From assembly GCA_900316305.1 (NCBI GenBank), contig ONCM01000003.1, forward strand, positions 1 through 64,000: DNA of 64,000 nt, given 5' to 3'. Made by a program: the position numbers and the translations under genes. A model generated the notes under the pieces. That model was not told the DNA's origin and did not search any database. It worked only from the letters and a program-made list of their open reading frames with translations. Source of the DNA: an uncultured Bacteroidales bacterium (lineage in GTDB: Bacteria; Bacteroidota; Bacteroidia; Bacteroidales; WCHB1-69). Below are positions 1-64,000 of the stretch, one piece after another. The number at the start of each line of letters is the position of its first letter. Position 1 is the first letter of the stretch.

Positions 1-461
1 TGGTAAGCTGCCACTTTCACCTCCTTGCTGCTGGCGATAATATGGTAGTTGTCAGGAAGTTGCAGAATAGTGTCGCCGTGCGACATCCACACCTGGCTCT
101 CTTGCGGAACGCCTTTCAGCAGCACATCGTCCGCCTCTACGAATGCGAGGTGGGCGCGGCCGTACTCGCGGGTGGAGCTTGCCCCCACGACACCGCCGCC
201 AACTTGCGCCAGATACTGGGCGCCGTAGCAGATGCCGAGCAGCGGATAGTGGCCTCTGATTTCGGACAAGTCGGGTTTGAAGGCGTTGGCGTCGTTCACC
301 GAGAACGGACTTCCCGAAAGGATAACACCCTTGATGTCAGGCTCTCCGAACGGGAACTTGTTGTAAGGCAGGATTTCGCAATAGGTGTTCAGTTCACGGA
401 TTCGACGCGCAATGAGCTGCGTGTATTGGGAACCGAAGTCTAAAATAATGATTTTCTCCAT
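1..461 (-). CDS. guaA: GMP synthase (glutamine-hydrolysing), N-terminal part
   Basis: Read on the minus strand from an ATG at 461 and running off the left edge, so only about 153 N-terminal residues are present. The protein begins [20 protein letters not shown] and contains [10 protein letters not shown] with the amidotransferase nucleophile Cys, the layout of the class I glutamine amidotransferase domain of GuaA. The enzyme converts XMP to GMP in purine synthesis, using ammonia from glutamine; the ATP-pyrophosphatase and dimerisation domains lie outside the window. The [12 protein letters not shown] signature separates it from other class I amidotransferases. A good promoter lies 26 bp upstream. 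Confidence 0.96.
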
Positions 462-486
462 CGTTTTTCAATTCCAAAAATGAGCC

Positions 487-495
487 GCAAAGGTA
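487..495 (-). promoter_or_regulatory. Bacteroidetes -7 promoter box for guaA
   Basis: TACCTTTGC on the minus strand, matching TAnnTTTGC, 26 bp before the guaA start codon. Confidence 0.7.
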
Positions 496-605
496 CACAA
501 TTTCCGAATGCGCACCGACAATTATTTGACAAAGTCACAACGGATGCGAAATGACATAGACTATAACTTTGGCTATTGGCTTTTAGCTGTTGGCTTTTGT
601 GTTCT

Positions 606-1098
606 TCACCGCAGTTCTTTCACCGGAATCTCATGTCCGAATGCGTGGTCTTGGTAGGATTTTTCCCAGAGAGGCATGGCGAGCATGATGCGTTCAATCG
701 TATTCACAAACGCTTCGTCCTCAGGATCTTCCGAAGCCATCAAAGAGGGAAAGAAACTTATATCCGAGATGGTGCCATCGGGATTTACCATGTAATGGAT
801 GACGATATCGTCCATGTCGCGGTCGTGGATACGCGCGAGGGTCGCCGAATCCTTGATTTGCCCCTTCAGCCAGGAGGCAGGTGTACCGTACTGCTCCGGA
901 AAAATGGGCTCGGGGTGGTAGCCTTCAAGTGCAAGCCCACCACAATAAATTTCAGGATAATCGTACCATGACGGTTTCGGTGCCGTTGCATTCCCCCTCG
1001 AAGGTGCATGCAGGCTGCTCCAACGGGATGTCGTTTTCCCGCGCCACTCGCCGCCGCACATCCTTCAAGTACTCACAAGTATGTTTGCCTCGGTTCAT
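606..1098 (-). pseudogene. Broken TonB C-terminal-domain protein (frameshifted, middle deleted)
   Basis: From the ATG at 1098 a 48-residue reading frame begins MNRGKHTCEYLKDVRRRVAR and reaches ECNGT before a TGA at 952-954. This is the N-terminus of a Bacteroidales family that normally continues with a Cys motif, a membrane anchor and a TonB C-terminal domain. The rest is found in another frame (about 930 down to 606): PEPIFPEQYG, a DDIVIHYMVNPDGTISDI strand and MPLWEKSYQDHAFGHEIPVK, which resemble a TonB-CTD. The linker and anchor between them are missing, so this looks like an internal deletion with loss of frame. Family assignment is from memory of related proteins; the two open frames are seen directly. 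Confidence 0.6.
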
Positions 1099-1119
1099 TG
1101 CTTAAATTATTTCGATGCT

Positions 1120-1128
1120 GCAAAAATA
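1120..1128 (-). promoter_or_regulatory. Promoter -7 box for the broken TonB-domain gene
   Basis: TATTTTTGC on the minus strand 22 bp upstream of the ATG at 1098. Its survival suggests the remnant is still transcribed. Confidence 0.55.
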
Positions 1129-1221
1129 GTATCTTTATCTATTATTAGGATGCAAAAAATCCAAAAGGTTGCAGTGCGTTGAAAAAAATTTCACAAGTTT
1201 TATCCATCTGTTATTTTTTTG

Positions 1222-1230
1222 TATTTTTGC
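1222..1230 (+). promoter_or_regulatory. Promoter -7 box for toxin-antitoxin pair
   Basis: TATTTTTGC on the plus strand, 18 bp before the antitoxin ATG at 1248. Confidence 0.65.
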
Positions 1231-1247
1231 CGCATATTATTCATGTT

Positions 1248-1454
1248 ATGAAAAAAGGAGCCTATAAGACAAAAAAGCAAAATCATTCTGTAGTGCAAGA
1301 ACCTCTTGCCACTTACGGTATTTCCCACAGTCCAGTTGTCATAAACGACTCAGTGATTCCCGATGGGTACATGTCTCTTGAACAATTCGGAGAAATCTTC
1401 CACCAAAAACTCGATGCCAACTATGAAAACATACAGAATAATCGTCAACAATGA
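1248..1454 (+). CDS. Putative antitoxin of a type II toxin-antitoxin pair
   Basis: A 68-residue protein starting MKKGAYKTKKQNHSVVQEPL. The start at 1248 is preferred over the upstream 1179 because the promoter -7 box (1222-1230) lies between them. It contains SLEQFGEIFHQKLDANYENI, a helical C-terminal stretch of the kind that neutralises ParE/RelE toxins. It overlaps the downstream toxin frame by about 32 bp, an arrangement usual for these pairs. No DNA-binding motif is recognisable with confidence. The role is inferred from size, order and partner. Confidence 0.6.
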   Translation: MKKGAYKTKKQNHSVVQEPLATYGISHSPVVINDSVIPDGYMSLEQFGEIFHQKLDANYENIQNNRQQ

Positions 1455-1731
1455 GGCAATATCGGATTTAGACAGTATTTCCTCGTATATAGCAGGGCTT
1501 TATCGACCAGAAAGCGGACACAATTATGTGAATCGTATCCTCGGACAATTGGCATCGCTCAGCTATACCGCCGATATTTATCCATTCAGTCGCTACGCTA
1601 TTGCAAAAGCAATACACCCTAAGGCAAAAACGATATCGATTGTCAACCATAAATGGACTGTGGTCTTTCACATAGCAGGGATTTTTGTATATGTGGACCG
1701 TATTTTACCTTCAAAAATGATGATAAAATAA
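1423..1731 (+). CDS. RelE/ParE-family toxin
   Basis: About 102 residues beginning MKTYRIIVNNEAISDLDSIS. The pattern of an N-terminal strand, then AISDLDSISSYIAGLY, a helix with NRILGQLASL and a C-terminal NHKWTVVFHIAGIFVYVDRI strand set is that of the RelE/ParE fold (plasmid stabilisation family). An in-frame ATG at 1414 is an alternative start. ParE members poison gyrase and RelE members cut mRNA on ribosomes; the sequence alone does not decide which. It is translationally coupled to the upstream antitoxin through an overlapping frame. Confidence 0.72.
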   Translation: MKTYRIIVNNEAISDLDSISSYIAGLYRPESGHNYVNRILGQLASLSYTADIYPFSRYAIAKAIHPKAKTISIVNHKWTVVFHIAGIFVYVDRILPSKMMIK

Positions 1732-1737
1732 TCAATA

Positions 1738-2799
1738 TCAATAGACACACCCTCCGCAACAATCCTCTTTCGCGCCCGTGACACTGCGCAAGCAATTGTT
1801 CTCCCCATTCAGTCGCAACAATCCCAAAAAGGCGAAAATCAGCGCTTCCTTGTAGTCCACAATTAGATTATCAGGAACAATAACTTTTAACGTATTTCTT
1901 TGATGCTGAATTTGTTGTATTAAGAAAGTGTGGTGGGCGCCGCCACCGGTGACTAACATGGTGCGGGCGGTTTCCGGCACGTTTGCGATGATTTGCACGG
2001 CAATGTGCTCCACCACCGTTCGGGACAAATCGGCAAGGCTGTAATCCGATAAAAACGAAGCTAAAACGGGAGAGAAAACTTCATCATACCACTCTTTCCC
2101 CAAAGATTTCGGTGGATTTTGATGGTAATAAGCCAAATTATTCAGCTTTTGCAACAGTTCGGGGATGATAGAACCCTCTTTTGCAAGTTGTCCGTCCTTG
2201 TCGTAAGGCAGTCCGGCATGGTTTGCTAACGCATTGAGTGCCATGTTACAAGGGGAAATATCGTATGCAACACGCTTATTTCCAAAACGATATGAGATGT
2301 TGGAAATACCGCCTAAGTTGAGGCACGCATCAAAATCGCTGAAAAGCAACTCATCGCCAATAGGCACCAATGGAGCACCCTGGCCACCCAACGCCACGTC
2401 TTTGGTGCGGAAATCGCAGACTGTGGGGATTCCCGTTCGCGCCGCAATTATCGCCCCGTTGCCGATTTGGGTGGTCAGTCCGATGCCGGGCTGGTGGAAA
2501 ACCGTGTGTCCGTGCGAGGCGATGAAATCCGGTCTTGGACCCTCACCCAACCAAGAGTTGATAGCCTCCGCGAAAACTTCCGCCACATCGTTGTTCAACT
2601 TAACATACTCTAATGCAGAAAGATACGGAGCATTGGCCAACCGCATTTTGAACGTTTCGGAGTAGGGAACATTGGTCGCTTTTTCGATACGGTAGTTCCA
2701 TTTTCCGATGTCATCCTTTTCGAAACGACACCAAGCCAAATCGATGCCGTCCAAAGAGGTGCCGGACATTACCCCGATGCCTTCGCTCACCTTTTTCAT
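1738..2799 (-). CDS. anmK: Anhydro-N-acetylmuramic acid kinase
   Basis: 353 residues. The N-terminus has GIGVMSGTSLDGIDLAWC, the phosphate-binding signature of AnmK, and further on SHGHTVFHQP, CLNLGGISNISY and VTGGGAHHTFL of the actin-like ATPase fold. The enzyme opens the 1,6-anhydro ring of anhydro-MurNAc and phosphorylates it, returning cell-wall turnover products to metabolism. Its start overlaps the stop of murF by 4 bp (ATGA), so the two are co-translated, linking wall recycling with wall synthesis. Length matches the family. Confidence 0.95.
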   Translation of the reverse strand: MKKVSEGIGVMSGTSLDGIDLAWCRFEKDDIGKWNYRIEKATNVPYSETFKMRLANAPYLSALEYVKLNNDVAEVFAEAINSWLGEGPRPDFIASHGHTVFHQPGIGLTTQIGNGAIIAARTGIPTVCDFRTKDVALGGQGAPLVPIGDELLFSDFDACLNLGGISNISYRFGNKRVAYDISPCNMALNALANHAGLPYDKDGQLAKEGSIIPELLQKLNNLAYYHQNPPKSLGKEWYDEVFSPVLASFLSDYSLADLSRTVVEHIAVQIIANVPETARTMLVTGGGAHHTFLIQQIQHQRNTLKVIVPDNLIVDYKEALIFAFLGLLRLNGENNCLRSVTGAKEDCCGGCVY

Positions 2800-4049
2800 G
2801 CGTTTAGAATTGCCGTTAACTTGTTGAGATGCATACTGTTGGAACCTTTAATCAGCACCATGGCGTTCTCAAGAGGATGTGCAACGAAGTAGGCGTTGGC
2901 CTCTTCCACGTCCGCAAAAACGTTGTTTTTGACAACTTTCGCGAATTCTTGTCCTACAAAGTAGGTTTCAAGATGCAGATTCTCAGCTAATTGCGATATT
3001 TCGGTATGTGCTTCTACGCTGAGATCGCCCAACTCGCGCATATCGCCCAAAATGGCCACTTTGCGCGGATGCTCCAACTGTGAGAGGTTCTTCAACGCAG
3101 CCGTCATACTGGTCAGATTGGCGTTGTAATAGTCGGAGATGATGACGTTGCTGCCAATGCGATCGACCTGTGAACGGTGGTTGGATGGAACGTAATTACC
3201 TAATGCTTTGGCAATTACATTATCCGGAATTTGGAAGAAACGACCAACAGCGGTGGCAGCCATAAAGTTCCAAATGTTGTAGCTTCCAGTCAAATGGGTC
3301 TCGACGGTCTCCGTCCCAATACGGATTTTGAGGTATGGATTCATCGAAACAATCTGTGCCTCAGCATCTTGACCATAAAATACGACATTATCGTAGGAGA
3401 GGCCGTTGCGCAAAACATTGTCCGTTTCGTTGACGAAAAGCGTACCGCCTTGAGCCATCACATGTCGATAGAGCGCCTTCTTTGTCTGGATGATGTTCTC
3501 CTTGGAGCCGAATCCCTCAATATGCGCTACCCCAATGTTGGTGATGAGTCCGAAGTCGGGATCCGCAATCTCGCACAGGTCGGCAATCTCCCCGACATGG
3601 TTCGCACCCATCTCCACGATGGCCATCTCGTCTGTCGGTTGGATGGAGAGCAGCGTCAACGGCACTCCTATATGGTTATTGAGGTTCCCTTTCGTGCAAG
3701 CGGTCTTGTAAGTCGTTGACAGAACGGCATTTATCAACTCTTTCGTGGTGGTTTTGCCGTTCGTGCCGGTAATACCGATAACGGGCATTTTCAGCTGCTG
3801 ACGATGATAGTGCGCCAACTGTTGCAGTGTTTTCAGCGCATCATCGACTACCACGGCACGCGGGTTACCCTGCAAATCGCGGTTTTCGGTGATGACATAT
3901 TTTGCGCCTTGTTCCAGCACTTCAGCAGCGAATTTGTTGCCGTCGAAGTTCGCGCCCTTCAGGCACACGAAGAGGCAGTCCGGCGTCAGATTCCGGCTGT
4001 CCGTGCAGACGCACGAGGATTGTTGGTATTTTTTGTATAGGTTTTCCAT
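2796..4049 (-). CDS. murF: UDP-MurNAc-tripeptide--D-Ala-D-Ala ligase
   Basis: 417 residues. CTDSRNLTPDCLFVCLKG opens the N-terminal substrate domain; GITGTNGKTTTKELI is the Mur ligase ATP-binding loop near residue 95; EMGANHVGEI and NAN/NHRS-type motifs follow, and a C-terminal domain carries LGDMRELG. It adds D-Ala-D-Ala to the peptidoglycan precursor in the cytoplasm. Slightly shorter than the E. coli enzyme but complete. anmK follows with a 4-bp overlap. Confidence 0.95.
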   Translation of the reverse strand: MENLYKKYQQSSCVCTDSRNLTPDCLFVCLKGANFDGNKFAAEVLEQGAKYVITENRDLQGNPRAVVVDDALKTLQQLAHYHRQQLKMPVIGITGTNGKTTTKELINAVLSTTYKTACTKGNLNNHIGVPLTLLSIQPTDEMAIVEMGANHVGEIADLCEIADPDFGLITNIGVAHIEGFGSKENIIQTKKALYRHVMAQGGTLFVNETDNVLRNGLSYDNVVFYGQDAEAQIVSMNPYLKIRIGTETVETHLTGSYNIWNFMAATAVGRFFQIPDNVIAKALGNYVPSNHRSQVDRIGSNVIISDYYNANLTSMTAALKNLSQLEHPRKVAILGDMRELGDLSVEAHTEISQLAENLHLETYFVGQEFAKVVKNNVFADVEEANAYFVAHPLENAMVLIKGSNSMHLNKLTAILNA

Positions 4050-4070
4050 AGGAATGGTGTTTTTCTGTAT

Positions 4071-4172
4071 GTCCTAGGGCTCGGCTTCGCCTCACCCTAG
4101 GTTAGCATAGGTCGGGCTTTCAGCCCTTTTTGGCATATAACTGCTAACTACTAACTGCTAACTGTGCTAACT
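4071..4172. repeat. Intergenic hairpins followed by CTAACTnCTAACT short repeats
   Basis: Seen directly: a CCTAGGG...CCCTAGG inverted repeat (about 4071-4102), a small GGGCTTTCAGCCC hairpin followed by Ts (about 4109-4127), then TAACTGCTAACTACTAACTG-type repeats from about 4139 to 4172. The last part runs into the end of the HAD gene and supplies its last codons. The same short repeat occurs at 13725-13757. Confidence 0.6.
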
Positions 4173-5032
4173 TCCTGATACTTGATGTGCAGCAGATCCT
4201 GCTCGACGGCGATCTTGTCGATGACCTTCTTGAGGATGATGTCGAGTTCGCTGTTTTCGGTGTAGTCGGCGGGACCGATGTAGTCGGCACGTTTTTGTTT
4301 GATGAGTTTGATGCAGCGTTCGCGGGCACTGATGGGGCGCTCAGGAGTGGCCACGGAGTTGGGGTTATAGACCGCAATGGTGGTACCGCCGTAAAGGTTG
4401 ACCATCTTCATGGCGGGCACGTCGGTCTCCCCATCACCCATGTAAATCAGGTTAGAGAAGGGAACCGCGCGCTCATCTTCGGGCACCGACTTGTTAATCA
4501 ACGTGTTATCGTATGAGTTGTAGATGCCTTTGTTGATGCGGAACAGAAATTGCGTTTTGTTGGTGTAGTTGACACCGAGCGCGGGCCAACAGGCGGAACC
4601 GTTCTCATCATACTGAAAACCAGAAGCATATATGGTCTTGAAATACTTGGCGATACTCGTCCCTCTCACAATCTCGCGTAAACCTGAGGAAATGATAAAA
4701 TGCTCCAAATGGAGGTTTTGCGAAGCAGCATACGCATTGATGCGCTTGAAATAGGTCTCCACTCCTTCAAAAAAGGTGATTTTCTCCCCATATTTTACAA
4801 ACGTATCTTCTCGAATATCCAGGTTTTGCTCTTTGGCTTTGATCAACATCAGATGCATGTAGGCGAGCACCTCATCCATATCGTGCTTCTTGGCCATCTC
4901 GTTGGCCTCCTGCCAAAACTCGCCTTTGTCCATGTTGAGGTCGGGGATGAAGTTGTATTCCTGCATGTTACCAGGAGCCAACGTTCCATCAAAGTCGTAT
5001 GCAATAGCTACATTTCTGTTTTCTGTAATCAT
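4151..5032 (-). CDS. HAD-family phosphatase
   Basis: 293 residues. AIAYDFDGTLAPGNM near residue 9 is HAD motif I with the nucleophile and acid/base Asp pair; FIISSGLREIV is motif II (Ser); YMGDGETDVPAMK near residue 205 is motif IV. A helical cap lies between motifs I and II (about residues 25-110). Cytoplasmic, with no signal. The substrate cannot be told from sequence; related proteins are annotated only as haloacid dehalogenase-like hydrolases. The last codons (Ser-rich STVSS) are made by the short intergenic repeat, so the true C-terminus has probably been rewritten by it. Confidence 0.85.
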   Translation of the reverse strand: MITENRNVAIAYDFDGTLAPGNMQEYNFIPDLNMDKGEFWQEANEMAKKHDMDEVLAYMHLMLIKAKEQNLDIREDTFVKYGEKITFFEGVETYFKRINAYAASQNLHLEHFIISSGLREIVRGTSIAKYFKTIYASGFQYDENGSACWPALGVNYTNKTQFLFRINKGIYNSYDNTLINKSVPEDERAVPFSNLIYMGDGETDVPAMKMVNLYGGTTIAVYNPNSVATPERPISARERCIKLIKQKRADYIGPADYTENSELDIILKKVIDKIAVEQDLLHIKYQEVSTVSS

Positions 5033-5079
5033 TTTTGTATCAGTAGATTATAGATTTTTGTCGTTAATTTTTTATTTTG

Positions 5080-5088
5080 GCAAAGATA
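5080..5088 (-). promoter_or_regulatory. Promoter -7 box for the HAD phosphatase gene
   Basis: TATCTTTGC on the minus strand about 48 bp upstream of the start at 5032. Confidence 0.65.
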
Positions 5089-5130
5089 CATTTTTAATGG
5101 TTAAAGGTTTATGGTTTAGAGTTTAAGGAG

Positions 5131-5185
5131 CTTAGAAGCTTAGAAGCTTAGAAGTTTAGAAGCTTAGAAGTTTAGGAGCTTAGGG
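5131..5185. repeat. 8-bp tandem repeat (CTTAGAAG)n
   Basis: About seven head-to-tail copies of CTTAGAAG with single-base variants (TTTAGAAG, TTTAGGAG), lying between a terminator and the HAD promoter. No coding potential. Confidence 0.85.
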
Positions 5186-5221
5186 TTAAAGTTTATAGTT
5201 CGACAGTCAAATAAACAACAA

Positions 5222-5246
5222 CGGGCGAATCTTAAAGATTCGCCCG
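5222..5246 (-). terminator. Hairpin terminator of the OmpA/TPR lipoprotein gene
   Basis: Perfect inverted repeat CGGGCGAATCT / AGATTCGCCCG with a 3-nt loop, 25 bp past the stop at 5271 and followed on the minus strand by a T-rich run (TGTTGTTTATTTG). Confidence 0.75.
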
Positions 5247-5270
5247 CCTATAGTATTACATTGTATGAAA

Positions 5271-7097
5271 CTATTTCACCAGTTGTTTGAAGCGGTCAGA
5301 GTGGCGATAGCGTTTGAACTCGGCATCGCGTTTGGCCGTCTTCTTCATGGAAGGATCCAAATTGATGGCGGTGGTGAGGTTGCTATAGACACCCTCCTCG
5401 TTCTTCATGCGGGCGGAAAGGACGGCCTTCAGGTAAGCGGTCTTGGCGTCCACCTCATCGATGCAGTCGAGAGTAGCTTTGGCGGCGTTGTAGTCCTTTT
5501 GCAGCAGTTGCACCAGAGCGGTGTTGTAGTCGCAAGTTTGGTTACCCATCAGCTGGGCAGCCTTGGAGTAGTCGCCGTTGAGGATACTGAGTGCACCAGT
5601 GTTGTAGTTCTGGTTGACGGGTTGCACGGAAGCGTTGGCAGATGCCTCGAAGTTGGCTTGTGCGGCAGCCAAATCACCGCTCAGATAGTCGGCAATAGCC
5701 ATGTTGTTCAGAATAATACCATTATTCGGGGAGAGGGCGGCAGCTTTCTGCAGGTAGTTCAGAGCCTCTTCCAAATTGGAATCGTTGCCGGTCTGATAGT
5801 ACTCGTTCAACTTCATAGCACCGAGGTTGTTGTACGCACGCCAGTCATTCTCAGTTTTCTTGTTGTTAATCAACGCTTTGTAGATGCTCTCCTTCGTGGC
5901 CATATCGGTGGCAACAGAAGCGGCATAGAGGCGCTCATTAATGGAGAAGTCGTTCGGGTTGGCCTGCACGAAACGGACAAGGTCGGCATCGGTGTAGGTG
6001 TCGTGCTTCTTGCAAACCATCTGGATTTCAGCGCGACGCAACGGAGGCAGGATGGCATCGGCGATTTCGGGATAGATGTCCGTCATCTCGCGGATCTTCT
6101 GCTCACGCATATCATTATTAGCCTGTGAACGCACCACGTTGAGAATCTGGTTCTTCTGCGCGATGTTCGATTTCTCGATAGCAGCCTCGAAACCGTCCCA
6201 GTCTTCACCCTTGGCATTGTTCACATACTCGAAGACCGGCTTCTGCAAATCTTTCATCTTGATATTGTTACGCTTTGCGTAATCTTTCAGATAAGCGTTG
6301 AACTTGTCGCTGAACCAGTTCTTACCCACTTGGAAACGACGCTCGGAAAGACCCTGATTGTTGGTCTCCTCACCTTCGGGGGAAGCCCAACCGGAAATCA
6401 CCACGCGGTCGATGATGTAGTCATTGCCCATGAAATCGATGAACGCCTTGATGGAATCCTTGGCGGCCTGAGTCTTATTGTTGGGATTGCTCCAGTTCAT
6501 GTTCGAGCTGTTGAGGTCGAAATAGAGGGTGGCGGTTCTGCCGATGAATTCAGCCTTATAGTTATGGGGAGCCAGCAGGAAAGCGGTACCGCTGTTGGCG
6601 TTGTCCGTCAGTCTCGGGGTCAAGTTGGCGCGTGCGCTGGTGTTGCTGATGCCCTCGCCGAGGTTACGGTCGCCGAAATCGTGGTGTTTTTTCTTGAGGT
6701 CGGCCGTTGCACCCGTCACGATGTCGGCATTCTCATATTTTTCGTCGAATTTGAACGTGCCGCTCTGCGTGAACGTGCCACCATTCTTATAGTTAATGAC
6801 GATACCGTCACCTTGAGCCTTCTCACCTTTCAGCTTAATCGTGGCAAAAGGAGGTTCAACCTTCTGACCATCAACAGATAAGGAAGGGGTAAAGGTCATG
6901 GTGGCTTTCTTCTTCATATATTTCGGAGGGATGGTGCCCTTGATGGTGTAAGCCACCTCGCCACCTTTATTCTCCAAATCGGGGTTGTCAAGCGTCACCG
7001 TGACTTCGGGGTATTTCTTGACCATTTTCCCAAGTCCGCAGCCGCTCATCATCATAACAGCAGCCACTACCATGCTGATAGCAAATAATTTTCTCAT
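5271..7097 (-). CDS. Large lipoprotein with OmpA-like region and TPR repeats
   Basis: 608 residues. Signal peptide with lipobox MMMSGCGLG puts the acylated Cys near residue 20. Residues 30-180 are strand-rich; about 190-270 hold an OmpA-like peptidoglycan-binding pattern (ATLYFDLNSSNMN, then VVISGWASPEGEETNNQGLSERR). The C-terminal 250 residues form TPR-like helical repeats (NLGAMKLNEYY, ALNYLQKAAALSPNNGIILN, DYNAAKATLDCID). Likely anchored in the outer membrane facing the periplasm and acting as a scaffold between wall and envelope complexes. The exact role is unknown. Single-gene unit with its own promoter and terminator. Confidence 0.75.
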   Translation of the reverse strand: MRKLFAISMVVAAVMMMSGCGLGKMVKKYPEVTVTLDNPDLENKGGEVAYTIKGTIPPKYMKKKATMTFTPSLSVDGQKVEPPFATIKLKGEKAQGDGIVINYKNGGTFTQSGTFKFDEKYENADIVTGATADLKKKHHDFGDRNLGEGISNTSARANLTPRLTDNANSGTAFLLAPHNYKAEFIGRTATLYFDLNSSNMNWSNPNNKTQAAKDSIKAFIDFMGNDYIIDRVVISGWASPEGEETNNQGLSERRFQVGKNWFSDKFNAYLKDYAKRNNIKMKDLQKPVFEYVNNAKGEDWDGFEAAIEKSNIAQKNQILNVVRSQANNDMREQKIREMTDIYPEIADAILPPLRRAEIQMVCKKHDTYTDADLVRFVQANPNDFSINERLYAASVATDMATKESIYKALINNKKTENDWRAYNNLGAMKLNEYYQTGNDSNLEEALNYLQKAAALSPNNGIILNNMAIADYLSGDLAAAQANFEASANASVQPVNQNYNTGALSILNGDYSKAAQLMGNQTCDYNTALVQLLQKDYNAAKATLDCIDEVDAKTAYLKAVLSARMKNEEGVYSNLTTAINLDPSMKKTAKRDAEFKRYRHSDRFKQLVK

Positions 7098-7135
7098 AGG
7101 TTATTAAGGTTTTTATTTGAAATTTCAAAAACGGC

Positions 7136-7144
7136 GCAAAGATA
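7136..7144 (-). promoter_or_regulatory. Promoter -7 box for OmpA/TPR lipoprotein
   Basis: TATCTTTGC on the minus strand 39 bp upstream of the start at 7097, back to back with the riboswitch promoter on the other strand. Confidence 0.7.
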
Positions 7145-7202
7145 CGTTTTTTTCAGACAAATTTACAGAACGGTATAATAAGTTTTTTATTGTAAAAAAG
7201 TG

Positions 7203-7211
7203 TACTTTTGC
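7203..7211 (+). promoter_or_regulatory. Promoter -7 box driving cobalamin riboswitch 1
   Basis: TACTTTTGC on the plus strand immediately before the riboswitch aptamer. Confidence 0.7.
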
Positions 7212-7212
7212 C

Positions 7213-7464
7213 GCCGCAAAGTGGTGAAGGATTTTCTTCGTAAAATCCTGAGAGGGAAACAGGTGTAAGTCCTGTACAGTACCCGCTGCTGTAAGTTTCA
7301 AGCCAAGAAACCGCACGTTGCCACTGTCGGAAGACGGGAAGGCGCGGTTTCAGAAACGAGTCAGAAAACCTGCCACGGCGCATTGTTATCGCTTCGGGAG
7401 GTAGGCGGATACAAAAGAGACCCTAATCGCGCTCTTCATTCCAACATTAACCGAAGCATTTTGT
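7213..7464 (+). ncRNA. Cobalamin riboswitch 1
   Basis: Contains the conserved aptamer core GAGGGAAACAGGTG...CCTGTACAGTACCCGCTGCTGTAAG and the B12 box AGTCAGAAAACCTGCC at 7359-7374. An AGGATTTT/AAAATCCT stem precedes the core. After the B12 box a GCTTCGG (7391-7397) / CCGAAGC (7451-7457) pairing can form the expression platform; the same platform occurs in riboswitch 2. It should repress the downstream BtuG-like gene when B12 is plentiful. Confidence 0.93.
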
Positions 7465-7486
7465 CAAACCCTAAATGCCGAGGATT

Positions 7487-8572
7487 ATGCATTTATGTAA
7501 CTTATTAAAAAAGAGTGTCTTATGGCTTCTTATTCTGCCAATTTTGGTCATTTCTTGCGTACCAAAACCGCCGCTACCTGATCCTGAGCCCATCCCTGAT
7601 ACATACGCGAACGGACTTTTCATTCTCAATGAAGGTCTTTTCCAACAGAATAACAGTACGTTATCATACTATAATTATAAGGATGGAACATTCACTGCGA
7701 ATATCTTTTTGGATGTCAATCATCGTGGTTTGGGCGATGTGGGCAACGATTTGCAGCGATATGGCAGCAAACTCTACATCGTGGTCAACAACTCCAATAT
7801 CGTGGAGGTGGTGGATGCAAAAACTGTCCAATCGTTGAAAACCATCAATTTGAACGGCAAACAGCCGCGCTATATCACCTTTTTGGACAATAAAGCCTAT
7901 ATTTCCTGCTTCGATGGCGATGTGGTGCGCATCGACACAGCTGCTTTAGAGGTGGAAGCCACCGTGCACACCGGTCCGAACCCCGACGGCATCTGCACCT
8001 GCAATGGCAAGATTTACGTCTCTAACTCCGGCGGCCTCAGTGCCCCGAACTACGGCAACACCGTTTCGGTAATCGATCCCGCCTCATTCACCGTCACCAA
8101 GGACATCACAGTGGCAATCAATCCCACCCGTATCAAATCTTACAACAACCGCTACGTCTATGTGGTCTCCAATGGCGATTACGGCACCGTGCCTTATACC
8201 TTCCAAAAGATTGATTGTCAGACTGATGAGGTGGTAAAAACATACAATCTCGAAGTCCTGAACTTTGAAATCCACCAAAACCTCGCCTACATCTACACTT
8301 ACAATTTCAACACCATGACTTCCGCATGGATCAGCGTGTTGGATTTGGAAACGGACGAAATCGTGAAGGAGCAGTTCATCAGCGACGGCACGCAGCTGAA
8401 GACCCCTTACGGCATCAAAGTGAACCCATTGAACGGCGATGTCTATATCACCGATGCGGGCACCTTCACCACCAATGGCGACATCTACTGCTTCGACAAA
8501 AACGGCAAGAAGAAATTCTCGTTTGAAGGCGGTTTGAATCCGTCGGCAATGGTGATTGACTTCGGCGAATAG
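7487..8572 (+). CDS. BtuG-like surface beta-propeller lipoprotein (B12 binding)
   Basis: 361 residues from the ATG at 7487 (an ATG at 7475 is also possible). A signal peptide ends in LVISC with the lipid-carrying Cys, followed by a Pro-rich linker. The rest is a seven-bladed YncE-type propeller: GLFILNEGLFQQNNSTLSYY, LYIVVNNSNIVEVVDAKT, PRYITFLDNKAYISCFDGDV, PDGICTCNGKIYVSNSGG, YGIKVNPLNGDVYITDAG. In Bacteroides, BtuG proteins of this type sit on the cell surface over BtuB and bind cobalamin very tightly. The riboswitch directly upstream supports this role. No btuB is adjacent, so its partner receptor must be elsewhere. Confidence 0.8.
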   Translation: MHLCNLLKKSVLWLLILPILVISCVPKPPLPDPEPIPDTYANGLFILNEGLFQQNNSTLSYYNYKDGTFTANIFLDVNHRGLGDVGNDLQRYGSKLYIVVNNSNIVEVVDAKTVQSLKTINLNGKQPRYITFLDNKAYISCFDGDVVRIDTAALEVEATVHTGPNPDGICTCNGKIYVSNSGGLSAPNYGNTVSVIDPASFTVTKDITVAINPTRIKSYNNRYVYVVSNGDYGTVPYTFQKIDCQTDEVVKTYNLEVLNFEIHQNLAYIYTYNFNTMTSAWISVLDLETDEIVKEQFISDGTQLKTPYGIKVNPLNGDVYITDAGTFTTNGDIYCFDKNGKKKFSFEGGLNPSAMVIDFGE

Positions 8573-8582
8573 CCTAGTTTAT

Positions 8583-9905
8583 TTACAAATTTACCTTCGG
8601 TTCCGGGATTTCTTTTCCTCGGCAGAAGCGGTGTACGATCTGGCGATCATCGCCCACATAGATATACCGCTCCAAACGATCCAGTAGCGTATAATGGTCG
8701 TGGTTGAGGTCGCTGTCGTCGATGACAAGCGCGTCGAACTCGTAGCCAGGCTCGAAACTCCCCACCTTCCCGAAGAAACTCCCGCCACACTTCGTAGCCA
8801 TCCAAAACGCCTCTGACAAAGTGAGATACGGTCGTTCGTGATGTTGCTGATAATACGCCTTGCTCAACTGTATCGCATAGACCATCACCTGGAAGATACT
8901 CAGGTTATGGCCGCCGCTGATGTCGCTGCCGAGTCCCACACGCACCCCCTCGTTGAGAAACTGCCGAATGGGCGCGATGCCTGTCGTCACATTGAGATTC
9001 GAGGTGGGACAGTGGGCTACTACCACATCATTCCGCTTCATTAGTTGCATCTCTTCCTCTTCCGTAAAAACGCAGTGGGCCATCACCGTAGGCGTCTGTC
9101 CGAAAAGGCCATATCGGTTATAGGCATCGCCATACCATGTGCCTTCGAGCTTCTGCACTAGGGCTATCTCGTCTCTGTTTTCAGAAAGGTGCGACTGCAC
9201 AGGCAACTGATACTTGGATGCCAGTTCGCTACAGGCGCGGAGCATTTCCGGCGGGCACGACGGAATGAAGCGGGGCGTGATAATCGGCCGCACCAGAGGA
9301 GGATAAGGGGCCTGTAGAGACGTTTCGGGAGACGTTTCAGGAAACGTCTCTACAATCAACGATTCGTATCCCTTCACCATCTCTTCCACCGACTCCGATA
9401 GTCCTTCGGGACAGTTGCGGTTCATGGCCACTTTGCCCACCAACGCCCCCATGCCCGCCTCCCGGAAGAGATGCATCAGCATGCGGGTACTTTCGGTATG
9501 GATGGAGGCAAACGTGCAGGTACGCATGGTGCCGACGCGCCACAGGTCGCGGACAAAACGACGGTACATCCGCTCGGCATAGACCGTGTCGGCATATTTC
9601 ATTTCCTCGGGGAAGGTGTATTCCTGAAGCCACTCCATCAGTTCCAAGTCCATGGCGATGCCTTGGTTACGGTACTGTGCAGCATGCACGTGCAGGTCGT
9701 TCATAGCGGGAATCAGCAACCGGTCGCCGAAATCAATGATTTCCGTGTTGCGACACTGGGAAGCATCGGCTCCCAACGATGCCAGATCGGCCGCCACCCC
9801 TGTCACTCGTCCGTCAGTATCCACAGCGACATAACCATTTTCCAGCACTTCAAAATGATCCTTGTCTTTTGTATAGAGTATATGGGCTTTATAAATTTTC
9901 TTCAT
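8583..9905 (-). CDS. guaD: Guanine deaminase / amidohydrolase
   Basis: 440 residues from MKKIYKAHILYT; the longer upstream start at 9947 is rejected because the promoter lies inside it. Zn ligands appear in order: PAMNDLHVHAAQYRNQG, HLSENRDE, AHCVFTEEEE and GLGSDISGG, the amidohydrolase pattern of guanine deaminase, which converts guanine to xanthine. Residues VETFPETSPETSLQAP near position 200 are an insertion encoded by a palindromic repeat (9313-9354) and probably form a surface loop. Convergent with the BtuG-like gene, 10 bp apart. Confidence 0.88.
   Translation of the reverse strand: MKKIYKAHILYTKDKDHFEVLENGYVAVDTDGRVTGVAADLASLGADASQCRNTEIIDFGDRLLIPAMNDLHVHAAQYRNQGIAMDLELMEWLQEYTFPEEMKYADTVYAERMYRRFVRDLWRVGTMRTCTFASIHTESTRMLMHLFREAGMGALVGKVAMNRNCPEGLSESVEEMVKGYESLIVETFPETSPETSLQAPYPPLVRPIITPRFIPSCPPEMLRACSELASKYQLPVQSHLSENRDEIALVQKLEGTWYGDAYNRYGLFGQTPTVMAHCVFTEEEEMQLMKRNDVVVAHCPTSNLNVTTGIAPIRQFLNEGVRVGLGSDISGGHNLSIFQVMVYAIQLSKAYYQQHHERPYLTLSEAFWMATKCGGSFFGKVGSFEPGYEFDALVIDDSDLNHDHYTLLDRLERYIYVGDDRQIVHRFCRGKEIPEPKVNL
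9313..9354. repeat. Palindromic repeat inside guanine deaminase gene
   Basis: Perfect 14-bp arms TGTAGAGACGTTTC and GAAACGTCTCTACA with a 14-nt loop; total 42 bp, exactly 14 codons, so the reading frame is kept. Belongs to the family also found at about 40726, 42462, 42521, 44804 and 49416. Confidence 0.85.
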
Positions 9906-9935
9906 TTTGCGAACATTATTTTGATTGGAGAATTG

Positions 9936-9944
9936 GCAAAAATA
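9936..9944 (-). promoter_or_regulatory. Promoter -7 box for guanine deaminase
   Basis: TATTTTTGC on the minus strand 31 bp upstream of the start at 9905, overlapping the left end of the 63-bp module. Confidence 0.7.
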
Positions 9945-10005
9945 CATTTTTTTCGGTTGTGCATTTATGGTATTATTCCTCCCGAAAATAGCTAATTCTT
10001 GGGAT
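9943..10005. repeat. 63-bp intergenic module, copy 1 (possible operator)
   Basis: Matches 14123-14185 at all but about three positions. It starts at a minus-strand promoter and contains TTTTCGG and CCGAAAA as an inverted pair around an AT-rich centre with TATGGTATTATTCC. It lies between the divergent guanine deaminase and ZIP genes. Confidence 0.75.
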
Positions 10006-10026
10006 TTCCATTTTGTGGAAAATATG

Positions 10027-10035
10027 CATTTTTGC
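10027..10035 (+). promoter_or_regulatory. Weak promoter -7 box for the ZIP gene
   Basis: CATTTTTGC on the plus strand 10 bp before the start codon; one base off TAnnTTTGC, so a short or leaderless mRNA is expected. Confidence 0.4.
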
Positions 10036-10045
10036 AGCGTGAAAA

Positions 10046-10813
10046 ATGAATAATATGAATGCGATAATCATAGGAATACTGCTGCCTTTGCTCGGCACGA
10101 TGCTGGGCTCGGCTTTCGTCTTCTTCATGAAGAAGGAAATTCCAGACAGGATGCAGAAGACGCTATTAGGATTCGCCAGCGGGGTGATGGTGGCGGCCAG
10201 CGTGTGGTCGCTGCTGATACCGTCGATTGAGATGGTGAGCGAAAGTGTGTTGCCGGCTGCCATTGGATTCCTGGCCGGTATCGCCTTCTTGCTGTTGATC
10301 GACGAACTGACACCGCACCTGCATATCGGCGCAGAGACGGCCGAAGGACCGAAATCGAAACTCTCGCGCACGATGATGTTGGCACTGGCGGTAACCATCC
10401 ACAATCTGCCCGAAGGCATGGCCGTAGGTGTGGTCTTCGCGGGCGAAGCGCAAGGACTGACCCTCAGTGCCGCCCTCGCGGTGAGCATCGGCATCGCCAT
10501 ACAGAACATTCCTGAGGGCGCCATCATCTCCATGCCTATGCACGCGGAGGGCAATTCCCGCATGAAGTCGTTCCTCATCGGCACCCTGAGCGGTGTGGTG
10601 GAGCCCATCGGAGCGGTGGCCATCTTACTGCTGGCCGGCGTACTAGGAGTGGCGCTTCCCTACCTGCTGGCTTTCGCCGCCGGTGCCATGATGTATGTGG
10701 TTGTGGAGGAGCTCATTCCCGAAACCGCCCAAGGCACCCACACTAACCTATCCACCATCGGTTTCGCCATGGGCTTCGTACTGATGATGGTGATGGATGT
10801 GGTGCTGGGATAG
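10046..10813 (+). CDS. ZIP-family metal transporter
   Basis: 255 residues with about eight membrane segments. Segment 4 holds AVTIHNLPEGMAVGVVFAG and segment 5 AIQNIPEGAIISMPMHAEG, the paired H-N-x-P-E-G metal-site motifs of ZIP carriers (ZupT group). It probably imports Zn2+ or related divalent metals across the inner membrane. There is no long His-rich cytoplasmic loop. Start at 10046 gives MNNMNAIIIGILLPLL. The 63-bp module just upstream is shared with the other end of this metal-associated cluster, hinting at common control. Confidence 0.92.
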   Translation: MNNMNAIIIGILLPLLGTMLGSAFVFFMKKEIPDRMQKTLLGFASGVMVAASVWSLLIPSIEMVSESVLPAAIGFLAGIAFLLLIDELTPHLHIGAETAEGPKSKLSRTMMLALAVTIHNLPEGMAVGVVFAGEAQGLTLSAALAVSIGIAIQNIPEGAIISMPMHAEGNSRMKSFLIGTLSGVVEPIGAVAILLLAGVLGVALPYLLAFAAGAMMYVVVEELIPETAQGTHTNLSTIGFAMGFVLMMVMDVVLG

Positions 10814-10866
10814 TTAGTATTCTTCTGAATTGTTACAAAAACGGTCATGAAAGAACTCCAAAAGAT

Positions 10867-11442
10867 ATGAAGAAAACAGTCCTATTACTACTATTACTGA
10901 TATTATCCATCAGCCTCCAGGCACAGAAAAAACAGCTGTTCGACGGGGGAATGATGGTCCACACGGGCTACCTCATCGACAATATCCCGGCACTGGACTA
11001 CAAAGCCAGCGGGATGTCTTTCGGACTTGGCGGTGTGCTGCGCTTCCACATCGGCAACCATGTGCGCCTGGGTGGCGAAGGCTATGTCTCCACGCTTCCC
11101 CAAAAGCGCAACAGCAGCTATGTCCGTATGGGCTGGGGCGGCATGGTGGCCGATTTCTACTGGCCGATAAAGCGGTGGGCACCGTATGCCGGATTATGCG
11201 TAGGGGGCGGCAAGACCTCAACGTTGCTTGTTCTCGACGGCTCCGACAGCGATTGGGATGCCGAGACGAACGCTGTGGTACACAAAGAGCCCTTTTTCTT
11301 CGTTAACCCATACCTCGGCGTGGAGTTTGCGCTCACCGAAGCTGTCCATCTCACGCTCAAAGCCGACCACCTCTTTCCCTTCAAGAACGAAGCCGTGCCC
11401 AAAGGAGTGCGCGTTTACTTCGGCTTCGTGTTTGCGCATTAG
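10867..11442 (+). CDS. Outer-membrane beta-barrel protein
   Basis: 191 residues. The signal peptide ends near LQAQKK. The mature part alternates short turns with amphipathic strands (VRLGGEGYVSTLPQ, MGWGGMVADFYWPI, YAGLCVGGG, NPYLGVEFALTEAVHLTLKADHLFPF) and ends in VRVYFGFVFAH, as in small 8-stranded OmpW/OmpX-like barrels. Function unknown. It starts 53 bp after the ZIP gene on the same strand and may be co-transcribed with it. Confidence 0.65.
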   Translation: MKKTVLLLLLLILSISLQAQKKQLFDGGMMVHTGYLIDNIPALDYKASGMSFGLGGVLRFHIGNHVRLGGEGYVSTLPQKRNSSYVRMGWGGMVADFYWPIKRWAPYAGLCVGGGKTSTLLVLDGSDSDWDAETNAVVHKEPFFFVNPYLGVEFALTEAVHLTLKADHLFPFKNEAVPKGVRVYFGFVFAH

Positions 11443-11503
11443 CGGTAATCCGTTTGAAACAATCGAAGGCTGCGACACTCAAGTGATTCTGATAAAAGAT
11501 AAT

Positions 11504-13639
11504 TTAAATTTTTACATTCACCCCAAAATAAACGCTCCTCGGCTGCTTCGGGCCGTAGATATAGCCCGCGTCGCGAAGAATGCCGTAGTCCAAGTCGGGC
11601 TGGTAGGCGTTAGTGATGTTCTGCATACCTGCCGTCAGGCGTAACACAATCTCATTGAAGCCCACTTCAGACGGGCGCTGTATCACAGAAAAACTCTCTT
11701 CTGACTTCCGCTGAATCTTGAAATGGAAGTCGTATGAAACCTGCGCGTTAAGGACAAAAAACGACTGCGTCTTTACCAAAACTGGCGGTTCGGTCTCGTG
11801 AGGCACCAGCATCGGGCCGGTGAAATTACCCGTAACGTTCAAGGTCAGGTGACGCCAAGGGTTGCTCTCAAGTATCAGATAGCCATAGACATCCGGTGTT
11901 CTGAGCATCCGGATTTCGGGAGCGGCGTCCTCACTCCATTCCACCGGCTCTGTGTAGCGGCTCACCTGCCATGTGGCCCCGAGTTGACCGGAAATCCAGC
12001 GGTTCCAGGCCACTTTCACCGCACCATGTACGCCCGCCACATACCCACGACCGGCATTATAACGCTCTGATATTTCGTTACCTGCGGCATCCTCATATCG
12101 TCTTTCAGCAAAGATGTCTTTCAGGTAGGTGTAGAAGCCCTCGCCAGTCAAGTCCACATCCACGCCACCTTTGTAAAGACAATAGTCGGTGGAAAGGGAG
12201 ACGCTGTGTGAACGCTCCTCTTTGAGGTCTGGCGCTAGGGTACTGATGATGCGCTCTCCGCCCGCCAAAGAGACGTGCAGATCCTCGTCGTAGGTTTGCG
12301 GAGCCCGGAATCCGGTGGCGTAACTTACTCGTAAAGAAAGTCTTCGAATCGGATTGTAACGGATGTTCACCCTCGGGGAGAATATCGGGCGACTGATGAG
12401 CGAATGTTTGTCCATGCGCACGCCGGCTAACAGCGACCATTTTTCGTTTTTCCACTCGTTCTGTGCATAAATACTGCCGATATGCACGTCCTGGTGAAGA
12501 TATTGTGCGTAACCCGGGATAGAGTCAGTCAGGTGATCGAAATTGTATTCCGCACCCACAGTCAGGGAGGCGGGCATAAACCACAGTTTGTCAAAGTGAT
12601 AGCGCCACAGGGCACCGGTGGCGAGGGTGAAGTTGGTGGTATAGCCGTAAGCCTTCAACGCATCGAAGCGCTCTTCGGGCGTGCCTTCGCCAATGCCGCC
12701 GTAGTAGCTGTTGCGACAGATGTGCTGCAGGGCGGTGTAAGCCTCCACGTGTTGGTGCCCGAAGTCGATATGGTAGTCAAGATGACCGCTGTGGATGAGA
12801 TGCGCCGCGCCTTCGGAAATGTTCGACTCATGGGGCTGCAGACCGAGGTTGTTGCCGCCTCGATGCTCGTCATTGACGATGTTGTAGCGGACGCTCAGTT
12901 TCGACAGCCGCGTAGGCCGTACAAACGCATTCAGCCCGACAGAGAGGTTTCGCAACTTCGGGAGGTCGCTATAGGCGTCGCCGTTGCGATCGTACGGATC
13001 GCGATGGCGGTCTTGCGCGAACAGGTAAACGCCTGCGTTGCGGTTCCGCGTGACGGCAGAGGCATACGCGTGAGTGGTGTTGTCGAAGGTGCGCGTAAAG
13101 TCGTAGTTGCTAACAGTATGACCAAAGCCGCCGCCGTTCTCCGTAGCCTCCTTGGTGATGATGTTGATGACACCTGCTACCGCCGATGCTCCGAACAGGG
13201 CACTGCCGCCGCCTCGCATCACTTCGATGCGGTCGATCATCTCCGCCGGAATCTGCTCAAGACCGTAAACACCGTTCAACGAGGAGAATATCGGCTTCGA
13301 ATCGATGAGAATTTGCGAATAATGGCCGTCCAGTCCGTTGATGCGCACCTGCGTGAAACCGCAGTTCTGGCAGTTGTCCTCCACGCGCAAACCCGGCATA
13401 AAGTCGAGGGTTTGCGCCAAACAAACGGCATTGGTGGCAATCATCGTGCGCGGCGTGACGATATCGATCAATGCTGGTGCCTCCCGTCGGAGAGTTTGTT
13501 CGCGATTGGAAGATATGGTGATTTCATCCACGTGCAGCGTGTCGTGCTCGTGGTCATGGTGCGGCAAATCCTGGGCCCCCGCACCAAAGGCCAGCACCCC
13601 AAACAGAACCGTCAGGGCGCAATTTATACGTCTTTTCAT
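11504..13639 (-). CDS. TonB-dependent outer-membrane receptor, probably for a metal complex
   Basis: 711 residues. Signal peptide, then a His/Asp-rich stretch HHDHEHD just before the TonB-box region. The plug (about 50-165) has DFMPGLRVEDNCQNCGFTQV, INGLDGHYSQILIDSKP and IDRIEVMRGGGSALFGASAV; the 22-strand barrel fills the rest and ends VYFGVNVKI. No carboxypeptidase-like N-terminal domain, so it is not a SusC glycan receptor. The paired Cys in NCQNC and the His-rich N-terminus suggest a metal or metal complex as ligand; this is inference. It lies directly downstream of the small His-rich protein and probably shares its promoter. Confidence 0.85.
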   Translation of the reverse strand: MKRRINCALTVLFGVLAFGAGAQDLPHHDHEHDTLHVDEITISSNREQTLRREAPALIDIVTPRTMIATNAVCLAQTLDFMPGLRVEDNCQNCGFTQVRINGLDGHYSQILIDSKPIFSSLNGVYGLEQIPAEMIDRIEVMRGGGSALFGASAVAGVINIITKEATENGGGFGHTVSNYDFTRTFDNTTHAYASAVTRNRNAGVYLFAQDRHRDPYDRNGDAYSDLPKLRNLSVGLNAFVRPTRLSKLSVRYNIVNDEHRGGNNLGLQPHESNISEGAAHLIHSGHLDYHIDFGHQHVEAYTALQHICRNSYYGGIGEGTPEERFDALKAYGYTTNFTLATGALWRYHFDKLWFMPASLTVGAEYNFDHLTDSIPGYAQYLHQDVHIGSIYAQNEWKNEKWSLLAGVRMDKHSLISRPIFSPRVNIRYNPIRRLSLRVSYATGFRAPQTYDEDLHVSLAGGERIISTLAPDLKEERSHSVSLSTDYCLYKGGVDVDLTGEGFYTYLKDIFAERRYEDAAGNEISERYNAGRGYVAGVHGAVKVAWNRWISGQLGATWQVSRYTEPVEWSEDAAPEIRMLRTPDVYGYLILESNPWRHLTLNVTGNFTGPMLVPHETEPPVLVKTQSFFVLNAQVSYDFHFKIQRKSEESFSVIQRPSEVGFNEIVLRLTAGMQNITNAYQPDLDYGILRDAGYIYGPKQPRSVYFGVNVKI

Positions 13640-13724
13640 TATTTGTTTGCTTGTTTATTAGTAATCAGTGATTAGTGAGTATAGTCAATGAATAGTATAC
13701 GGCAAGTACAACGTTGCCGCAAAC

Positions 13725-13757
13725 TACTAACTGCTAACTTCTAACTACTAACTGAAC
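13725..13757. repeat. CTAACTnCTAACT short tandem repeat
   Basis: Degenerate copies of ACTAACTGCTAACTTCTAACT. On the minus strand they encode the last residues of the upstream His-rich gene (QLVVRS), as a similar array does for the HAD gene at 4151. Confidence 0.7.
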
Positions 13758-14108
13758 TGGCGGTGCCCGTAACAAGCTCACCCCCTCGACTGAACGAATC
13801 TCACAGGGAGTGGAAACAAAATAATGGAGAAAAAGGGTGAAAGTTCCGCCGGAGAAGTGTTGGCACACCGGCAGAACAACTTTCGTGACGGTAAAATGGC
13901 AGATGGCGCAATCGCTGTCGTCATCCTCATCGACAGATTGCAGGATGGTGTGCGCGAGCGTGTGGTGCGACATCGAAATGCCGTCCAACGGGCAGACAAC
14001 ATCCTCCTCCGCCGTCCAGTGATGGTGGTGGAGGGCCTTGGTGCCGGTCATGCCGCAGAACACGAGTAGCAGCACCCACGCGGTCAATTGTCTTAGTCGT
14101 GCGCTCAT
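13734..14108 (-). CDS. Small His-rich exported protein (DUF2946-like)
   Basis: 124 residues. An N-terminal membrane/signal segment (LTAWVLLLVFCGMTGTKA) is followed by LHHHHW, HHTLAHTILQ, an acidic DEDDDSD run and CAICHF. His, Asp and paired Cys residues suggest metal binding in the periplasm. Similar short proteins precede TonB receptors in many Bacteroidetes. It is the first gene of a two-gene unit with the receptor at 11504-13639. The C-terminal tail is partly encoded by a short intergenic repeat. Confidence 0.65.
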   Translation of the reverse strand: MSARLRQLTAWVLLLVFCGMTGTKALHHHHWTAEEDVVCPLDGISMSHHTLAHTILQSVDEDDDSDCAICHFTVTKVVLPVCQHFSGGTFTLFLHYFVSTPCEIRSVEGVSLLRAPPVQLVVRS

Positions 14109-14115
14109 TTCGGCG

Positions 14116-14124
14116 GCAAAAGTA
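14116..14124 (-). promoter_or_regulatory. Promoter -7 box for the His-rich protein/TonB receptor unit
   Basis: TACTTTTGC on the minus strand 8 bp before the start at 14108, joined to copy 2 of the 63-bp module. Confidence 0.65.
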
Positions 14125-14185
14125 CATTTTTTTCGGTTGTGAATTTATGGTATTATTCCTCCCGAAAATAGCTACTTCTTGGGAT
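14123..14185. repeat. 63-bp intergenic module, copy 2 (possible operator)
   Basis: Nearly identical to 9943-10005 and placed in the same way, directly against a minus-strand -7 box in a divergent intergenic region. Confidence 0.75.
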
Positions 14186-14240
14186 GTTGCCATATCCAGA
14201 AAATAAGATTTTTGCCGCCAGAATTATAAGCAGACTAATT

Positions 14241-14489
14241 ATGGGACTTTTAAGCAGATTTTTCAGCAATGCAAGGAAGCCCGAAGGCTTTTTAGGCAAG
14301 ATAATGGTGAATGGAATGAACGGCGGCGGTCACGCCGCGATGGATGCCAAATGGGAGAGCATGATTGAGGGAATGCACACTTACACGCCCGAAGAAATCA
14401 AACTCCATCTTACGAATGTCGGCTTCCATGATTTCAACATCACGGTAAACGAGGAAAAGCGGTGGCTGTGCGTGACGGTGAGGAAATGA
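14241..14489 (+). pseudogene. Internally deleted SAM-dependent methyltransferase remnant
   Basis: An 82-residue open frame. Residues 8-30 (SNARKPEGFLGKIMVNGMNG) match the N-terminus of a Bacteroidetes class I methyltransferase family, while HTYTPEEIKLHLTNVGFHDF and EEKRWLCVTVRK match its C-terminus. The roughly 120-residue SAM-binding core is missing, but the frame was kept. It cannot be an active methyltransferase. Family identity is from memory of these end motifs; the short length is seen directly. Confidence 0.6.
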
Positions 14490-14573
14490 TTTTTTCTTTG
14501 TTTTCGAAAAAATCCGTCTGTTTATTTTTGGCTATATGAACAAAAAAACATCCGTTATAGCCAAAAATAATTC
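14490..14573. repeat. 80-bp hairpin repeat, copy 1
   Basis: Contains TTATTTTTGGCTAT and ATAGCCAAAAATAA as 14-bp inverted arms around a short loop, preceded by a T-rich TTTTTTCTTTG...CGTCTG flank. A second copy is at 18565-18647. It could act as a terminator for the remnant before it. Confidence 0.75.
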
Positions 14574-14642
14574 ATTCAAGAAATAAATCAGAAAGAGTTA
14601 TATTACTCGTTATTAGATTGTTATAGTAAATATCAATTCCAC

Positions 14643-15170
14643 TCAATATGTGTGGAATGTGCTGAAACGAACATGTCCGTAATCATGTATAGATTTCGAT
14701 TCCTCAAGTAGTATTTCGGCAACTGGTAGTTGGTTCCACAAACGGTATTGCAAAGTGGATATGTCTTCTAATTCGACAAACTCTAGATCAAAATTTAAAG
14801 TATATTCCTTAAGTACAGAAACAAATTCTTCCTTGTTATGGGCTTTTGCAATTGTTTGGACGTATGCCCCTTCCACATCTCCCAATAATTCATTATTTCT
14901 TGAACGGGTTTTAACATGAAGACAACCAAACCAAATGTCTTTATATTTTGATGTCGCCTGAATGTTCATCAGCTCATACAGATACGCAGGGCTTTGCACA
15001 TACAATTCTCCATCCTCATCCTGCAAGATATCTATCAATGGAGAATTATAAACCTTCTCCATGGCCTGTTCAATGCTGCACCCTGTGTCCTCCATCACAT
15101 ATTTCACCAACTCGCTCAAGGCATAGTCGGTGAGATATGTCGCTATTTGGTGATGAGAAGGCTGTGTCAT
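14643..15170 (-). CDS. Unrecognised protein, second gene of a DUF3791-like pair
   Basis: 175 residues, no signal peptide. The N-terminal 65 residues (GCSIEQAMEKVYNSPLIDIL then LYVQSPAYLYELM) form a compact helical unit seen in small Bacteroidales pair proteins. The C-terminal 110 residues (DIWFGCLHVKTRSRNNELL, EEFVSVLKEYTLNFDLEFVE) are not recognised. The start overlaps the stop of the preceding small gene by 4 bp, so they are translated together. A toxin-antitoxin or immunity role is possible from the layout, but nothing in the sequence proves it. Confidence 0.5.
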   Translation of the reverse strand: MTQPSHHQIATYLTDYALSELVKYVMEDTGCSIEQAMEKVYNSPLIDILQDEDGELYVQSPAYLYELMNIQATSKYKDIWFGCLHVKTRSRNNELLGDVEGAYVQTIAKAHNKEEFVSVLKEYTLNFDLEFVELEDISTLQYRLWNQLPVAEILLEESKSIHDYGHVRFSTFHTY

Positions 15171-15382
15171 GCGAGTACACCTCCGTTTTGTTGGCAGACA
15201 ATGAGCAAGTCGTCTATAGTCTCATCCATCGACTGAAGATGTTCCACATCGTAAAACTCAATCAGGAAGGATAGTCCTTTATGCTTGTGCAGGTAGTTGA
15301 ACGCTGCTTGTCGGGTCATCGCGAAACGTTGTCCGAAAGCCTGCACGGCAGCTGTCAGAAAGGGTATCTCGTATTTGCTCAT
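15167..15382 (-). CDS. DUF3791-like small protein
   Basis: 71 residues: ALTAAVQAFGQRF-type start, then TRQAAFNYLHKHKGLSFLIEFYDVEHLQSMDETIDDLL. The pattern of a helix, a Y-L-x-K-x-x-G-L turn, an F-Y-D/E-x-x-H motif and a C-terminal acidic helix matches DUF3791-type proteins, which in gut Bacteroidales are often paired with a larger partner. A -7 box (TATTTTTGC, 15413-15421) lies 30 bp upstream. Confidence 0.55.
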   Translation of the reverse strand: MSKYEIPFLTAAVQAFGQRFAMTRQAAFNYLHKHKGLSFLIEFYDVEHLQSMDETIDDLLIVCQQNGGVLA

Positions 15383-15434
15383 TTCTTGTAGAAATCAATA
15401 TTATTTCAGACTGCAAAAATACTCATTTTTACAA

Positions 15435-16055
15435 TCAGTCAAAATGTTTTTTCGCTGTTTCCACCGCCTTCACTGCCCCCAAACAGTGAATCCTGACCAC
15501 ACGATTGCTGTCGCTTTCGGCGATGTTGCGCAACAAATCCAAGTAGGGTTCCACAAACTCCGGTCTGCGTTTACCGAGGACGCGGAACATTTCAGGTGCT
15601 TCCATTCTGACGCGATCGTCGCGATCATGTAGCAGTTCCGCAAACAGCGACATATAATCATTGTACGGGTCGGGCGTGTTGGTGGCGATGTTTTCCGACG
15701 CCCAGATGAAGGCCAGCCGGACGCCCGCCTCTTCATCGTGGGCGAAGCAAAACAGACTATCCCAATACGGCTCAACAGACGAATAGCAGCCTCGCCCGAT
15801 TCTGCCGAGGGCATTCACGGCACGCTCCCGCAGAAGCGGCTCCCCACTATCGCAAAAGGCGGCAATCGCAGAAACGCTGTCCTTGACGGCAATCGGGAAC
15901 TTTAGTCCCATCTCACCTAACAACCACAGCGCTTTCTCCTTGATTTTGGTGGACTCTGACGACAGCAGCGACGCGACGAATGGAATATTTCCCTCCCATT
16001 GGTCTTTGCTTTTGGTCAGGGTACCGAGGTTTTTGTATAGTTCGGATTCGGTCAT
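15435..16055 (-). CDS. HEAT-repeat protein
   Basis: 206 residues made of about five helical hairpins of HEAT type: EKALWLLGEMGLKFP, LLRERAVNALGRIGRG, GVRLAFIWASENIA, RVRMEAPEMFRVLGKRRPE, VVRIHCLGAVKAVE. No signal or membrane segment, so probably a cytoplasmic protein-binding scaffold. It follows the lipoprotein gene at 16065 by 9 bp on the same strand. Substrate or partner unknown. Confidence 0.7.
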   Translation of the reverse strand: MTESELYKNLGTLTKSKDQWEGNIPFVASLLSSESTKIKEKALWLLGEMGLKFPIAVKDSVSAIAAFCDSGEPLLRERAVNALGRIGRGCYSSVEPYWDSLFCFAHDEEAGVRLAFIWASENIATNTPDPYNDYMSLFAELLHDRDDRVRMEAPEMFRVLGKRRPEFVEPYLDLLRNIAESDSNRVVRIHCLGAVKAVETAKKHFD

Positions 16056-16064
16056 AAAAGTTTA

Positions 16065-16553
16065 CTATTTAACCCTCTTTAATGTCAATGTGTTTACCGT
16101 TGTGCCGTCTTTGATTGAATCGACAGATGTGAGTACAAGTTTGTCTTGCGAAAGGGAATCAATTACAAACCAAGGACTAATTCCAGGCTCGTTGTCCTCT
16201 CTTAACATAAGGCTGTCGTTTTTCAGAAAATAGCTGTATTGCATTGTGATCGAATCACCATCAGCGTATCCGGTTTCGTAATAAACCCTGTTATCCTCGA
16301 AACGCCATAAGAAAGCAGGGACAAGAGTCTCGGTTACTTCTTTACCAGAAACGGTCTTTGTTCTATTCAGTCGGACGGCTTTCCATTCGCCGATGAGCAT
16401 TAACTGCCAATCGTATTCAAAGCCCCCACCGCAAGCCATACTGTCGTTGAATTCGTTTTCAAAAACGGTGACGTTGTTCTGCGTTCCGCTCTTGCAGGCA
16501 GTCAGCATTACGAGGGCGAGCACCACTGCACATAGCATTACTGTTTTCTTCAT
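16065..16553 (-). CDS. Small lipoprotein, lipocalin-like
   Basis: 162 residues from MKKTVMLCAVVLALVMLTAC with the lipobox LTAC; the start at 16553 is chosen for the signal peptide. The mature part has IGEWKAVRLNRTKTV, AFLWRFEDNRVYYETGY, MQYSYFLKNDSLMLRED and LVLTSVDS, the strand pattern of lipocalin-like domains common in Bacteroidales lipoproteins. Its signal peptide is almost the same as that of the lipoprotein at 18651-19202, although the mature proteins differ. Confidence 0.65.
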   Translation of the reverse strand: MKKTVMLCAVVLALVMLTACKSGTQNNVTVFENEFNDSMACGGGFEYDWQLMLIGEWKAVRLNRTKTVSGKEVTETLVPAFLWRFEDNRVYYETGYADGDSITMQYSYFLKNDSLMLREDNEPGISPWFVIDSLSQDKLVLTSVDSIKDGTTVNTLTLKRVK

Positions 16554-16768
16554 GATTCTCTGATATTTATGTTTAAATAACAAACGGAAAATCCGCAGTG
16601 TTGTTGCGGATTTTTCAGGAATACCCGCAACGATAGCATTGCAAAAACACTTTTCCTTCTTTTAGTGTGCCGAGTTGTTTATACGATTCTGATTCGATTG
16701 TACATTAAACAATCCAAGGCATCTCTTTTTCGTCAGTGTATTATACTTGGCTGTGAAATGTATTAGGA

Positions 16769-17101
16769 TTAAAAAATCGACACCTTTATTTTCTCCACAA
16801 TCTGGTCAAAGTAAGGTTGCTTAAGACGGCTGATTTTACGCACTACATCGCGTTCAATGTCTCCCATTATCAGCTGACATTTCACATAACTTTGTTTACT
16901 TAATGGTTTTGTCAGCATTTCGTCGGAAAGGGTAAAGCTATACTGCGGATTGTAGTCTTTCGAAGAAATCATGCACAAATAGATGTAGCCCTCGTTCTCC
17001 TGCAGTTCATTATTTGAAATAATCAACGCCGGATGGGGCTTAAATGAACCATCTGGAAACATAAAGTTGACTTCAACAACGTCACGCTGCTCGTATTTCA
17101 T
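16769..17101 (-). CDS. MazF/PemK-like toxin
   Basis: 110 residues: MKYEQRDVVEVNFMFPDGSF, then HPALIISNNEL, YIYLCMISSKDY and SYVKCQLIMGDIERDVVRKI. This is the barrel pattern of MazF/PemK ribonucleases (R-G-D-V-V/I, HPALIIS, hydrophobic strand, S-x-v-k). It follows the small antitoxin gene by 6 bp. Likely target is cellular mRNA; cut specificity is unknown. Confidence 0.72.
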   Translation of the reverse strand: MKYEQRDVVEVNFMFPDGSFKPHPALIISNNELQENEGYIYLCMISSKDYNPQYSFTLSDEMLTKPLSKQSYVKCQLIMGDIERDVVRKISRLKQPYFDQIVEKIKVSIF

Positions 17102-17107
17102 AGGATG

Positions 17108-17317
17108 TTAGATTTTGTTTTCGTTCAACCAACGGGCCATATTATTTTTTGATGTGCATAAGAATGCTTGCCGTTCCTCTTCGGCCGTCCACTCGCGATC
17201 TTTCGCTTCTTCTTGAGACTGCGAAATGTGGAACACGTTTCCTAACGAGCGTATCAATGCCACAACACTTTGCGCCACCTTACTGCGCCCATCGTAAGTT
17301 ATTGTTAATGTTGCCAT
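17108..17317 (-). CDS. Antitoxin partner of the MazF/PemK-like toxin
   Basis: 69 residues from the ATG at 17317 (a TTG at 17335 would add six residues). MATLTITYDGRSKVAQSVVALIRSL starts a short strand and helix; the charged C-terminal half (EEAKDREWTAEEERQAFLC) looks like the flexible toxin-binding tail. A -7 box (TATTTTTGC, about 17339-17347) sits just upstream. Called from size, position and partner; no close family is recognised. Confidence 0.55.
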   Translation of the reverse strand: MATLTITYDGRSKVAQSVVALIRSLGNVFHISQSQEEAKDREWTAEEERQAFLCTSKNNMARWLNENKI

Positions 17318-17473
17318 ATTTTCATCTATTTTCAAACGGCAAAAATACTAAAATAATTCGAACAGCAATGTCACGATTTAATACTATGGCTACAAAGGTA
17401 TAAAATTACCATATATAATCAAAAATGATTTATATCAGACACGCTTTAGTGTCTTGAACATAACTCACAAAGG

Positions 17474-18247
17474 TTACATCTCTGCAACCTTTACTTTCTT
17501 ACTGCGCCAAAAGAACCAAATCTCCCCGCCAATTCCAAACAGGACGAGAACAATTCCCAAGTATAAGCCCCACTTCGAATCCGTCCGGGACCACTCATTA
17601 TAGTCAGATAATGTAAAGCAGGAATTATTGGATTCGTATGCGACCACAAAGGGGTCGTATTCATCTTGTGTATGGAGCTCTCTGTTGGTAAGCGCACTAT
17701 TTTCCACGACACGCTGATAATCACGAACAGGAACATATAATGTTATGGGTGATTCGCTAGTCAAGGTTTTATCAATAATGGGTATATAAAACCAATATTG
17801 AGGGTATTCTATCAATAATACATGAGTAAAGGTTTCTCGTGCTTTAACACGCTCTATGACAACTTCTGATATGGTGCCATTGATACTACGGAGATTTTCA
17901 GGTTTGACATCCTTGTAACCAAAATAACTAATGAGCGCAAAAATGCCAAGACCAAAACACAACAACCCCCAAACAATAGAGCCAACAATGATTAGTATTC
18001 GTGAAAAATGCCGCTTGGTTTCTGTGTCTTTTTGTTTAGGCTCATCACCCTTGTAAAACAGAATAGTCGCAAACGGCAGAAGTACCCATACACCAAAAAA
18101 CATAGTAAGTATCAAAGAAGTCCACTGGATGTATCCATCCACAAACACATTCTTTGCACTTGTAAACGTCGGATATGCAAAAATCAAAGCAAGCAATAGA
18201 CTTACCAATATCGCATTTTTCCGATTCTTCTGTTTGTCGTTTTCCAT
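17474..18247 (-). CDS. Integral membrane protein of unknown function
   Basis: 257 residues. Hydrophobic segments at about 12-30, 43-64, 85-110 and 228-248. Between the third and fourth lies a roughly 115-residue extracytoplasmic part (INGTISEVVIERVKARETF...SPITLYVPVRDYQRVVENS), resembling DUF3592-type domains that start GTI/V-s-x-x. A Lys/Arg-rich end (RSKKVKV) points to the cytoplasm. A -7 box at 18359-18367 is 112 bp upstream. Low G+C than the housekeeping genes. Confidence 0.6.
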   Translation of the reverse strand: MENDKQKNRKNAILVSLLLALIFAYPTFTSAKNVFVDGYIQWTSLILTMFFGVWVLLPFATILFYKGDEPKQKDTETKRHFSRILIIVGSIVWGLLCFGLGIFALISYFGYKDVKPENLRSINGTISEVVIERVKARETFTHVLLIEYPQYWFYIPIIDKTLTSESPITLYVPVRDYQRVVENSALTNRELHTQDEYDPFVVAYESNNSCFTLSDYNEWSRTDSKWGLYLGIVLVLFGIGGEIWFFWRSKKVKVAEM

Positions 18248-18401
18248 TACTAAAGGATTTGTCTTACTGCTACACGCCTATCATTCTATATCTCCGGTTC
18301 CTGTTCCCGCCACGGGCTTCCAGATAACCGAATCCAGATTAGAGTATCAAATTTTCGGCAAAAATACTCATTTTTTCAACGATTTCTACTTGATTCTGAC
18401 G

Positions 18402-18585
18402 TTAATACAACGCCTGATAAATCCTCCTGATCTCCTCTTCGTCCAAGGGAACGTAATTGTTGGCCAACAGCCGCTGCTGGGTCTTGAGCACACTGGTGGT
18501 GAATTCGTCTATCTCGGCGGGCTTCATGCCATAGTGACGAAGCGTGTCTATAGGTGACTTACCCTTTTTTCTTGCTTTTTGAAAA
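18402..18585 (-). pseudogene. C-terminal remnant of an iron-containing alcohol dehydrogenase-like protein
   Basis: On the minus strand one frame reads SPIDTLRHYGMKPAEIDEFT and continues TTSVLKTQQRLLANNYVPL...RRIYQALY to a TAA at 18402. The LLANNYVPL...I..IY ending is like that of group III iron-containing alcohol dehydrogenases. No upstream coding sequence remains; the 80-bp repeat copy 2 starts where the remnant begins. Seen: the open frame and its ending. Inferred: the family. Confidence 0.45.
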
Positions 18586-18647
18586 AAACGTCTGTTTATT
18601 TTTGGCTATTCAAATATAAAAAACATCCGTTATAGCCAAAAATAATT
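18565..18647. repeat. 80-bp hairpin repeat, copy 2
   Basis: Same element as 14490-14573: T-rich flank, CGTCTGTTTATTTTTGGCTAT, loop with AAAAAACATCCGTT, then ATAGCCAAAAATAA. It fills the gap between the dehydrogenase remnant and the next lipoprotein gene; the rest of 18248-18650 holds only a promoter and this remnant. Confidence 0.75.
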
Positions 18648-18650
18648 AAT

Positions 18651-19202
18651 TTACTCGGCAACCGAACCTATGTGAATCCATTTCAACTTGCCACTCGGAC
18701 ACCAGAATTCCGTGCCTCCATAGATGCTTCCGAGAAACACACGGTCGTTGTCCGTCAGTTCCTCATTCAAGATATCCTTGTAACGGTCATAAACCTTGTC
18801 TTTGGTGTCACCCACCTTAACGCCTCTGCTTGTTTTGTATCGGTTGCCGGAAGTAACCATGATTGAAAAGACAGACGATGGGGCGCCCGCGGTGTCCGAC
18901 TCCATATCCAGAACTATGCCGTCATATATCCACTCCGCATAGAAAAAACCTGAAAATTCCATAAATCCCTCATAGACAACAGAATCTGGTTTGCCGAGTT
19001 TGTTGAGGACGACTGTATCGGTCACACCGACAGTCAACCAGCCATTGATTGTGTCAAACAGAAATTCTTCGTCCTCCTTGGATGCCTCTGAAGACTTAAC
19101 AATTTCTCTATCTGAAGTATCTTCAATTACAACTTTGCTCTTGCAAGCGTTCATGGCGACAAGGGCGAGTATCACTGCACATAGCATTACTATCTTCTTC
19201 AT
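18651..19202 (-). CDS. Small lipoprotein, SmpA/BLIP-like fold
   Basis: 183 residues from MKKIVMLCAVILALVAMNAC (lipobox MNAC); the longer frame to 19319 is rejected because a -7 box (19224-19232) lies within it. The mature part shows VLNKLGKPDSVVYEG and GVKVGDTKDKVYDRYKDIL, the paired L-G-x-P-D and G-x-s-x-x-x-v motifs of SmpA/OmlA-like domains. Probably faces the periplasm on the outer membrane. Its leader and signal sequence are near duplicates of those of the lipoprotein at 16065-16553. Confidence 0.6.
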   Translation of the reverse strand: MKKIVMLCAVILALVAMNACKSKVVIEDTSDREIVKSSEASKEDEEFLFDTINGWLTVGVTDTVVLNKLGKPDSVVYEGFMEFSGFFYAEWIYDGIVLDMESDTAGAPSSVFSIMVTSGNRYKTSRGVKVGDTKDKVYDRYKDILNEELTDNDRVFLGSIYGGTEFWCPSGKLKWIHIGSVAE

Positions 19203-19331
19203 AAATTTCTGATATTTAAGTTTGCAAAAATACTCATTTTTTGTAAACCTAAACACCTCCACAAAGACGCGGAGCCCTTGCGGCAGTATGTTCCGTTTCC
19301 CAAAGCGTGCCTTCCGCACGCAGTTGTCGCA

Positions 19332-20396
19332 CTATACCTTCCGGCCAATTTTCTTGAGCAAACGTCTTACTTTGCGGCTTCGCTTGACCAGCCACTCCTC
19401 GATCATCTCCTCCTCCATTTCAGGACCGTCGATAATCTCGTTCTTGCGTCTTTCTGAACGGGCAAACCGGAGATATGCCCCTATATGACGCCGCTTTTTC
19501 TCGTGATAGATAGCATCGAACGGGATAAGCACCCCCGTGTCCTCGATATTGTGCATCAAATGGTTCACTGCCGTACCGAACATGAGCAATTCAGACGTGA
19601 TGGAAACGTAAGCCGTTACATTGGGTGGGACATTCACATTTCTCATTCTGGCCGCCCCCTTAAGCAACTTGTAATCTTCCAATTGGTCTTCCTTGTTCAA
19701 TACCAGATCCATCAATCCGGGATCGGAAGCGGGCATGATCGCTTGGTCGTCCCACGGCCGGACAAGTTCATCCTTATCCCCAAAATGTTTCCATAAGAAA
19801 TGGTAAATCAGATCTTTAGCAATATAGTCGTAGGAAGGATACAGGGTGATCTTTCCGAAGAAATAGAGCAAATTGGGATTCTTCATGATAATGGCCACCA
19901 AACCGTCCCACAAGTTGTCAAAGGCGAAAATAGACTTCGCACCGCCCTTGGAACTCTGATACTCCGGTGCCACGAAATTGCGTCCGAGTTCAATGACATG
20001 CGGCAGATACTCATCGATAAACTTCTGGGAAAAGCGGAACTGATGGGAACTGGCTAGTACAGGCTGACCGTTTTCGTCAATCTTCGCCTCCGAGCCGAAA
20101 AGGAAGCGATAACCGCCAATAATGGCCTCATTCTCCGGATCCCAGACAATCAGCTGCTTATACGGCTTCTCCATCTTGTCGTATTCATCAAGATCTATAG
20201 CATTGCCCGTGGAACCGCCGGCCTCGCGGAACGCCAACTCCCGCAATCGGCCGATTTCCGTGACCACGTTGGGGGAATCCTGCCACGTTACAATGTAGAG
20301 CTCGTTGTGCCCTTTGTTGGTGTCTTCCAGCTTCTTGGATTTGGTGAGTTCTGACTTGATTAGTTCAACCGGTACGGGATCTATGATGGTATTCAT
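19332..20396 (-). CDS. glsB: Glycine N-acyltransferase for glycine lipids (GNAT family)
   Basis: 354 residues from MNTIIDPVPVELIKSEL; the frame is open upstream, but this ATG fits the spacing after glsA (13 bp). REAGGSTGNAIDLDEYDKMEKPYKQLIVWDPENEAIIGGYR and ELGRNFVAPEYQ are the signatures of the OlsB/hemolysin-like acyl-ACP N-acyltransferases. In Bacteroides the homologue GlsB makes N-acyl glycine (commendamide) and GlsA next to it adds the second chain. Cytoplasmic with a basic C-terminal tail (RKVRRLLKKIGRKV) likely touching the membrane. Confidence 0.85.
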   Translation of the reverse strand: MNTIIDPVPVELIKSELTKSKKLEDTNKGHNELYIVTWQDSPNVVTEIGRLRELAFREAGGSTGNAIDLDEYDKMEKPYKQLIVWDPENEAIIGGYRFLFGSEAKIDENGQPVLASSHQFRFSQKFIDEYLPHVIELGRNFVAPEYQSSKGGAKSIFAFDNLWDGLVAIIMKNPNLLYFFGKITLYPSYDYIAKDLIYHFLWKHFGDKDELVRPWDDQAIMPASDPGLMDLVLNKEDQLEDYKLLKGAARMRNVNVPPNVTAYVSITSELLMFGTAVNHLMHNIEDTGVLIPFDAIYHEKKRRHIGAYLRFARSERRKNEIIDGPEMEEEMIEEWLVKRSRKVRRLLKKIGRKV

Positions 20397-20409
20397 AATG
20401 ATGGAGATT

Positions 20410-21273
20410 TTAATCGATACTGGATGGCCAGGGGTTGGAAACGATGCCTGCCATATCAAGCATAGTCTGGTGCGCCAAATCGCGCATACGTGCCACCTCC
20501 TCTTTCCGGGGAGCGTTGAGGTCAGGCACGATCGGGTCGCCCACGTGGATGGTGAGCAGTGGTTCGTCTTTGCAGAAAAGTTTACGCCATCCGGTGCGCG
20601 GCCGGAAGGAGAGCATCAGGGGGATGACCGGGAGCGCGTACCGGTAGGCCATGTTGAACGTGCCTATTTTGAACGGTCGTAGCGGGGCATAGAATTTCCA
20701 GCTGCAGCTTTCGGGGAAGATGTGTATCCACTGTTTTTTGGCATGAAGTTCTTCCAAAGCCTTGTCAAATTCCCGAAGTCCGCTGCGTTCCTCCGGGATG
20801 GCGATGCCGCCGATGGCTTTCATCAAAAACCCGTCCTTGCCTCGAAACGGCTGGGCGTACATGGGAATCCAGGCCTTGCGGTAGCGCATCGCCTGCAACA
20901 CGCAAATCATGTCCCATCGGTGGACGTGGTTGCACACGGTCATCATGCCGTTTGCAAAAAGATCGCGGTTTTGGAGAATTTTCTCGCGGCCTTCAATCTT
21001 GAGACCATAACGAATTCGGTTCACAGGGAAAGCAGCAATCCAGAGGGCAAAATAAACGAGGGAATGCCAAATTTTGAACTTCAGAGATTTATCAAGATAG
21101 GGGTAAGTCTCATCAAATGCAATGTCCTTGAGTTCCCCGCGTATGGGTGCCATTCTCGTAAACGGGTCGTCCCCGGAAAAATCCTCCTTCGGCTCAGGGA
21201 CGAAAACCTCCTCCCTGACCTTGAAGTTCCGGTACGCCGGTCCGTATGATGAATAGTCCTTTATCGTGTTCAT
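20410..21273 (-). CDS. glsA: O-acyltransferase for glycine lipids (PlsC family)
   Basis: 287 residues. One membrane segment around 70-85 (SLVYFALWIAAFPVNRI), then CNHVHRWDM (the H-x4-D catalytic motif of PlsC-type acyltransferases), PFRGKDGFLMKAIGGIAI and HIFPESCSWKFYAPLRPFK (PE-x-S/T region). It should esterify the 3-hydroxy group of N-acyl glycine made by GlsB. Order glsA-glsB with a 13-bp gap matches the known Bacteroides pair. A -7 box lies 47 bp upstream. Confidence 0.85.
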   Translation of the reverse strand: MNTIKDYSSYGPAYRNFKVREEVFVPEPKEDFSGDDPFTRMAPIRGELKDIAFDETYPYLDKSLKFKIWHSLVYFALWIAAFPVNRIRYGLKIEGREKILQNRDLFANGMMTVCNHVHRWDMICVLQAMRYRKAWIPMYAQPFRGKDGFLMKAIGGIAIPEERSGLREFDKALEELHAKKQWIHIFPESCSWKFYAPLRPFKIGTFNMAYRYALPVIPLMLSFRPRTGWRKLFCKDEPLLTIHVGDPIVPDLNAPRKEEVARMRDLAHQTMLDMAGIVSNPWPSSID

Positions 21274-21319
21274 TTTCCAGCATTATTACGAACAAATCTT
21301 CGAGTTTCGTAATGATGCT

Positions 21320-21328
21320 GCAAAATTA
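21320..21328 (-). promoter_or_regulatory. Promoter -7 box for glsA-glsB
   Basis: TAATTTTGC on the minus strand, 47 bp upstream of glsA. Confidence 0.6.
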
Positions 21329-21351
21329 ACATTTTTTTGTATAGTACGGAT

Positions 21352-22134
21352 TCAGTTTTCGTTTATTGTCGTACTACTTTCCTTCTTCTCTTCTTCGTTC
21401 CTCGCCTTCACGCGCTGGTTCAATTCCTGCATATATCCGGCGGTGATGATACTCGACGGCAAGGCAATGATGGCAATACCCAGCAGCGAAGAAATGATAC
21501 TGAGAGTCCTTCCCATGGCAGATACGGGACACAAATCGCCATATCCCACAGTACTCAGCGTGATGGCGGCCCAATAGACGGCGTCATAGAAAGTTTTGAA
21601 GATGTACTGCCCTGTCGCTGGGTCTATTTCATGCTCCGACTGAAAAATGAGAATGGCCGTGATGAGGATGTCGAAAAAGGCCACAAACATGACAGTCGCC
21701 AGCAGCTTCCACTGCTTCTTTAGCACCGTGACAAATATGTCCAAAGGACCAATGTAATGGACAATCTTTGTGAATCGAAAAATCTTCAGCAAACGCATTG
21801 CCTTGGTTAGCTTGTATGCGGGTGCCAGCAGATGGAAAGTAGGCAAGATGGACAGAAAATCCATAATGGCCATTGGGGTGAATGGATAGAGAAGGAACGC
21901 CTTCCATTTGGGCTTGTCGGAACGCAAGTCGCAAGTCACCCAGCGGAGAATATAATCCACCAGATAGACGACACCGGAAATAACATCAAAATACACAAAC
22001 AAAGGCTTCTGCTCCCGGAACAGCAGGGGTACTGTGCCTATGACTATGGCCACGAGCATCACACAATCGTAAGCGCGCGAGAGAGTGCCCTTCTTTCTCG
22101 GTTCAACCAGGTCGCTAATCCATTTTCTGTTCAT
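21352..22134 (-). CDS. Voltage-gated potassium channel (six-segment)
   Basis: 260 residues with S1-S4-like segments (about 25-150; S4 region KAMRLLKIFRFTKIV with Arg/Lys every third to fourth position), S5 (LLATVMFVAFFDILITAIL), a pore helix and filter TLSTVGYGDLCPVS around residue 192, and S6 (IISSLLGIAIIALPSSII). The filter is K+-selective. The short C-terminal tail is highly charged. Homotetramer in the inner membrane; probably helps set membrane potential. Confidence 0.93.
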   Translation of the reverse strand: MNRKWISDLVEPRKKGTLSRAYDCVMLVAIVIGTVPLLFREQKPLFVYFDVISGVVYLVDYILRWVTCDLRSDKPKWKAFLLYPFTPMAIMDFLSILPTFHLLAPAYKLTKAMRLLKIFRFTKIVHYIGPLDIFVTVLKKQWKLLATVMFVAFFDILITAILIFQSEHEIDPATGQYIFKTFYDAVYWAAITLSTVGYGDLCPVSAMGRTLSIISSLLGIAIIALPSSIITAGYMQELNQRVKARNEEEKKESSTTINEN

Positions 22135-22239
22135 TCTCTAAGTTAAATTAGAACGAATATTCATTATTTTATCGCATTATTTTCAACAAATGCCATAAGT
22201 CAAAACTGATGAATTATTTTTGCGCAAAAAAAATTACAC

Positions 22240-22839
22240 TCACCCTATCACAGCACCATGTACAATCGCCAGAATGTTGTTGGAGAAGAGTTTGATGGCC
22301 ATCGCCAGAAGGATAACCCCAAAGAACTTCCGCAGCACATAGATGACATCGGCGCCCAACCATCGGCTGATTTTATCGAGATAGCGCAGCACGATGTAGT
22401 CGATGACGATGTTGATGGCCAAGCCGATCATGATGTTCACGGTGGCGTATTCCGCATGGAGCGAGATGAAGGCGGTGATGGCTCCGGGTCCGGCAATGAG
22501 CGGGAAGGCGATGGGAACGATGCTGGCACCCGACGAGGTGGGCTCGTTTTTGATGATGTCGCGCCCTAAGATCATTTCGAAGGCTAGAATGAAAAGCACG
22601 ATAGAACCCGCAACGGCGAACGACGGCATGTCAATGCCGAAGAGTTTGAGCAACGCATCGCCCAGAAAATAGAATCCGACGAACAGGATAAGGGCGGCGG
22701 CAGTGGCTTCCAAGGGTTTGATTTTCGTCCCCTTGTCGCGCATGGAGACAAAAATGGGGATGGAACCGGTGATGTCGATAATGGCGAACATCACGAGGAA
22801 CGTGCTGAATATCTCTACGAAGTTGATTTGTGCGAACAT
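22240..22839 (-). CDS. MarC-family membrane protein
   Basis: 199 residues from MFAQINFVEIFSTFLVMFAI; the longer frame to 22902 is rejected because the promoter lies in it. Six membrane segments and the motifs IDITGSIPIFVSM, FAVAGSIVLFILAFEMILG and PLIAGPGAITAFI are those of the MarC/UPF0056 family. Function of the family is not settled. Its promoter is back to back with that of cobalamin riboswitch 2. Confidence 0.9.
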   Translation of the reverse strand: MFAQINFVEIFSTFLVMFAIIDITGSIPIFVSMRDKGTKIKPLEATAAALILFVGFYFLGDALLKLFGIDMPSFAVAGSIVLFILAFEMILGRDIIKNEPTSSGASIVPIAFPLIAGPGAITAFISLHAEYATVNIMIGLAINIVIDYIVLRYLDKISRWLGADVIYVLRKFFGVILLAMAIKLFSNNILAIVHGAVIG

Positions 22840-22865
22840 GATGATTGTCTTTTGCAATTGCGGCG

Positions 22866-22874
22866 GCAAAAGTA
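22866..22874 (-). promoter_or_regulatory. Promoter -7 box for marC-like gene
   Basis: TACTTTTGC on the minus strand 27 bp upstream of the start at 22839. Confidence 0.65.
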
Positions 22875-22885
22875 CAAAAAAAGTG

Positions 22886-22894
22886 TATTTTTGC
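22886..22894 (+). promoter_or_regulatory. Promoter -7 box driving cobalamin riboswitch 2
   Basis: TATTTTTGC on the plus strand directly before the aptamer. Confidence 0.7.
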
Positions 22895-22895
22895 A

Positions 22896-23120
22896 GCCGC
22901 AAAATGGTGAAGGGAAACAGGTGCGAATCCTGTACAGTACCCGCTGCTGTAAGTTCCGCGAAAGGAGCCGCAAAATGTCACTGTCGAAAGATGGGAAGAC
23001 GCCGCTTCAGGAACAAGTCAGAAAACCTGCCATTTATGCGTTGTTAATCGCTTCGGGAGGTAGGCGGATACAAAAGAGACCTTAATCACACTCTTTGTTT
23101 CTATTATTAACCGAAGCATT
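22896..23120 (+). ncRNA. Cobalamin riboswitch 2
   Basis: AGGGAAACAGGTGCGAATCC, then GTACAGTACCCGCTGCTGTAAG, and the B12 box AGTCAGAAAACCTGCC at 23016-23031. The expression platform repeats that of riboswitch 1: GCTTCGG (23050-23056) can pair with CCGAAGC (23111-23117), and GGAGGTAGGCGGATACAAAA between them is the same in both. It controls the T9SS protein at 23181. Confidence 0.93.
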
Positions 23121-23180
23121 TTGTCAAACTTAAATGCTAAGGATTACACGTATTTGGTATTTTTAATAAACAAAACAATT

Positions 23181-24458
23181 ATGAAGAAATTATTACTCTT
23201 TTTCGGTTTATTTTGCATGATAAACCTGACTTTTGCCCAACAGACGGTGATTCTGAATGGACATGGAAATCATGATGGTGCAGTCCGCGATGGCGATGAT
23301 CCCGTTGACGCATCCCTCCCCTTTAGCGACATCCTTTTCTGGGTGGGCAGCGGTTCCGACAGCGCTGAGTTCATCGTCAACTTTGCGCAACCTGACACCG
23401 CATTCGCATGGGGCTTCCTCTTCAACGGCAGCACCACCGCACAAGAGATGGTCAATGCCATCGCAGCCGCCGACCCCCGTTTCTGGTCCGAAGGCTCTCC
23501 CTCCTCTGGCGGTGACCTCCACTTCGTCCTCTCCAACGGCGACACCCTGGGACTTTCCCCCGTTGATCCGACTATGGGTTACAACTTCTGGTGGACCAAC
23601 CTCAACGGTGTTAGCGCAGGTGCCGGTGCAGCTAGCACACTCCATAACGGAGACATATTCAAATACGGTGACATGAATTCCGCCATCGGCTGGGATTTCC
23701 AGTATGGTTATTACATGGAAGAGGCATGGGTCAAGACTCCCACTGCTGTCGCGCCTCCTACAGATCCTCTTCCCGATGAGGCCACTATCGCCTTCAGCGA
23801 AATCCTCTACTGGGTGGGTGAAGGTTCCAACGAGGCCGTCATGGCCGTCAACTGGGCTGACACTGCTTTGGCATGGGGCTACCGCTGGAACGGCACTGCC
23901 ACCGTCGCTGACATGATAGCTGACATCGCCGCCGCCGACCCGCGCTTCAGCTACGAACTGGGCAGCTGGGGTCTCGACGACATCATCTTCGCTGTTGCCG
24001 AAGGCGACACCCTCCGCAAAGTTCCCTACAGTTATTGGGAAAGCAAGAACAATGGCTATACGGATATGGGTATGGGTCAGACCCTCGCCAACGGTGACTT
24101 CGAGAAGTGGGCCGAACCCGCCGCCGGCATCATCGCCGATAGCATGGAATACGATGGTTACTGGTACTACACCTACGTCTATCCGATGACCATCAATCCC
24201 GTCTCTGTGCCCGAGACAGGCTCAGGCATCGACAATCACGAGATATCCCGCATGTACGCGTATCCGAACCCGTGCACGAACACGCTCTACATCACCAACG
24301 AGAACGCCGAGCGCATCGAACTGTACAATGCTAACGGCAAACTGTTGGAGGCTGTCGAGAACCACGACACGCAAGTGACTCTGAATATGCAACAGTATCC
24401 TGCTGGCCTCTATCTGCTGAAAGTCGGCAATGACGTGCAGAAAATCTTGAAGAAATAA
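23181..24458 (+). CDS. B12-riboswitch-controlled T9SS surface protein with two repeat domains
   Basis: 425 residues from MKKLLLFFGLFCMINLTFAQ. After the signal peptide come two copies of a roughly 130-residue domain (about 45-195 and 205-340), each starting [FI]SEILYWVGEGSNEAVMAV-like, with AWGYRWNGTATVADM and IAAADPRF. The last 75 residues are a T9SS sorting domain: YAYPNPCTNTLYITNENAER, AERIELYNANGKLLEAV, QYPAGLYLLKVGNDVQKILKK. It should be exported and fixed to the cell surface. The riboswitch upstream points to corrinoid handling, but the repeat domain has no function I can name. The second repeat plus sorting domain (about 680 bp) is almost the same as the end of the 1752-residue neighbour. 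Confidence 0.85.
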   Translation: MKKLLLFFGLFCMINLTFAQQTVILNGHGNHDGAVRDGDDPVDASLPFSDILFWVGSGSDSAEFIVNFAQPDTAFAWGFLFNGSTTAQEMVNAIAAADPRFWSEGSPSSGGDLHFVLSNGDTLGLSPVDPTMGYNFWWTNLNGVSAGAGAASTLHNGDIFKYGDMNSAIGWDFQYGYYMEEAWVKTPTAVAPPTDPLPDEATIAFSEILYWVGEGSNEAVMAVNWADTALAWGYRWNGTATVADMIADIAAADPRFSYELGSWGLDDIIFAVAEGDTLRKVPYSYWESKNNGYTDMGMGQTLANGDFEKWAEPAAGIIADSMEYDGYWYYTYVYPMTINPVSVPETGSGIDNHEISRMYAYPNPCTNTLYITNENAERIELYNANGKLLEAVENHDTQVTLNMQQYPAGLYLLKVGNDVQKILKK

Positions 24459-24497
24459 CCCTTTTATATTAATGAGTAGCCTATCGGCTGAAATGGA

Positions 24498-24527
24498 AAC
24501 GGCCCCGCGTTTGCGAGGCCGTTTTTT
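24498..24527 (+). terminator. Hairpin terminator after the T9SS protein
   Basis: AACGGCCCCGC / GCGAGGCCGTT stem followed by TTTTTT; it also sits at the stop of the convergent small membrane protein gene. Near-identical hairpins follow the two later T9SS genes. Confidence 0.85.
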
Positions 24528-24823
24528 CATTCTTTCTTTTTCCCTTGACCCAATTCCCGGCGGTTTCGCCCGATATACAAAAAATAGAGCATCAAGTCGA
24601 TGGCCACCAACGTACCGTTAAAGATGTAGAGCCAGATGACAATGTCGTGGTTATACAACACCTTGTGGATGATGCCGAAGATGTACCCTAATACGATCAG
24701 GGACATGAAAAGAGGGCTTTTGCCAATCACCACCTTGGTGCGCAAGGATTTGGCAATGGAAATCGGCCAGCTGACCGTGAAACAAAGCAGGAAGAGAACT
24801 TCCCATATACTAAAATCTGTCAT
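24527..24823 (-). CDS. Small three-segment membrane protein
   Basis: 98 residues from MTDFSIWEVLFLLCFTVSWP; the longer frame is rejected because the promoter (24876-24884) is inside it. Three hydrophobic segments (about 8-22, 39-53, 61-83) with a charged C-terminal tail RNRRELGQGKKKE. The spacing (SWPISIAKSLRTK) recalls small SemiSWEET/PQ-loop-like proteins, but this is uncertain. Convergent with the T9SS gene, divergent from riboswitch 3. Confidence 0.6.
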   Translation of the reverse strand: MTDFSIWEVLFLLCFTVSWPISIAKSLRTKVVIGKSPLFMSLIVLGYIFGIIHKVLYNHDIVIWLYIFNGTLVAIDLMLYFLYIGRNRRELGQGKKKE

Positions 24824-24875
24824 AATTTTGATTATTAACAACTTATAAAACATTCGGATTCCCCCGAATGGGACT

Positions 24876-24884
24876 GCAAAAATA
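24876..24884 (-). promoter_or_regulatory. Promoter -7 box for the small membrane protein
   Basis: TATTTTTGC on the minus strand, 53 bp upstream of the start; a CATTCGG/CCGAATG hairpin (about 24851-24870) lies in its leader. Confidence 0.6.
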
Positions 24885-24896
24885 CAAAAAAAAGTG

Positions 24897-24905
24897 TATT
24901 TTTGC
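24897..24905 (+). promoter_or_regulatory. Promoter -7 box driving cobalamin riboswitch 3
   Basis: TATTTTTGC on the plus strand at the head of the aptamer. Confidence 0.7.
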
Positions 24906-25130
24906 CGCCGGTTTGGTCGCCCTGACGAAGGGCGCCAAGAGGGAAGCCGGTGCGAGTCCGGCGCAGTCCCGCTGCTGTAAGCTCCAACGAACTGAAAGCC
25001 CAATTTTAACGTCACTGTGTGCTGCCATAAGTACATGGGAAGACAGGGCCGACGGGGAGCAAGCCAGAATACCTGCCAAACCCTGAGAAATCGGTAACGC
25101 TTTCGAGGAAAAGCACCCCGAACAAGGACC
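24906..25130 (+). ncRNA. Cobalamin riboswitch 3
   Basis: GAGGGAAGCCGGTGCGAGTCCGG, then GCGCAGTCCCGCTGCTGTAAG, and the B12 box AGCCAGAATACCTGCC at 25062-25077. The peripheral arms and the region after the B12 box differ from riboswitches 1 and 2, so this copy has its own history; a GGTATTCATTACC hairpin lies near 25135-25150. It controls the 1752-residue protein. Confidence 0.93.
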
Positions 25131-25247
25131 CGTCAGGTATTCATTACCTCCCCTTTTGTGTGGTTCGAAGGTTCGCACGCGCCTGTTTCCCAAAAGTTTT
25201 TGCCGATATTGGACAGAAATGGTCAAACATTTTTAAACAATATCATT

Positions 25248-28200
25248 ATGGTAAAAAAACTACTTGTATTCATCATGGCTCTGGGGCTTGCATTAAACGC
25301 CTCAGCCCAATTGACAACCATCGACCCGAATGATGTCCAATTCTGGACCGGCACCGGCAGCAACAGCACGGTCGTCGCCATCGGTTGGGACGATGATTCA
25401 GCTCCTTACACGCCCACCGTGGTGATCTGGGGCGTGCGCTGGGAAGGCAGTATCTACCTTGTCAACGCATTGGACACCATCGCCGCCTACGACAGTCGCT
25501 TTTCCTACGTGATGGGCGGCAGTGGATTCCTGACATCGCTCTATTACAACGACCCGGACGAAGGCCTTGTGCTGACCCCTTCGGGAGGATTTAACTGCAA
25601 CAATTACGGCGGAGCTTATGGCTCAACTACACTCAATAGCACGCACTTGCGGATTACCGAATCCACATGCAGCAACTACAACTTTGCCGGTGTGACCAAC
25701 ATTGTCTATGCTGTCGACCCCAACGCCGTAACCTCCTGTCCCAAGGCGCAAAGCGTTAGCATTTCAGATCTTACCGCCTATAGCGCCACGGTAAACATCA
25801 CCGACACCACCAATTTGAATAACTATACAGTAATGCTTTTTGAAGGCGACTCGCTGATTGACAGCGTCGTCATCTACACCCAGACCATCTCCTACTCTAC
25901 CCTTACCGCCAACACCGGCTACACGGTGAAGGTCTTCTCCAACTGCTCCGACGGCACGCAGACCACAGCCCGCAGCGCCAGCTTCCGCACTCCGTGCGTA
26001 GAAGTGGCTCACACCGAACTTCCGTGGACGGAAGATTTTCAGTCTTACAATGGCCTGTCTTATGCGTCCGCGTCGGTCTCCTTCGCCAGCCAAGTATTCT
26101 GCTGGGATCTGATTAACCCCTACAGCACCTCCGATCCCTATATCAACAACTCTTCCTCGGTCAATGTGAGCGGCGGCAAATGCCTCTACGTGAGCAGCCG
26201 TCCCACAAGTCCGACCATTCTGGTGCTGCCGCCGTTTGAGGACACCCCCAACCAGTTGCGCCTCCAATTCGACGTGCTCTCCACCTACGGACACGGCTTC
26301 GAAGCGGGTGTCATCACCGATGTGACGGATGAAACCTCCTTCACCCCCATCGCTACCTGTCTGCCAACCAACAGCGGTTGGAACCACTTTGAGGTTTCCT
26401 TCGCTGGCTTCACCTCCGGCAGAATCGCCCTCCGTTCCAACGACAACGGTCCCGCCTATCTCGACAATATGATGGTGGATGAAGTACCTTCCTGCGTGAA
26501 ACCTTCTCAGGTGATTGTCTCTAACATTGATGTCTATTCAGCTGACATCACGATCACCGATCCCAATAATACTAATCATTATATGGTATATGCCGCCGAA
26601 GATAGCGTAGAAATCTATAGTGACAGCTACACTCTCACCAACCTGCAGCCCAACACGCTCTATGTGGTGGGTGTGCGCACCATCTGCAGCGACAACACCA
26701 TTACAAACGCTACCGAAACCTCCTTCCGCACCGGCTGTGGCCCGATTGCCATCCCCTATCATGAGGATTTCAGCCAGTTTGCGGATTTGTCCAACGGCTA
26801 CGGCTACGCAGTGACCGACAGCACCCTACCCTGCTGGGGCTTCTTCAAATCACGTGCGCTCGACCGTCTGGAGCTCTTCCCCTACACGTCCACTTACGGC
26901 TATGGCGAGGATGGCTACACCTTGCGCATCTATTCCAACAATTCCAACTCTATTGATATTCTGATGCTTCCCGAACTTGCTCAAGCAACCAATACGTTGG
27001 AAATCAGCTTTATGACCCGTCCTTCCGAAACCGGCTCTTTTGGCGGTATTTTGGAAGTGGGCTATATGACCGATCCCACCGACACAGCCAGTTTTGTCGC
27101 GGTGACCAGCTATAGCTGTGGCCAGTTCACCAACGGCTACGACCTGCGTGCCGTCACCTTGAGCAATGCACCCGCCAATGCCCGCATCGCGATACGCACA
27201 ATCCCCACTGGCGGTTCCGCCAAATCTTGGTACATCGATGACCTCGACGTTCACGACATGCCCGCCTGCGCCCGCGCCAACGGCATCAGCGTGGATAATA
27301 TCACCACCGACGGCTTCACTCTTCACGTGGACGACCCCACCTTGGTGAACAACTATCGTTACTATATCAGCTCAGAAAATAGCGTTGATAGCGCCGACTT
27401 CTACGACACAGTGGTTATCGTCAACGGTTTGGCCGCTTCTACGGACTTCGAACTCACTGTAGTCTCTATCTGTCCCGATGGTACTTTCACTTTGCCTCAC
27501 ACCATTTCGGTCAGCACCCTCTGTGCGCCCGTGCCCGATGTTCCCTTCGTGGAAAACTTCGAAAGCTGGACGGCCACTCAGTCGGAGGGCATGAACCGTT
27601 GCTGGAACCGTCTGTACTGTAACTCATCCAGCAGCTTGGTTACCAACAACTATCCTTATTGTGCCAGTGGTAGTGGCAATGCCTACAACGGCTTCAAGTC
27701 ACTCAAGATGTACTCCAAAGGAACTACCAGTGCCATCAAAGAATACTCCGTGGCTTATCTGCCTGAGTTTACGGCTAATATGAACACCCTGAAAGTAAGT
27801 TTCTTCTACAAATATGGTGGCAGCACCACCAATATGAACAAGGTGCGTATCGCTGTTGGTATCAGCGAAGACGTGACCGACACCACCACTTTCACCCGTT
27901 TGGCCACCCTCACCCCGACCGTCATCGGTTGGAACGAGTTTGAGGTGGAATTCAGCGGCTACACCGGCAACGGCAACCGCATCACCATCATGCAGACCAG
28001 CACCGGCACCACCGCCATCACCAGCTACATCGACAGCGTGGTGGTGGACACCGTCAGCAGCTGCAACCGTCCTACCACTTTTGAAGTGTCCAACATCTCC
28101 GCTTACGGCGCTACCCTTACCTGGACCGATCCCGGCACGGCAGACTCCTACATCGTGCGCTGGACCGACGGCACTACGACCGACAGCGTCATCGTCACCA

Positions 28201-30506
28201 ACGACACCCTCTACGAACTCAGTAGTCTGTTGCCCAGCACCACCTATTCTGTGGATATCCGCAGTATCTGTTGGGGCGAACCCACCAATGCCCGCACGCT
28301 GACCTTCGCCACTTCCTGTGCTCCCATGCCGCTGCCGTGGAGCATGGACTTCGAAAACATCACGAATATTAACCAACTCTCTTCCTGCTGGAACAGATAT
28401 AGCGGTATTTATGTTGACTCTACCAACAGTGCTACGCTGACCTCCACTTCCAGCGGTTGGGCACGTTCCAACACTGCTTTTGACGGATCGTCACATGTGA
28501 AAGTCAACATCTATGGAACTTCATGCAAGTATTGGTTAGTGACTCCTGAAATTGATCTCACTGCGAATGCCGAGCTGACCTTCGACTATATGTTCACCGC
28601 TTACAACAATGCCAACGCTCCTCAAACAGGATCCGGCCTTGATGATGACCGTTTCATCGTGCTCGCCACCACCGACAACGGCACCAGCTGGACTCCTATT
28701 GCCAAGTGGGGTAACGACACCGTCAACCGCGATGATTACTACCTTGCCGATGTTACCAACACCGTATCCAATATCACCCTCTCTTTGGCTGATTTCACCG
28801 GACAAGTTGTTCGACTGGCCTTCTACGGCGAAAGTACTGTCGGCGGCACCGACAACGATTTCCGCATCGACAATATCGTAGTGGCATTGGCAGCCGACAC
28901 TACCTCCACTCCCGACACTATCCCCACGCCTCCTCCTACCCCTGAAGATGCCACCATCTCCGCTAATGACATTATCTACTGGATTGGCAGTGGTGACGAA
29001 AGCGCCATCTTCGTACTCAACATTGACACTACTTCAGTGGCTTGGGGTTATCACTTTGATGCGGATGATGAACCCACGATTGACGATATGATCGCCGACA
29101 TTGATGCCGCTGACCCGCGTTTGGCCTACACTGTCAGCTATGAAACATACGAATACACTTTCTATTATGTCAATCACCCGCTCAAACTCATCGGCGACAA
29201 CTTCCGTTTCAAAGTGAATGGCTCGTTGGCTTCCGCCCTTGAAGAGTTTGAAGACTATGACCTTGCCGACAGCATGATCGTTGTGGTCAGCACGTTGGCA
29301 GGTGATGTCTGGAACACGCCTATTGTTCCTGCAACCGTGGCTACCATGCCGGTAGATGCTACCATCTCCGCTGAGGAAATCCTCTATTGGGTCGGTGAAG
29401 GCAGCAACGAGGCCGTCATCGCTATCAACTGGGGCGTTCCCGACACTGCACTGGCTTGGGGTTTGCGTTTCAACGGCAATCTGACCGTGACCACCGCTTT
29501 GCAGGCGCTCGTTGCCGGTGAAAGCCGTCTCACGACCAACACCGCCATGTCCACCTTCGACTACAATGATGGGACGGTCAACCTCAGCTTCCAGAATAAT
29601 CCTAACAACTTCATGCAGTTCATCCTCAACGGCAACTCACAGGCTGGTCTGTCCAGTCCGGTGACCGACGGTGCTTTCCTCAAGGTAGGTGAATCCGCTT
29701 ACGGTATCGGTTACGACTCCACCGCATACGCCGGTATGTGGTATCCGTCGGGCGTGGCATGGCCGACCACCATTCATCCTGTTACAGCTCCCGACACCAC
29801 ACCTATAATCCCCGTCCCCGAAGAGGCCACTATCGCTTTCAGCGAAATCCTCTACTGGGTGGGTGAAGGTTCCAACGAGGCCGTCATGGCTGTCAACTGG
29901 GCCGACACTGCTTTGGCTTGGGGTTACCGCTGGAACGGCACTGCCACTGTCGCCGACATGATGGCCGATATCGCCGCCGCCGACCCGCGCTTCAGCTACG
30001 AACTGGGCAGCTGGGGTCTCGACGACATCCTCTTCATTGTTGCCGAAGGCGACACCCTCCGCAAGGTTCCCTACAGCTATTGGGAAAGCAAGAACAATGG
30101 CTATATGGATATGGGTATGGATCAGACCCTCGCTAACGGTGACTTCGAGAAATGGGCCGAACCCGCTGCCGGCGTTATTGTCGATAGCATGGAATACGAG
30201 GGTTACTGGTACTACACCTACGTCTATCCGATGACCATCAATCCTGTTTCTGTGCCCGACACCATCCACGACGGCATCGATGACCACGAGATGTCCCGCG
30301 TGTACGCCTACCCGAACCCGTGCACGAACACGCTTTACATCACCAACGAGAACGCCGAGCGCATCGAACTGTACAATGCTAACGGCAAACTGCTGGAGGC
30401 CATCGAAAACCGCGACACGCAAGTGACTCTGAATATGCAACAGTATCCTGCTGGCCTCTATCTGCTGAAAGTCGGCAACGGCGTGCAGAAGATTCTGAAG
30501 AAATAA
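25248..30506 (+). CDS. Giant T9SS surface protein with four repeat domains and Fn3/jelly-roll modules
   Basis: 1752 residues from MVKKLLVFIMALGLALNASA (the frame opens at 25158, inside the leader). Order: signal; repeat domain A (about 22-164, DVQFWTGTGSNSTVVAIGW); four modules, each an Fn3-like domain ending FRTPC/FRTGC/STLC/ATSC followed or preceded by a jelly-roll unit with LPWTEDFQ..., ENFESW..., MDFENI... and a closing YIDS/LDNM strand (about 164-1215); a Pro/Thr linker; repeat domains B, C and D (about 1235-1365, 1367-1520, 1525-1668); T9SS sorting domain ending VQKILKK. It should extend far from the cell surface. The riboswitch upstream implies induction when B12 is scarce. Domain D and the tail nearly match the 425-residue neighbour. 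Confidence 0.85.
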   Translation: MVKKLLVFIMALGLALNASAQLTTIDPNDVQFWTGTGSNSTVVAIGWDDDSAPYTPTVVIWGVRWEGSIYLVNALDTIAAYDSRFSYVMGGSGFLTSLYYNDPDEGLVLTPSGGFNCNNYGGAYGSTTLNSTHLRITESTCSNYNFAGVTNIVYAVDPNAVTSCPKAQSVSISDLTAYSATVNITDTTNLNNYTVMLFEGDSLIDSVVIYTQTISYSTLTANTGYTVKVFSNCSDGTQTTARSASFRTPCVEVAHTELPWTEDFQSYNGLSYASASVSFASQVFCWDLINPYSTSDPYINNSSSVNVSGGKCLYVSSRPTSPTILVLPPFEDTPNQLRLQFDVLSTYGHGFEAGVITDVTDETSFTPIATCLPTNSGWNHFEVSFAGFTSGRIALRSNDNGPAYLDNMMVDEVPSCVKPSQVIVSNIDVYSADITITDPNNTNHYMVYAAEDSVEIYSDSYTLTNLQPNTLYVVGVRTICSDNTITNATETSFRTGCGPIAIPYHEDFSQFADLSNGYGYAVTDSTLPCWGFFKSRALDRLELFPYTSTYGYGEDGYTLRIYSNNSNSIDILMLPELAQATNTLEISFMTRPSETGSFGGILEVGYMTDPTDTASFVAVTSYSCGQFTNGYDLRAVTLSNAPANARIAIRTIPTGGSAKSWYIDDLDVHDMPACARANGISVDNITTDGFTLHVDDPTLVNNYRYYISSENSVDSADFYDTVVIVNGLAASTDFELTVVSICPDGTFTLPHTISVSTLCAPVPDVPFVENFESWTATQSEGMNRCWNRLYCNSSSSLVTNNYPYCASGSGNAYNGFKSLKMYSKGTTSAIKEYSVAYLPEFTANMNTLKVSFFYKYGGSTTNMNKVRIAVGISEDVTDTTTFTRLATLTPTVIGWNEFEVEFSGYTGNGNRITIMQTSTGTTAITSYIDSVVVDTVSSCNRPTTFEVSNISAYGATLTWTDPGTADSYIVRWTDGTTTDSVIVTNDTLYELSSLLPSTTYSVDIRSICWGEPTNARTLTFATSCAPMPLPWSMDFENITNINQLSSCWNRYSGIYVDSTNSATLTSTSSGWARSNTAFDGSSHVKVNIYGTSCKYWLVTPEIDLTANAELTFDYMFTAYNNANAPQTGSGLDDDRFIVLATTDNGTSWTPIAKWGNDTVNRDDYYLADVTNTVSNITLSLADFTGQVVRLAFYGESTVGGTDNDFRIDNIVVALAADTTSTPDTIPTPPPTPEDATISANDIIYWIGSGDESAIFVLNIDTTSVAWGYHFDADDEPTIDDMIADIDAADPRLAYTVSYETYEYTFYYVNHPLKLIGDNFRFKVNGSLASALEEFEDYDLADSMIVVVSTLAGDVWNTPIVPATVATMPVDATISAEEILYWVGEGSNEAVIAINWGVPDTALAWGLRFNGNLTVTTALQALVAGESRLTTNTAMSTFDYNDGTVNLSFQNNPNNFMQFILNGNSQAGLSSPVTDGAFLKVGESAYGIGYDSTAYAGMWYPSGVAWPTTIHPVTAPDTTPIIPVPEEATIAFSEILYWVGEGSNEAVMAVNWADTALAWGYRWNGTATVADMMADIAAADPRFSYELGSWGLDDILFIVAEGDTLRKVPYSYWESKNNGYMDMGMDQTLANGDFEKWAEPAAGVIVDSMEYEGYWYYTYVYPMTINPVSVPDTIHDGIDDHEMSRVYAYPNPCTNTLYITNENAERIELYNANGKLLEAIENRDTQVTLNMQQYPAGLYLLKVGNGVQKILKK

Positions 30507-30560
30507 CCCCTTTTATATTAATGAGTTGCCGGTCTTTGGGATGATGTAACCGGTTAAAGA

Positions 30561-30594
30561 AGGAAACGGCTCCGCAATGTCGGGGCTGTTTCCT
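30561..30594 (+). terminator. Hairpin after the giant T9SS gene
   Basis: AGGAAACGGCTCC / GGGGCTGTTTCCT stem with one G-T pair, followed by a short T-rich run; weaker than its two sister terminators. Confidence 0.65.
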
Positions 30595-30657
30595 GTTTGA
30601 AAACTATCAAATACAAAATTACGCGTCACTATAATCCTAATATAACCGAAAAAATCC

Positions 30658-30723
30658 TATTTTTGCCACTACAAAGTGGTGTGGATATGCATTTATGATA
30701 TTTTTTAACAAACAAAATAAATT
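30658..30723 (+). promoter_or_regulatory. Promoter and short leader lacking a riboswitch aptamer
   Basis: TATTTTTGC at 30658-30666, then CAAAGTGGTG as at the start of riboswitch 1, joined directly to GGATATGCATTTATG, which matches the sequence just after riboswitch 1 (GGATTATGCATTTATG). Between those two marks about 230 bp of aptamer and platform are absent. The leader is only about 50 nt. Confidence 0.65.
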
Positions 30724-31782
30724 ATGAAGAAATTATTACTCTTTTTCGGTTTATTCTGCATGATAAACCTGATTTTTGCCCAAGAGATGGATCATCTAAT
30801 TGGCCATGATTCCGTTGTCACTACTTATCCTGATTCCATCTTGAATACGATTTTGGATTCCGAACCTGGTCCTTTCTGCGGCCCTGTCGGCTCTGAAGGC
30901 TGCAACGCCATCGCCGCCAATGACAACCAAATTGTGGCTTGGGCTACTGGAGTGGAACTTACCCGTGGACCGTATATGATCACCAACCCGGAAGGTCCGT
31001 ATGCCTACTTCGGCGGTGACACCAACGCCATCGGACCGGCTACCATGGACAACACCATGGATGCCGTCAGTCTCGGCGACGGCGGTTCCGCGCTGGTCAC
31101 CTTCGACCGTCCCATCAGTAACGGCGAAGGTCCTGACTTTGCCGTATTCGAGAACTCCTTCAACGACACCTTCCTCGAACTGGCCTTTGTGGAGGTAAGC
31201 TCCGACGGCGTGCATTTCGTGCGCTTCCCAGCCACCTCACTCACCCCGACCGACGAGCAGGTGAGCGGTGCTGTAGGCGGCGTGGATGCCACCAACCTCA
31301 ACAACCTGGCCGGCAAGTTCCGCATCGGCTACGGCACCCCGTTTGATCTCGAAGAGCTGCGCGACAGTGCCAACCTCAACATTGACAGCATCGTCTATGT
31401 GCGTATCATCGATGTGGTGGGCACCATCGACCCGCAGTACGCCACCTACGACGCTTTCGGACACATCGTCAACGACCCTTGGCCGACCAACTTCTGGAGC
31501 TGCGGCTACGACCTCACTGGCGTGGGCGTCATTCACCAAAAGACCGTCGGCATTGGCAACCACGAAATGGCTCGCGTGTATGCCTATCCGAACCCCTGCA
31601 ATAGCACGCTCTACATCATCAACGAGAACGCCGAACGCATCGAACTCTACAACACCAATGGCCAACTACTTGAAACAATAAATAACGGCGACACACAAGT
31701 GACTCTCAACATGCAACAATATCCCTCTGGTCTTTATCTGCTGAAAGTCGGCAACGGCGTACAGAAGATTCTGAAGAAATAA
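30724..31782 (+). CDS. T9SS-exported cell-surface protein of the cobalamin-associated type
   Basis: 352 residues. Signal MKKLLLFFGLFCMINLIFAQ is the same as in the 425-residue protein but for one residue. The middle (about 40-270) has GDGGSALVTFDRPISNGEGP, DFAVFENSFNDTFLELAFVE, VSSDGVHFVRFPATSLTPT, NNLAGKFRIGYGTPFDLEEL and IVYVRIIDVVGTIDPQYATY, a secreted family that I recall seeing in cobalamin uptake loci of Bacteroidetes and other phyla. A T9SS sorting domain closes it (YAYPNPCNSTLYI...VQKILKK). Likely a surface protein working with the two upstream proteins; no enzyme motif seen. Confidence 0.8.
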   Translation: MKKLLLFFGLFCMINLIFAQEMDHLIGHDSVVTTYPDSILNTILDSEPGPFCGPVGSEGCNAIAANDNQIVAWATGVELTRGPYMITNPEGPYAYFGGDTNAIGPATMDNTMDAVSLGDGGSALVTFDRPISNGEGPDFAVFENSFNDTFLELAFVEVSSDGVHFVRFPATSLTPTDEQVSGAVGGVDATNLNNLAGKFRIGYGTPFDLEELRDSANLNIDSIVYVRIIDVVGTIDPQYATYDAFGHIVNDPWPTNFWSCGYDLTGVGVIHQKTVGIGNHEMARVYAYPNPCNSTLYIINENAERIELYNTNGQLLETINNGDTQVTLNMQQYPSGLYLLKVGNGVQKILKK

Positions 31783-31787
31783 ATAGG

Positions 31788-31820
31788 AAACGGCCCCGCA
31801 ATCGCGAGGCCGTTTTTTTT
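31788..31820 (+). terminator. Hairpin terminator after the cell-surface protein gene
   Basis: AAACGGCC-CCGC / GCGA-GGCCGTTT stem followed by eight Ts. Confidence 0.88.
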
Positions 31821-31850
31821 ATCAATGTGTCGGTTCCTATTCCCACCCCC

Positions 31851-31942
31851 GCGTGCGGAACGCACGCCATCTTAGTAACCCCACATCAGGCGCCAGCCGC
31901 AGTGTGGGGTAGGCGTATGCAGCGCAACAAAAAATTTTGCGC
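31851..31942. repeat. Small inverted repeats before the ncRNA promoter
   Basis: GCGTGCG/CGCACGC (about 31851-31867), CCCCACA/TGTGGGG (about 31881-31906) and GCGCAA/TTGCGC (31922-31942); the last overlaps the likely -33 TTTG and could be an operator. No coding frame. Confidence 0.45.
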
Positions 31943-31958
31943 ACCGTATTATTTTTTG

Positions 31959-31967
31959 TATCTTTGC
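31959..31967 (+). promoter_or_regulatory. Promoter -7 box for candidate ncRNA and protease unit
   Basis: TATCTTTGC with a TTTG at 31936-31939, spacer 19 bp: a full Bacteroidetes -33/-7 pair. Confidence 0.7.
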
Positions 31968-31973
31968 ACCGTC

Positions 31974-32194
31974 AACTCGAGGACATGTTTTGTCGCAAGA
32001 TTGGCGGATTTTTATTGAATAAAACGAAGCGTTATGCTCGTCTTGCTAATGGAAACGTGAGAAATTTCCCGAATAATGATGCAAGAGAGTGTGATGGCTT
32101 ACGCGAATAGCGTGGGCTGAATCCACATCTGCATCATTAGGTTTTCTCACGACCTCCATTAGAAGAAGTGGTATACAGTGCCACGCTTCTTTTG
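31974..32194 (+). ncRNA. Candidate structured RNA with nested helices
   Basis: About 220 nt between a promoter and a terminator, with no open frame. Three perfect, correctly nested helices: CTAATGGA (32046-32053) with TCCATTAG (32155-32162), CGTGAGAAA (32056-32064) with TTTCTCACG (32143-32151), TAATGATGCA (32074-32083) with TGCATCATTA (32130-32139). Inside is a small TACGC/GCGTG hairpin (32100-32114). A terminator stem AAGAA-GTGG/CCAC-GC-TTCTT with TTTTGTG ends it (32163-32194). It may be a free RNA or a regulated leader of the genes that follow. No known RNA family is recognised. Confidence 0.55.
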
Positions 32195-32268
32195 TGTGAT
32201 ATGCTCTTAGGGTACTGGGGAGCGCGGAAACCTGATGAGCCGACAGGGATACAACACGGCTGGATACA

Positions 32269-32682
32269 ATGAAAAGAATCTCATTGGTGTTAATTGCATT
32301 GTTTTGGACAGCAACAAGTCTCGCCCAGTCCACAAATGAAGAACCTTACAATCCAAATGCACCTGAAAACACCATTAAAATTCCAGGCAGAGAAATTTAT
32401 GTAAATGGCATGGATGAGCCATCTCGAATGTCTTGGGATGTGGCAAAAAGTGTATGCGCCTGCAAAGGAGATGGCTGGCGGCTTCCAACTATTGGTGAAT
32501 TGCAAACTATCTATCAATACCGGGATATGTTTGGTAATTTCAGCCGTGAGTACTACTGGGCACTGGAACTGAACAAAAAATCAGGCAGATATTACAATCT
32601 GAAATTCACGAATGGGAAGATCGCGGACGAAGAGTCAGATGAAAGAAACAAAGTCCGTTGTGTTTGGATTCCCACGAAGTAG
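32269..32682 (+). CDS. Secreted DUF1566-like protein
   Basis: 137 residues. Signal peptide to about residue 20 (ATSLAQ). The mature part SWDVAKSVCACKGDGWRLPT, IGELQTIYQYRDMF, EYYWALELN and VRCVWIP is the DUF1566/C-type-lectin-like pattern (A-x-x-x-C, W-R-L-P-t-x-x-E-L). Short for the family. First coding gene after the candidate ncRNA; 30 bp before the next gene. Lower G+C than the genes to the left. Confidence 0.65.
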   Translation: MKRISLVLIALFWTATSLAQSTNEEPYNPNAPENTIKIPGREIYVNGMDEPSRMSWDVAKSVCACKGDGWRLPTIGELQTIYQYRDMFGNFSREYYWALELNKKSGRYYNLKFTNGKIADEESDERNKVRCVWIPTK

Positions 32683-32712
32683 ATTGACAATTCACCATTA
32701 TTCCCAAAAACA

Positions 32713-33867
32713 ATGACGCACAAACGATATTTTCTCTGCATTTTCTTGATGTTGAATGCGGCTGCCATCTTTGCGCAAACGCCCATTCAAGTTGCTGATT
32801 TGTCTTTTAAGTTGAATGGCAACACAGCAGAAGAGTTCTATTACAGTTTCGCTGAAGGGGACATAATGGTTGTGGATTTTGAACTCGCCAAGGGGAAGGG
32901 AGTGCAATTTGAAATTGTGGAACTACCTAACCAGATTAAAACAAGCCAGTTCACAGCGAAAATGACCGATTATCGACTAAATGTTTTCTCTACAAAGGTC
33001 TATTTGTTCAGGATAACCAACGGATTGGGCAACAAAATGTGTTCTCTTCACATTAAACGTATTCCCAAATCGCAAGAAACACTGAAATTCAATACGGGAT
33101 GGGAATGGAAAACACTTTATGACACTACATATAATCACTATTCGGAAGATTCTCTTGTCGGACATGATACGGTACATTACATGGAGACAATAAAAGAAGT
33201 GGACTCAAGAGAGGTGTCAGAAGAAATGTTGTTCGATCGTAAAGAGGAAATACCTTCTATTGCCAAAATGTTTTTGGACGAAAATCCTCGTAAATGCATT
33301 ACATTCCATTTACCTCAAAACATAGAAAATACCTATTTGAGGAAGACTGTGATTGGTTGGGGCTTTTGGATATGTGTGGGAGATCATTCAAGCAGTTGGT
33401 GGAGCAAAAATAAAAATTTAATGATTAAAGGGGCTTCTACTATTGCGGGAACAACAATGAGCCCTTTGGGTGCTTTCGTCGCAGGAGAAATTACAAATTT
33501 ACTAATTCCAGACAAAGGCGCAGTGGATAATGTTATATGGGCTGTTATTTCTAATTGGAACGACAGAAATGCATTTGTAAATGGAGAACGTGCATATTGT
33601 ATGCAAACTGGAAATGGTCCAGGTGCATGGGGAAAATTTTTAGATGCAAAGGATACCCAAGGTACATATCACATCTGTTTACGAAATGACAATACTATAG
33701 GAAAAATAAGGGTGAACGTGAAAGTATCTGTTCTTGTGGAAACCATTACCTATAAAGATGTAGATTATCCTCGGACACGGATAGTTCCTCAATATGTAAA
33801 AGTACCAAAAGTCCGCAGGAATATTACCTCCCGTCAGATCAGAGTTCCAGTGAATGAAGGTAGATAA
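32713..33867 (+). CDS. Secreted protein of unknown function
   Basis: 384 residues. Signal peptide (CIFLMLNAAAIFAQ). About 25-110 strand-rich, resembling a pre-peptidase C-terminal-like beta domain (YYSFAEGDIMVVDFELAKG). Residues about 190-300 include FHLPQNIENTYLRKTVIGWG, a Gly/Ala-rich segment AGTTMSPLGAFVAGEITNLL that could insert in membranes, and IWAVISNWNDRNAFV. The C-terminus is basic with no T9SS tail. Stops 13 bp before the protease start, so part of its operon. I do not recognise the family. Confidence 0.6.
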   Translation: MTHKRYFLCIFLMLNAAAIFAQTPIQVADLSFKLNGNTAEEFYYSFAEGDIMVVDFELAKGKGVQFEIVELPNQIKTSQFTAKMTDYRLNVFSTKVYLFRITNGLGNKMCSLHIKRIPKSQETLKFNTGWEWKTLYDTTYNHYSEDSLVGHDTVHYMETIKEVDSREVSEEMLFDRKEEIPSIAKMFLDENPRKCITFHLPQNIENTYLRKTVIGWGFWICVGDHSSSWWSKNKNLMIKGASTIAGTTMSPLGAFVAGEITNLLIPDKGAVDNVIWAVISNWNDRNAFVNGERAYCMQTGNGPGAWGKFLDAKDTQGTYHICLRNDNTIGKIRVNVKVSVLVETITYKDVDYPRTRIVPQYVKVPKVRRNITSRQIRVPVNEGR

Positions 33868-33880
33868 TAATACAATCATC

Positions 33881-36800
33881 ATGAAAAAGATCACGTTATT
33901 GTTAGCATTGATTATGTGCGTCAATATGGTCTTCTCTAATCCTGTTGACACAATTACGGCAAAACGAGTAGCCATCAATTTCTGGAAACAGAACAATGCA
34001 GGGCCAACTGTAAATGGTAAAACTTTGCGTTTCCAACGAGAGGTCCCGGATTTTCGTCTTCTGCCTGATACCCTTTTCTCGGGTTTTTACATCTTTAATG
34101 CTGTAAATGGAAAAGGATTTGTCATTGTTTCGGCTAATGATAATGCAATCCCCATATTAGGATATTCAATGGAAAACTCTTTCCAAATTGAAAATATGCC
34201 TCCTAATCTTAAATTTTGGTTGGAAGGCTACGAACAAGAAATCCAAAATGCAGATTATGTCAGATGCTCTAATGAAATACGTAGTGATTGGGGAATGTTG
34301 TTAGCTGGCGAGCCTTTGCCTGTAAAAAGTACTACCAATGTTACTCCTCTATTAACTACACATTGGGACCAGGGTTGGCCGTATAATTTATCTTGTCCAT
34401 ACGATTATGATGCTGAAGATAATACCATGACAGGATGTGTGGCAACAGCCATGGCACAGGTGCTGAAATATTGGGAATATCCTCAAATTGGAACAGGTTC
34501 TCATACTTACATAGACCCCAATTACGGCATGCAGAGCGTGGATTTTGAGACAGGAATTGCTTGGAATGAGATGTTGAATGACTATTCTACATCTACTTCA
34601 TATACTCTCATGCAAGCAAGTGCTATTTCATCATTGATGTATATGTGCGGAGTAAGTGTGGATATGAATTATGGTATTTATGCTAGTGGAATATCAAATT
34701 TTATTAACGAATACGGATTACTACCGTTACCTTGTCCTGAAACGGCGTTAAAAACATATTTTAACTATAGTGACAATCTTGAGGGAATATCTAAATCTGA
34801 TTTCACATCTGCTCAATGGATAAGTATATTAAAAAATGAGTTGGATTCAGACAGAGTGATTCTCTATACAGGACATGACGCGAACAACACAAGTGCACAT
34901 GCTTTTGTTTGTGATGGCTATTCTAATAATAATAATTTTCATTTTAATTGGGGATGGAGTGGTTATTGTGACGGATATTACTCTATTAACAATCTTGCTC
35001 CTGGATCTGGAGGATCAGGTAGTGGTAACGGTAATTATACTTATGGTCAACAAGCTATCATTCACATTACACCATCCAATCAGGTAGTTCATCCTAATTA
35101 CGATCTTGTGATGAATAGCACGTTGACCACATCTGACACTAGTTATTTGTTTGGCCCCAATCATCCAATTTCGATTAATTGTGCAGTAGCAAACACAGGC
35201 AATGCGACTTTTAATGGGTATCTTGTTGCATTAGTGTCGGATTTAAACGGAAATATTGTAGCTGAAATCACATCTTCCTATACCACAATCTCTCCAAATC
35301 ATTATGTGAATAAAAGCTTTACGGTTCAAGGAGGGTTGCCTTTAGGGCCTGGAAGATATTTTGCTATTATCACTTCTGCAACAAATCTTAATGATCCTGC
35401 TACATCGCGAATCATCAGAGATAATTTGTCCAATATCAATTTTGCTCAGTTCAAGGTGACCTATGAAGCGGACATTGAAACCTTTTCTGAGTTTGAGCTG
35501 TCGGAATACATGATATATACAGGACAATCGCTTTCAGTAAACGTGGATATTGCAAATTTCGGTTCCGATTTTTCTGGTGATTTTTCTGTTGCGTTACTCT
35601 CTATGACTGGTTCGTATGTTCAAACTATTCAACAACATACTCTTACAATTCCTCTTGAGAGTATGACACATTATACTAACGGAATCGACTTTACGGGTAC
35701 TATTACTGCTTCTGCCGGTGATTACTTTCTGACATTACGGTATAGACCGCAGGGTTCTTCCAATTGGTATTATGCGGGCAGTTATTTTTATCAGAATCCA
35801 GTCAGAATTACTGTTTACGCTCAGCCCGTGGCGGATATGTATGAAGCGAATAATACGGCTGCAACCGCATATACTTTATCTCCTGTTTTTACAGATAACA
35901 TGGCCAACGTAAATACCAATGGAGCAAACATCCATTCTATCACCGATGTTGATTATTATAAAATTATCCTTCCTTCTGGATATTCTTATGATATAGTTCC
36001 AATCCTGCAAGACGTGTATTATAATGATGACATATCCTATTCAGTCGATGCAAAGTTTTATTTTTCTGTCAACAATACGACATCTTGGCAAGGACCGTTT
36101 GATTACGATGCTAATATTCTAACATATATAGCTAATTATTGTGGGACTACGATGAGTGACGGAGGAACTATATATTTTAAAGTGTTACCCACATCCCAAG
36201 GAGACATAGGTACTTATTCACTGCATGTTGTATTGAATCGTTCAATTAGCCCTGACCAGTACGAGCCAAACAGTACAGCATCAACAGCTTACAATCTTGG
36301 CACTGTCAACTCCAGTAGTGTAAATTACAATGTGAACGCCAACTTCCATATCACCACTGATGCAGATTACTACAAGATTAACCTTCCGTCAGGTTATTCC
36401 TATACCATAAACGCAAATATACTTAACAGTTACAATAACACCTCCTATACAGCAGATGCAAAATTCGCGACATCCCAAGATGGTAGCACTTGGTCTTCCA
36501 ACTATGGGAATGCCATGTCAGCAATGACAATGAGTGATGGTGGAACACTTTATTTTCGGGTTTTACCTTATACTGACCATGAAATAGGAACATATCAATT
36601 GCAAATTTCCATCACTCGGACAGGCGGTGTTGAACCTGACCAATACGAGCCGAACAATACAGTCAACACTTCCTATTTACTGGCTACAATAGACGAACCG
36701 ACATCTTCCATTGTTGCCAATGCGTCGTTCCATACCACATCGGATGAAGATTACTACAAAATTGATTTCCCGGCAGATTATAATTACACTATTGAAGTTG

Positions 36801-37255
36801 TGATGTTCGACTGCACAAATGACCCTAACTGTTCTGTGGATGCGAAAATCGCAGTCTCTGACGACGGAAACAACTGGTCTTCGTTCTATGGGACTTCCAT
36901 ACCACCAATGACCATTGAAGATGGAGGAAGACTTTATTACCATGTCGCTCCTCAACAAACAGCTGCGACAGGGACCTACCAATTACATTTCTCAATTTCA
37001 CGAACAACGGGAATCCAAGACAATGAGTTTGCCTCCATCATGATCTACCCAAATCCTGTAACCGACCGTTTGGTCATCAGTGGCACAAACGAGATCCAGT
37101 TGGACGGTATAGAAATATATGACATCACAGGTCGCCTCATACAAACGGTTCAAAAAGATTATCGGGTGATAAATACCTCTCAATTATCGAAAGGCACCTA
37201 TATGCTGAGACTGTTTACTTCTGAAGGAGAAGTCGTTAGAAAGTTCTTGAAATAG
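33881..37255 (+). CDS. C10-family (streptopain-like) cysteine protease with T9SS domain
   Basis: 1124 residues from MKKITLLLALIMCVNMVFSN. A propeptide (about 22-145) with FNAVNGKGFVIVSANDNAIP is followed by the catalytic domain: Cys186 in MTGCVATAMAQVLKYW and His340 in TSAHAFVCDGY, then FHFNWGWSGYCDGYY; spacing is close to that of streptococcal SpeB. Beyond about 400 come CARDB-like domains (to about 650), three PPC-type beta domains each starting D-x-Y-E-P/A-N-N/S-T (about 655, 790, 920), and a T9SS sorting domain (YPNPVTDRLVISG...VVRKFLK). It should be a secreted, surface-bound zymogen. AT-rich codon use suggests transfer. Confidence 0.9.
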   Translation: MKKITLLLALIMCVNMVFSNPVDTITAKRVAINFWKQNNAGPTVNGKTLRFQREVPDFRLLPDTLFSGFYIFNAVNGKGFVIVSANDNAIPILGYSMENSFQIENMPPNLKFWLEGYEQEIQNADYVRCSNEIRSDWGMLLAGEPLPVKSTTNVTPLLTTHWDQGWPYNLSCPYDYDAEDNTMTGCVATAMAQVLKYWEYPQIGTGSHTYIDPNYGMQSVDFETGIAWNEMLNDYSTSTSYTLMQASAISSLMYMCGVSVDMNYGIYASGISNFINEYGLLPLPCPETALKTYFNYSDNLEGISKSDFTSAQWISILKNELDSDRVILYTGHDANNTSAHAFVCDGYSNNNNFHFNWGWSGYCDGYYSINNLAPGSGGSGSGNGNYTYGQQAIIHITPSNQVVHPNYDLVMNSTLTTSDTSYLFGPNHPISINCAVANTGNATFNGYLVALVSDLNGNIVAEITSSYTTISPNHYVNKSFTVQGGLPLGPGRYFAIITSATNLNDPATSRIIRDNLSNINFAQFKVTYEADIETFSEFELSEYMIYTGQSLSVNVDIANFGSDFSGDFSVALLSMTGSYVQTIQQHTLTIPLESMTHYTNGIDFTGTITASAGDYFLTLRYRPQGSSNWYYAGSYFYQNPVRITVYAQPVADMYEANNTAATAYTLSPVFTDNMANVNTNGANIHSITDVDYYKIILPSGYSYDIVPILQDVYYNDDISYSVDAKFYFSVNNTTSWQGPFDYDANILTYIANYCGTTMSDGGTIYFKVLPTSQGDIGTYSLHVVLNRSISPDQYEPNSTASTAYNLGTVNSSSVNYNVNANFHITTDADYYKINLPSGYSYTINANILNSYNNTSYTADAKFATSQDGSTWSSNYGNAMSAMTMSDGGTLYFRVLPYTDHEIGTYQLQISITRTGGVEPDQYEPNNTVNTSYLLATIDEPTSSIVANASFHTTSDEDYYKIDFPADYNYTIEVVMFDCTNDPNCSVDAKIAVSDDGNNWSSFYGTSIPPMTIEDGGRLYYHVAPQQTAATGTYQLHFSISRTTGIQDNEFASIMIYPNPVTDRLVISGTNEIQLDGIEIYDITGRLIQTVQKDYRVINTSQLSKGTYMLRLFTSEGEVVRKFLK

Positions 37256-37475
37256 AGGGATAACTCTAACGACAGCGCAAAAAAATCTGTGCAATCCCTG
37301 ATATTTCTGCGACCACCCACCATTCGCCGCAGGCGAACCTTTCTGTACTTTCTGTGTGACAACAAATATATTCGCCGAAGGCGACCCTCGACGAAAACCG
37401 CAAATCATTTGCAGTATACCGTCTACCGTTGACCGATTTGCTTTTTCGTCCCCTCATTCCCCTTGCGAGCCCGAG

Positions 37476-37784
37476 ATTCCGTTTGGCCCGTACTTGCAAA
37501 GCCTTTTCGTTAATGCGCCTGCCTCGATAATGTGAGGCTTTTTCGTTCCCGCAGGGTGGCCAAACGGAATGGAGGTGGGCTTTCCGTTAACGTCTAAGCT
37601 GCCGTTATCCGGTCAATCGTTGCCGCCTCCCGTCGCGATAAACCCACATATCGATACCCTCTACTCTGCCGATCAACCCACCTCCATTCCGTTTGGCCTG
37701 AAAAGCGAGACAGGAACTCGCAAGAGCTGTCGTTGCCGAAAAAGTCAGATGGTTGCTCGCGAGAGCAAACGTGCCAAACGGAAC
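37476..37784. repeat. Nested inverted repeats in a non-coding stretch
   Basis: Inner arms of 22 bp are perfect: starting GGCCAAACGGAATGG (37558-37579) and ending CATTCCGTTTGGCC (37677-37698), 97 bp apart. An outer, less exact pair shares TTCCGTTTGGC / GCCAAACGGAA (37476-37497 with 37765-37784). The four copies of the same core alternate in direction. No gene is seen between 37256 and 37814. Confidence 0.8.
37521..37543 (+). terminator. Hairpin terminator, plus strand
   Basis: GCCTC / GAGGC stem with an 8-nt loop followed by TTTTT, about 265 bp past the protease stop. Confidence 0.6.
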
Positions 37785-37814
37785 CTCGTACACGCAAGGG
37801 CAATTCTAATCAAA

Positions 37815-38976
37815 TTATCTGCGTCCGCCAGGACCGCCGCCGCCAGGACCACCAGCGGGTCTGCCACCGCCAGGAGCGCCACCAGGATTGCCGGCAGGTC
37901 TGCTGGGAGTGGTGGTAGGCCTGGGGTTATTGTTAGGAGTGGTGGCAGGTTTGGGATTATTGTTGGGAGCCGCAGGTTGAGCATTATTGTTAGGAGCCGC
38001 AGGTCTGGCGTTATTGCTAGGTGTCGCAGGGCTATTATTGGGCGTAGCAGACTTGGCAGCATTGTTGGGCGCAGGAGCAGCAGAGGCAGTGCCGTGCGCC
38101 GCCGGAGCATGATGATGATCCGGGGATGCCGGCTTGTGCGCGATGCGGTCGGCGTAAAAACGAGCACTCTTGAAGCAGTTGCCACCCATATTTGTCCTTC
38201 AACCGCCCTAACGATCCATCTTCTTTCATTTGTCGGATCATGTTGTTGACAACCTTCAACAGGTCGTCCTGCCCCTTTCGCATCAGCACACCGATTTCGC
38301 TGTGGGTGAAGGGCACGGCCATCAACGGTGCGGCAAGGCGAGGATCGTTCTGGACATACCACGGAGCCTCGGTAATTTCGGTGATCATTACATCAGCCTC
38401 CCCCTGCGCCACCAATCCGGGAATCTCCTCGTTGTTCGGATGAACGATAATCGTAGCGTGGATGAGATGCTCGCGGGCAAACCTCTCGTTCAGCCCGCCG
38501 GGATTCACCATCACACGCACTTCGGGCTTGTCAATATCTTCCAACGACCGGAACCGCGTGGTGTCCTCCACACGACAAAGGATGGTCTTACCGTTGGCCA
38601 AGTAGCCGTCACTCATCGCCATGATTTTAAGCCGATCCTCAGTAATGGTGATGCCACTGACAGCGAGGTCGAAAGTCTGCGGATCCGCCAACACATCGGC
38701 GGTCAGCGTGGGCCACGAGGTGGGAACAAATACGACGCTGACCCCTAACTGTCGGGCTATCGCCTCCGCCATGTCGATTTCGAACCCACAATAGGTGCTG
38801 TCGGCCTCAAAATAGGAGAGCGGACGGTAGTCGCCAGTGGTACCGACCAGCAGCACCCCGCGCTCCTGAATCCGCTGCACAGTGGGCAGCATCTCTTTGT
38901 GCGGCTTGCACGATGTAAAGAGCATCGCACAACAGACAAGGATGGCGACGAACAGTCGTGTGAGATTCTTTCTCAT
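37815..38976 (-). pseudogene. Solute-binding lipoprotein (family 3) with frameshifted Pro/Asn-rich tail
   Basis: The first frame (38976 down to about 38160) has a lipoprotein signal (CCAMLFTSCKPHKE), then LLVGTTGDYRPLSYFEADST, CGFEIDMAEAIARQLGVSV, FDLAVSGITITEDR, VMVNPGGLNE and LMRKGQDDLLKVVNNMI: a periplasmic amino-acid-type binding protein like cyclohexadienyl dehydratase. After KYGWQLLQECS the frame turns into nonsense, while the next frame reads YADRIAHKPASPDHHHAP and a Pro/Asn/Gly-rich tail to 37815. A run of five As at 38156-38160 marks the switch; one base fewer would join them. It could be a real mutation, a slippage site or a sequencing error. Confidence 0.75.
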
Positions 38977-39009
38977 TGTTTGATGATTATATGCTTTTCG
39001 CCGTTTCGA

Positions 39010-40629
<1,620 letters not shown>

Positions 40630-40647
40630 TTAAAATTTTCAAAAACG

Positions 40648-40656
40648 GCAAAAATA
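40648..40656 (-). promoter_or_regulatory. Promoter -7 box for pyrG
   Basis: TATTTTTGC on the minus strand 52 bp upstream of the start. Confidence 0.65.
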
Positions 40657-40692
40657 CACTTTTTAACGTTATTGTTTGCTGACAAAAATGAA

Positions 40693-40721
40693 AAAAGGCC
40701 GTCAAAATAGGACGGCCTTTT
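40693..40721 (-). terminator. Terminator of the MFS transporter gene
   Basis: AAAAGGCCGTC / GACGGCCTTTT, 11-bp perfect stem with 7-nt loop and T-rich flanks on both strands. Confidence 0.85.
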
Positions 40722-40725
40722 CGTT

Positions 40726-40755
40726 TGTAGAGACGTTGCGCGCAACGTCTCTACA
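40726..40755. repeat. Palindromic GTAGAGACG element
   Basis: A perfect 30-bp palindrome: arms TGTAGAGACGTTGCG and CGCAACGTCTCTACA without a loop, between the MFS stop and its terminator. Confidence 0.9.
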
Positions 40756-40769
40756 GTATGCGTATCAAA

Positions 40770-42422
40770 TTATTTAATGTTCGGTTCTTCCAGACCAAGG
40801 TGCTGTTTCTTATCGACAGCCTTGAGGATGATACCGAGAATCAAAGCGGCGACACCGAGGCATGCCAGCATCACCAACGGCCAAGTGTAGTCGTAGGAAA
40901 CGGCGGCCGTTTCGGCATCAATCAAACCTTCGTTCATCTGAGCGATGACATCCTGGTTGGTCTTGTCGAGCACCTTGCCGATGAGCAGCGGGAAGAGCCA
41001 CAAACCGATGTTCTGGATCCAGAAAATGAGGGCGTAAGCGGAACCGATGATCTTCTCATCGACCAATTTCGGGACACTCGGCCACAAAGCGGCGGGCACC
41101 AAGGAAAATGATGCACCCAACACCAAGATGGTGAGGTAAGCTACGATGACACCGCCGGCGGCGTTGCCCTTGAACTGCGGCAAAATGAAAGCGAATGTCA
41201 AGTGACAGATAATCAGCAACAAAGAGCCAATCATCAGCATGGAAGCGGCTTTACCCTTGTGGTCAACGTAGTTACCCAAAATTGGGGTGATGGCCACAGC
41301 CAACAACGGGAAGACGGCGAAGATGGTCTCAGCCGTACCACGCATATAACCCATCCAACAATAAACCACCAAAGCCACGATAGCCAGTGCCATCAGACCG
41401 ACTTTGGCTGATTTGTTCTTGGAGAAGTTGCTGGTGAAAGAGCAGACAGCCACCACCAACATAATGAGGTATTGGATAATCGTCACGGAACTGCCGCCCC
41501 AGAAAGTGCTGGCGTCAGCTTCGGTGAGCGTAAGGTTACATTGCAACATGTTCACGGCATATTTCTGGAACGGGAAAATAGCGCTGTAGTAAAGCACGCA
41601 AAGCAGAGCCACCAACCAGAAACCACCAGAAGAGAGAATCTTGCCAATGTCGGACACTTTGAAGGGATCATCCTTCTCTTCGGCTTCACCAGTCTGTTCG
41701 TCGAGCTTCTTATCCATGAAGAAATAAACGATAAACATCATCAAAGCAATACAAAGCAGCACCACACCGAAAGCCACGGAACGGGAAACGTCGATATTAC
41801 CACCCAACTTAGCGAAGAAGGGTGAGAAAATCATACAGGTGGCAACACCCAGACGGGCGAGAGCCATCTCGGAACCCATGGCCAAAGCCGTCTCACGACC
41901 TTTGAACCATTTCACAATACCACGGGAGACCGTGATGCCGGCCATTTCCACGCCGCAACCGAAAATCATGAAACCAACGGCTGCCACCTTAGCGGAAGCA
42001 GGCATTCCTTCATAGAAAGGAGCCACGCCGAGTTCTTGGAAACCAGGGATGTAGTTGAGGTGATTGTTGAACCACGCTTCCACACCACTACCCATGAAAG
42101 CTTCAGTAACAGCATAATACTTGATTAAACCACCGATGAGCATCACCGTGCCTGACAACACAGCGGTGAATCTCACTCCCATCTTGTCGAGGATGATACC
42201 GGCAAAGATGAGGAAGAAGACAAACACGTTCAGAAATGTCTCCGCGCCCTGCATCGTACCGAAGGCCGTTGAGTCCCAACCTCTTGTCGATTGCATCAAG
42301 TCCTTGATGGGCGAAAGGATGTCCATGAAGATGTAGGAACAGAACATGGCCAGAGCCAACAGCAACAACGCCGTCCATCTCATGGCCGGGTTGTCTCTCA
42401 AAGTTTGAAATTTTTCTTCCAT
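40770..42422 (-). CDS. MFS transporter
   Basis: 550 residues from MEEKFQTLRDNPAMRWTALL; the frame is open upstream to 42557 only because it crosses palindromic repeats. About twelve membrane segments; GIILDKMGVRFTAV between segments 2 and 3 is the MFS loop motif (G-x-x-x-D-x-x-G-x-R). The central loop EQTGEAEEKDDPFKV is acidic. Substrate not predictable; nearest general resemblance is to organic-anion or nitrate/nitrite-type carriers. Leader carries several palindromic elements. Confidence 0.85.
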   Translation of the reverse strand: MEEKFQTLRDNPAMRWTALLLLALAMFCSYIFMDILSPIKDLMQSTRGWDSTAFGTMQGAETFLNVFVFFLIFAGIILDKMGVRFTAVLSGTVMLIGGLIKYYAVTEAFMGSGVEAWFNNHLNYIPGFQELGVAPFYEGMPASAKVAAVGFMIFGCGVEMAGITVSRGIVKWFKGRETALAMGSEMALARLGVATCMIFSPFFAKLGGNIDVSRSVAFGVVLLCIALMMFIVYFFMDKKLDEQTGEAEEKDDPFKVSDIGKILSSGGFWLVALLCVLYYSAIFPFQKYAVNMLQCNLTLTEADASTFWGGSSVTIIQYLIMLVVAVCSFTSNFSKNKSAKVGLMALAIVALVVYCWMGYMRGTAETIFAVFPLLAVAITPILGNYVDHKGKAASMLMIGSLLLIICHLTFAFILPQFKGNAAGGVIVAYLTILVLGASFSLVPAALWPSVPKLVDEKIIGSAYALIFWIQNIGLWLFPLLIGKVLDKTNQDVIAQMNEGLIDAETAAVSYDYTWPLVMLACLGVAALILGIILKAVDKKQHLGLEEPNIK

Positions 42423-42461
42423 AATGATTTTATTTAGTTTGAAATAATTTTTTTCCGTTGT

Positions 42462-42548
42462 TGTAGAGACGCGCTGTAGCGCGTCTCTGTTGTGGAAACA
42501 TGTTGCAGCACGTCTCCGCTGTAGAGACGCGCTGCAGCACGTCTCTAC
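42462..42548. repeat. Palindromic GTAGAGACG elements, tandem copies
   Basis: First copy AGAGACGCGC-TGTA-GCGCGTCTCT (about 42462-42488); a partial copy GCAGCACGTCTCC (about 42505-42518); then GTAGAGACGCGCTGCAGCACGTCTCTAC (42521-42548). They fill the space between the 75-residue membrane protein and the MFS gene, in the mRNA leader. Confidence 0.85.
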
Positions 42549-42553
42549 GGGGT

Positions 42554-42781
42554 TCATTCGTTTTTCTCGTCTCTATTTTTACTCGATTTCACCAAATCAA
42601 TCAATATATACCCCGTCAGTACCCCCCACAATGCCATCAGCACGGGACTCTTCTTCAAAATATTGTCAGAAAACTGGCCGGATTTGTACCAGTATAGCAG
42701 AGCAAGCACCATACCCAGCGCCATCGCAGCCAAGTGCATCCATGTGAGGTTTTTCTTCCAAAAATCGTTACTCTTGCTCAT
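42554..42781 (-). CDS. Small membrane protein
   Basis: 75 residues from MSKSNDFWKKNLTWMHLAAM. Two hydrophobic segments (about 15-32 and 46-62) and a charged tail VKSSKNRDEKNE. The start lies 14 bp inside the end of the preceding gene, so translation is coupled. Resembles the short two-segment proteins that Bacteroidales often carry near PASTA or lipid genes, but no function can be given. Confidence 0.6.
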   Translation of the reverse strand: MSKSNDFWKKNLTWMHLAAMALGMVLALLYWYKSGQFSDNILKKSPVLMALWGVLTGYILIDLVKSSKNRDEKNE

Positions 42782-43553
42782 GGGAAATCTTATCGTATTG
42801 GTAATTAAAATAGTTAGTCCGTATCTTTTCCTTGATCTGCTCATCACTCCATCGCACAAGGTCGTAATAGCTGAACCGGCAGTACATCATAAAGTTAAGA
42901 AGCTCCTCACCCTCCAAACCCGTAAGTTCCGAAACGATTTCCCGGTTGTATTTCTGCTGGATGCGCTCCACTTCGTCTTCATAGGAGACCATCTCATTGT
43001 ACAATCGGTTCATCTTGCTCCTCCGACTGTACTTGTCGTACAGGAAGGAAATCGGCGACATCGTCACGGTGCCGCCCAACGACAGAATATTGCCACCTTT
43101 TTCATCATAAGATGCGTTGGCCCGTTGCCATTCCGAAAGATGCACATCCTCCGCACGTTTGTAGTAATCAGGCAGTTTCAACGTCACAATGTCCTTTTTG
43201 AACCCTTCGTATGACGGATTGATACCGATAATGGTCACCTCCTTCAACATGGTAGCTTTATAGTAGAGGAAAAAGTCCTCATAGCCACTGAACAACTTCT
43301 TGTCAATGGGAGCGACCAACTGCCGATAAGTGGATTTGGTGATAATCAGGGTGTCGTGTAGGGACAAATTGATCTCGAAACGACCATTTTTATCAGTGAA
43401 AGCGAATTTTTTGGTGTTCACATTATAGACACTGGCTCCTGACAGAGGCTGGTAGGTGATGCCGTCAAACACGCGCGCCGAATACCTCTTCTGCTGCGCC
43501 TGTGCCGCTATCAGACAGCCCAAAATTCCGATTATGAGCAAAAATTTTTTCAC
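42768..43553 (-). CDS. Secreted protein with carboxypeptidase-regulatory-like domain
   Basis: 261 residues. Signal peptide ends AQAQQ. Residues 25-110: RVFDGITYQPLSGASVYNVN, FAFTDKNGRFEINLSLHDTL and ITKSTYRQLVAPI, the CarbopepD_reg-like beta fold. The remainder is helical and charged (VHLSEWQRANASYD, SKMNRLYNEMVSYEDEVERI, LLNFMMYCRFSYYDLVRWSD), a pattern common in Bacteroidales exported proteins of unknown role. A -7 box (TACTTTTGC, 43558-43566) abuts the start. Confidence 0.7.
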   Translation of the reverse strand: MKKFLLIIGILGCLIAAQAQQKRYSARVFDGITYQPLSGASVYNVNTKKFAFTDKNGRFEINLSLHDTLIITKSTYRQLVAPIDKKLFSGYEDFFLYYKATMLKEVTIIGINPSYEGFKKDIVTLKLPDYYKRAEDVHLSEWQRANASYDEKGGNILSLGGTVTMSPISFLYDKYSRRSKMNRLYNEMVSYEDEVERIQQKYNREIVSELTGLEGEELLNFMMYCRFSYYDLVRWSDEQIKEKIRTNYFNYQYDKISHEQE

Positions 43554-43607
43554 GGTGGCAAAAGTACAGTTTTTTTTGTACCGTTCACAACGGAATTTAC
43601 AAACAGT

Positions 43608-44597
43608 TTATTTTATAAAAGAGCAGATAATAAAGATCAGGCTGGCGGCCTGTAAAATGTTGCGAGCCAGGAACCAACGGATGGCAAACCACTCCAAATG
43701 ATTCTCGCAAATGAGATCCCAGTGCTCGATAGGACCATACCACCATTTCCGTTGGAACTCGCGTTCCGGATGGTAACAGAATTGGTACAGCAGATAAAAC
43801 AAAGCGATGGATCTCGGCAAAACCAAGAAAATGGCGGCAAAAACAAAATGTAAATGGCCAAGTAGGATGGCTATCAACAAGATGATGTACGGGGAGAAAT
43901 TGAAGATGGCGGAGGCAACCAACTGCAACGGACGGGTTTTCAACACCTCAGCCAACGTTTTCTTACCCACCTTCCGATCCGTGTTCGTTTCCATGATGGA
44001 ATGCGTGAACAAGATGTTGACGACCCACAGACCCACCGCAACGGAGGCCACCCATACACCGGCATTAAGGCTTCCACAGGCCGCATAGTGCACGCCTGTC
44101 ATAAGCAGGGGACCGAAAATGAGACCCGTAACGAGTTCACCGAGACCGTGATAACAAAAACGGATAGGCTTTCCCGAATAGAAGAAGCCGAGAAATCCGG
44201 CGGCGAGGGCAATATAAAGCGGTACAAGTCCGCGTTTCACGAAGACAACGCAGCCCAACAACAACGCGGCAAGTCCGAAAAGGGAGGCCACCACAAAAAG
44301 TTGACGCGGGGTCACCTCACCGGAGGTCAGGTACGGACTTTTGGCGATACGGGCACGCTGCCCCTCTGCCGCCGTCTGCTCACGAACCTCCTCACTCTTG
44401 AACTGGTAGTCAAAATAGTCGTCAAAGAGGTTCACCGACAAGTGCGCCAGCATCACCCCAAAAACCGCGACAATGCTCAATCCGATGGAAAAATTTTCGT
44501 TCCCGACAGCCATAAACACGGCCACCAGTGCCGGCAACACGCTCTGTGGCAACGCATACGCCCGCGCGTTCTGAATCCAATAGATGATTTTTTTCAT
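43608..44597 (-). CDS. menA: UbiA-family prenyltransferase (MenA-like)
   Basis: 329 residues with eight or nine membrane segments. HLSVNLFDDYFDYQFKS holds the first Asp-rich motif (N-x-x-x-D-x-x-D) and HSIMETNTDRKVGKKTLAE the second (D-x-x-x-x-x-K-x-T). This fits 1,4-dihydroxy-2-naphthoate prenyltransferase of menaquinone synthesis. The large C-terminal part with HPEREFQRKWWYGPIEHWDL is longer than in E. coli MenA. No other men genes are in the window, so the substrate is inferred. Confidence 0.75.
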   Translation of the reverse strand: MKKIIYWIQNARAYALPQSVLPALVAVFMAVGNENFSIGLSIVAVFGVMLAHLSVNLFDDYFDYQFKSEEVREQTAAEGQRARIAKSPYLTSGEVTPRQLFVVASLFGLAALLLGCVVFVKRGLVPLYIALAAGFLGFFYSGKPIRFCYHGLGELVTGLIFGPLLMTGVHYAACGSLNAGVWVASVAVGLWVVNILFTHSIMETNTDRKVGKKTLAEVLKTRPLQLVASAIFNFSPYIILLIAILLGHLHFVFAAIFLVLPRSIALFYLLYQFCYHPEREFQRKWWYGPIEHWDLICENHLEWFAIRWFLARNILQAASLIFIICSFIK

Positions 44598-44655
44598 TTC
44601 AAATTTTCATTATACAAAAAAACCATCTGTTGGTGTGACAGATGGCCTTGTTTTG

Positions 44656-44727
44656 TACTGCGTACGAGAATCGAACTCGTATTGCAAGATTGAGAATCTT
44701 GATTCCTAACCGTTAGAAGAACGCAGC
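44656..44727 (-). tRNA. tRNA-Glu (anticodon CTC)
   Basis: Cloverleaf on the minus strand: D arm TTCT...AGGA, anticodon stem CAAGA/TCTTG with loop TTCTCAA (CTC), T arm ACGAG-TTCGATT-CTCGT, acceptor GCTGCGT/ACGCAGT with a G1-U72 wobble. CCA not encoded. -7 box TATTTTTGC at 44742-44750. Confidence 0.9.
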
Positions 44728-44741
44728 AGTTGAAATCGGCG

Positions 44742-44750
44742 GCAAAAATA
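44742..44750 (-). promoter_or_regulatory. Promoter -7 box for tRNA-Glu
   Basis: TATTTTTGC on the minus strand 15 bp before the tRNA 5' end. Confidence 0.65.
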
Positions 44751-44803
44751 CACTTTTTTTTAATACAGCAACGGGTTGTGGCAAAATTTTTCTTTGATGC
44801 CCC

Positions 44804-44848
44804 GTAGAGACGCGCTGCAGCACGTCTCTACAACAGCATGTCTCTACA
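44804..44848. repeat. Palindromic GTAGAGACG element overlapping the end of nfo
   Basis: GTAGAGACGCGCTGCAGCACGTCTCTAC (44804-44831) as at 42521, then a third arm ATGTCTCTACA (44838-44848). The nfo stop codon (44844-44846) is formed by the third arm. Confidence 0.85.
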
Positions 44849-45692
44849 ATGATTTCACAAGACCTTGCAACAATTTGATTTCCTCCGCCCACAACGTCTC
44901 ATCCGGCGTTTCCAAAATGAGCGGGATGTTGTCAAAGCGCGGATCGTTCATGAACCGCTCGAAAAATTCCATACCCAAAAGTCCCTTGCCAATGCTGTCG
45001 TGACGATCGACACGACTGCCGAGATCCTTTTTCGTATCATTGAGGTGGATAGCCCGCAAATAGCGAAAACCAACCGTCGCCTCAAATTCTTCAAAAGCGG
45101 CTTTGTAGCCGTTCTCTGTCTTCAGATCATAACCGGCAGAATAGGTGTGGCAGGTATCCAAGCACACCCCTACCCTACTCTTATCTTCCACCTTGTCAAT
45201 AATATACGCCAAATGTTGGAAACTAAAACCCACATTGGAACCCTGTCCTGCTGTATTTTCAATCACAGCCGTCACACCCTGCGTCTTGTCCAACGCGATG
45301 TTGATGCTCTCTGCAACCAAGGTGAGACAAGCCTCCAACGAAATCTGCTTCAGATGGCTGCCCGGGTGGAAATTAAGCATTTTTAACCCTAGTTGCTCGC
45401 AACGCTGCATCTCTTCCAAGAAGGAGTTGCGCGACTTCTCCAACCCTTCCGCATCGGGACTGCCAAGATTGATGAGGTAACTGTCGTGCGGAAGCACATA
45501 ATCTGCAGAAATACCCGATTTTTCAAGATTTTCCTTGAAAGCCGTGATGGACTTCTCACTCAACGGCGCCGAAAACCACTGTCGCTGATTCTTGGTGAAC
45601 AAAGCGAAAGCAGTAGCACCCACCTGCATGGCATTCAACGGGGCATTCTCCACCCCACCACTCGCACTCACATGAGGACCAATGTACTTCAT
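44844..45692 (-). CDS. nfo: Endonuclease IV
   Basis: 282 residues. Starts [20 protein letters not shown] and carries the metal ligands in [49 protein letters not shown] and [12 protein letters not shown]. It cuts DNA at abasic sites in base-excision repair. Full length. The last codons and stop lie in a palindromic element, so the natural end may have been replaced. Confidence 0.96.
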
Positions 45693-45744
45693 ACCTTAAA
45701 CACATTCGTATGTTGCCATGCTATAGCAACTTTACAACTATCAC

Positions 45745-46779
45745 CTAAACTAACTTAATATCCACAACACCCTCCTTATCGGTAACATTACCGATAACGA
45801 ACGCCTTCTCACCCAGCTCGTTGAACATCTTTACAGTGCGGTCAGCATCTTTCGGGTCCACCATCAGGACCATGCCGATACCCATGTTGAAGACATTGAA
45901 CATCTCACGGTGATCGACCTTGCCGTACTTTTCAAGGAACGGGAAGATGGCGGGCATTTCCCAATTGTGTTCGTCCACGAAGATGCCTTGTCCGGGACGC
46001 AAAGCACGCGGAATATTTTCGTCGAAACCACCACCGGTGATGTGACAGATAGCGTGAATATCAACACTTTTTAACACCTTTAACACGGGCTTCACATAGA
46101 TGCGCGTGGGGGTGAGCAGCACGTTGCCAAGCGTGTCGGGCAGCGTGTCGTATTTCTTGTTCAAATCCAGCTGGTTGTCTTTGAAGACAATCTTGCGGAC
46201 GAGGGAGAATCCATTGGAATGCACGCCAGAAGAGGCCAAACCGATGAGCACATCGCCGACGTTAACCTTCGAACCGTCAATGAGTTTGGATTTCTCCACC
46301 GCACCAACGGTGAAACCGGCGATGTCGTATTCGTCCTCATCGTACATGTCAGGCATCTCAGCCGTCTCGCCCCCGATAAGCGCACAGTTGGACAGCACAC
46401 AGCCGTCAGCCACGCCCTTCACAATCGCCTCGATTTTGGCAGGATGGTTCTTGCCCACAGCGATGTAGTCCAGGAAGAACAGAGGAGCTGCACCCTGGGC
46501 GAGTACGTCGTTGACGCACATGGCCACGGCATCCTGACCGATCGTGTCGTGACGGTCCATCATGAACGCCAGTTTGAGCTTGGTGCCCACACCGTCGGTA
46601 CCGCTGACCAAAACGGGTTCCTTGTAGCCAAGGGAGGCCAAATCGAACATACCGCCGAAGCTGCCGATGTTGCCCATCATGCCGGGACGGTTGGTGCGGG
46701 AAATATGTTTTTTGATGAGGCGCACGGATTCATAGCCTGCTTCCAGCTGTACGCCCGCTGCTTGATATGCTTTTGACAT
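45745..46779 (-). CDS. purM: Phosphoribosylformylglycinamidine cyclo-ligase (AIR synthetase)
   Basis: 344 residues. [59 protein letters not shown] and [19 protein letters not shown] are PurM signatures. It closes the imidazole ring in purine synthesis (FGAM to AIR). 22 bp after queA on the same strand and probably co-transcribed with it. Confidence 0.96.
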
Positions 46780-46801
46780 AGTTATATCGTATTAAAAAAC
46801 G

Positions 46802-47878
46802 TTAAATAATCAACATTGCATCTCCGTAGGTGAGGAAGCGGTATTTCTCCGCCACAGCCTCCTTATAGGCCTTCATCACGAAGTCGTAACCACCGAACGC
46901 CGCCACCATCATCAACATGGAACTTTGCGGAGCGTGGAAGTTGGTAACCATCGCATTGGCCACTTTGAAACGGTACGGCGGGTAGATGAACTTGTTGGTC
47001 CACATATCCTCCTTGCCGTTCATCTCGGTGGTCTTCACCATGCCGTTATCATACACGGAAGACTCCAAAGCCTTCATCGTGGTGGTACCGACCACCACAA
47101 TTTTGTGACCCTCTTCCTTCGTCTCGTTGATCTTGTTTGCCACCTCGGTGCGGATGATCATACGCTCGGAATCGGGTTTGTGCTTCGACAAATCCTCCAC
47201 ATCAATATCGTTAAAATTACTTAATCCGGCATGCAGCGTGATATAGGTACGCTCAATGCCCTTGATCTCCATTTTGGAAAGCAGGAAGCGGCTGAAGTGG
47301 AATCCGGCAGCCGGTGCCACTACTGCGCCCTCCTCAGTAGCGTAGATGGTCTGATAGTCCTGTTCATCCTCCGGCTCGATGTCACGCAAACGCTGAATAT
47401 CGTTAGGCAGCGGCGTAGTGCCGATTTCCATGAGCTTTTTCTTGAAAGCATCGTGGTCACCGTCGAAAAGGAAACGCAACGTACGACCACGAGAAGTGGT
47501 ATTGTCAATGACCTCAGCCACCAGACTGTCATCCTCGGTGAACGACAGCTTGTTACCGATACGAATCTTGCGGGCGGGATCGACCAAGACATCCCACAAA
47601 CGACTTTCCTCGTCCAGCTCTCTCAACAGAAAAACACGGATTTGGGCGCGGGTCTGCTCCTTCTCCCCGAACATCAAAGCAGGGAAGACGCGGGTGTTGT
47701 TCATCACGAACAAATCCCCTTCGTCAAAGTAGTCTATAATATCTTTAAATAGCTTATGCTCAATAGTTTTTGTCTTTCTATTGAGCACCATCATACGCGC
47801 CTCGTCACGCTCTTCAACAGGGTGCAAAGCGATCAATTCTTGTGGCAAATAATACTTAAATTCGGATAATTTCATCAA
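46802..47878 (-). CDS. queA: S-adenosylmethionine:tRNA ribosyltransferase-isomerase
   Basis: 358 residues. [68 protein letters not shown] and [20 protein letters not shown] follow the QueA family throughout. It makes epoxyqueuosine in tRNA anticodons. Queuosine modification ends with a B12-dependent or B12-independent reductase, which is not in the window. An MM start leaves either of two adjacent ATGs possible. Confidence 0.96.
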
Positions 47879-47893
47879 CTATAATTTTGGCGC

Positions 47894-47902
47894 GCAAAGA
47901 TA
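47894..47902 (-). promoter_or_regulatory. Promoter -7 box for queA-purM
   Basis: TATCTTTGC on the minus strand 16 bp upstream of queA. Confidence 0.65.
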
Positions 47903-47960
47903 CAATATTTTTAAGCGTTTGTCAAGTGTTTTTTTTAGAAAAAATTTATAAAAAAAGTTG

Positions 47961-47969
47961 TACCTTTGC
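47961..47969 (+). promoter_or_regulatory. Promoter -7 box for pepT
   Basis: TACCTTTGC on the plus strand, 61 bp before the pepT start. Confidence 0.7.
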
Positions 47970-48030
47970 CTTCGGTCATTTTACGACTCTTTTGTCTATT
48001 CAAGTATTTAATAACCAAATAATTAAAAAT

Positions 48031-49242
48031 ATGAAAGACCTTCTGTTAAAACGTTTCAGCAAGTATATCTCCTACGCGACCACCGCAGACCCTGAATCGG
48101 AAACCTATCCGAGCACCCAGGCACTTCTCGATTTCGCCGATGTCATGGTGGAAGAACTGAAAAATATTGGTATGCAAAATGTTACAAAAGACCAACATGG
48201 CTATGTGACCGCTCTGCTGCCCGCCAATACAACAGAAAAACAGCCCGTAATCGGTTTTATGGCGCACCTGGACACCGCACCCGACATGCCCGGCATCGCC
48301 GCACCCGTCATCGTGCCGAACTATGACGGTAGCACCATCGTGCTGGACAAAGAAACTAACACCGTACTCTCCCCTGAAGAATTCCCGGAACTGCTAGATT
48401 ACAAGGGATTAACCATCCTTACCACTGATGGTAAACACCTTCTCGGTGCCGATGACAAAGCCGGCGTGGCCGAAATCGTTTGCGCAATGGAATACCTCAT
48501 CCAACATCCTGAAATCAAGCACGGCGACATCAAAGTGGCCTTCTCCCATGACGAAGAGGTCGGCAACGGCGTGAAATTCTTTGACGTAGAGGCTTTTGGC
48601 TGCGATTTCGCCTACACCATGGACGGTGGCGCCATCGGGGAACTGGAGTTCGAAAACTTCAACGCTGCCGGTGCCAACATCCGCATACAAGGCAAGAACA
48701 TCCATCCCGGCTATGCCAAGAACAAGATGGTGAACTCGCAACTTATCGCCATGGAACTCAACAACTTGCTGCCCGCTGCGCAACGTCCCGAACACACGCA
48801 GGACTATGAAGGATTTTACCTCCTCACCCGCATCGACGGTACGGTGGAGGAGACCAAGATGTCGTACATCATCCGCAACCACAACCGCGAAACCTTCGAA
48901 TCGCAGAAAAAATTCATGCAGGAGATTGTCAACTTCCTGAACATCAAGTACAACAATTGCATCACCTGTGAAATCAAGGACCAATATTACAACATGCGCG
49001 AGAAAGTGGAACCCGTCTATTACGTGGTGGAACGCGCCGTGAAGGCGATGAAAGAAGCTGACGTAGAGCCCGTCATCGTGCCCATCCGCGGCGGCACCGA
49101 CGGCGCCAACCTTTCGTTCCGCAACCTCCCCTGCCCCAACATCTTCGCCGGCGGCCACAACTTCCATGGCAAATACGAATATGTGCCGCTGGAATCCATG
49201 GTGAAAGCCACTGAAGTGATTATTAACATCTCAAAATGCTAA
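48031..49242 (+). CDS. pepT: Peptidase T (tripeptide aminopeptidase)
   Basis: 403 residues from MKDLLLKRFSKYISYATTAD; the frame opens earlier but the promoter is inside that extension. Zn site residues in GFMAHLDTAPDMPG, LLGADDKAGVAEIV, FSHDEEVGNGVKFF, FAYTMDGGAIGEL and a final AGGHNFHGKYEYVP; RGGTDGANLSF closes the dimerisation-site pattern. It is an M20B metallopeptidase that removes N-terminal residues from tripeptides in the cytoplasm. Confidence 0.96.
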   Translation: MKDLLLKRFSKYISYATTADPESETYPSTQALLDFADVMVEELKNIGMQNVTKDQHGYVTALLPANTTEKQPVIGFMAHLDTAPDMPGIAAPVIVPNYDGSTIVLDKETNTVLSPEEFPELLDYKGLTILTTDGKHLLGADDKAGVAEIVCAMEYLIQHPEIKHGDIKVAFSHDEEVGNGVKFFDVEAFGCDFAYTMDGGAIGELEFENFNAAGANIRIQGKNIHPGYAKNKMVNSQLIAMELNNLLPAAQRPEHTQDYEGFYLLTRIDGTVEETKMSYIIRNHNRETFESQKKFMQEIVNFLNIKYNNCITCEIKDQYYNMREKVEPVYYVVERAVKAMKEADVEPVIVPIRGGTDGANLSFRNLPCPNIFAGGHNFHGKYEYVPLESMVKATEVIINISKC

Positions 49243-49261
49243 TTAACAAGCAAATAAAACA

Positions 49262-49294
49262 AATGGCGCGAACGTAACATTCGCGCCATTTTTG
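49262..49294 (+). terminator. pepT terminator
   Basis: AATGGCGCGAA / TTCGCGCCATT with a 7-nt loop and a following TTT run. Confidence 0.88.
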
Positions 49295-49320
49295 TAGGGA
49301 TGGGATACCCAAAAAAATTA

Positions 49321-49329
49321 TATTTTTGC
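49321..49329 (+). promoter_or_regulatory. Promoter -7 box for tRNA-Arg
   Basis: TATTTTTGC 11 bp before the tRNA. Confidence 0.65.
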
Positions 49330-49339
49330 GCCCCGATTT

Positions 49340-49411
49340 GGTCCTGTAGTTCAATGGATAGAACGGAAGTTTCCTAAACTTTTGATAGGAGTTCGATTCT
49401 CCTCGGGACTA
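49340..49411 (+). tRNA. tRNA-Arg (anticodon CCT)
   Basis: Acceptor GGTCCTG/CGGGACT (G1-U72 and U6-G67 wobbles), D arm GTTC...GAAC, anticodon stem GAAGT/ACTTT with loop TTCCTAA (CCT), T arm AGGAG-TTCGATT-CTCCT. CCA not encoded. Confidence 0.9.
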
Positions 49412-49415
49412 CTAC

Positions 49416-49443
49416 GTAGAGACGCAAAATTTTGCGTCTCTAC
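49416..49443. repeat. Palindromic GTAGAGACG element at the tRNA-Arg end
   Basis: Perfect 28-bp palindrome GTAGAGACGCAAAA / TTTTGCGTCTCTAC starting 4 bp past the tRNA 3' end; may serve as its terminator. Confidence 0.9.
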
Positions 49444-49454
49444 ATTCATTGCCT

Positions 49455-49530
49455 CATCGCATTTCATCGTTTTTCATCGCATTTCATCGTTTTTCATCGT
49501 TTTTCATCGCATTTCATCGCATTTCATCGT
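49455..49530. repeat. 10-bp tandem repeat (CATCGcattt / CATCGttttt)
   Basis: Seven full units and part of an eighth, mixing two variants CATCGCATTT and CATCGTTTTT. It touches the lptC stop codon. Confidence 0.9.
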
Positions 49531-50093
49531 CAGAAATCATACCCCACCATCTCCCCGTGCGGGTGGATGATCGTATATTTCGTAAACCGCTCGTCCGCAT
49601 CAAAACCGTCACCGTAATTCACCGATCCGTCCCGCTTCACCTGCTTCACCGACTTCGTGGAGTAGATGCTGCGCCGGCGCTGGTCCCAAATTACCTCATC
49701 GGTAATCACAGAATCCCCATTGATAATATCGTAAATGACCACATTGTCCGTGGCCTTGAACAGATTGTTATTGATCTGGCACGCGTAATTCGCCGTAATG
49801 ATGGCCTGCTTACGCCCAAAATCGTTGAAAGAGGTAATGGTGATCCCTTCCGGACAATCCACGTAAGAAGTGTCCCCGTTGTAGCGGTTGAACATCGGCG
49901 TGGTGACAATGAAACTCGTGCGCCCGGAATCGCTGACGGTGATCGTCATATTCTGAGCCGATTCGTCAGGATATTTGCCATTATATTCAAAAAGTTCGGA
50001 TTTTTTTTCCGAAGATTTACAAGCAGCAAAAAGCATCATAATGCACGAGGCGATTATGATGCTTTTGAATGCGTATTTTAGTCTGAAAGACAT
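49530..50093 (-). CDS. lptC: LPS export periplasmic protein LptC
   Basis: 187 residues. Signal with lipobox LFAACKSS, then TSFIVTTPMFNRYNGDTSYV, DCPEGITITSFNDFGRKQAI, ITANYACQINNNLFKATDNV and VIYDIINGDSVITDEVIWDQ: the repeating strand pattern of LptC (OstA-like fold). It links the inner-membrane LptBFG exporter to the periplasmic bridge. Fourth cell-envelope gene of a coaX-OMP-TPR-lptC series; 4 bp after the TPR gene. Confidence 0.85.
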   Translation of the reverse strand: MSFRLKYAFKSIIIASCIMMLFAACKSSEKKSELFEYNGKYPDESAQNMTITVSDSGRTSFIVTTPMFNRYNGDTSYVDCPEGITITSFNDFGRKQAIITANYACQINNNLFKATDNVVIYDIINGDSVITDEVIWDQRRRSIYSTKSVKQVKRDGSVNYGDGFDADERFTKYTIIHPHGEMVGYDF

Positions 50094-50097
50094 GAGA

Positions 50098-51543
50098 TTA
50101 TCTCACAGTCGTATTCTCTTGGATCCAGCAGCCCACGTGAACGACATCACCGCTCTTCAGACCGCGTTTGAACAGTTCATCCTTGCTGGGGAATCTCAGT
50201 TTGGAACGATGGTTGTTGGCATCGTTGGCGCAAGAAGGATCAACAGCGACAGCCTTGGCATATTTATCGGCAGCAGCCCAAGCGTATGCACCAGGAACCT
50301 CATTGTCGCCAGAGCATCCACGAGAGTAGAGGTCTCCAATCAAGATGTAAGCCTTGCCCATATCGGGTTTTGACTTGAGGGCTTCGTAAGCGGCGGCACG
50401 GGCTTCGGAGTTAGCACCTCTCAGCTGATATGCGAGAGCCAGCATGTAGTTGGCGTCAGCTTTCTGTTCGTGCGTCTCACTCAATTTCACAGCCTCTTTG
50501 AAGTAGTCAACAGTAGCGGTGAAGTTCTCATCCGTCTTGTTCGTAGCATAATTCTTGAGCATGAGATTACCCATCATGAAGGCCGTGTTGCGGCTCGGGC
50601 TGGCTTTATGCAGAATGGACAGACCGTCCTGGAAGACCTGGCTGTTGGTGCAACCGCCCTTGAACATGGTGTTCACCATTTTGCTGACAGCGGCCAAATC
50701 ACCCTTGATTTCTTCGAACTTCTTGGTGTAGAGCATCTCCAAAACTTCGCAAGAAGCGTAAGGCGTCACAGCATTGTTGATCTTCACCAACGTTTTGCGG
50801 TAGTTGACGATGAGCTTAGCCTGACGGGCAGTGTCGGAAGTCAACTTCTTGGCCTGTTTGTCGTAAGCCATACGGTCAATTTCACCTTTTTCCAGTTGGG
50901 CATTCAAAGCTTCCAACGCATCAGCGCTCTGCTCGTAAGCCTTGGTGGCATTCAAGATAGAAAGATCAAGGTAGTCGGTGGCACGCTCGTAGGCCTCAAT
51001 CACGATAGAGGTATCTTTCTTGGCCTTGGTCATATTCTCAGCCAACTGATAATACGTGTCCCAAATGGCGGGTTGCGTGTTCTCCTTCTCCATTTCAACA
51101 GACTGCACAAACCATGTGTATGCCTGCTCATACTGAGATTTACGATATCTCATCGTGTTGTAAGCCTTGAAGCCCAGACCGGAACCGGGAGTGAACTTCT
51201 CCGGGAAATGGTTGCTGCGGACATCGAAGGTGTACATCAAAGAGTCGATGAGCACTTCGCGATGTGCAGAATCCTTCTCATCCTTGATAAGATTCTGGAA
51301 CAACGTCTGTGCATTGGTGTAAATGCCGTCCCAAGAGCATGGGCAGTTTTGGATGACATACTGCCAAGATTCGTATGCATCTTTGTAATTCTTGGCATTG
51401 TAAAATGTTCTGAAATTCGTGATTTGTTCAAGGCATTTCAAGGAATCAGCCTCATTTGCTCCGTATTTGAAGGAGCAGGGTTTCTGCGCGAAGGCGAAAC
51501 TTCCGCCGATAACCAGTACGATGACAGCTAAGATCTTTTTCAT
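50098..51543 (-). CDS. Secreted TPR-repeat protein
   Basis: 481 residues. Signal peptide SFAFAQ. N-terminal part ADSLKCLEQITNFRTFYNAK, NYKDAYESWQYVIQNCPCSW; TPR units near 150-175 (YRKSQYEQAYTWFVQSVEME) and 355-440 (TVDYFKEAVKLSETHEQKAD, ANYMLALAYQLRGANSEARA, AYILIGDLYSRGC). A coiled stretch with many Lys/Ala lies between (EALNAQLEKGEIDRM). Conserved in Bacteroidales next to lptC. Probably a periplasmic scaffold. Function unknown. Confidence 0.75.
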   Translation of the reverse strand: MKKILAVIVLVIGGSFAFAQKPCSFKYGANEADSLKCLEQITNFRTFYNAKNYKDAYESWQYVIQNCPCSWDGIYTNAQTLFQNLIKDEKDSAHREVLIDSLMYTFDVRSNHFPEKFTPGSGLGFKAYNTMRYRKSQYEQAYTWFVQSVEMEKENTQPAIWDTYYQLAENMTKAKKDTSIVIEAYERATDYLDLSILNATKAYEQSADALEALNAQLEKGEIDRMAYDKQAKKLTSDTARQAKLIVNYRKTLVKINNAVTPYASCEVLEMLYTKKFEEIKGDLAAVSKMVNTMFKGGCTNSQVFQDGLSILHKASPSRNTAFMMGNLMLKNYATNKTDENFTATVDYFKEAVKLSETHEQKADANYMLALAYQLRGANSEARAAAYEALKSKPDMGKAYILIGDLYSRGCSGDNEVPGAYAWAAADKYAKAVAVDPSCANDANNHRSKLRFPSKDELFKRGLKSGDVVHVGCWIQENTTVR

Positions 51544-51575
51544 TTCTTCTTTTATTTTATAGGGTTATTACTTTA

Positions 51576-52856
51576 TTAATCTATCTTAACTCTTTGATAC
51601 CAACGTTCTTGGAGGATGAAGCAGAGTGAGATTCTGTAGTAGTTCTGCTGTACCAAATTGTTCTCCATCGTTCCAGTTCTTCCGTATTCAAACATGATAT
51701 TGATGGACGAATGAGTATTGAACGTGTTTATGGGTAATCCTACGCCTAAACAGACTCCATATTCTGAAATAGGTTTATTGCGCAATGACAATTCTCCGGT
51801 GGTAAACTTGCTTCCCAAACGAAAAGCCAGCTTTTTGAAGAACTTGTTGGATAACGGATCCGGAATATACTGAAAACCAATGGATGACGAAAGCGAGTTG
51901 TGCAACGAATCCGTCGGTTTCAAGAATTCAAATTTCTCCCAATTCCGCCACGTCACGTCCGTGGCAACCGTCAATTTGTCCTTATAGCAGTAGCTAATAC
52001 CACCACCCACGGACTGCGGGATATATAAGTTGCCGCTAATGCCATCTTTATACAATATAGTATCGTATGTCGCCGTGGAAACATAACTACCGCTATAGGA
52101 GTTGACTAAAATACTCTCTTTCGCCCAAATATAAGCGGTGTTGCTATAGACAACACCCAATCCGATACGATGCTTTGGACCGGCATTGAAGAAATATTGC
52201 AAACCGGCATCAAGATAGATACCTTTCGTCTGATAGGCATCACGCACATAACTGTTGGTGAAGTAGGAACCATCAAATTCAGTATTGGAATATGAATAGA
52301 TGGTACCGAATATATAGCTGGCATTCAAGCCAATAGAGAGTCCTTTACAAATTTTGAACGCATTACCCCAGTAAAGCTGGTTGATACCACCGTCGCCGCT
52401 GTATTTGTAGGTGACCGGTCCGATATTATCCACTACCCGTACATCCTCAATATCGTAACCCACTGAACTGAAGGGCAATATACCCAAACTGGTGCGCCAA
52501 TGACGGGTCACCGGCAAACCAATGGCTATATAACCGGGTTGAAAATAGTTGTTCTTCTGCTGCATCTTCATCTGGTTCAACTTCGACATATATACCGAAC
52601 CAGAAACATCGGCAATGAACGAGAGAGAATCAAAAGCCGCGTATGACGCAGGATTCCGAAAATTGATGAAATACGGATTCTGCATGGCATACGAAACTCC
52701 GCCCATGGCATCCAACACACCATTGGAAGAACGGTTCAACGAACCCACCCCATAACTGGAGTATGGCTGGCTGATCTCATTTTGCGCCTGTACATGGAAC
52801 ACGCACAAGCAGCAAATCAAAAGCATCCATATTTTATGGTCAATCTTCTGAAGCAT
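51576..52856 (-). CDS. Outer-membrane beta-barrel protein (FadL/PorV-like)
   Basis: 426 residues. Signal ends VQAQNE. Mature start SQPYSSYGVGSLNRSSNGVL, DAMGGVSYAMQNPYFINFRN, PASYAAFDSLSFI is the plug-like start of FadL-type barrels in Bacteroidetes, and the protein ends in a barrel strand (YRISLCFILQERW). It lies between coaX and the TPR gene and overlaps coaX by 17 bp. Ligand unknown. Confidence 0.75.
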   Translation of the reverse strand: MLQKIDHKIWMLLICCLCVFHVQAQNEISQPYSSYGVGSLNRSSNGVLDAMGGVSYAMQNPYFINFRNPASYAAFDSLSFIADVSGSVYMSKLNQMKMQQKNNYFQPGYIAIGLPVTRHWRTSLGILPFSSVGYDIEDVRVVDNIGPVTYKYSGDGGINQLYWGNAFKICKGLSIGLNASYIFGTIYSYSNTEFDGSYFTNSYVRDAYQTKGIYLDAGLQYFFNAGPKHRIGLGVVYSNTAYIWAKESILVNSYSGSYVSTATYDTILYKDGISGNLYIPQSVGGGISYCYKDKLTVATDVTWRNWEKFEFLKPTDSLHNSLSSSIGFQYIPDPLSNKFFKKLAFRLGSKFTTGELSLRNKPISEYGVCLGVGLPINTFNTHSSINIMFEYGRTGTMENNLVQQNYYRISLCFILQERWYQRVKID

Positions 52857-53574
52857 TCAGTACTAATATTTTATACAATCCGAACAGGGTCGGATTTGGG
52901 GCGGCAAATATACGTTTTTTTATGAATTTTTGGAGCAACTCCGAATCACCACCCGAAAATAACACCTTCAGACCGGAAAAAGCCTCCTCATATTGGGCAA
53001 TCAGACCGTCAATTTCTCGCGCCATCCCATTGATGACACCAGACAAAATGGAGCCTCGGGTGTCGTCACCGATGAAATAATCGATGGATTCAGGGTCCAC
53101 TAACGGCAAACGAGCCGTGAATTGCGAAAGAGCTTGGAAACGCATCTGCATTCCCGGCGCAATACTTCCACCCAAATACTCTCCGTCAGCATTGACGAAA
53201 TCCGCCACCAGACAGGTACCCGCCATGATGGAGAGCACATTTTCTCCAGGATATAAAGCATTGGCTCCCACCGCATTGGCGATACGGTCGGTACCCAACG
53301 TCTCCGGCGTTGCGTAACGCATGTTGATGGGCAAACGGCACTCGGAAGAAAAACGGACCAACTTGACACGACAGCCCAACCAACGGAACAGTTCCTCGTC
53401 ATCCTTTCCGACAGAAGAGACAATTGCACTCCGCACCGGATAACAGGCCAGCACCTCCTCCAAAATCGGAACCGACAACTGTTTCTCTTGCAAAAACTTG
53501 ACTATTTTCCCACTTTCATCGAAAACAGCCAACTTCTGCAACGTATTGCCAATATCTATCACTAGGTTGACCAT
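52840..53574 (-). CDS. coaX: Type III pantothenate kinase
   Basis: 244 residues from MVNLVIDIGNTLQKLAVFDE; an ATG at 53595 adds a repeat-coded MVNSQRS and is unlikely. DIGNT is the phosphate loop; PETLGTDRIANAVGA, IMAGTCLVADFVNADGEYLG and GGSIAPGMQMRF are CoaX motifs. It phosphorylates pantothenate for coenzyme A. 10 bp after pdxA. Confidence 0.93.
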   Translation of the reverse strand: MVNLVIDIGNTLQKLAVFDESGKIVKFLQEKQLSVPILEEVLACYPVRSAIVSSVGKDDEELFRWLGCRVKLVRFSSECRLPINMRYATPETLGTDRIANAVGANALYPGENVLSIMAGTCLVADFVNADGEYLGGSIAPGMQMRFQALSQFTARLPLVDPESIDYFIGDDTRGSILSGVINGMAREIDGLIAQYEEAFSGLKVLFSGGDSELLQKFIKKRIFAAPNPTLFGLYKILVLNASED

Positions 53575-53584
53575 TGACCTTTGA

Positions 53585-54610
53585 CTATTGACCATTAACC
53601 GTTAACCCTTTTCTATTCCTCAAAATATCAATAGCCAAATAAATAGCATTGCGCATCGACTGGGCGTCGGCAACATTCTTTCCGGCAATATCGTAGGCAG
53701 TGCCATGGGCTGGCGACGTGCGCACGATGGGCAGTCCGGCGGTGAAATTCACCCCATCCTTGGAGAGCAGTTTGAAAGGAATCATGCCCTGATCGTAATG
53801 CATGGCCAACACCGCATCAAACTTGGTATAAGCACCCGTAGAGAAGAAACTATCGGCCGGGAAGGGTCCGAAAGCGTTAATACCGTCATGAAAAGCTTGA
53901 GCCACAGCTGGTTGTATCACTTCTTTTTCCTCGTTGCCAATCAATCCTTCGTCACCGCAATGCGGGTTGAGCGCGAGCACCGCAATGGTCGGGTTGCTCA
54001 CCGCAAAATCTTTCTTCAACGATTCATTCACAATCTCCAACTTTTTCAGAATCAACTCGGTAGTAATGGTTTCAGCCACTTTGCCGATTGGATGATGGTG
54101 GGTGACAAACGCCACACGCAAATTCTCCGAAACCATCATCATCGTGGCCGGATGCTCTTTCCCGCCAAAGTAGTGGTCGAAAAACTCGGTGTGCCCAGGG
54201 AAGACAAATTTCTCCGATTGGATGTTACTCTTATTGATGGGCGCCGTCACAATCGCGTCGATGAGGTTGTTCTTCAAGTCGCGGCCGGCCGCGTATAGCG
54301 AACGCTCCGCCATCTGACCGGCAATCTTCGTGGAAGTTCCCAAATCCAACTTCACCTCCTCTTCATACAAATTGATGAGATTCGGCCGTTTTGTGGAGAG
54401 CTGCTCGGCCGTTTTCGTGAACTGGAACGAAAAATCCGGCAACTCCATGTACTTTTTATGATATGAGGCCACTTTCGACAAACCATAAACCACCGGAGTG
54501 CACATCTCCATGATTCGGTTGTCGCTCAACGATTTAATGATTACTTCATAGCCGATACCGTTAATATCGCCCTGTGTGATTCCAATTGTGAAATTCTTAT
54601 TGTCAGCCAT
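53585..54610 (-). CDS. pdxA: 4-hydroxythreonine-4-phosphate dehydrogenase
   Basis: 341 residues. IGITQGDINGIGYEVIIKSL, DAIVTAPINKSNIQ, FPGHTEFFDHYFG, VTHHHPIGKVAE and LNPHCGDEGLIGNEE carry the metal-binding His residues and substrate site of PdxA; MHYDQGMIPFKLL and GTAYDIAGKN complete it. It acts in pyridoxal phosphate synthesis. First gene of the pdxA-coaX-OMP-TPR-lptC series. Confidence 0.95.
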   Translation of the reverse strand: MADNKNFTIGITQGDINGIGYEVIIKSLSDNRIMEMCTPVVYGLSKVASYHKKYMELPDFSFQFTKTAEQLSTKRPNLINLYEEEVKLDLGTSTKIAGQMAERSLYAAGRDLKNNLIDAIVTAPINKSNIQSEKFVFPGHTEFFDHYFGGKEHPATMMMVSENLRVAFVTHHHPIGKVAETITTELILKKLEIVNESLKKDFAVSNPTIAVLALNPHCGDEGLIGNEEKEVIQPAVAQAFHDGINAFGPFPADSFFSTGAYTKFDAVLAMHYDQGMIPFKLLSKDGVNFTAGLPIVRTSPAHGTAYDIAGKNVADAQSMRNAIYLAIDILRNRKGLTVNGQ

Positions 54611-54629
54611 AAATACTTTTTTTGGGGCT

Positions 54630-54638
54630 GCAAATATA
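54630..54638 (-). promoter_or_regulatory. Promoter -7 box for pdxA unit
   Basis: TATATTTGC on the minus strand 20 bp upstream of pdxA. Confidence 0.65.
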
Positions 54639-54718
54639 CATAATATTCATCAATCGGGCGTTATTTTCTTAATAATTCTTAAAACTGAAAAAAGACGAAT
54701 TGATAATGGAAGAAATGA

Positions 54719-54727
54719 TATTTTTGC
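54719..54727 (+). promoter_or_regulatory. Promoter -7 box for porQ
   Basis: TATTTTTGC only 13 bp before the ATG, so the leader is very short. Confidence 0.65.
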
Positions 54728-54740
54728 AGTTTGATTTTTT

Positions 54741-55835
54741 ATGAAGCGGAGTCTCATTATAGGAATCTTATTGTTTACAGTCGGCGGGATGTCCTCAATG
54801 GCACAAACCGGCGGTAAATACATATATAACTTCCTGAACCTCAGTTATTCTTCAAGACTGATGGGATTGGGAGGCAATCTGATTTCCGTTCACGATGACG
54901 ACCCGACGCTGATGCTGACCAACCCGTCATACGTCAGCGACCGCCACCATAATCAGCTGGCATTGAACTTCACCGACTACTTCACCACCAGCAACGCCAT
55001 GTCCGCAGTCTATTCGCACACCTTCAACAAGGCGGGCAGTTTTTCGGCTGGTGTATGCGCCCTCACCTACGGCTCATTCCGGGGAGCGGACGAAAACGGC
55101 ATTGAAACCGGCAAGTTCACCGCCGGCGACTACGCCCTTTTCATTGGCTGGGGCCGCGAACTCTCCAACCATTTCGCCGTTGGCGCGAACCTCAAAACCA
55201 TCTTCAGCCATTACGATGCCTATTATTCCGCCGGACTGGCCGTGGATGTCGCCGGCAGCTATTTTGACACCGCTAGCAATCTGTCTCTCACATTGTTGTT
55301 TAAGAATATTGGCGGCCCAGTGAAATCTTACGCTCCAGGCAATTTCGAAAATCTGCCTTTTGACATCCAATTCGCGCTGTCACAACGGCTGAAACACGTC
55401 CCCATCCGCTACCACATCTCCCTCCACTCCCTCTACCGCTGGAACATGAACTATTACGGCCAAGACAATCCTTTCATCAGCACCGATGCCATCACCGGCG
55501 AACCGCAATACCCCTCCAAGATAGCGCAATTTGCGGACAACTTCTTCCGCCATTTCGTCATCGGCTTGGAATTGGAACCCATCAAGTATTTCTCCATACA
55601 GGTGGCTTACAATCATAATGTCCACCAGGAAATGCGCGTAATTTCCCGAAAGTCTTTGGCAGGTTTTTCATACGGTATCCGACTGAACATCAAAGGTATA
55701 AGAGTTGGTTTCTCCCGACTCCACTACGCTATCGGCGCTACTCCGAACTGTTTTGATCTCGCCCTCGACTTTGAGGAATTGGCCAAGAACAGCAAAGAGA
55801 AAAAAGCAAAAAAATTAGAACGAATCACCCCTTAA
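54741..55835 (+). CDS. porQ: Type IX secretion system protein PorQ
   Basis: 364 residues. Signal peptide to about residue 21. KYIYNFLNLSYSSRLMGLGG, NLISVHDDDPTLMLTNPSYV is the conserved N-terminus of PorQ, an outer-membrane barrel related to PorV/FadL. The middle is a 14-strand-like barrel and the end is Lys-rich (ELAKNSKEKKAKKLERI). PorQ takes part in attaching or releasing CTD proteins at the surface, which fits the CTD proteins in the window. 2 bp before the aminotransferase gene. Confidence 0.85.
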   Translation: MKRSLIIGILLFTVGGMSSMAQTGGKYIYNFLNLSYSSRLMGLGGNLISVHDDDPTLMLTNPSYVSDRHHNQLALNFTDYFTTSNAMSAVYSHTFNKAGSFSAGVCALTYGSFRGADENGIETGKFTAGDYALFIGWGRELSNHFAVGANLKTIFSHYDAYYSAGLAVDVAGSYFDTASNLSLTLLFKNIGGPVKSYAPGNFENLPFDIQFALSQRLKHVPIRYHISLHSLYRWNMNYYGQDNPFISTDAITGEPQYPSKIAQFADNFFRHFVIGLELEPIKYFSIQVAYNHNVHQEMRVISRKSLAGFSYGIRLNIKGIRVGFSRLHYAIGATPNCFDLALDFEELAKNSKEKKAKKLERITP

Positions 55836-55837
55836 CA

Positions 55838-57049
55838 ATGAATATACCCTTTTCACCGCCTCATATCGATGACGCGATCATCGAAGAAGTCGTCTCCGCG
55901 CTCCGCTCTGGATGGATCACCACTGGACCGCGCACCAAACTCTTTGAACAGAAACTGGCAGAATACTGCGGTATCCAACATGTCGAATGCGTCAACTCCG
56001 CTTCCGCCGGCATGGAGCTCGCCCTTCGCTGGTTCGGTATCGGGCCCGACGATGAGGTGATCGTCCCCGCCTACACCTACACCGCCACCGCCGAAGTGGT
56101 GCTGCACTGCGGTGCCAAACTGGTTCTCGTCGATGTGAATGATGACCTGCTCATCGACGTGGACAAGGTTCGACAAGCCATCACCCCTAAAACCAAGGTG
56201 ATTATGCCGGTGGATATCGTCGGCTTGCCTTGTGATTACCAAGAAATTCTTGATTTGGTGAACGAGCCGGAAATTCGGAAACTGTTTCGTCCAGCCAACG
56301 ACTGCCAAAGCACGCTGGGACGCATCCTGATTCTGGCCGATGCAGCCCACTCCCTCGGCGCTTACTACCAAGGAAAACACACTGGTGCCGTGGCCGATAT
56401 CTCCGTCTTCTCCTTTCACGCGGTCAAAAACCTGACCACGGCAGAAGGCGGTGCCATCTGCCTCAACCTGCCCGAAACCTTCCACTCCGAGAGCATCAAG
56501 AAAGATTTCAACACGCTCTCCCTGCATGGCCAAACTAAAGACGCCTTCACGAAAACGAAAGCCGGAGCCTGGCGCTACGATGTCTGCACCATCGGCTACA
56601 AATGCAATATGACCGACGTGGCCGCTGCCATGGGTTTGGTGGAACTGGCACGCTATGACCAAAACATCCTACCTAAACGAAAGAAAATCTTTGACGCTTA
56701 TAATCAAGCATTTGCGAATGACCCACGCTTCCGTGTGCCCACATACGTCACACCGACGAAACAATCTTCGTACCACGTGTTCACGTTACGGGTAAACCAT
56801 ATCACGGAAGAACAGCGCGACTTAATAATTGTGAAGATGGCTGAAAATGGGGTGGCCGCCAATGTACATTTCATTCCGCTGCCCATGCTGACCGCTTATA
56901 AGTCGTTAGGATTCAATATTCAAGACTATCCTAACGCCTATCGCCAATATGCTTGCGAAATCAGTCTGCCTGTCTATTACGACCTCAGCGACGAGCAGGT
57001 CAACGAAGTGATTCGCGTACTGAAAGCCGCCGTTTCGGAAGTATTATAA
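55838..57049 (+). CDS. DegT/DnrJ/EryC1-family PLP aminotransferase (PorR-like)
   Basis: 403 residues. IPFSPPHIDDAIIEEVVSAL and SGWITTGPRTKLFEQKLAEY open it; VNSASAGMELALRW binds the cofactor phosphate, and FSFHAVKNLTTAEGGAICL holds the PLP Lys. The family transfers amino groups to nucleotide-linked keto sugars. In Porphyromonas gingivalis the related PorR is needed for A-LPS, to which CTD proteins are linked; tight coupling with porQ here (2 bp) supports a like role. A loop at about 145-165 (RPANDCQSTLGR) is longer than usual. Confidence 0.85.
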   Translation: MNIPFSPPHIDDAIIEEVVSALRSGWITTGPRTKLFEQKLAEYCGIQHVECVNSASAGMELALRWFGIGPDDEVIVPAYTYTATAEVVLHCGAKLVLVDVNDDLLIDVDKVRQAITPKTKVIMPVDIVGLPCDYQEILDLVNEPEIRKLFRPANDCQSTLGRILILADAAHSLGAYYQGKHTGAVADISVFSFHAVKNLTTAEGGAICLNLPETFHSESIKKDFNTLSLHGQTKDAFTKTKAGAWRYDVCTIGYKCNMTDVAAAMGLVELARYDQNILPKRKKIFDAYNQAFANDPRFRVPTYVTPTKQSSYHVFTLRVNHITEEQRDLIIVKMAENGVAANVHFIPLPMLTAYKSLGFNIQDYPNAYRQYACEISLPVYYDLSDEQVNEVIRVLKAAVSEVL

Positions 57050-57628
57050 GTTGTACCATTCGGGGTGGGCGTGAGGCTTGTCCTCCAAATTGAACTGCCC
57101 CTTGCGATAACCCTCAAGGCCATAATATTGCGCCTGGATTTCCTGAATGTCCTTCTCGTAATCGCCCGTCGGCTCAAAAATGGACATGATGCCGCACGTG
57201 CGCGTCTTGTAATCGATATAGCCCAAACTGATCGGCACACCGGCCTCCATCGCTATCTGGTAAAATCCGCGTTTCCACTTCTCTACCCTCTTGCGAGTGC
57301 CTTCCGGACAGATAATCAACGTGATACGGTCACGTTCCTTGATGATATTGGCGGCATAGTCCACGAAATTCCGAGCATGTTTCCGATCCACAGGAATGCC
57401 TCCTAACTTCTTCAGTATCAGATTCAACGGGAAGAAGAAAAACTCCTTCTTGATGATGGTGCTGGCATGCAAGTCATAATACTGCATGGCCGACAATCCA
57501 ATGATGAAATCCATCAATGAGGTGTGTGGCGCCATCATCAGAACGCTTTTGGGAAGGGTGCCTTCCGGTCTAGGGTAGGGAATGGGTTTCAAACGATATA
57601 CGTATTTGAAAAGGAACGTGCTAATCAT
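57044..57628 (-). CDS. PlsC-family acyltransferase
   Basis: 194 residues. MMAPHTSLMDFIIGLSAM carries the H-x4-D motif, LGGIPVDRKHARNFVDYAAN the second block (G-x-I-x-V-D-R), ICPEGTRKRVEKWKRGFYQI the E-G-T-R block and EAGVPISLGYIDY the fourth. Family members acylate lysophosphatidate or related lipids at the inner membrane. It overlaps the convergent aminotransferase by 6 bp and the upstream ldcA by 8 bp. Confidence 0.88.
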   Translation of the reverse strand: MISTFLFKYVYRLKPIPYPRPEGTLPKSVLMMAPHTSLMDFIIGLSAMQYYDLHASTIIKKEFFFFPLNLILKKLGGIPVDRKHARNFVDYAANIIKERDRITLIICPEGTRKRVEKWKRGFYQIAMEAGVPISLGYIDYKTRTCGIMSIFEPTGDYEKDIQEIQAQYYGLEGYRKGQFNLEDKPHAHPEWYNL

Positions 57629-58535
57629 GATTCAAACTATTGATTATAAACTTATTATCTTGAAAATAGCCCTCGATTTTACATCCGCAACGAAGGGCGC
57701 GGTTATCGGCCAAATGACCGGCAGGCACATTGAACACCACCGGACAGTCCAAATCCTGACAATAGTCGGCGACAATCTCTTCGGCCGTCTTTCCGAAAGG
57801 AATCGTGTTGTCATGCATATCACTCAAATGCCCGACCAACAATGCTTTGATATGCGAAAACTTCCCGCTACGCTTCAAATTGAGCACCATACGGTCGATA
57901 TGATAGAGATATTCGTCTAAATCTTCGAAAAAGAGGACTTTATCCGTTGTATCCACATCCGACGGGGAACCCATCAACGAATAGAGCATGGAAAGGTTGC
58001 CTCCTGTCAAGGTTCCGGAAAACTCCCCAAGACGTGACAAAGGGTGATTTTCCAACTCGTAAATCAAATCTTGACCCTTAATGGCCGACAAAAAACTCTG
58101 AGCAGCAAAGCTTTGCAATCTTTCATCCGTGATATTGATGGGCATCGTGGCATGAATCGTGGCCGTATTCAGATGCCGCTGAATATGACTGTGGAAAACG
58201 GTGATGTCGCTATAACCGCATATCCATTTCGGATGCTGACGAAAGTGGGTGAAATTCAATCGGTCGATGATACGGGCAGAACCATAACCCCCTCTGACAC
58301 ACCAAATTAATTTCACATCATCGTTGTCCAACAGACTTTGGAAATAGTCGGCTCGCACCTGGTCACTGCCTGCAAACTGGTGCTCCTCGGCGAAAAGTCT
58401 ATCGTCATAAAAAACGTTAAAACCCTCGCTTTTGAGCCAATTTTCAGCGGGTAGAATTTCCTGTTCGGAAATCTTACGGGCGGGGGCGGCCAACGCCACC
58501 GTATCGCCAGGAACCAGATATGGAGGTATGATCAT
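57621..58535 (-). CDS. ldcA: LD-carboxypeptidase (muramoyltetrapeptide carboxypeptidase)
   Basis: 304 residues. CVRGGYGSARIIDRLN holds the nucleophile Ser, and FFEDLDEYLYHIDRM and FNVPAGHLADNRALRCG the catalytic Glu and His of peptidase family S66. It removes the terminal D-Ala from tetrapeptides in wall recycling, a link to anmK at the left end. Overlaps the SDR gene upstream by 4 bp. Confidence 0.92.
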   Translation of the reverse strand: MIIPPYLVPGDTVALAAPARKISEQEILPAENWLKSEGFNVFYDDRLFAEEHQFAGSDQVRADYFQSLLDNDDVKLIWCVRGGYGSARIIDRLNFTHFRQHPKWICGYSDITVFHSHIQRHLNTATIHATMPINITDERLQSFAAQSFLSAIKGQDLIYELENHPLSRLGEFSGTLTGGNLSMLYSLMGSPSDVDTTDKVLFFEDLDEYLYHIDRMVLNLKRSGKFSHIKALLVGHLSDMHDNTIPFGKTAEEIVADYCQDLDCPVVFNVPAGHLADNRALRCGCKIEGYFQDNKFIINSLNHD

Positions 58536-59386
58536 AAGGCAATATGGTTTTCAGCAAGAATCTGCAACGTCAACTCTCTCAACAATTTACGCTGTTCTGT
58601 ATTCCGGTAAAAACGTTTTTTATGTGGAGCTGGTTTGCAATTCTTGAAAATTCTTCCCGTAACATTCTGATATTGAGGATCTATAGCGGCCGCTAACATC
58701 GTGGCGGCACCCTGTTCCGGCGTGTTGATCAACGGACGGAAAATCCAATCGCACAACGTATCGACCACTTTGTTATCCATCCGTATAATGTTGGTACTCA
58801 CGATAAAAGGATCGGCAACATTGAAACAGATACCCTCTTCCTTCCACGCTTCAGAAGCGTCCAGCATAAAGTAGTAGAGCCCAAGTTTGGAATTGGCGTA
58901 CGCCTTGAAACGGTCGTATTCCCGCTGCGTCTTCGGAGTAAACATCTCCGGGGTGATTTTGGCAATCATATAGGAAAGGGAAATCATACTGACGATGCGG
59001 GTCCCTTTCCCCATAATCGGATGCAACAGATTCGTTAATGTGTAGTGTCCCAGATAGTTGACAGCCATCGTGTATTCAATGTTGTTGACACTGGTTTTGG
59101 CATGGCTGGGCAGCACTCCGGCATTGTTGAGCAAAATCTGCAAAGAGGGGAAACGGCTCTTCACCTCATCGGCAAAACGCACAATATCCGACAAATTGCC
59201 GAGATCCAGCGACATAACATGGAACGTACCGCCCGTCTCCTTGCGAATTTCCTCCATCACGGGTTGCGCGGCAGCCTCGTCAATGCAGGCCATAATCACC
59301 TCATAACCCGCCTTGGCCAACTCCCGAACGTGAATCCGGCCCATCCCTCCATCAGCACCTGTCACTAATGCGACTCCTCTGCTCAT
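58532..59386 (-). CDS. Short-chain dehydrogenase/reductase
   Basis: 284 residues. ALVTGADGGMGRIHVRELAK is the T-G-x3-G-x-G nucleotide loop, NNAGVLP and the YANSK (Y-x3-K) catalytic pair follow. The C-terminal part is basic (KKRFYRNTEQRKLL). Substrate unknown. It heads an overlapping SDR-ldcA-acyltransferase run, suggesting envelope lipid or wall metabolism. Confidence 0.88.
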   Translation of the reverse strand: MSRGVALVTGADGGMGRIHVRELAKAGYEVIMACIDEAAAQPVMEEIRKETGGTFHVMSLDLGNLSDIVRFADEVKSRFPSLQILLNNAGVLPSHAKTSVNNIEYTMAVNYLGHYTLTNLLHPIMGKGTRIVSMISLSYMIAKITPEMFTPKTQREYDRFKAYANSKLGLYYFMLDASEAWKEEGICFNVADPFIVSTNIIRMDNKVVDTLCDWIFRPLINTPEQGAATMLAAAIDPQYQNVTGRIFKNCKPAPHKKRFYRNTEQRKLLRELTLQILAENHIAL

Positions 59387-59422
59387 CCTACTCTCTTTAA
59401 CAATTATTAACCGAAATAAAAG

Positions 59423-59668
59423 CTAATTTTCCTTACACAGTACAACATGGTGGACATGTCTTACAGAATCCATGTCAAAAGTCTCATCTTTGTTGAAGGA
59501 TTCGCAATCGCCACGCGTGAAATTGTTCACTGTATCGATCTCATTGCTTATGATACTGTCATTCAACGTAACCACATTGGTGGAAATACAATTGCATTCC
59601 TTCATTCCACAAGAAGCAAAGCATAAAATGCCTGCAATTGTGCATAAAATAACGGCTATTTTTTTCAT
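59423..59668 (-). CDS. Small lipoprotein
   Basis: 81 residues from MKKIAVILCTIAGILCFASC with lipobox FASC, then Cys-rich GMKECNCIS and a polar Asn/Asp-rich tail ending HVHHVVLCKEN. Four Cys in the mature part could form disulfides. No family recognised. 11 bp after sufE on the same strand. Confidence 0.6.
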   Translation of the reverse strand: MKKIAVILCTIAGILCFASCGMKECNCISTNVVTLNDSIISNEIDTVNNFTRGDCESFNKDETFDMDSVRHVHHVVLCKEN

Positions 59669-59679
59669 TCTCTTAAAGT

Positions 59680-60105
59680 TTAGGCTTCTTTTGCAGTACA
59701 TGCCAACGCATATAACTTGATTTGTTTGATCATGGAGGCCAATCCGTTGGATCGGGTGGGGGAGAGGTGGTTTTTGAGTCCGATAGCATCCAGATAGGAC
59801 AAATCGTTGTCGAGAATCTCCTGCGGGGTATGTCCTGACAGCACTCTAATCAACAGATTGACAATACCTTTCGTGATAATAGCATCGCTATCAGCGGAAA
59901 AATAGAGTTTGCCATCCTTGTATTCCGGATGCAACCACACCTGTGACTGGCAACCGCTGATCAAAAATTCCTCCGTTTTGAACTGCGGATCAATCATCGG
60001 CAAATCCTTCCCTAACTCTATTATATAATTGTATTTGTCCATCCAGTCATCGAACATTTCGAACTCCTGGATTAACTCTTCTTCCTTTTCTTTCATCGTA
60101 TTCAT
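59680..60105 (-). CDS. sufE: Fe-S cluster assembly protein SufE
   Basis: 141 residues from MNTMKEKEEELIQEFEMFDD. YIIELGKDLPMIDPQFKTEE and FLISGCQSQVWLHPEYKDGK carry the SufE fold and its persulfide-accepting Cys; LPTRSNGLASMI-like LSPTRSNGLASMIKQI closes it. It takes sulfur from the cysteine desulfurase SufS. A -7 box (TATTTTTGC, 60153-60161) lies 48 bp upstream. Confidence 0.93.
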   Translation of the reverse strand: MNTMKEKEEELIQEFEMFDDWMDKYNYIIELGKDLPMIDPQFKTEEFLISGCQSQVWLHPEYKDGKLYFSADSDAIITKGIVNLLIRVLSGHTPQEILDNDLSYLDAIGLKNHLSPTRSNGLASMIKQIKLYALACTAKEA

Positions 60106-60183
60106 AACCAATATCCTTTATTTGAGCAACTTACGTAATTACAAACTATGCCGCAAAAATAATAAAAAGGTCGAATCAACGGG

Positions 60184-62208
60184 TTAATATTCCCGAATGC
60201 GGTTTTCAATCTCTATGATGACATCCCGGCACTGCGCGGCAAGATCAAAATCGAGCTCCTTCACGGCCTTGTCCATCTTCTTCCGTAACTCTTTCTTCTT
60301 CTTCTCCAGCTGCTCCACGTTGTACATGGACATATCTTCCGCCACAGACGGCAATTTCTTCTCTTTCTGCACATATTGTCCGACACTTTTCTTGGCTTTT
60401 CCATTCTCGCCAGACATGCCCGTAAGCAACATCTCATCGGATTTCACCACTCCTTTTGGGGTAATATGATGCAACTCATTGTAGGCTATCTGTTTGGAAC
60501 GGCGACGGTTAGTCTCATCGATGGTCGCCTGCATCGATTTGGTGATCTTGTTGGCATAAAAGATCACCCGCCCGTTCACGTGACGCGCAGCACGACCGGC
60601 CGTCTGCGTCAGCGAGCGCACATTGCGCAGGAAACCCTCCTTGTCGGCGTCCATGATGGCCACCAAGGAGACCTCCGGCAAGTCAAGACCTTCTCTCAAC
60701 AAGTTGACACCTACTAACACGTCAATGGCACCGGCACGCAGGTTCTGCAGAATCTCCACCCGATCCAACGTTTCCACATCTGAATGGATGTAACAGGCTC
60801 TGATTCCGATATTTATGAGGTAAGTGTTCAACTCTTCGGCCATGCGCTTGGTCAATGTCGTCACTAGCACACGCTCGCCTTTATCCACTGTATCCTCAAT
60901 CTCATTGAGCAGATCATCAACCTGATTGGTCGCGGGTCGTACTTCAATAGGCGGATCCAACAGTCCCGTGGGCCGTACCACCTGCTCCACCACGATGCCG
61001 CCCGACTGCTCCAATTCATAGTCTGCTGGCGTGGCACTCATGTAAATGGTCTGCCCGACCAGTGCCTCGAATTCGTCGAACTTCAACGGTCGGTTGTCCA
61101 AAGCCGCGGGCAATCGGAATCCGTACTCCACAAGGTTGATTTTACGGGAACGGTCACCGCCATACATAGCTCCGATTTGCGGCACCGTGACGTGACTTTC
61201 GTCAATTACCAGCACAAAATCGTCAGGGAAAAAGTCCAAAATGCAGAACGGCCGCATCCCCGGTTCGCGCTTGTCAAAATAGCGCGAATAGTTCTCAATG
61301 CCTGAGCAGTATCCCAACTCCTTCATCATCTCGATATCATACGTCACACGATCTTCCAACCGTTTGGCTTCCAAATGTTTACCGATGGATTTGAAGTAGT
61401 CGCGCTGCTCACCCAAATCTAGCGTGATTTGGTTAATGGCCTCATTCATGGTCTGTTGTGTCGTGACAAAAATGCTGGCGGGATAAATGACAATGTTCTC
61501 CTCTTTGGTGATGACCCCGCCTGTGGCCGCTTCAATAACAGCCAATGACTCAATCTCATCGTCCCAAAAGATAATGCGATAGGCGTGTTCGCTATAGGGC
61601 GGGAAAATATCCACCGTATCACCCTTCACGCGGAATTGTCCGCCCTGCAAATCAAGTTCCGTACGAGAATAAAGACTGGACACGAACTTGAGTAACAACG
61701 CGTTACGGTCAATTTTCATCCCCGTATGCAGATGAATCACGTTTTTGGAAAAGTCCTCTGGATTGCCAATACCGTAAATACAAGATACTGAAGCAACTAC
61801 AATCACATCGCGGCGACCTGACATCAGCGCAGCCGTCGTATGCAGCCGCAATTTCTCAATCTCATCGTTGATGGACAGATCCTTTTCAATATAAGTATTA
61901 GTGGTCGGGATATAGGCTTCAGGCTGGTAATAATCGTAGTAAGAAACGTAGTATTCTACCGCATTTTCCGGGAAAAACTGCTTAAACTCACTGTAAAGCT
62001 GCGCAGCGAGAGTCTTGTTGTGACTCAAAACCAATGCCGGACGATTCACCTGGTTCAGCACATTGGCTATGGTGAATGTCTTGCCCGATCCTGTGACTCC
62101 AAGCAACGTCTGCGCCTTGTCGCCACGGTTCAACCCCGCCACCAACTGTTTGATGGCCTCCGGCTGGTCGCCCGACGGTTCGTAGGAAGATACGAGTTTA
62201 TAATTCAT
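60184..62208 (-). CDS. uvrB: Excinuclease ABC subunit B
   Basis: 674 residues. LLGVTGSGKTFTIANVLNQV (Walker A), the beta-hairpin VEYYVSYYDYYQPEAYIPTT, DESHVTVPQIGAMY (Walker B region), the helicase block VGVNLLREGLDLPEVSLVAI and QTAGRAARHVNG, and a C-terminal UVR motif (KKELRKKMDKAVKELDFDLA). It verifies damage and loads UvrC in nucleotide-excision repair. Full length. Confidence 0.97.
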   Translation of the reverse strand: MNYKLVSSYEPSGDQPEAIKQLVAGLNRGDKAQTLLGVTGSGKTFTIANVLNQVNRPALVLSHNKTLAAQLYSEFKQFFPENAVEYYVSYYDYYQPEAYIPTTNTYIEKDLSINDEIEKLRLHTTAALMSGRRDVIVVASVSCIYGIGNPEDFSKNVIHLHTGMKIDRNALLLKFVSSLYSRTELDLQGGQFRVKGDTVDIFPPYSEHAYRIIFWDDEIESLAVIEAATGGVITKEENIVIYPASIFVTTQQTMNEAINQITLDLGEQRDYFKSIGKHLEAKRLEDRVTYDIEMMKELGYCSGIENYSRYFDKREPGMRPFCILDFFPDDFVLVIDESHVTVPQIGAMYGGDRSRKINLVEYGFRLPAALDNRPLKFDEFEALVGQTIYMSATPADYELEQSGGIVVEQVVRPTGLLDPPIEVRPATNQVDDLLNEIEDTVDKGERVLVTTLTKRMAEELNTYLINIGIRACYIHSDVETLDRVEILQNLRAGAIDVLVGVNLLREGLDLPEVSLVAIMDADKEGFLRNVRSLTQTAGRAARHVNGRVIFYANKITKSMQATIDETNRRRSKQIAYNELHHITPKGVVKSDEMLLTGMSGENGKAKKSVGQYVQKEKKLPSVAEDMSMYNVEQLEKKKKELRKKMDKAVKELDFDLAAQCRDVIIEIENRIREY

Positions 62209-62235
62209 ATTGCCTGTTGCCTAATTACCAAAAAC

Positions 62236-62270
62236 AACAAAACGCCGATTAAGAAAACCGGCGTTTTGTT
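62236..62270 (-). terminator. Terminator of the barrel protein gene
   Basis: AACAAAACGCCG / CGGCGTTTTGTT stem with about a 10-nt loop and T runs on both strands. Confidence 0.82.
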
Positions 62271-62291
62271 TAATTCTTTGCAAAATAACTA

Positions 62292-62849
62292 TTAGTGGAA
62301 TCTGTAACGAAGACCAACGCCGAAGTTGTAAAGACCACCGAGAACAGCATCGCGTCTCGTGTAGTAGGGATTCACCATACCCATTACATTGATCATCGGA
62401 CGCCAGTCAACAGTAAGGTTCAACGGAATACCGAATTCCCATTCGAAACCAATTTGACCACCGACATTCAAGCGGAAAGGCATATAAGGCGCATCATAAT
62501 AATAATCATCGTAAATTAAACCGTCATAAATAGAACCTTTTCTGCTGAAATGTCCATATCCGGCACCATAACCAAAACCAACGCCAACTGCGGGACCCAC
62601 AAACCAATTCCAAATACCTTTAATATTAAATGTCCAATCAAAAGCAGCAGTTGCATTCAATGATGTGAAACCAGTCCACATATCACCTATGCCAGCTGTC
62701 AAATCCATGTACATTCCATCATTAAGGGAGTGCTGATAAGAAAATTCTTCATAGTTCCAACCCAAACGGCCACCGATGGCGCGCGGTTGTGCGAACGCAA
62801 CACTTGCAACTGCAAGCATAATAACCATTGTTGTAAAAATCTTTTTCAT
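62292..62849 (-). CDS. Outer-membrane beta-barrel protein
   Basis: 185 residues from MKKIFTTMVIMLAVASVAFA; the longer frame is rejected as the -7 box (TAATTTTGC, 62884-62892) lies within it. IGGRLGWNYEEFSYQHSL, ATAAFDWTFNIKGIWNWFVG, GPAVGVGFGYGAGYGHFSR, RLNVGGQIGFEWEFGIPLNL and a final YNFGVGLRYRFH are barrel strands of the OmpW/opacity-protein type, ending in Phe-His. Role unknown; single-gene unit. Confidence 0.75.
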   Translation of the reverse strand: MKKIFTTMVIMLAVASVAFAQPRAIGGRLGWNYEEFSYQHSLNDGMYMDLTAGIGDMWTGFTSLNATAAFDWTFNIKGIWNWFVGPAVGVGFGYGAGYGHFSRKGSIYDGLIYDDYYYDAPYMPFRLNVGGQIGFEWEFGIPLNLTVDWRPMINVMGMVNPYYTRRDAVLGGLYNFGVGLRYRFH

Positions 62850-63008
62850 ACTTTTGGTTTTTAAGTGATTAATTTTTGAAAGTGCAAAATTAGCTTTTTT
62901 TAACATTTTCAATTCCTGAAGAATAATTTAGTTATAAACAGGTCAATATTCATAACTCACCCCTTATTGAACCGTGTAACCATCTAACAGTATAACCTAA
63001 AAAATTCT

Positions 63009-63017
63009 ATCTTTGCA
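63009..63017 (+). promoter_or_regulatory. Promoter -7 box for metG
   Basis: TATCTTTGC 43 bp before the metG start. Confidence 0.7.
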
Positions 63018-63060
63018 CTTTTCAACTTATCAAAACAATAACCACTAAAATACTGATAAT

Positions 63061-64000
63061 ATGAAAGATATAAAACGTTACACCATTACTTCCGCGCTGC
63101 CATACGCCAATGGTCCCGTGCATATCGGACACCTCGCCGGCGTGTATGTGCCCGCTGACATCTACGTACGCTACCTGCGCAACAACGGCAAGGAAGTGCT
63201 CTTCATCGGTGGCTCCGACGAACACGGCGTACCCATTACCATCAAGGCCCGCAAAGAAGGCGTGACCCCACAAGATATTGTCGATCGCTACCATGCCATT
63301 ATCAAGAAATCTTTCGAAGACCTCGGCATCTCGTTCGATATTTACTCCCGCACGTCAAATCCCACGCACCACGAAACAGCCGCTGAATATTTCAAATATC
63401 TGTATGATCACGGCAAACTGATTGAAAAAACATCCCAACAATACTATGACGAGGAAGCACACGAGTTCCTTGCCGACCGCTACATCACTGGTACTTGTCC
63501 ACACTGCAACAACGAGCACGCTTACGGCGACCAATGCGAAGCTTGCGGTACCTCCCTCAGTGCCACAGACTTAATCAATCCGAAGTCAGCACTCAGCGGC
63601 AACACGCCTGTACTGAAAGAGACCAAACACTGGTATCTTCCTCTGAATGAATATGATGGATGGTTGAGAGAATGGATTCTGCAAGGACATAAAGCTGATT
63701 GGAGACCGACCGTTTATGGTCAGTGTAAGTCATGGATTGAGCAAGGTCTGCAGCCTCGTGCCGTCACCCGCGACCTCTCCTGGGGTGTGAAAGTCCCGCT
63801 GGAAAACGCTGAAGGCAAGGTACTCTACGTCTGGTTCGATGCTCCAATCGGTTATATTTCAGCCACTAAGGAATGGGCTAAGGCGCACAATACCGATTGG
63901 AAACCGTGGTGGCAGGATGAAAGCTCTAAACTGGTGCACTTCATCGGTAAGGACAATATTGTCTTCCACTGCATCATCTTCCCTTGCATGTTGAAAGCGC
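63061..64000 (+). CDS. metG: Methionyl-tRNA synthetase, N-terminal part
   Basis: Runs off the right edge; about 313 residues seen. [20 protein letters not shown] holds the HIGH signature; [12 protein letters not shown] is the next conserved block; [20 protein letters not shown] is the zinc knuckle of the long-type enzyme; [19 protein letters not shown] and [16 protein letters not shown] complete the catalytic core seen. The KMSKS loop and anticodon domain lie outside. It charges tRNA-Met. Confidence 0.97.

What the first reader, a model, noticed from the sequence alone, without database searches (positions are those of the whole stretch)
22886..31820. B12-riboswitch set of T9SS-exported repeat proteins, possibly a new surface corrinoid-capture system
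Two cobalamin riboswitches each drive one T9SS-exported protein (425 and 1752 residues), and a third T9SS protein follows. The first two share a roughly 130-residue domain (SEILYWVGEGSN...AWGYRWNGTATV...AADPRF), once or more per protein, six copies in all. With the BtuG-like lipoprotein under a third riboswitch at 7.2 kb, four surface proteins are tied to B12. Known gut systems use lipoproteins (BtuG, BtuH) over BtuB; here the proteins are attached by T9SS and one is very large. I infer that the repeat domain binds corrinoids or a B12 carrier.
Basis: partly seen in the sequence, partly recalled or inferred. Interest (0 to 1): 0.8.

Follow-up and report, generated by a model that had tools for sequence, protein, structure and literature searches.

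The report
Surface vitamin B12 capture protein set
A gut Bacteroidales bacterium encodes B12-switch-controlled surface proteins whose repeated domain is predicted to fold like the B12-holding part of our own intrinsic factor, so it probably grabs vitamin B12 outside the cell; this has not been tested here.

Summary
Three cobalamin riboswitches precede a BtuG-like lipoprotein and two T9SS-tailed proteins (425 and 1752 aa), which carry six copies (2+4) of one domain. A third T9SS protein follows without its own riboswitch.
No Pfam or NCBIfam model scores the window copies. The domain occurs in 31 of 247 genomes of the order (one later dropped) and in other phyla. Of 80 loci fetched by protein pattern, 74 have a cobalamin riboswitch upstream (one below cut-off; about 0.3 expected).
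An AlphaFold2 model (pLDDT 95.8) retrieves intrinsic factor, haptocorrin or transcobalamin in 13 of the 19 best Foldseek hits, but with E-values of only 0.035-0.33. Pfam's transcobalamin-type DUF4430 matches 8 of 37 and 11 of 93 domain copies, never a window copy. The third protein is probably a distant BtuH relative.
Best reading: a B12-repressed, T9SS-displayed corrinoid-capture set built of transcobalamin-like and BtuH-like modules. Binding is inferred, not shown. It is a new variant of a known kind: transcobalamin-like bacterial surface domains were predicted to scavenge B12 in 2007, and BtuG, BtuH and BtuJ are known binders.

The parts
7205..7391 (+). Cobalamin riboswitch (RF00174) before the BtuG-like gene
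   Evidence: 95.8 bits, gathering 31.5
7475..8572 (+). BtuG-like lipoprotein, 365 aa (DUF5074 beta-propeller; lipobox VISC by eye)
   Evidence: Pfam PF16819 4.1e-18; PDB 8blw chain B 6.1e-81, whose entry is titled BtuB1 with BtuG1 from B. theta (title)
22888..23048 (+). Cobalamin riboswitch before P1
   Evidence: 91.3 bits
23181..24458 (+). P1, 425-aa T9SS-tailed protein with two transcobalamin-like repeat domains
23307..23759 (+). Repeat domain, P1 copy 1
   Evidence: profile match E 8.6e-59, model 1-143
23778..24206 (+). Repeat domain, P1 copy 2 (the copy folded, as 23778-24218)
   Evidence: profile match E 2.1e-70; AlphaFold2 pLDDT 95.8, pTM 0.89
24261..24455 (+). P1 T9SS type A sorting tail (residues 361-425)
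   Evidence: PF18962 2.9e-12, TIGR04183 5.1e-11
24897..25094 (+). Cobalamin riboswitch before P2
   Evidence: 110.8 bits
25248..30506 (+). P2, 1752-aa T9SS-tailed protein: repeat domain, fn3 and choice-of-anchor-J modules, three repeat domains, sorting tail
25317..25697 (+). Repeat domain, P2 copy 1
   Evidence: E 1.6e-43
28947..29312 (+). Repeat domain, P2 copy 2
   Evidence: E 9.8e-44
29355..29786 (+). Repeat domain, P2 copy 3
   Evidence: E 7.1e-61
29823..30251 (+). Repeat domain, P2 copy 4 (with the following tail 92% identical in DNA to P1's 3' part over 684 aligned bases)
   Evidence: E 4.7e-71; blastn
30309..30503 (+). P2 T9SS sorting tail (residues 1688-1752)
   Evidence: PF18962 4.9e-11
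30724..31782 (+). P3, 352-aa T9SS-tailed, probably distantly BtuH-like protein; no riboswitch of its own here
   Evidence: profile-profile with the BtuH family Prob 87, E 3.9e-6 over 36 columns; Foldseek ranks 2-3 are 7biz and 8blw; PF18962 3.7e-12
31585..31779 (+). P3 T9SS sorting tail (residues 288-352)
   Evidence: PF18962 3.7e-12

Best explanation
The locus encodes a B12-repressed surface corrinoid-capture set. When intracellular B12 is low the riboswitches let P1, P2 and the BtuG-like lipoprotein be made (inferred from the riboswitch class; B. thetaiotaomicron btu promoters were nearly shut off by B12 in reporter tests, PMC12751083 section 5). P1 and P2 pass the outer membrane by T9SS and are attached by the PorU sortase (signal and sortase shown; attachment inferred). 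Their repeat domain is a divergent transcobalamin/intrinsic-factor-type beta-grasp (SLBB, DUF4430-like) module that holds a corrinoid, several per chain (fold predicted; binding inferred). P3 is probably a distantly BtuH-like module with a T9SS tail that also binds corrinoid (inferred). Captured B12 is then passed to BtuG and BtuB (inferred; the btuB-like gene is on another contig).
For: Riboswitch linkage: 31 of 33 repeat-domain genes in 29 other genomes of the order lie downstream of one on the same strand. In 80 loci fetched by protein pattern alone, 71 by position plus L125, L134 and L150 by direct scan make 74 of 80; one (L109) scores only 27 bits, below cut-off. About 0.3 expected by chance (genome size taken as 3.5 Mb). 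Fold: pLDDT 95.8; 13 of the 19 best PDB matches are intrinsic factor, haptocorrin or transcobalamin, Foldseek probability 0.72-0.99. Sequence: DUF4430 matches 8 of 37 (best 9.8e-10) and 11 of 93 members (best 1e-5); over 31 whole genomes chosen for having the repeat, its 8 best hits (E up to 0.0011, in four genomes) all fall on repeat copies. DUF4430 is at the C-terminus of transcobalamins (PMC4350170, passage). Context: 22 of 32 fetched loci hold a BtuB-like receptor (the query's own locus included); the repeat is fused to a DUF5074 propeller in L057 and to the P3 domain in L041, L046, L047 and in 12 proteins of L073-L152. P3-BtuH. PorU in the own genome 1188 bits; CbiL only 20 bits against a cut-off of 163; BtuB-like gene E 8.9e-132 at C54.
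Against: No binding or expression data. No Foldseek match is below E 0.01; the carriers lie at 0.035-0.33 with TM-scores 0.37-0.50 on the query, and the best single hit (3u7z, E 0.011) is described only as a putative metal binding protein. DUF4430 reaches no window copy and, in the whole-genome run, no repeat copy in 27 of the 31 genomes; its other 16 hits (E 0.0036 and above) lie elsewhere. In mammalian carriers the beta domain works with an alpha/alpha toroid (PMC1796856), for which no model was hit in P1 or P2. Sequence profiles of the repeat find no plausible PDB relative. The own btuB-like gene lies on another contig with no riboswitch found there. Six of 80 loci have no upstream riboswitch seen, two of them in genomes where none was found.
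Confidence: 0.74

Rival explanations
1. The repeat domain is part of the B12 regulon but does not bind corrinoid. It holds another partner, such as BtuG/BtuB, a vesicle component or a B12-carrier protein of another organism, and organises the uptake complex.
For: BtuL and BtuK2 of B. theta are encoded in its B12 uptake operons, yet no cobalamin binding was found for them (PMC12751083, section 6), so regulation alone does not prove binding. Beta-grasp domains also serve as protein-binding modules (general knowledge).
Against: The fold search brings up B12 carriers ahead of most generic beta-grasp proteins, and DUF4430 lands on a minority of relatives. Many relatives are short one-copy proteins, some without a BtuG or BtuB found beside them.
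Confidence: 0.17
2. P1 and P2 are adhesins that dock to surfaces or to B12-producing cells under B12 starvation; the repeat binds a glycan or protein there.
For: P2 carries fn3 and choice-of-anchor-J modules. L057's 1242-aa relative carries BspA-type leucine-rich repeats and an Ig module.
Against: 79 of 82 repeat proteins in L073-L152 carry one to three copies, and several are little more than the repeat and an anchor; adhesin modules were searched for in only a few. The fold search lists no lectin among the 50 rows shown.
Confidence: 0.06
3. The riboswitch linkage is an accident of genome position or shared descent in one clade.
For: 15 of the 80 loci bear Chryseobacterium titles, so loci are not independent.
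Against: The linkage recurs in records titled Planctomycetota, Armatimonadetes/Chthonomonas, Kiritimatiellia, Fibrimonadaceae and Deltaproteobacteria, with different anchors; most of these are MAGs.
Confidence: 0.02

Closest known systems
Transcobalamin / intrinsic factor / haptocorrin C-terminal beta-grasp domain (SLBB superfamily, transcobalamin-like clade; Pfam DUF4430)
   Same: Predicted beta-grasp fold; 13 of the 19 best solved matches; DUF4430 detects some relatives; surface-type sorting signals; B12 context.
   Different: No alpha/alpha toroid model hit; window copies fall below DUF4430 detection; conserved N-terminal YWVGxGSN and WGYRWDG segments; often several copies per chain; T9SS, lipobox or PEP-CTERM-like signals where the 2007 paper names Gram-positive anchors; riboswitch control, a word absent from that paper's text.
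BtuH (B. thetaiotaomicron BT_1956; 7biz) and BtuGH
   Same: P3's family aligns to the BtuH family around the SLG-GG...I-N--G-DF---N-F core, and 7biz and 8blw are its second and third fold matches.
   Different: T9SS tail rather than lipoprotein; only 36 aligned columns; often fused to the repeat domain in relatives.
BtuG (BtuG1/BtuGH of B. theta, 8blw)
   Same: P4 is a riboswitch-preceded DUF5074 propeller lipoprotein, 6.1e-81 to 8blw.
   Different: No btuB beside it in the window.
BtuJ / DUF4465 family
   Same: B12-operon surface B12 binders, 38% with C-terminal extracellular targeting motifs (PMC12751083).
   Different: Augmented beta-jellyroll; no detectable sequence relation to the repeat.
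BtuK and BtuL (B. theta)
   Same: Surface proteins of B12 uptake operons of partly known role.
   Different: Counterparts in a near relative read, by eye, as PKD plus propeller and as a long repeat protein; no relation of the repeat to BtuK1 or BtuL counterparts (BtuK2 not compared).

Membership tests
[quoted passage not shown]
   AlphaFold2 pLDDT 95.8; 13 of 19 best Foldseek PDB hits are B12 carriers, at E 0.035-0.33, so a weak-to-moderate fold match; which part of each carrier aligned is not shown in the output.
Transcobalamin-like SLBB clade / DUF4430 | Sequence match to PF14478 above 23.8 bits | tested here: not met
   Window copies: no match. Relatives: 8 of 37 and 11 of 93 match at the loose E used; of the 7 shown singly, 4 are above cut-off. 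So I claim 'works and folds like', not membership of PF14478, for the window copies.
Transcobalamin-like SLBB clade / DUF4430 | Beta-hairpin insert after the helix | tested here: inconclusive
   Strands 57-62 and 65-72 follow helix 43-53 in the model, as an insert would; strand pairing was not inspected.
Transcobalamin-like SLBB clade / DUF4430 | Corrinoid binding | not testable with these tools
   needs purified protein
BtuH | Homology to the B12-binding domain of BtuH2 | tested here: inconclusive
   Prob 87, E 3.9e-6 over 36 columns between P3 family and BtuH family; 7biz rank 2, prob 1.00, E 2.1e-3; searches of the PDB with P3 alone or an 8-sequence profile do not find it.
BtuH | Lipoprotein anchoring | tested here: not met
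   P3 has a T9SS sorting tail.
BtuG | DUF5074-type propeller lipoprotein behind a corrinoid riboswitch | tested here: met
BtuJ / DUF4465 | DUF4465 sequence match | tested here: not met
   DUF4465 is in no list returned for P1, P2 or the repeat sets; profile comparison with the protein in BtuJ1's place in a near relative Prob 0.1
T9SS cargo | Type A C-terminal sorting domain and a PorU sortase in the genome | tested here: met
B12 regulon | Cobalamin riboswitch upstream on the same strand | tested here: met
   P1, P2, P4; not P3 here

The most novel reading that the evidence does not exclude
The repeat defines an undescribed family of riboswitch-controlled bacterial surface B12 binders, divergent relatives of the intrinsic-factor beta domain, that work without the alpha toroid. 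They are strung in arrays of up to five per chain, often fused to BtuH-like or BtuG-like binders, so that cell surfaces act as multivalent corrinoid sponges. The family is used by Bacteroidota, Planctomycetota, Armatimonadota and others with three different anchoring systems.
Probability: 0.62. Interest if true: 0.82.

Novelty: new variant of a known kind. Interest (0 to 1): 0.74.

Why it matters
It would add a widespread class to the few known bacterial surface B12 binders, link gut-bacterial B12 capture to the fold that animals use in intrinsic factor, and give a testable model of multivalent vitamin capture. It also turns a domain that current family models mostly miss into a genome-readable marker of corrinoid scavenging in lineages such as rumen Bacteroidales and Planctomycetota. 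It raises a clear question, whether a lone beta-grasp can hold corrinoid without the toroid, which single-domain assays would answer.

Tried and rejected
Is the repeat BtuJ, BtuK, BtuL or BtuH under another name? Rejected as far as tested: counterparts were read from G326, whose BtuG1 is 88% identical to the B. theta sequence, and profile comparisons with the BtuH1, BtuK1, BtuL and BtuJ1 counterparts gave Prob 0.1 each (BtuK2 and BtuJ2 not compared). Gene identity there rests on gene order against PMC12751083 and on reading by eye, not on B. theta itself.

Is window 11504-13639 (-), a TonB receptor, the local BtuB? Not supported: its best NCBIfam models are siderophore and haem types, with TonB-B12 sixth, none near its cut-off, and it scores 49.5 bits with the BtuB profile against 439.7 for C54.

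Direct PDB sequence searches with the repeat gave nothing useful; beta-lactamase hits at E 0.45 were treated as chance. VIA-align was unavailable.

Rows dropped: the G093 hit (E 0.009) was left out of the gene count because its domain score was 13.6 bits. For A6, 139 domain hits were cut to 97 non-redundant, of which 87 plus 6 window copies were aligned. Of 248 confirmed pattern matches only the best 80 loci were returned. The L041-L072 and L073-L152 sets share at least ten genomes, so their counts must not be added. Riboswitch positions in 59 of the 80 loci rest on coordinate matching; 21 were rescanned directly. Of the 14 rescanned loci that were among the 71, 13 were confirmed (L102 and L121 as the related AdoCbl-II class) and L109 was not at the gathering score. 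Three placings by my script were on the wrong contig: L116 and L142 (none found; neither was counted) and L125 (the true ones lie at 56-240 and 3900-4103). The anchor classes come from rough patterns of my own (15 of 82 proteins 'other'); the PEP-CTERM and lipobox motifs are recalled, no family search was run for them.

Literature: the listings, in the held open-access library, showed no paper that describes this repeat family; subscription papers and preprints are not held, and listings were not opened beyond these papers: abstract/outline, sections 5 and 6 and passages of PMC12751083; abstract/outline, section 11 part 1 and section 16 of PMC13398666; passages of PMC8941943, PMC6143338 and PMC4350170; passages and section 7 part 1 of PMC1796856.
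Full report
What is there. The window is part of contig C38 of a 3.28-Mb genome in 99 contigs, 97% complete. By P3 identity its nearest named relatives in the set compared are ruminant-gut Bacteroidales records, L150 (yak abomasum, 87%) and L148 (reindeer, 73%). Three full-length cobalamin riboswitches lie on the + strand at 7205-7391, 22888-23048 and 24897-25094. The first precedes a 365-aa BtuG-like lipoprotein. The second precedes P1 (425 aa) and the third P2 (1752 aa); P3 (352 aa) follows P2 after 217 nt with no riboswitch. P1, P2 and P3 all end in T9SS type A sorting tails. The genome's fourth cobalamin riboswitch precedes a gene that reads as an anaerobic (class III) ribonucleotide reductase (read from the sequence by me, no family search run).

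The repeat. Six copies, two in P1 and four in P2, and no others found in the genome. P1's second copy and P2's last copy, tail included, are 92% identical in DNA over 684 aligned bases, a recent duplication or conversion. P2 places one copy at its N-terminus and three near its C-terminus, around two fn3 and four choice-of-anchor-J stretches. Neither Pfam nor NCBIfam scores the repeat in P1 or P2 at E up to 1.

Where else it occurs. In 247 genomes drawn from the order, 31 match, own genome included; one of these (G093) was later dropped. A scan of 84,980 species genomes with the pattern [LMY][AV]WGY[RK][WF][DN]G gave 249 matches, 248 confirmed, of which the best 80 became loci. Titles include Chryseobacterium, Weeksella, Crocinitomix, Porphyromonas, Dysgonomonas, Parabacteroides faecalis, Bacteroides pyogenes, Planctomycetales bacterium ZRK34 (complete genome), Phycisphaerae, Armatimonadetes, Chthonomonas, Kiritimatiellia, a Fibrimonadaceae MAG and Desulfosarcina cetonica. 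MAG titles may be wrong; L134, titled Ruminococcus flavefaciens, looks Bacteroidales by its T9SS-like tail and BtuH neighbour. The repeat is rare in Bacteroides itself: 2 of 80 genomes of that genus.

Riboswitch linkage. In the order-level set, 31 of 33 repeat-domain genes (29 genomes) have a cobalamin riboswitch upstream on the same strand in the fetched stretch; the two exceptions lie in genomes where no cobalamin riboswitch was found. Twelve of the 31 genomes searched have just one such riboswitch, and in all twelve it is the one at the repeat gene. In the 80 named loci, position matching gave 71; direct scans added L125, L134 and L150, so 74 of 80. One of these (L109, 27 bits) is below the family cut-off, and two (L102, L121) score best as the related AdoCbl-II class. 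The six without are L093 and L095 (none found in the genome), L116, L129 (its riboswitch lies downstream of the matched gene but upstream of a second repeat gene), L142 and L151 (short contigs). About 0.3 loci would be expected by chance. The search used protein only, so the linkage is not built in; loci within a genus are not independent.

Neighbours and fusions. In 9 of 32 fetched loci (L051, L052, L054, L059, L060, L063, L067, L069, L070) the order is riboswitch, repeat protein, P3-like protein, BtuB-like TonB receptor, BtuG-like propeller. For L051 the receptor's best NCBIfam match is TIGR01779 TonB-B12, though at 99 bits against a cut-off of 600. A BtuB-like receptor is present in 22 of 32 loci (the query's own locus included). 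The repeat is fused to a DUF5074 propeller in L057 and to the P3 domain in L041, L046, L047 and in 12 proteins of L073-L152, with 2 to 5 repeats each. Fifteen loci of that set carry a BtuH-family gene at E below 1e-20. Of 82 repeat proteins in L073-L152, rough patterns put 48 with a T9SS-like tail, 12 with a PEP-CTERM-like tail (in records titled Planctomycetota, Phycisphaerae, Armatimonadetes/Chthonomonas, Desulfosarcina and one unnamed bacterium), 7 with a lipobox and 15 unclassed. One domain with three kinds of sorting signal argues for a surface role.

Fold. The repeat was folded with 93 sequences: pLDDT 95.8, pTM 0.89. Foldseek against the PDB gives no match at E 0.001 or below. The best hit is 3u7z (E 0.011). 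Of the first 19 hits, 13 are chains of intrinsic factor, haptocorrin or transcobalamin (E 0.035-0.33); the other six are 3u7z, SAMP1 (two chains), a molybdopterin synthase chain and two TFIID chains. Pfam DUF4430 matches 8 of 37 relatives (best 9.8e-10) and 11 of 93 in a second, overlapping set (best 1e-5), ahead of any other family (1 and 2 members). Run over 31 whole genomes chosen for having the repeat, its eight best hits, E up to 0.0011, were all repeat copies, in four genomes of two genera; the other 16 hits, from E 0.0036 (an unrelated-looking protein in the own genome) upwards, lie elsewhere, so the model misses the repeat in the other 27 genomes, the own genome included. [quoted passage not shown] Whether that paper's planctomycete members belong to the present family I could not tell.

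P3. Its family (26 sequences) aligns with the BtuH family (16 sequences) at Prob 87, E 3.9e-6, over 36 columns; the BtuH family is anchored by 7biz (2.2e-84) and 8blw (1e-107). The P3 model is middling (pLDDT 77.8); its Foldseek ranks 2 and 3 are 7biz and 8blw, after a chain of a phage portal-tail complex, and many carbohydrate-binding and F5/8-type domains follow. So P3 is probably, not certainly, a BtuH-type binder. In the 50 rows shown for each model, the repeat brings up no BtuH entry and P3 no transcobalamin-type entry, a mutual control.

Mechanism, with status. Riboswitch present (shown); B12 represses expression (inferred from class). T9SS tail and PorU sortase (shown); N-terminal signal peptide by eye; surface attachment (inferred). 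Repeat is a beta-grasp of the transcobalamin kind (predicted). Repeat binds corrinoid (inferred, about 0.75). Several repeats per chain raise local capacity (inferred). Transfer to BtuG and BtuB (inferred; the own btuB-like gene is at C54:8777-10816). The organism probably cannot make corrin rings de novo: only a 20-bit match to CbiL against a cut-off of 163 (one marker only).

Verdict. It is a new variant of a known kind: known regulation, known anchoring and a known superfamily, but a family that I found described in none of the listings seen, in multi-copy T9SS form. The missing step is a binding assay.

Noticed in passing
G000:C62:43034-43213 (-), L005:14855-16945 (-): The genome's fourth cobalamin riboswitch precedes a gene that reads as an anaerobic class III ribonucleotide reductase, a B12-independent enzyme, with an activase-like gene next (by eye).
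   Followed up: partly
L129:11407-11491 and 11582-11823: In Desulfosarcina cetonica a c-di-GMP-I riboswitch sits 90 bases upstream of a cobalamin riboswitch on the same strand, ahead of a repeat-domain gene at 12844: a possible tandem two-signal control.
   Followed up: no
L121:702-783, 3965-4044, 8690-8831: A Fibrimonadaceae MAG contig holds two AdoCbl-II riboswitches and one RF00174 match within about 8 kb; the first precedes a repeat domain at 1286.
   Followed up: no
window 33854-37255 (+): A 1133-aa protein with Spi inhibitor, C10 peptidase and T9SS tail follows a weakly GOLD-like and a weakly Lcl_C-like protein; no B12 link seen.
   Followed up: no
window 11504-13639 (-): A TonB-dependent receptor closest to siderophore or haem types, not the genome's best BtuB match.
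   Followed up: partly
L057:6204-9932: A 1242-aa riboswitch-preceded protein joins the repeat domain to an Ig-like module and a long BspA-type leucine-rich repeat.
   Followed up: no
window 24527-25036 (-), between P1 and P2: A minus-strand frame whose later part reads as a small hydrophobic protein separates the two riboswitch units.
   Followed up: no
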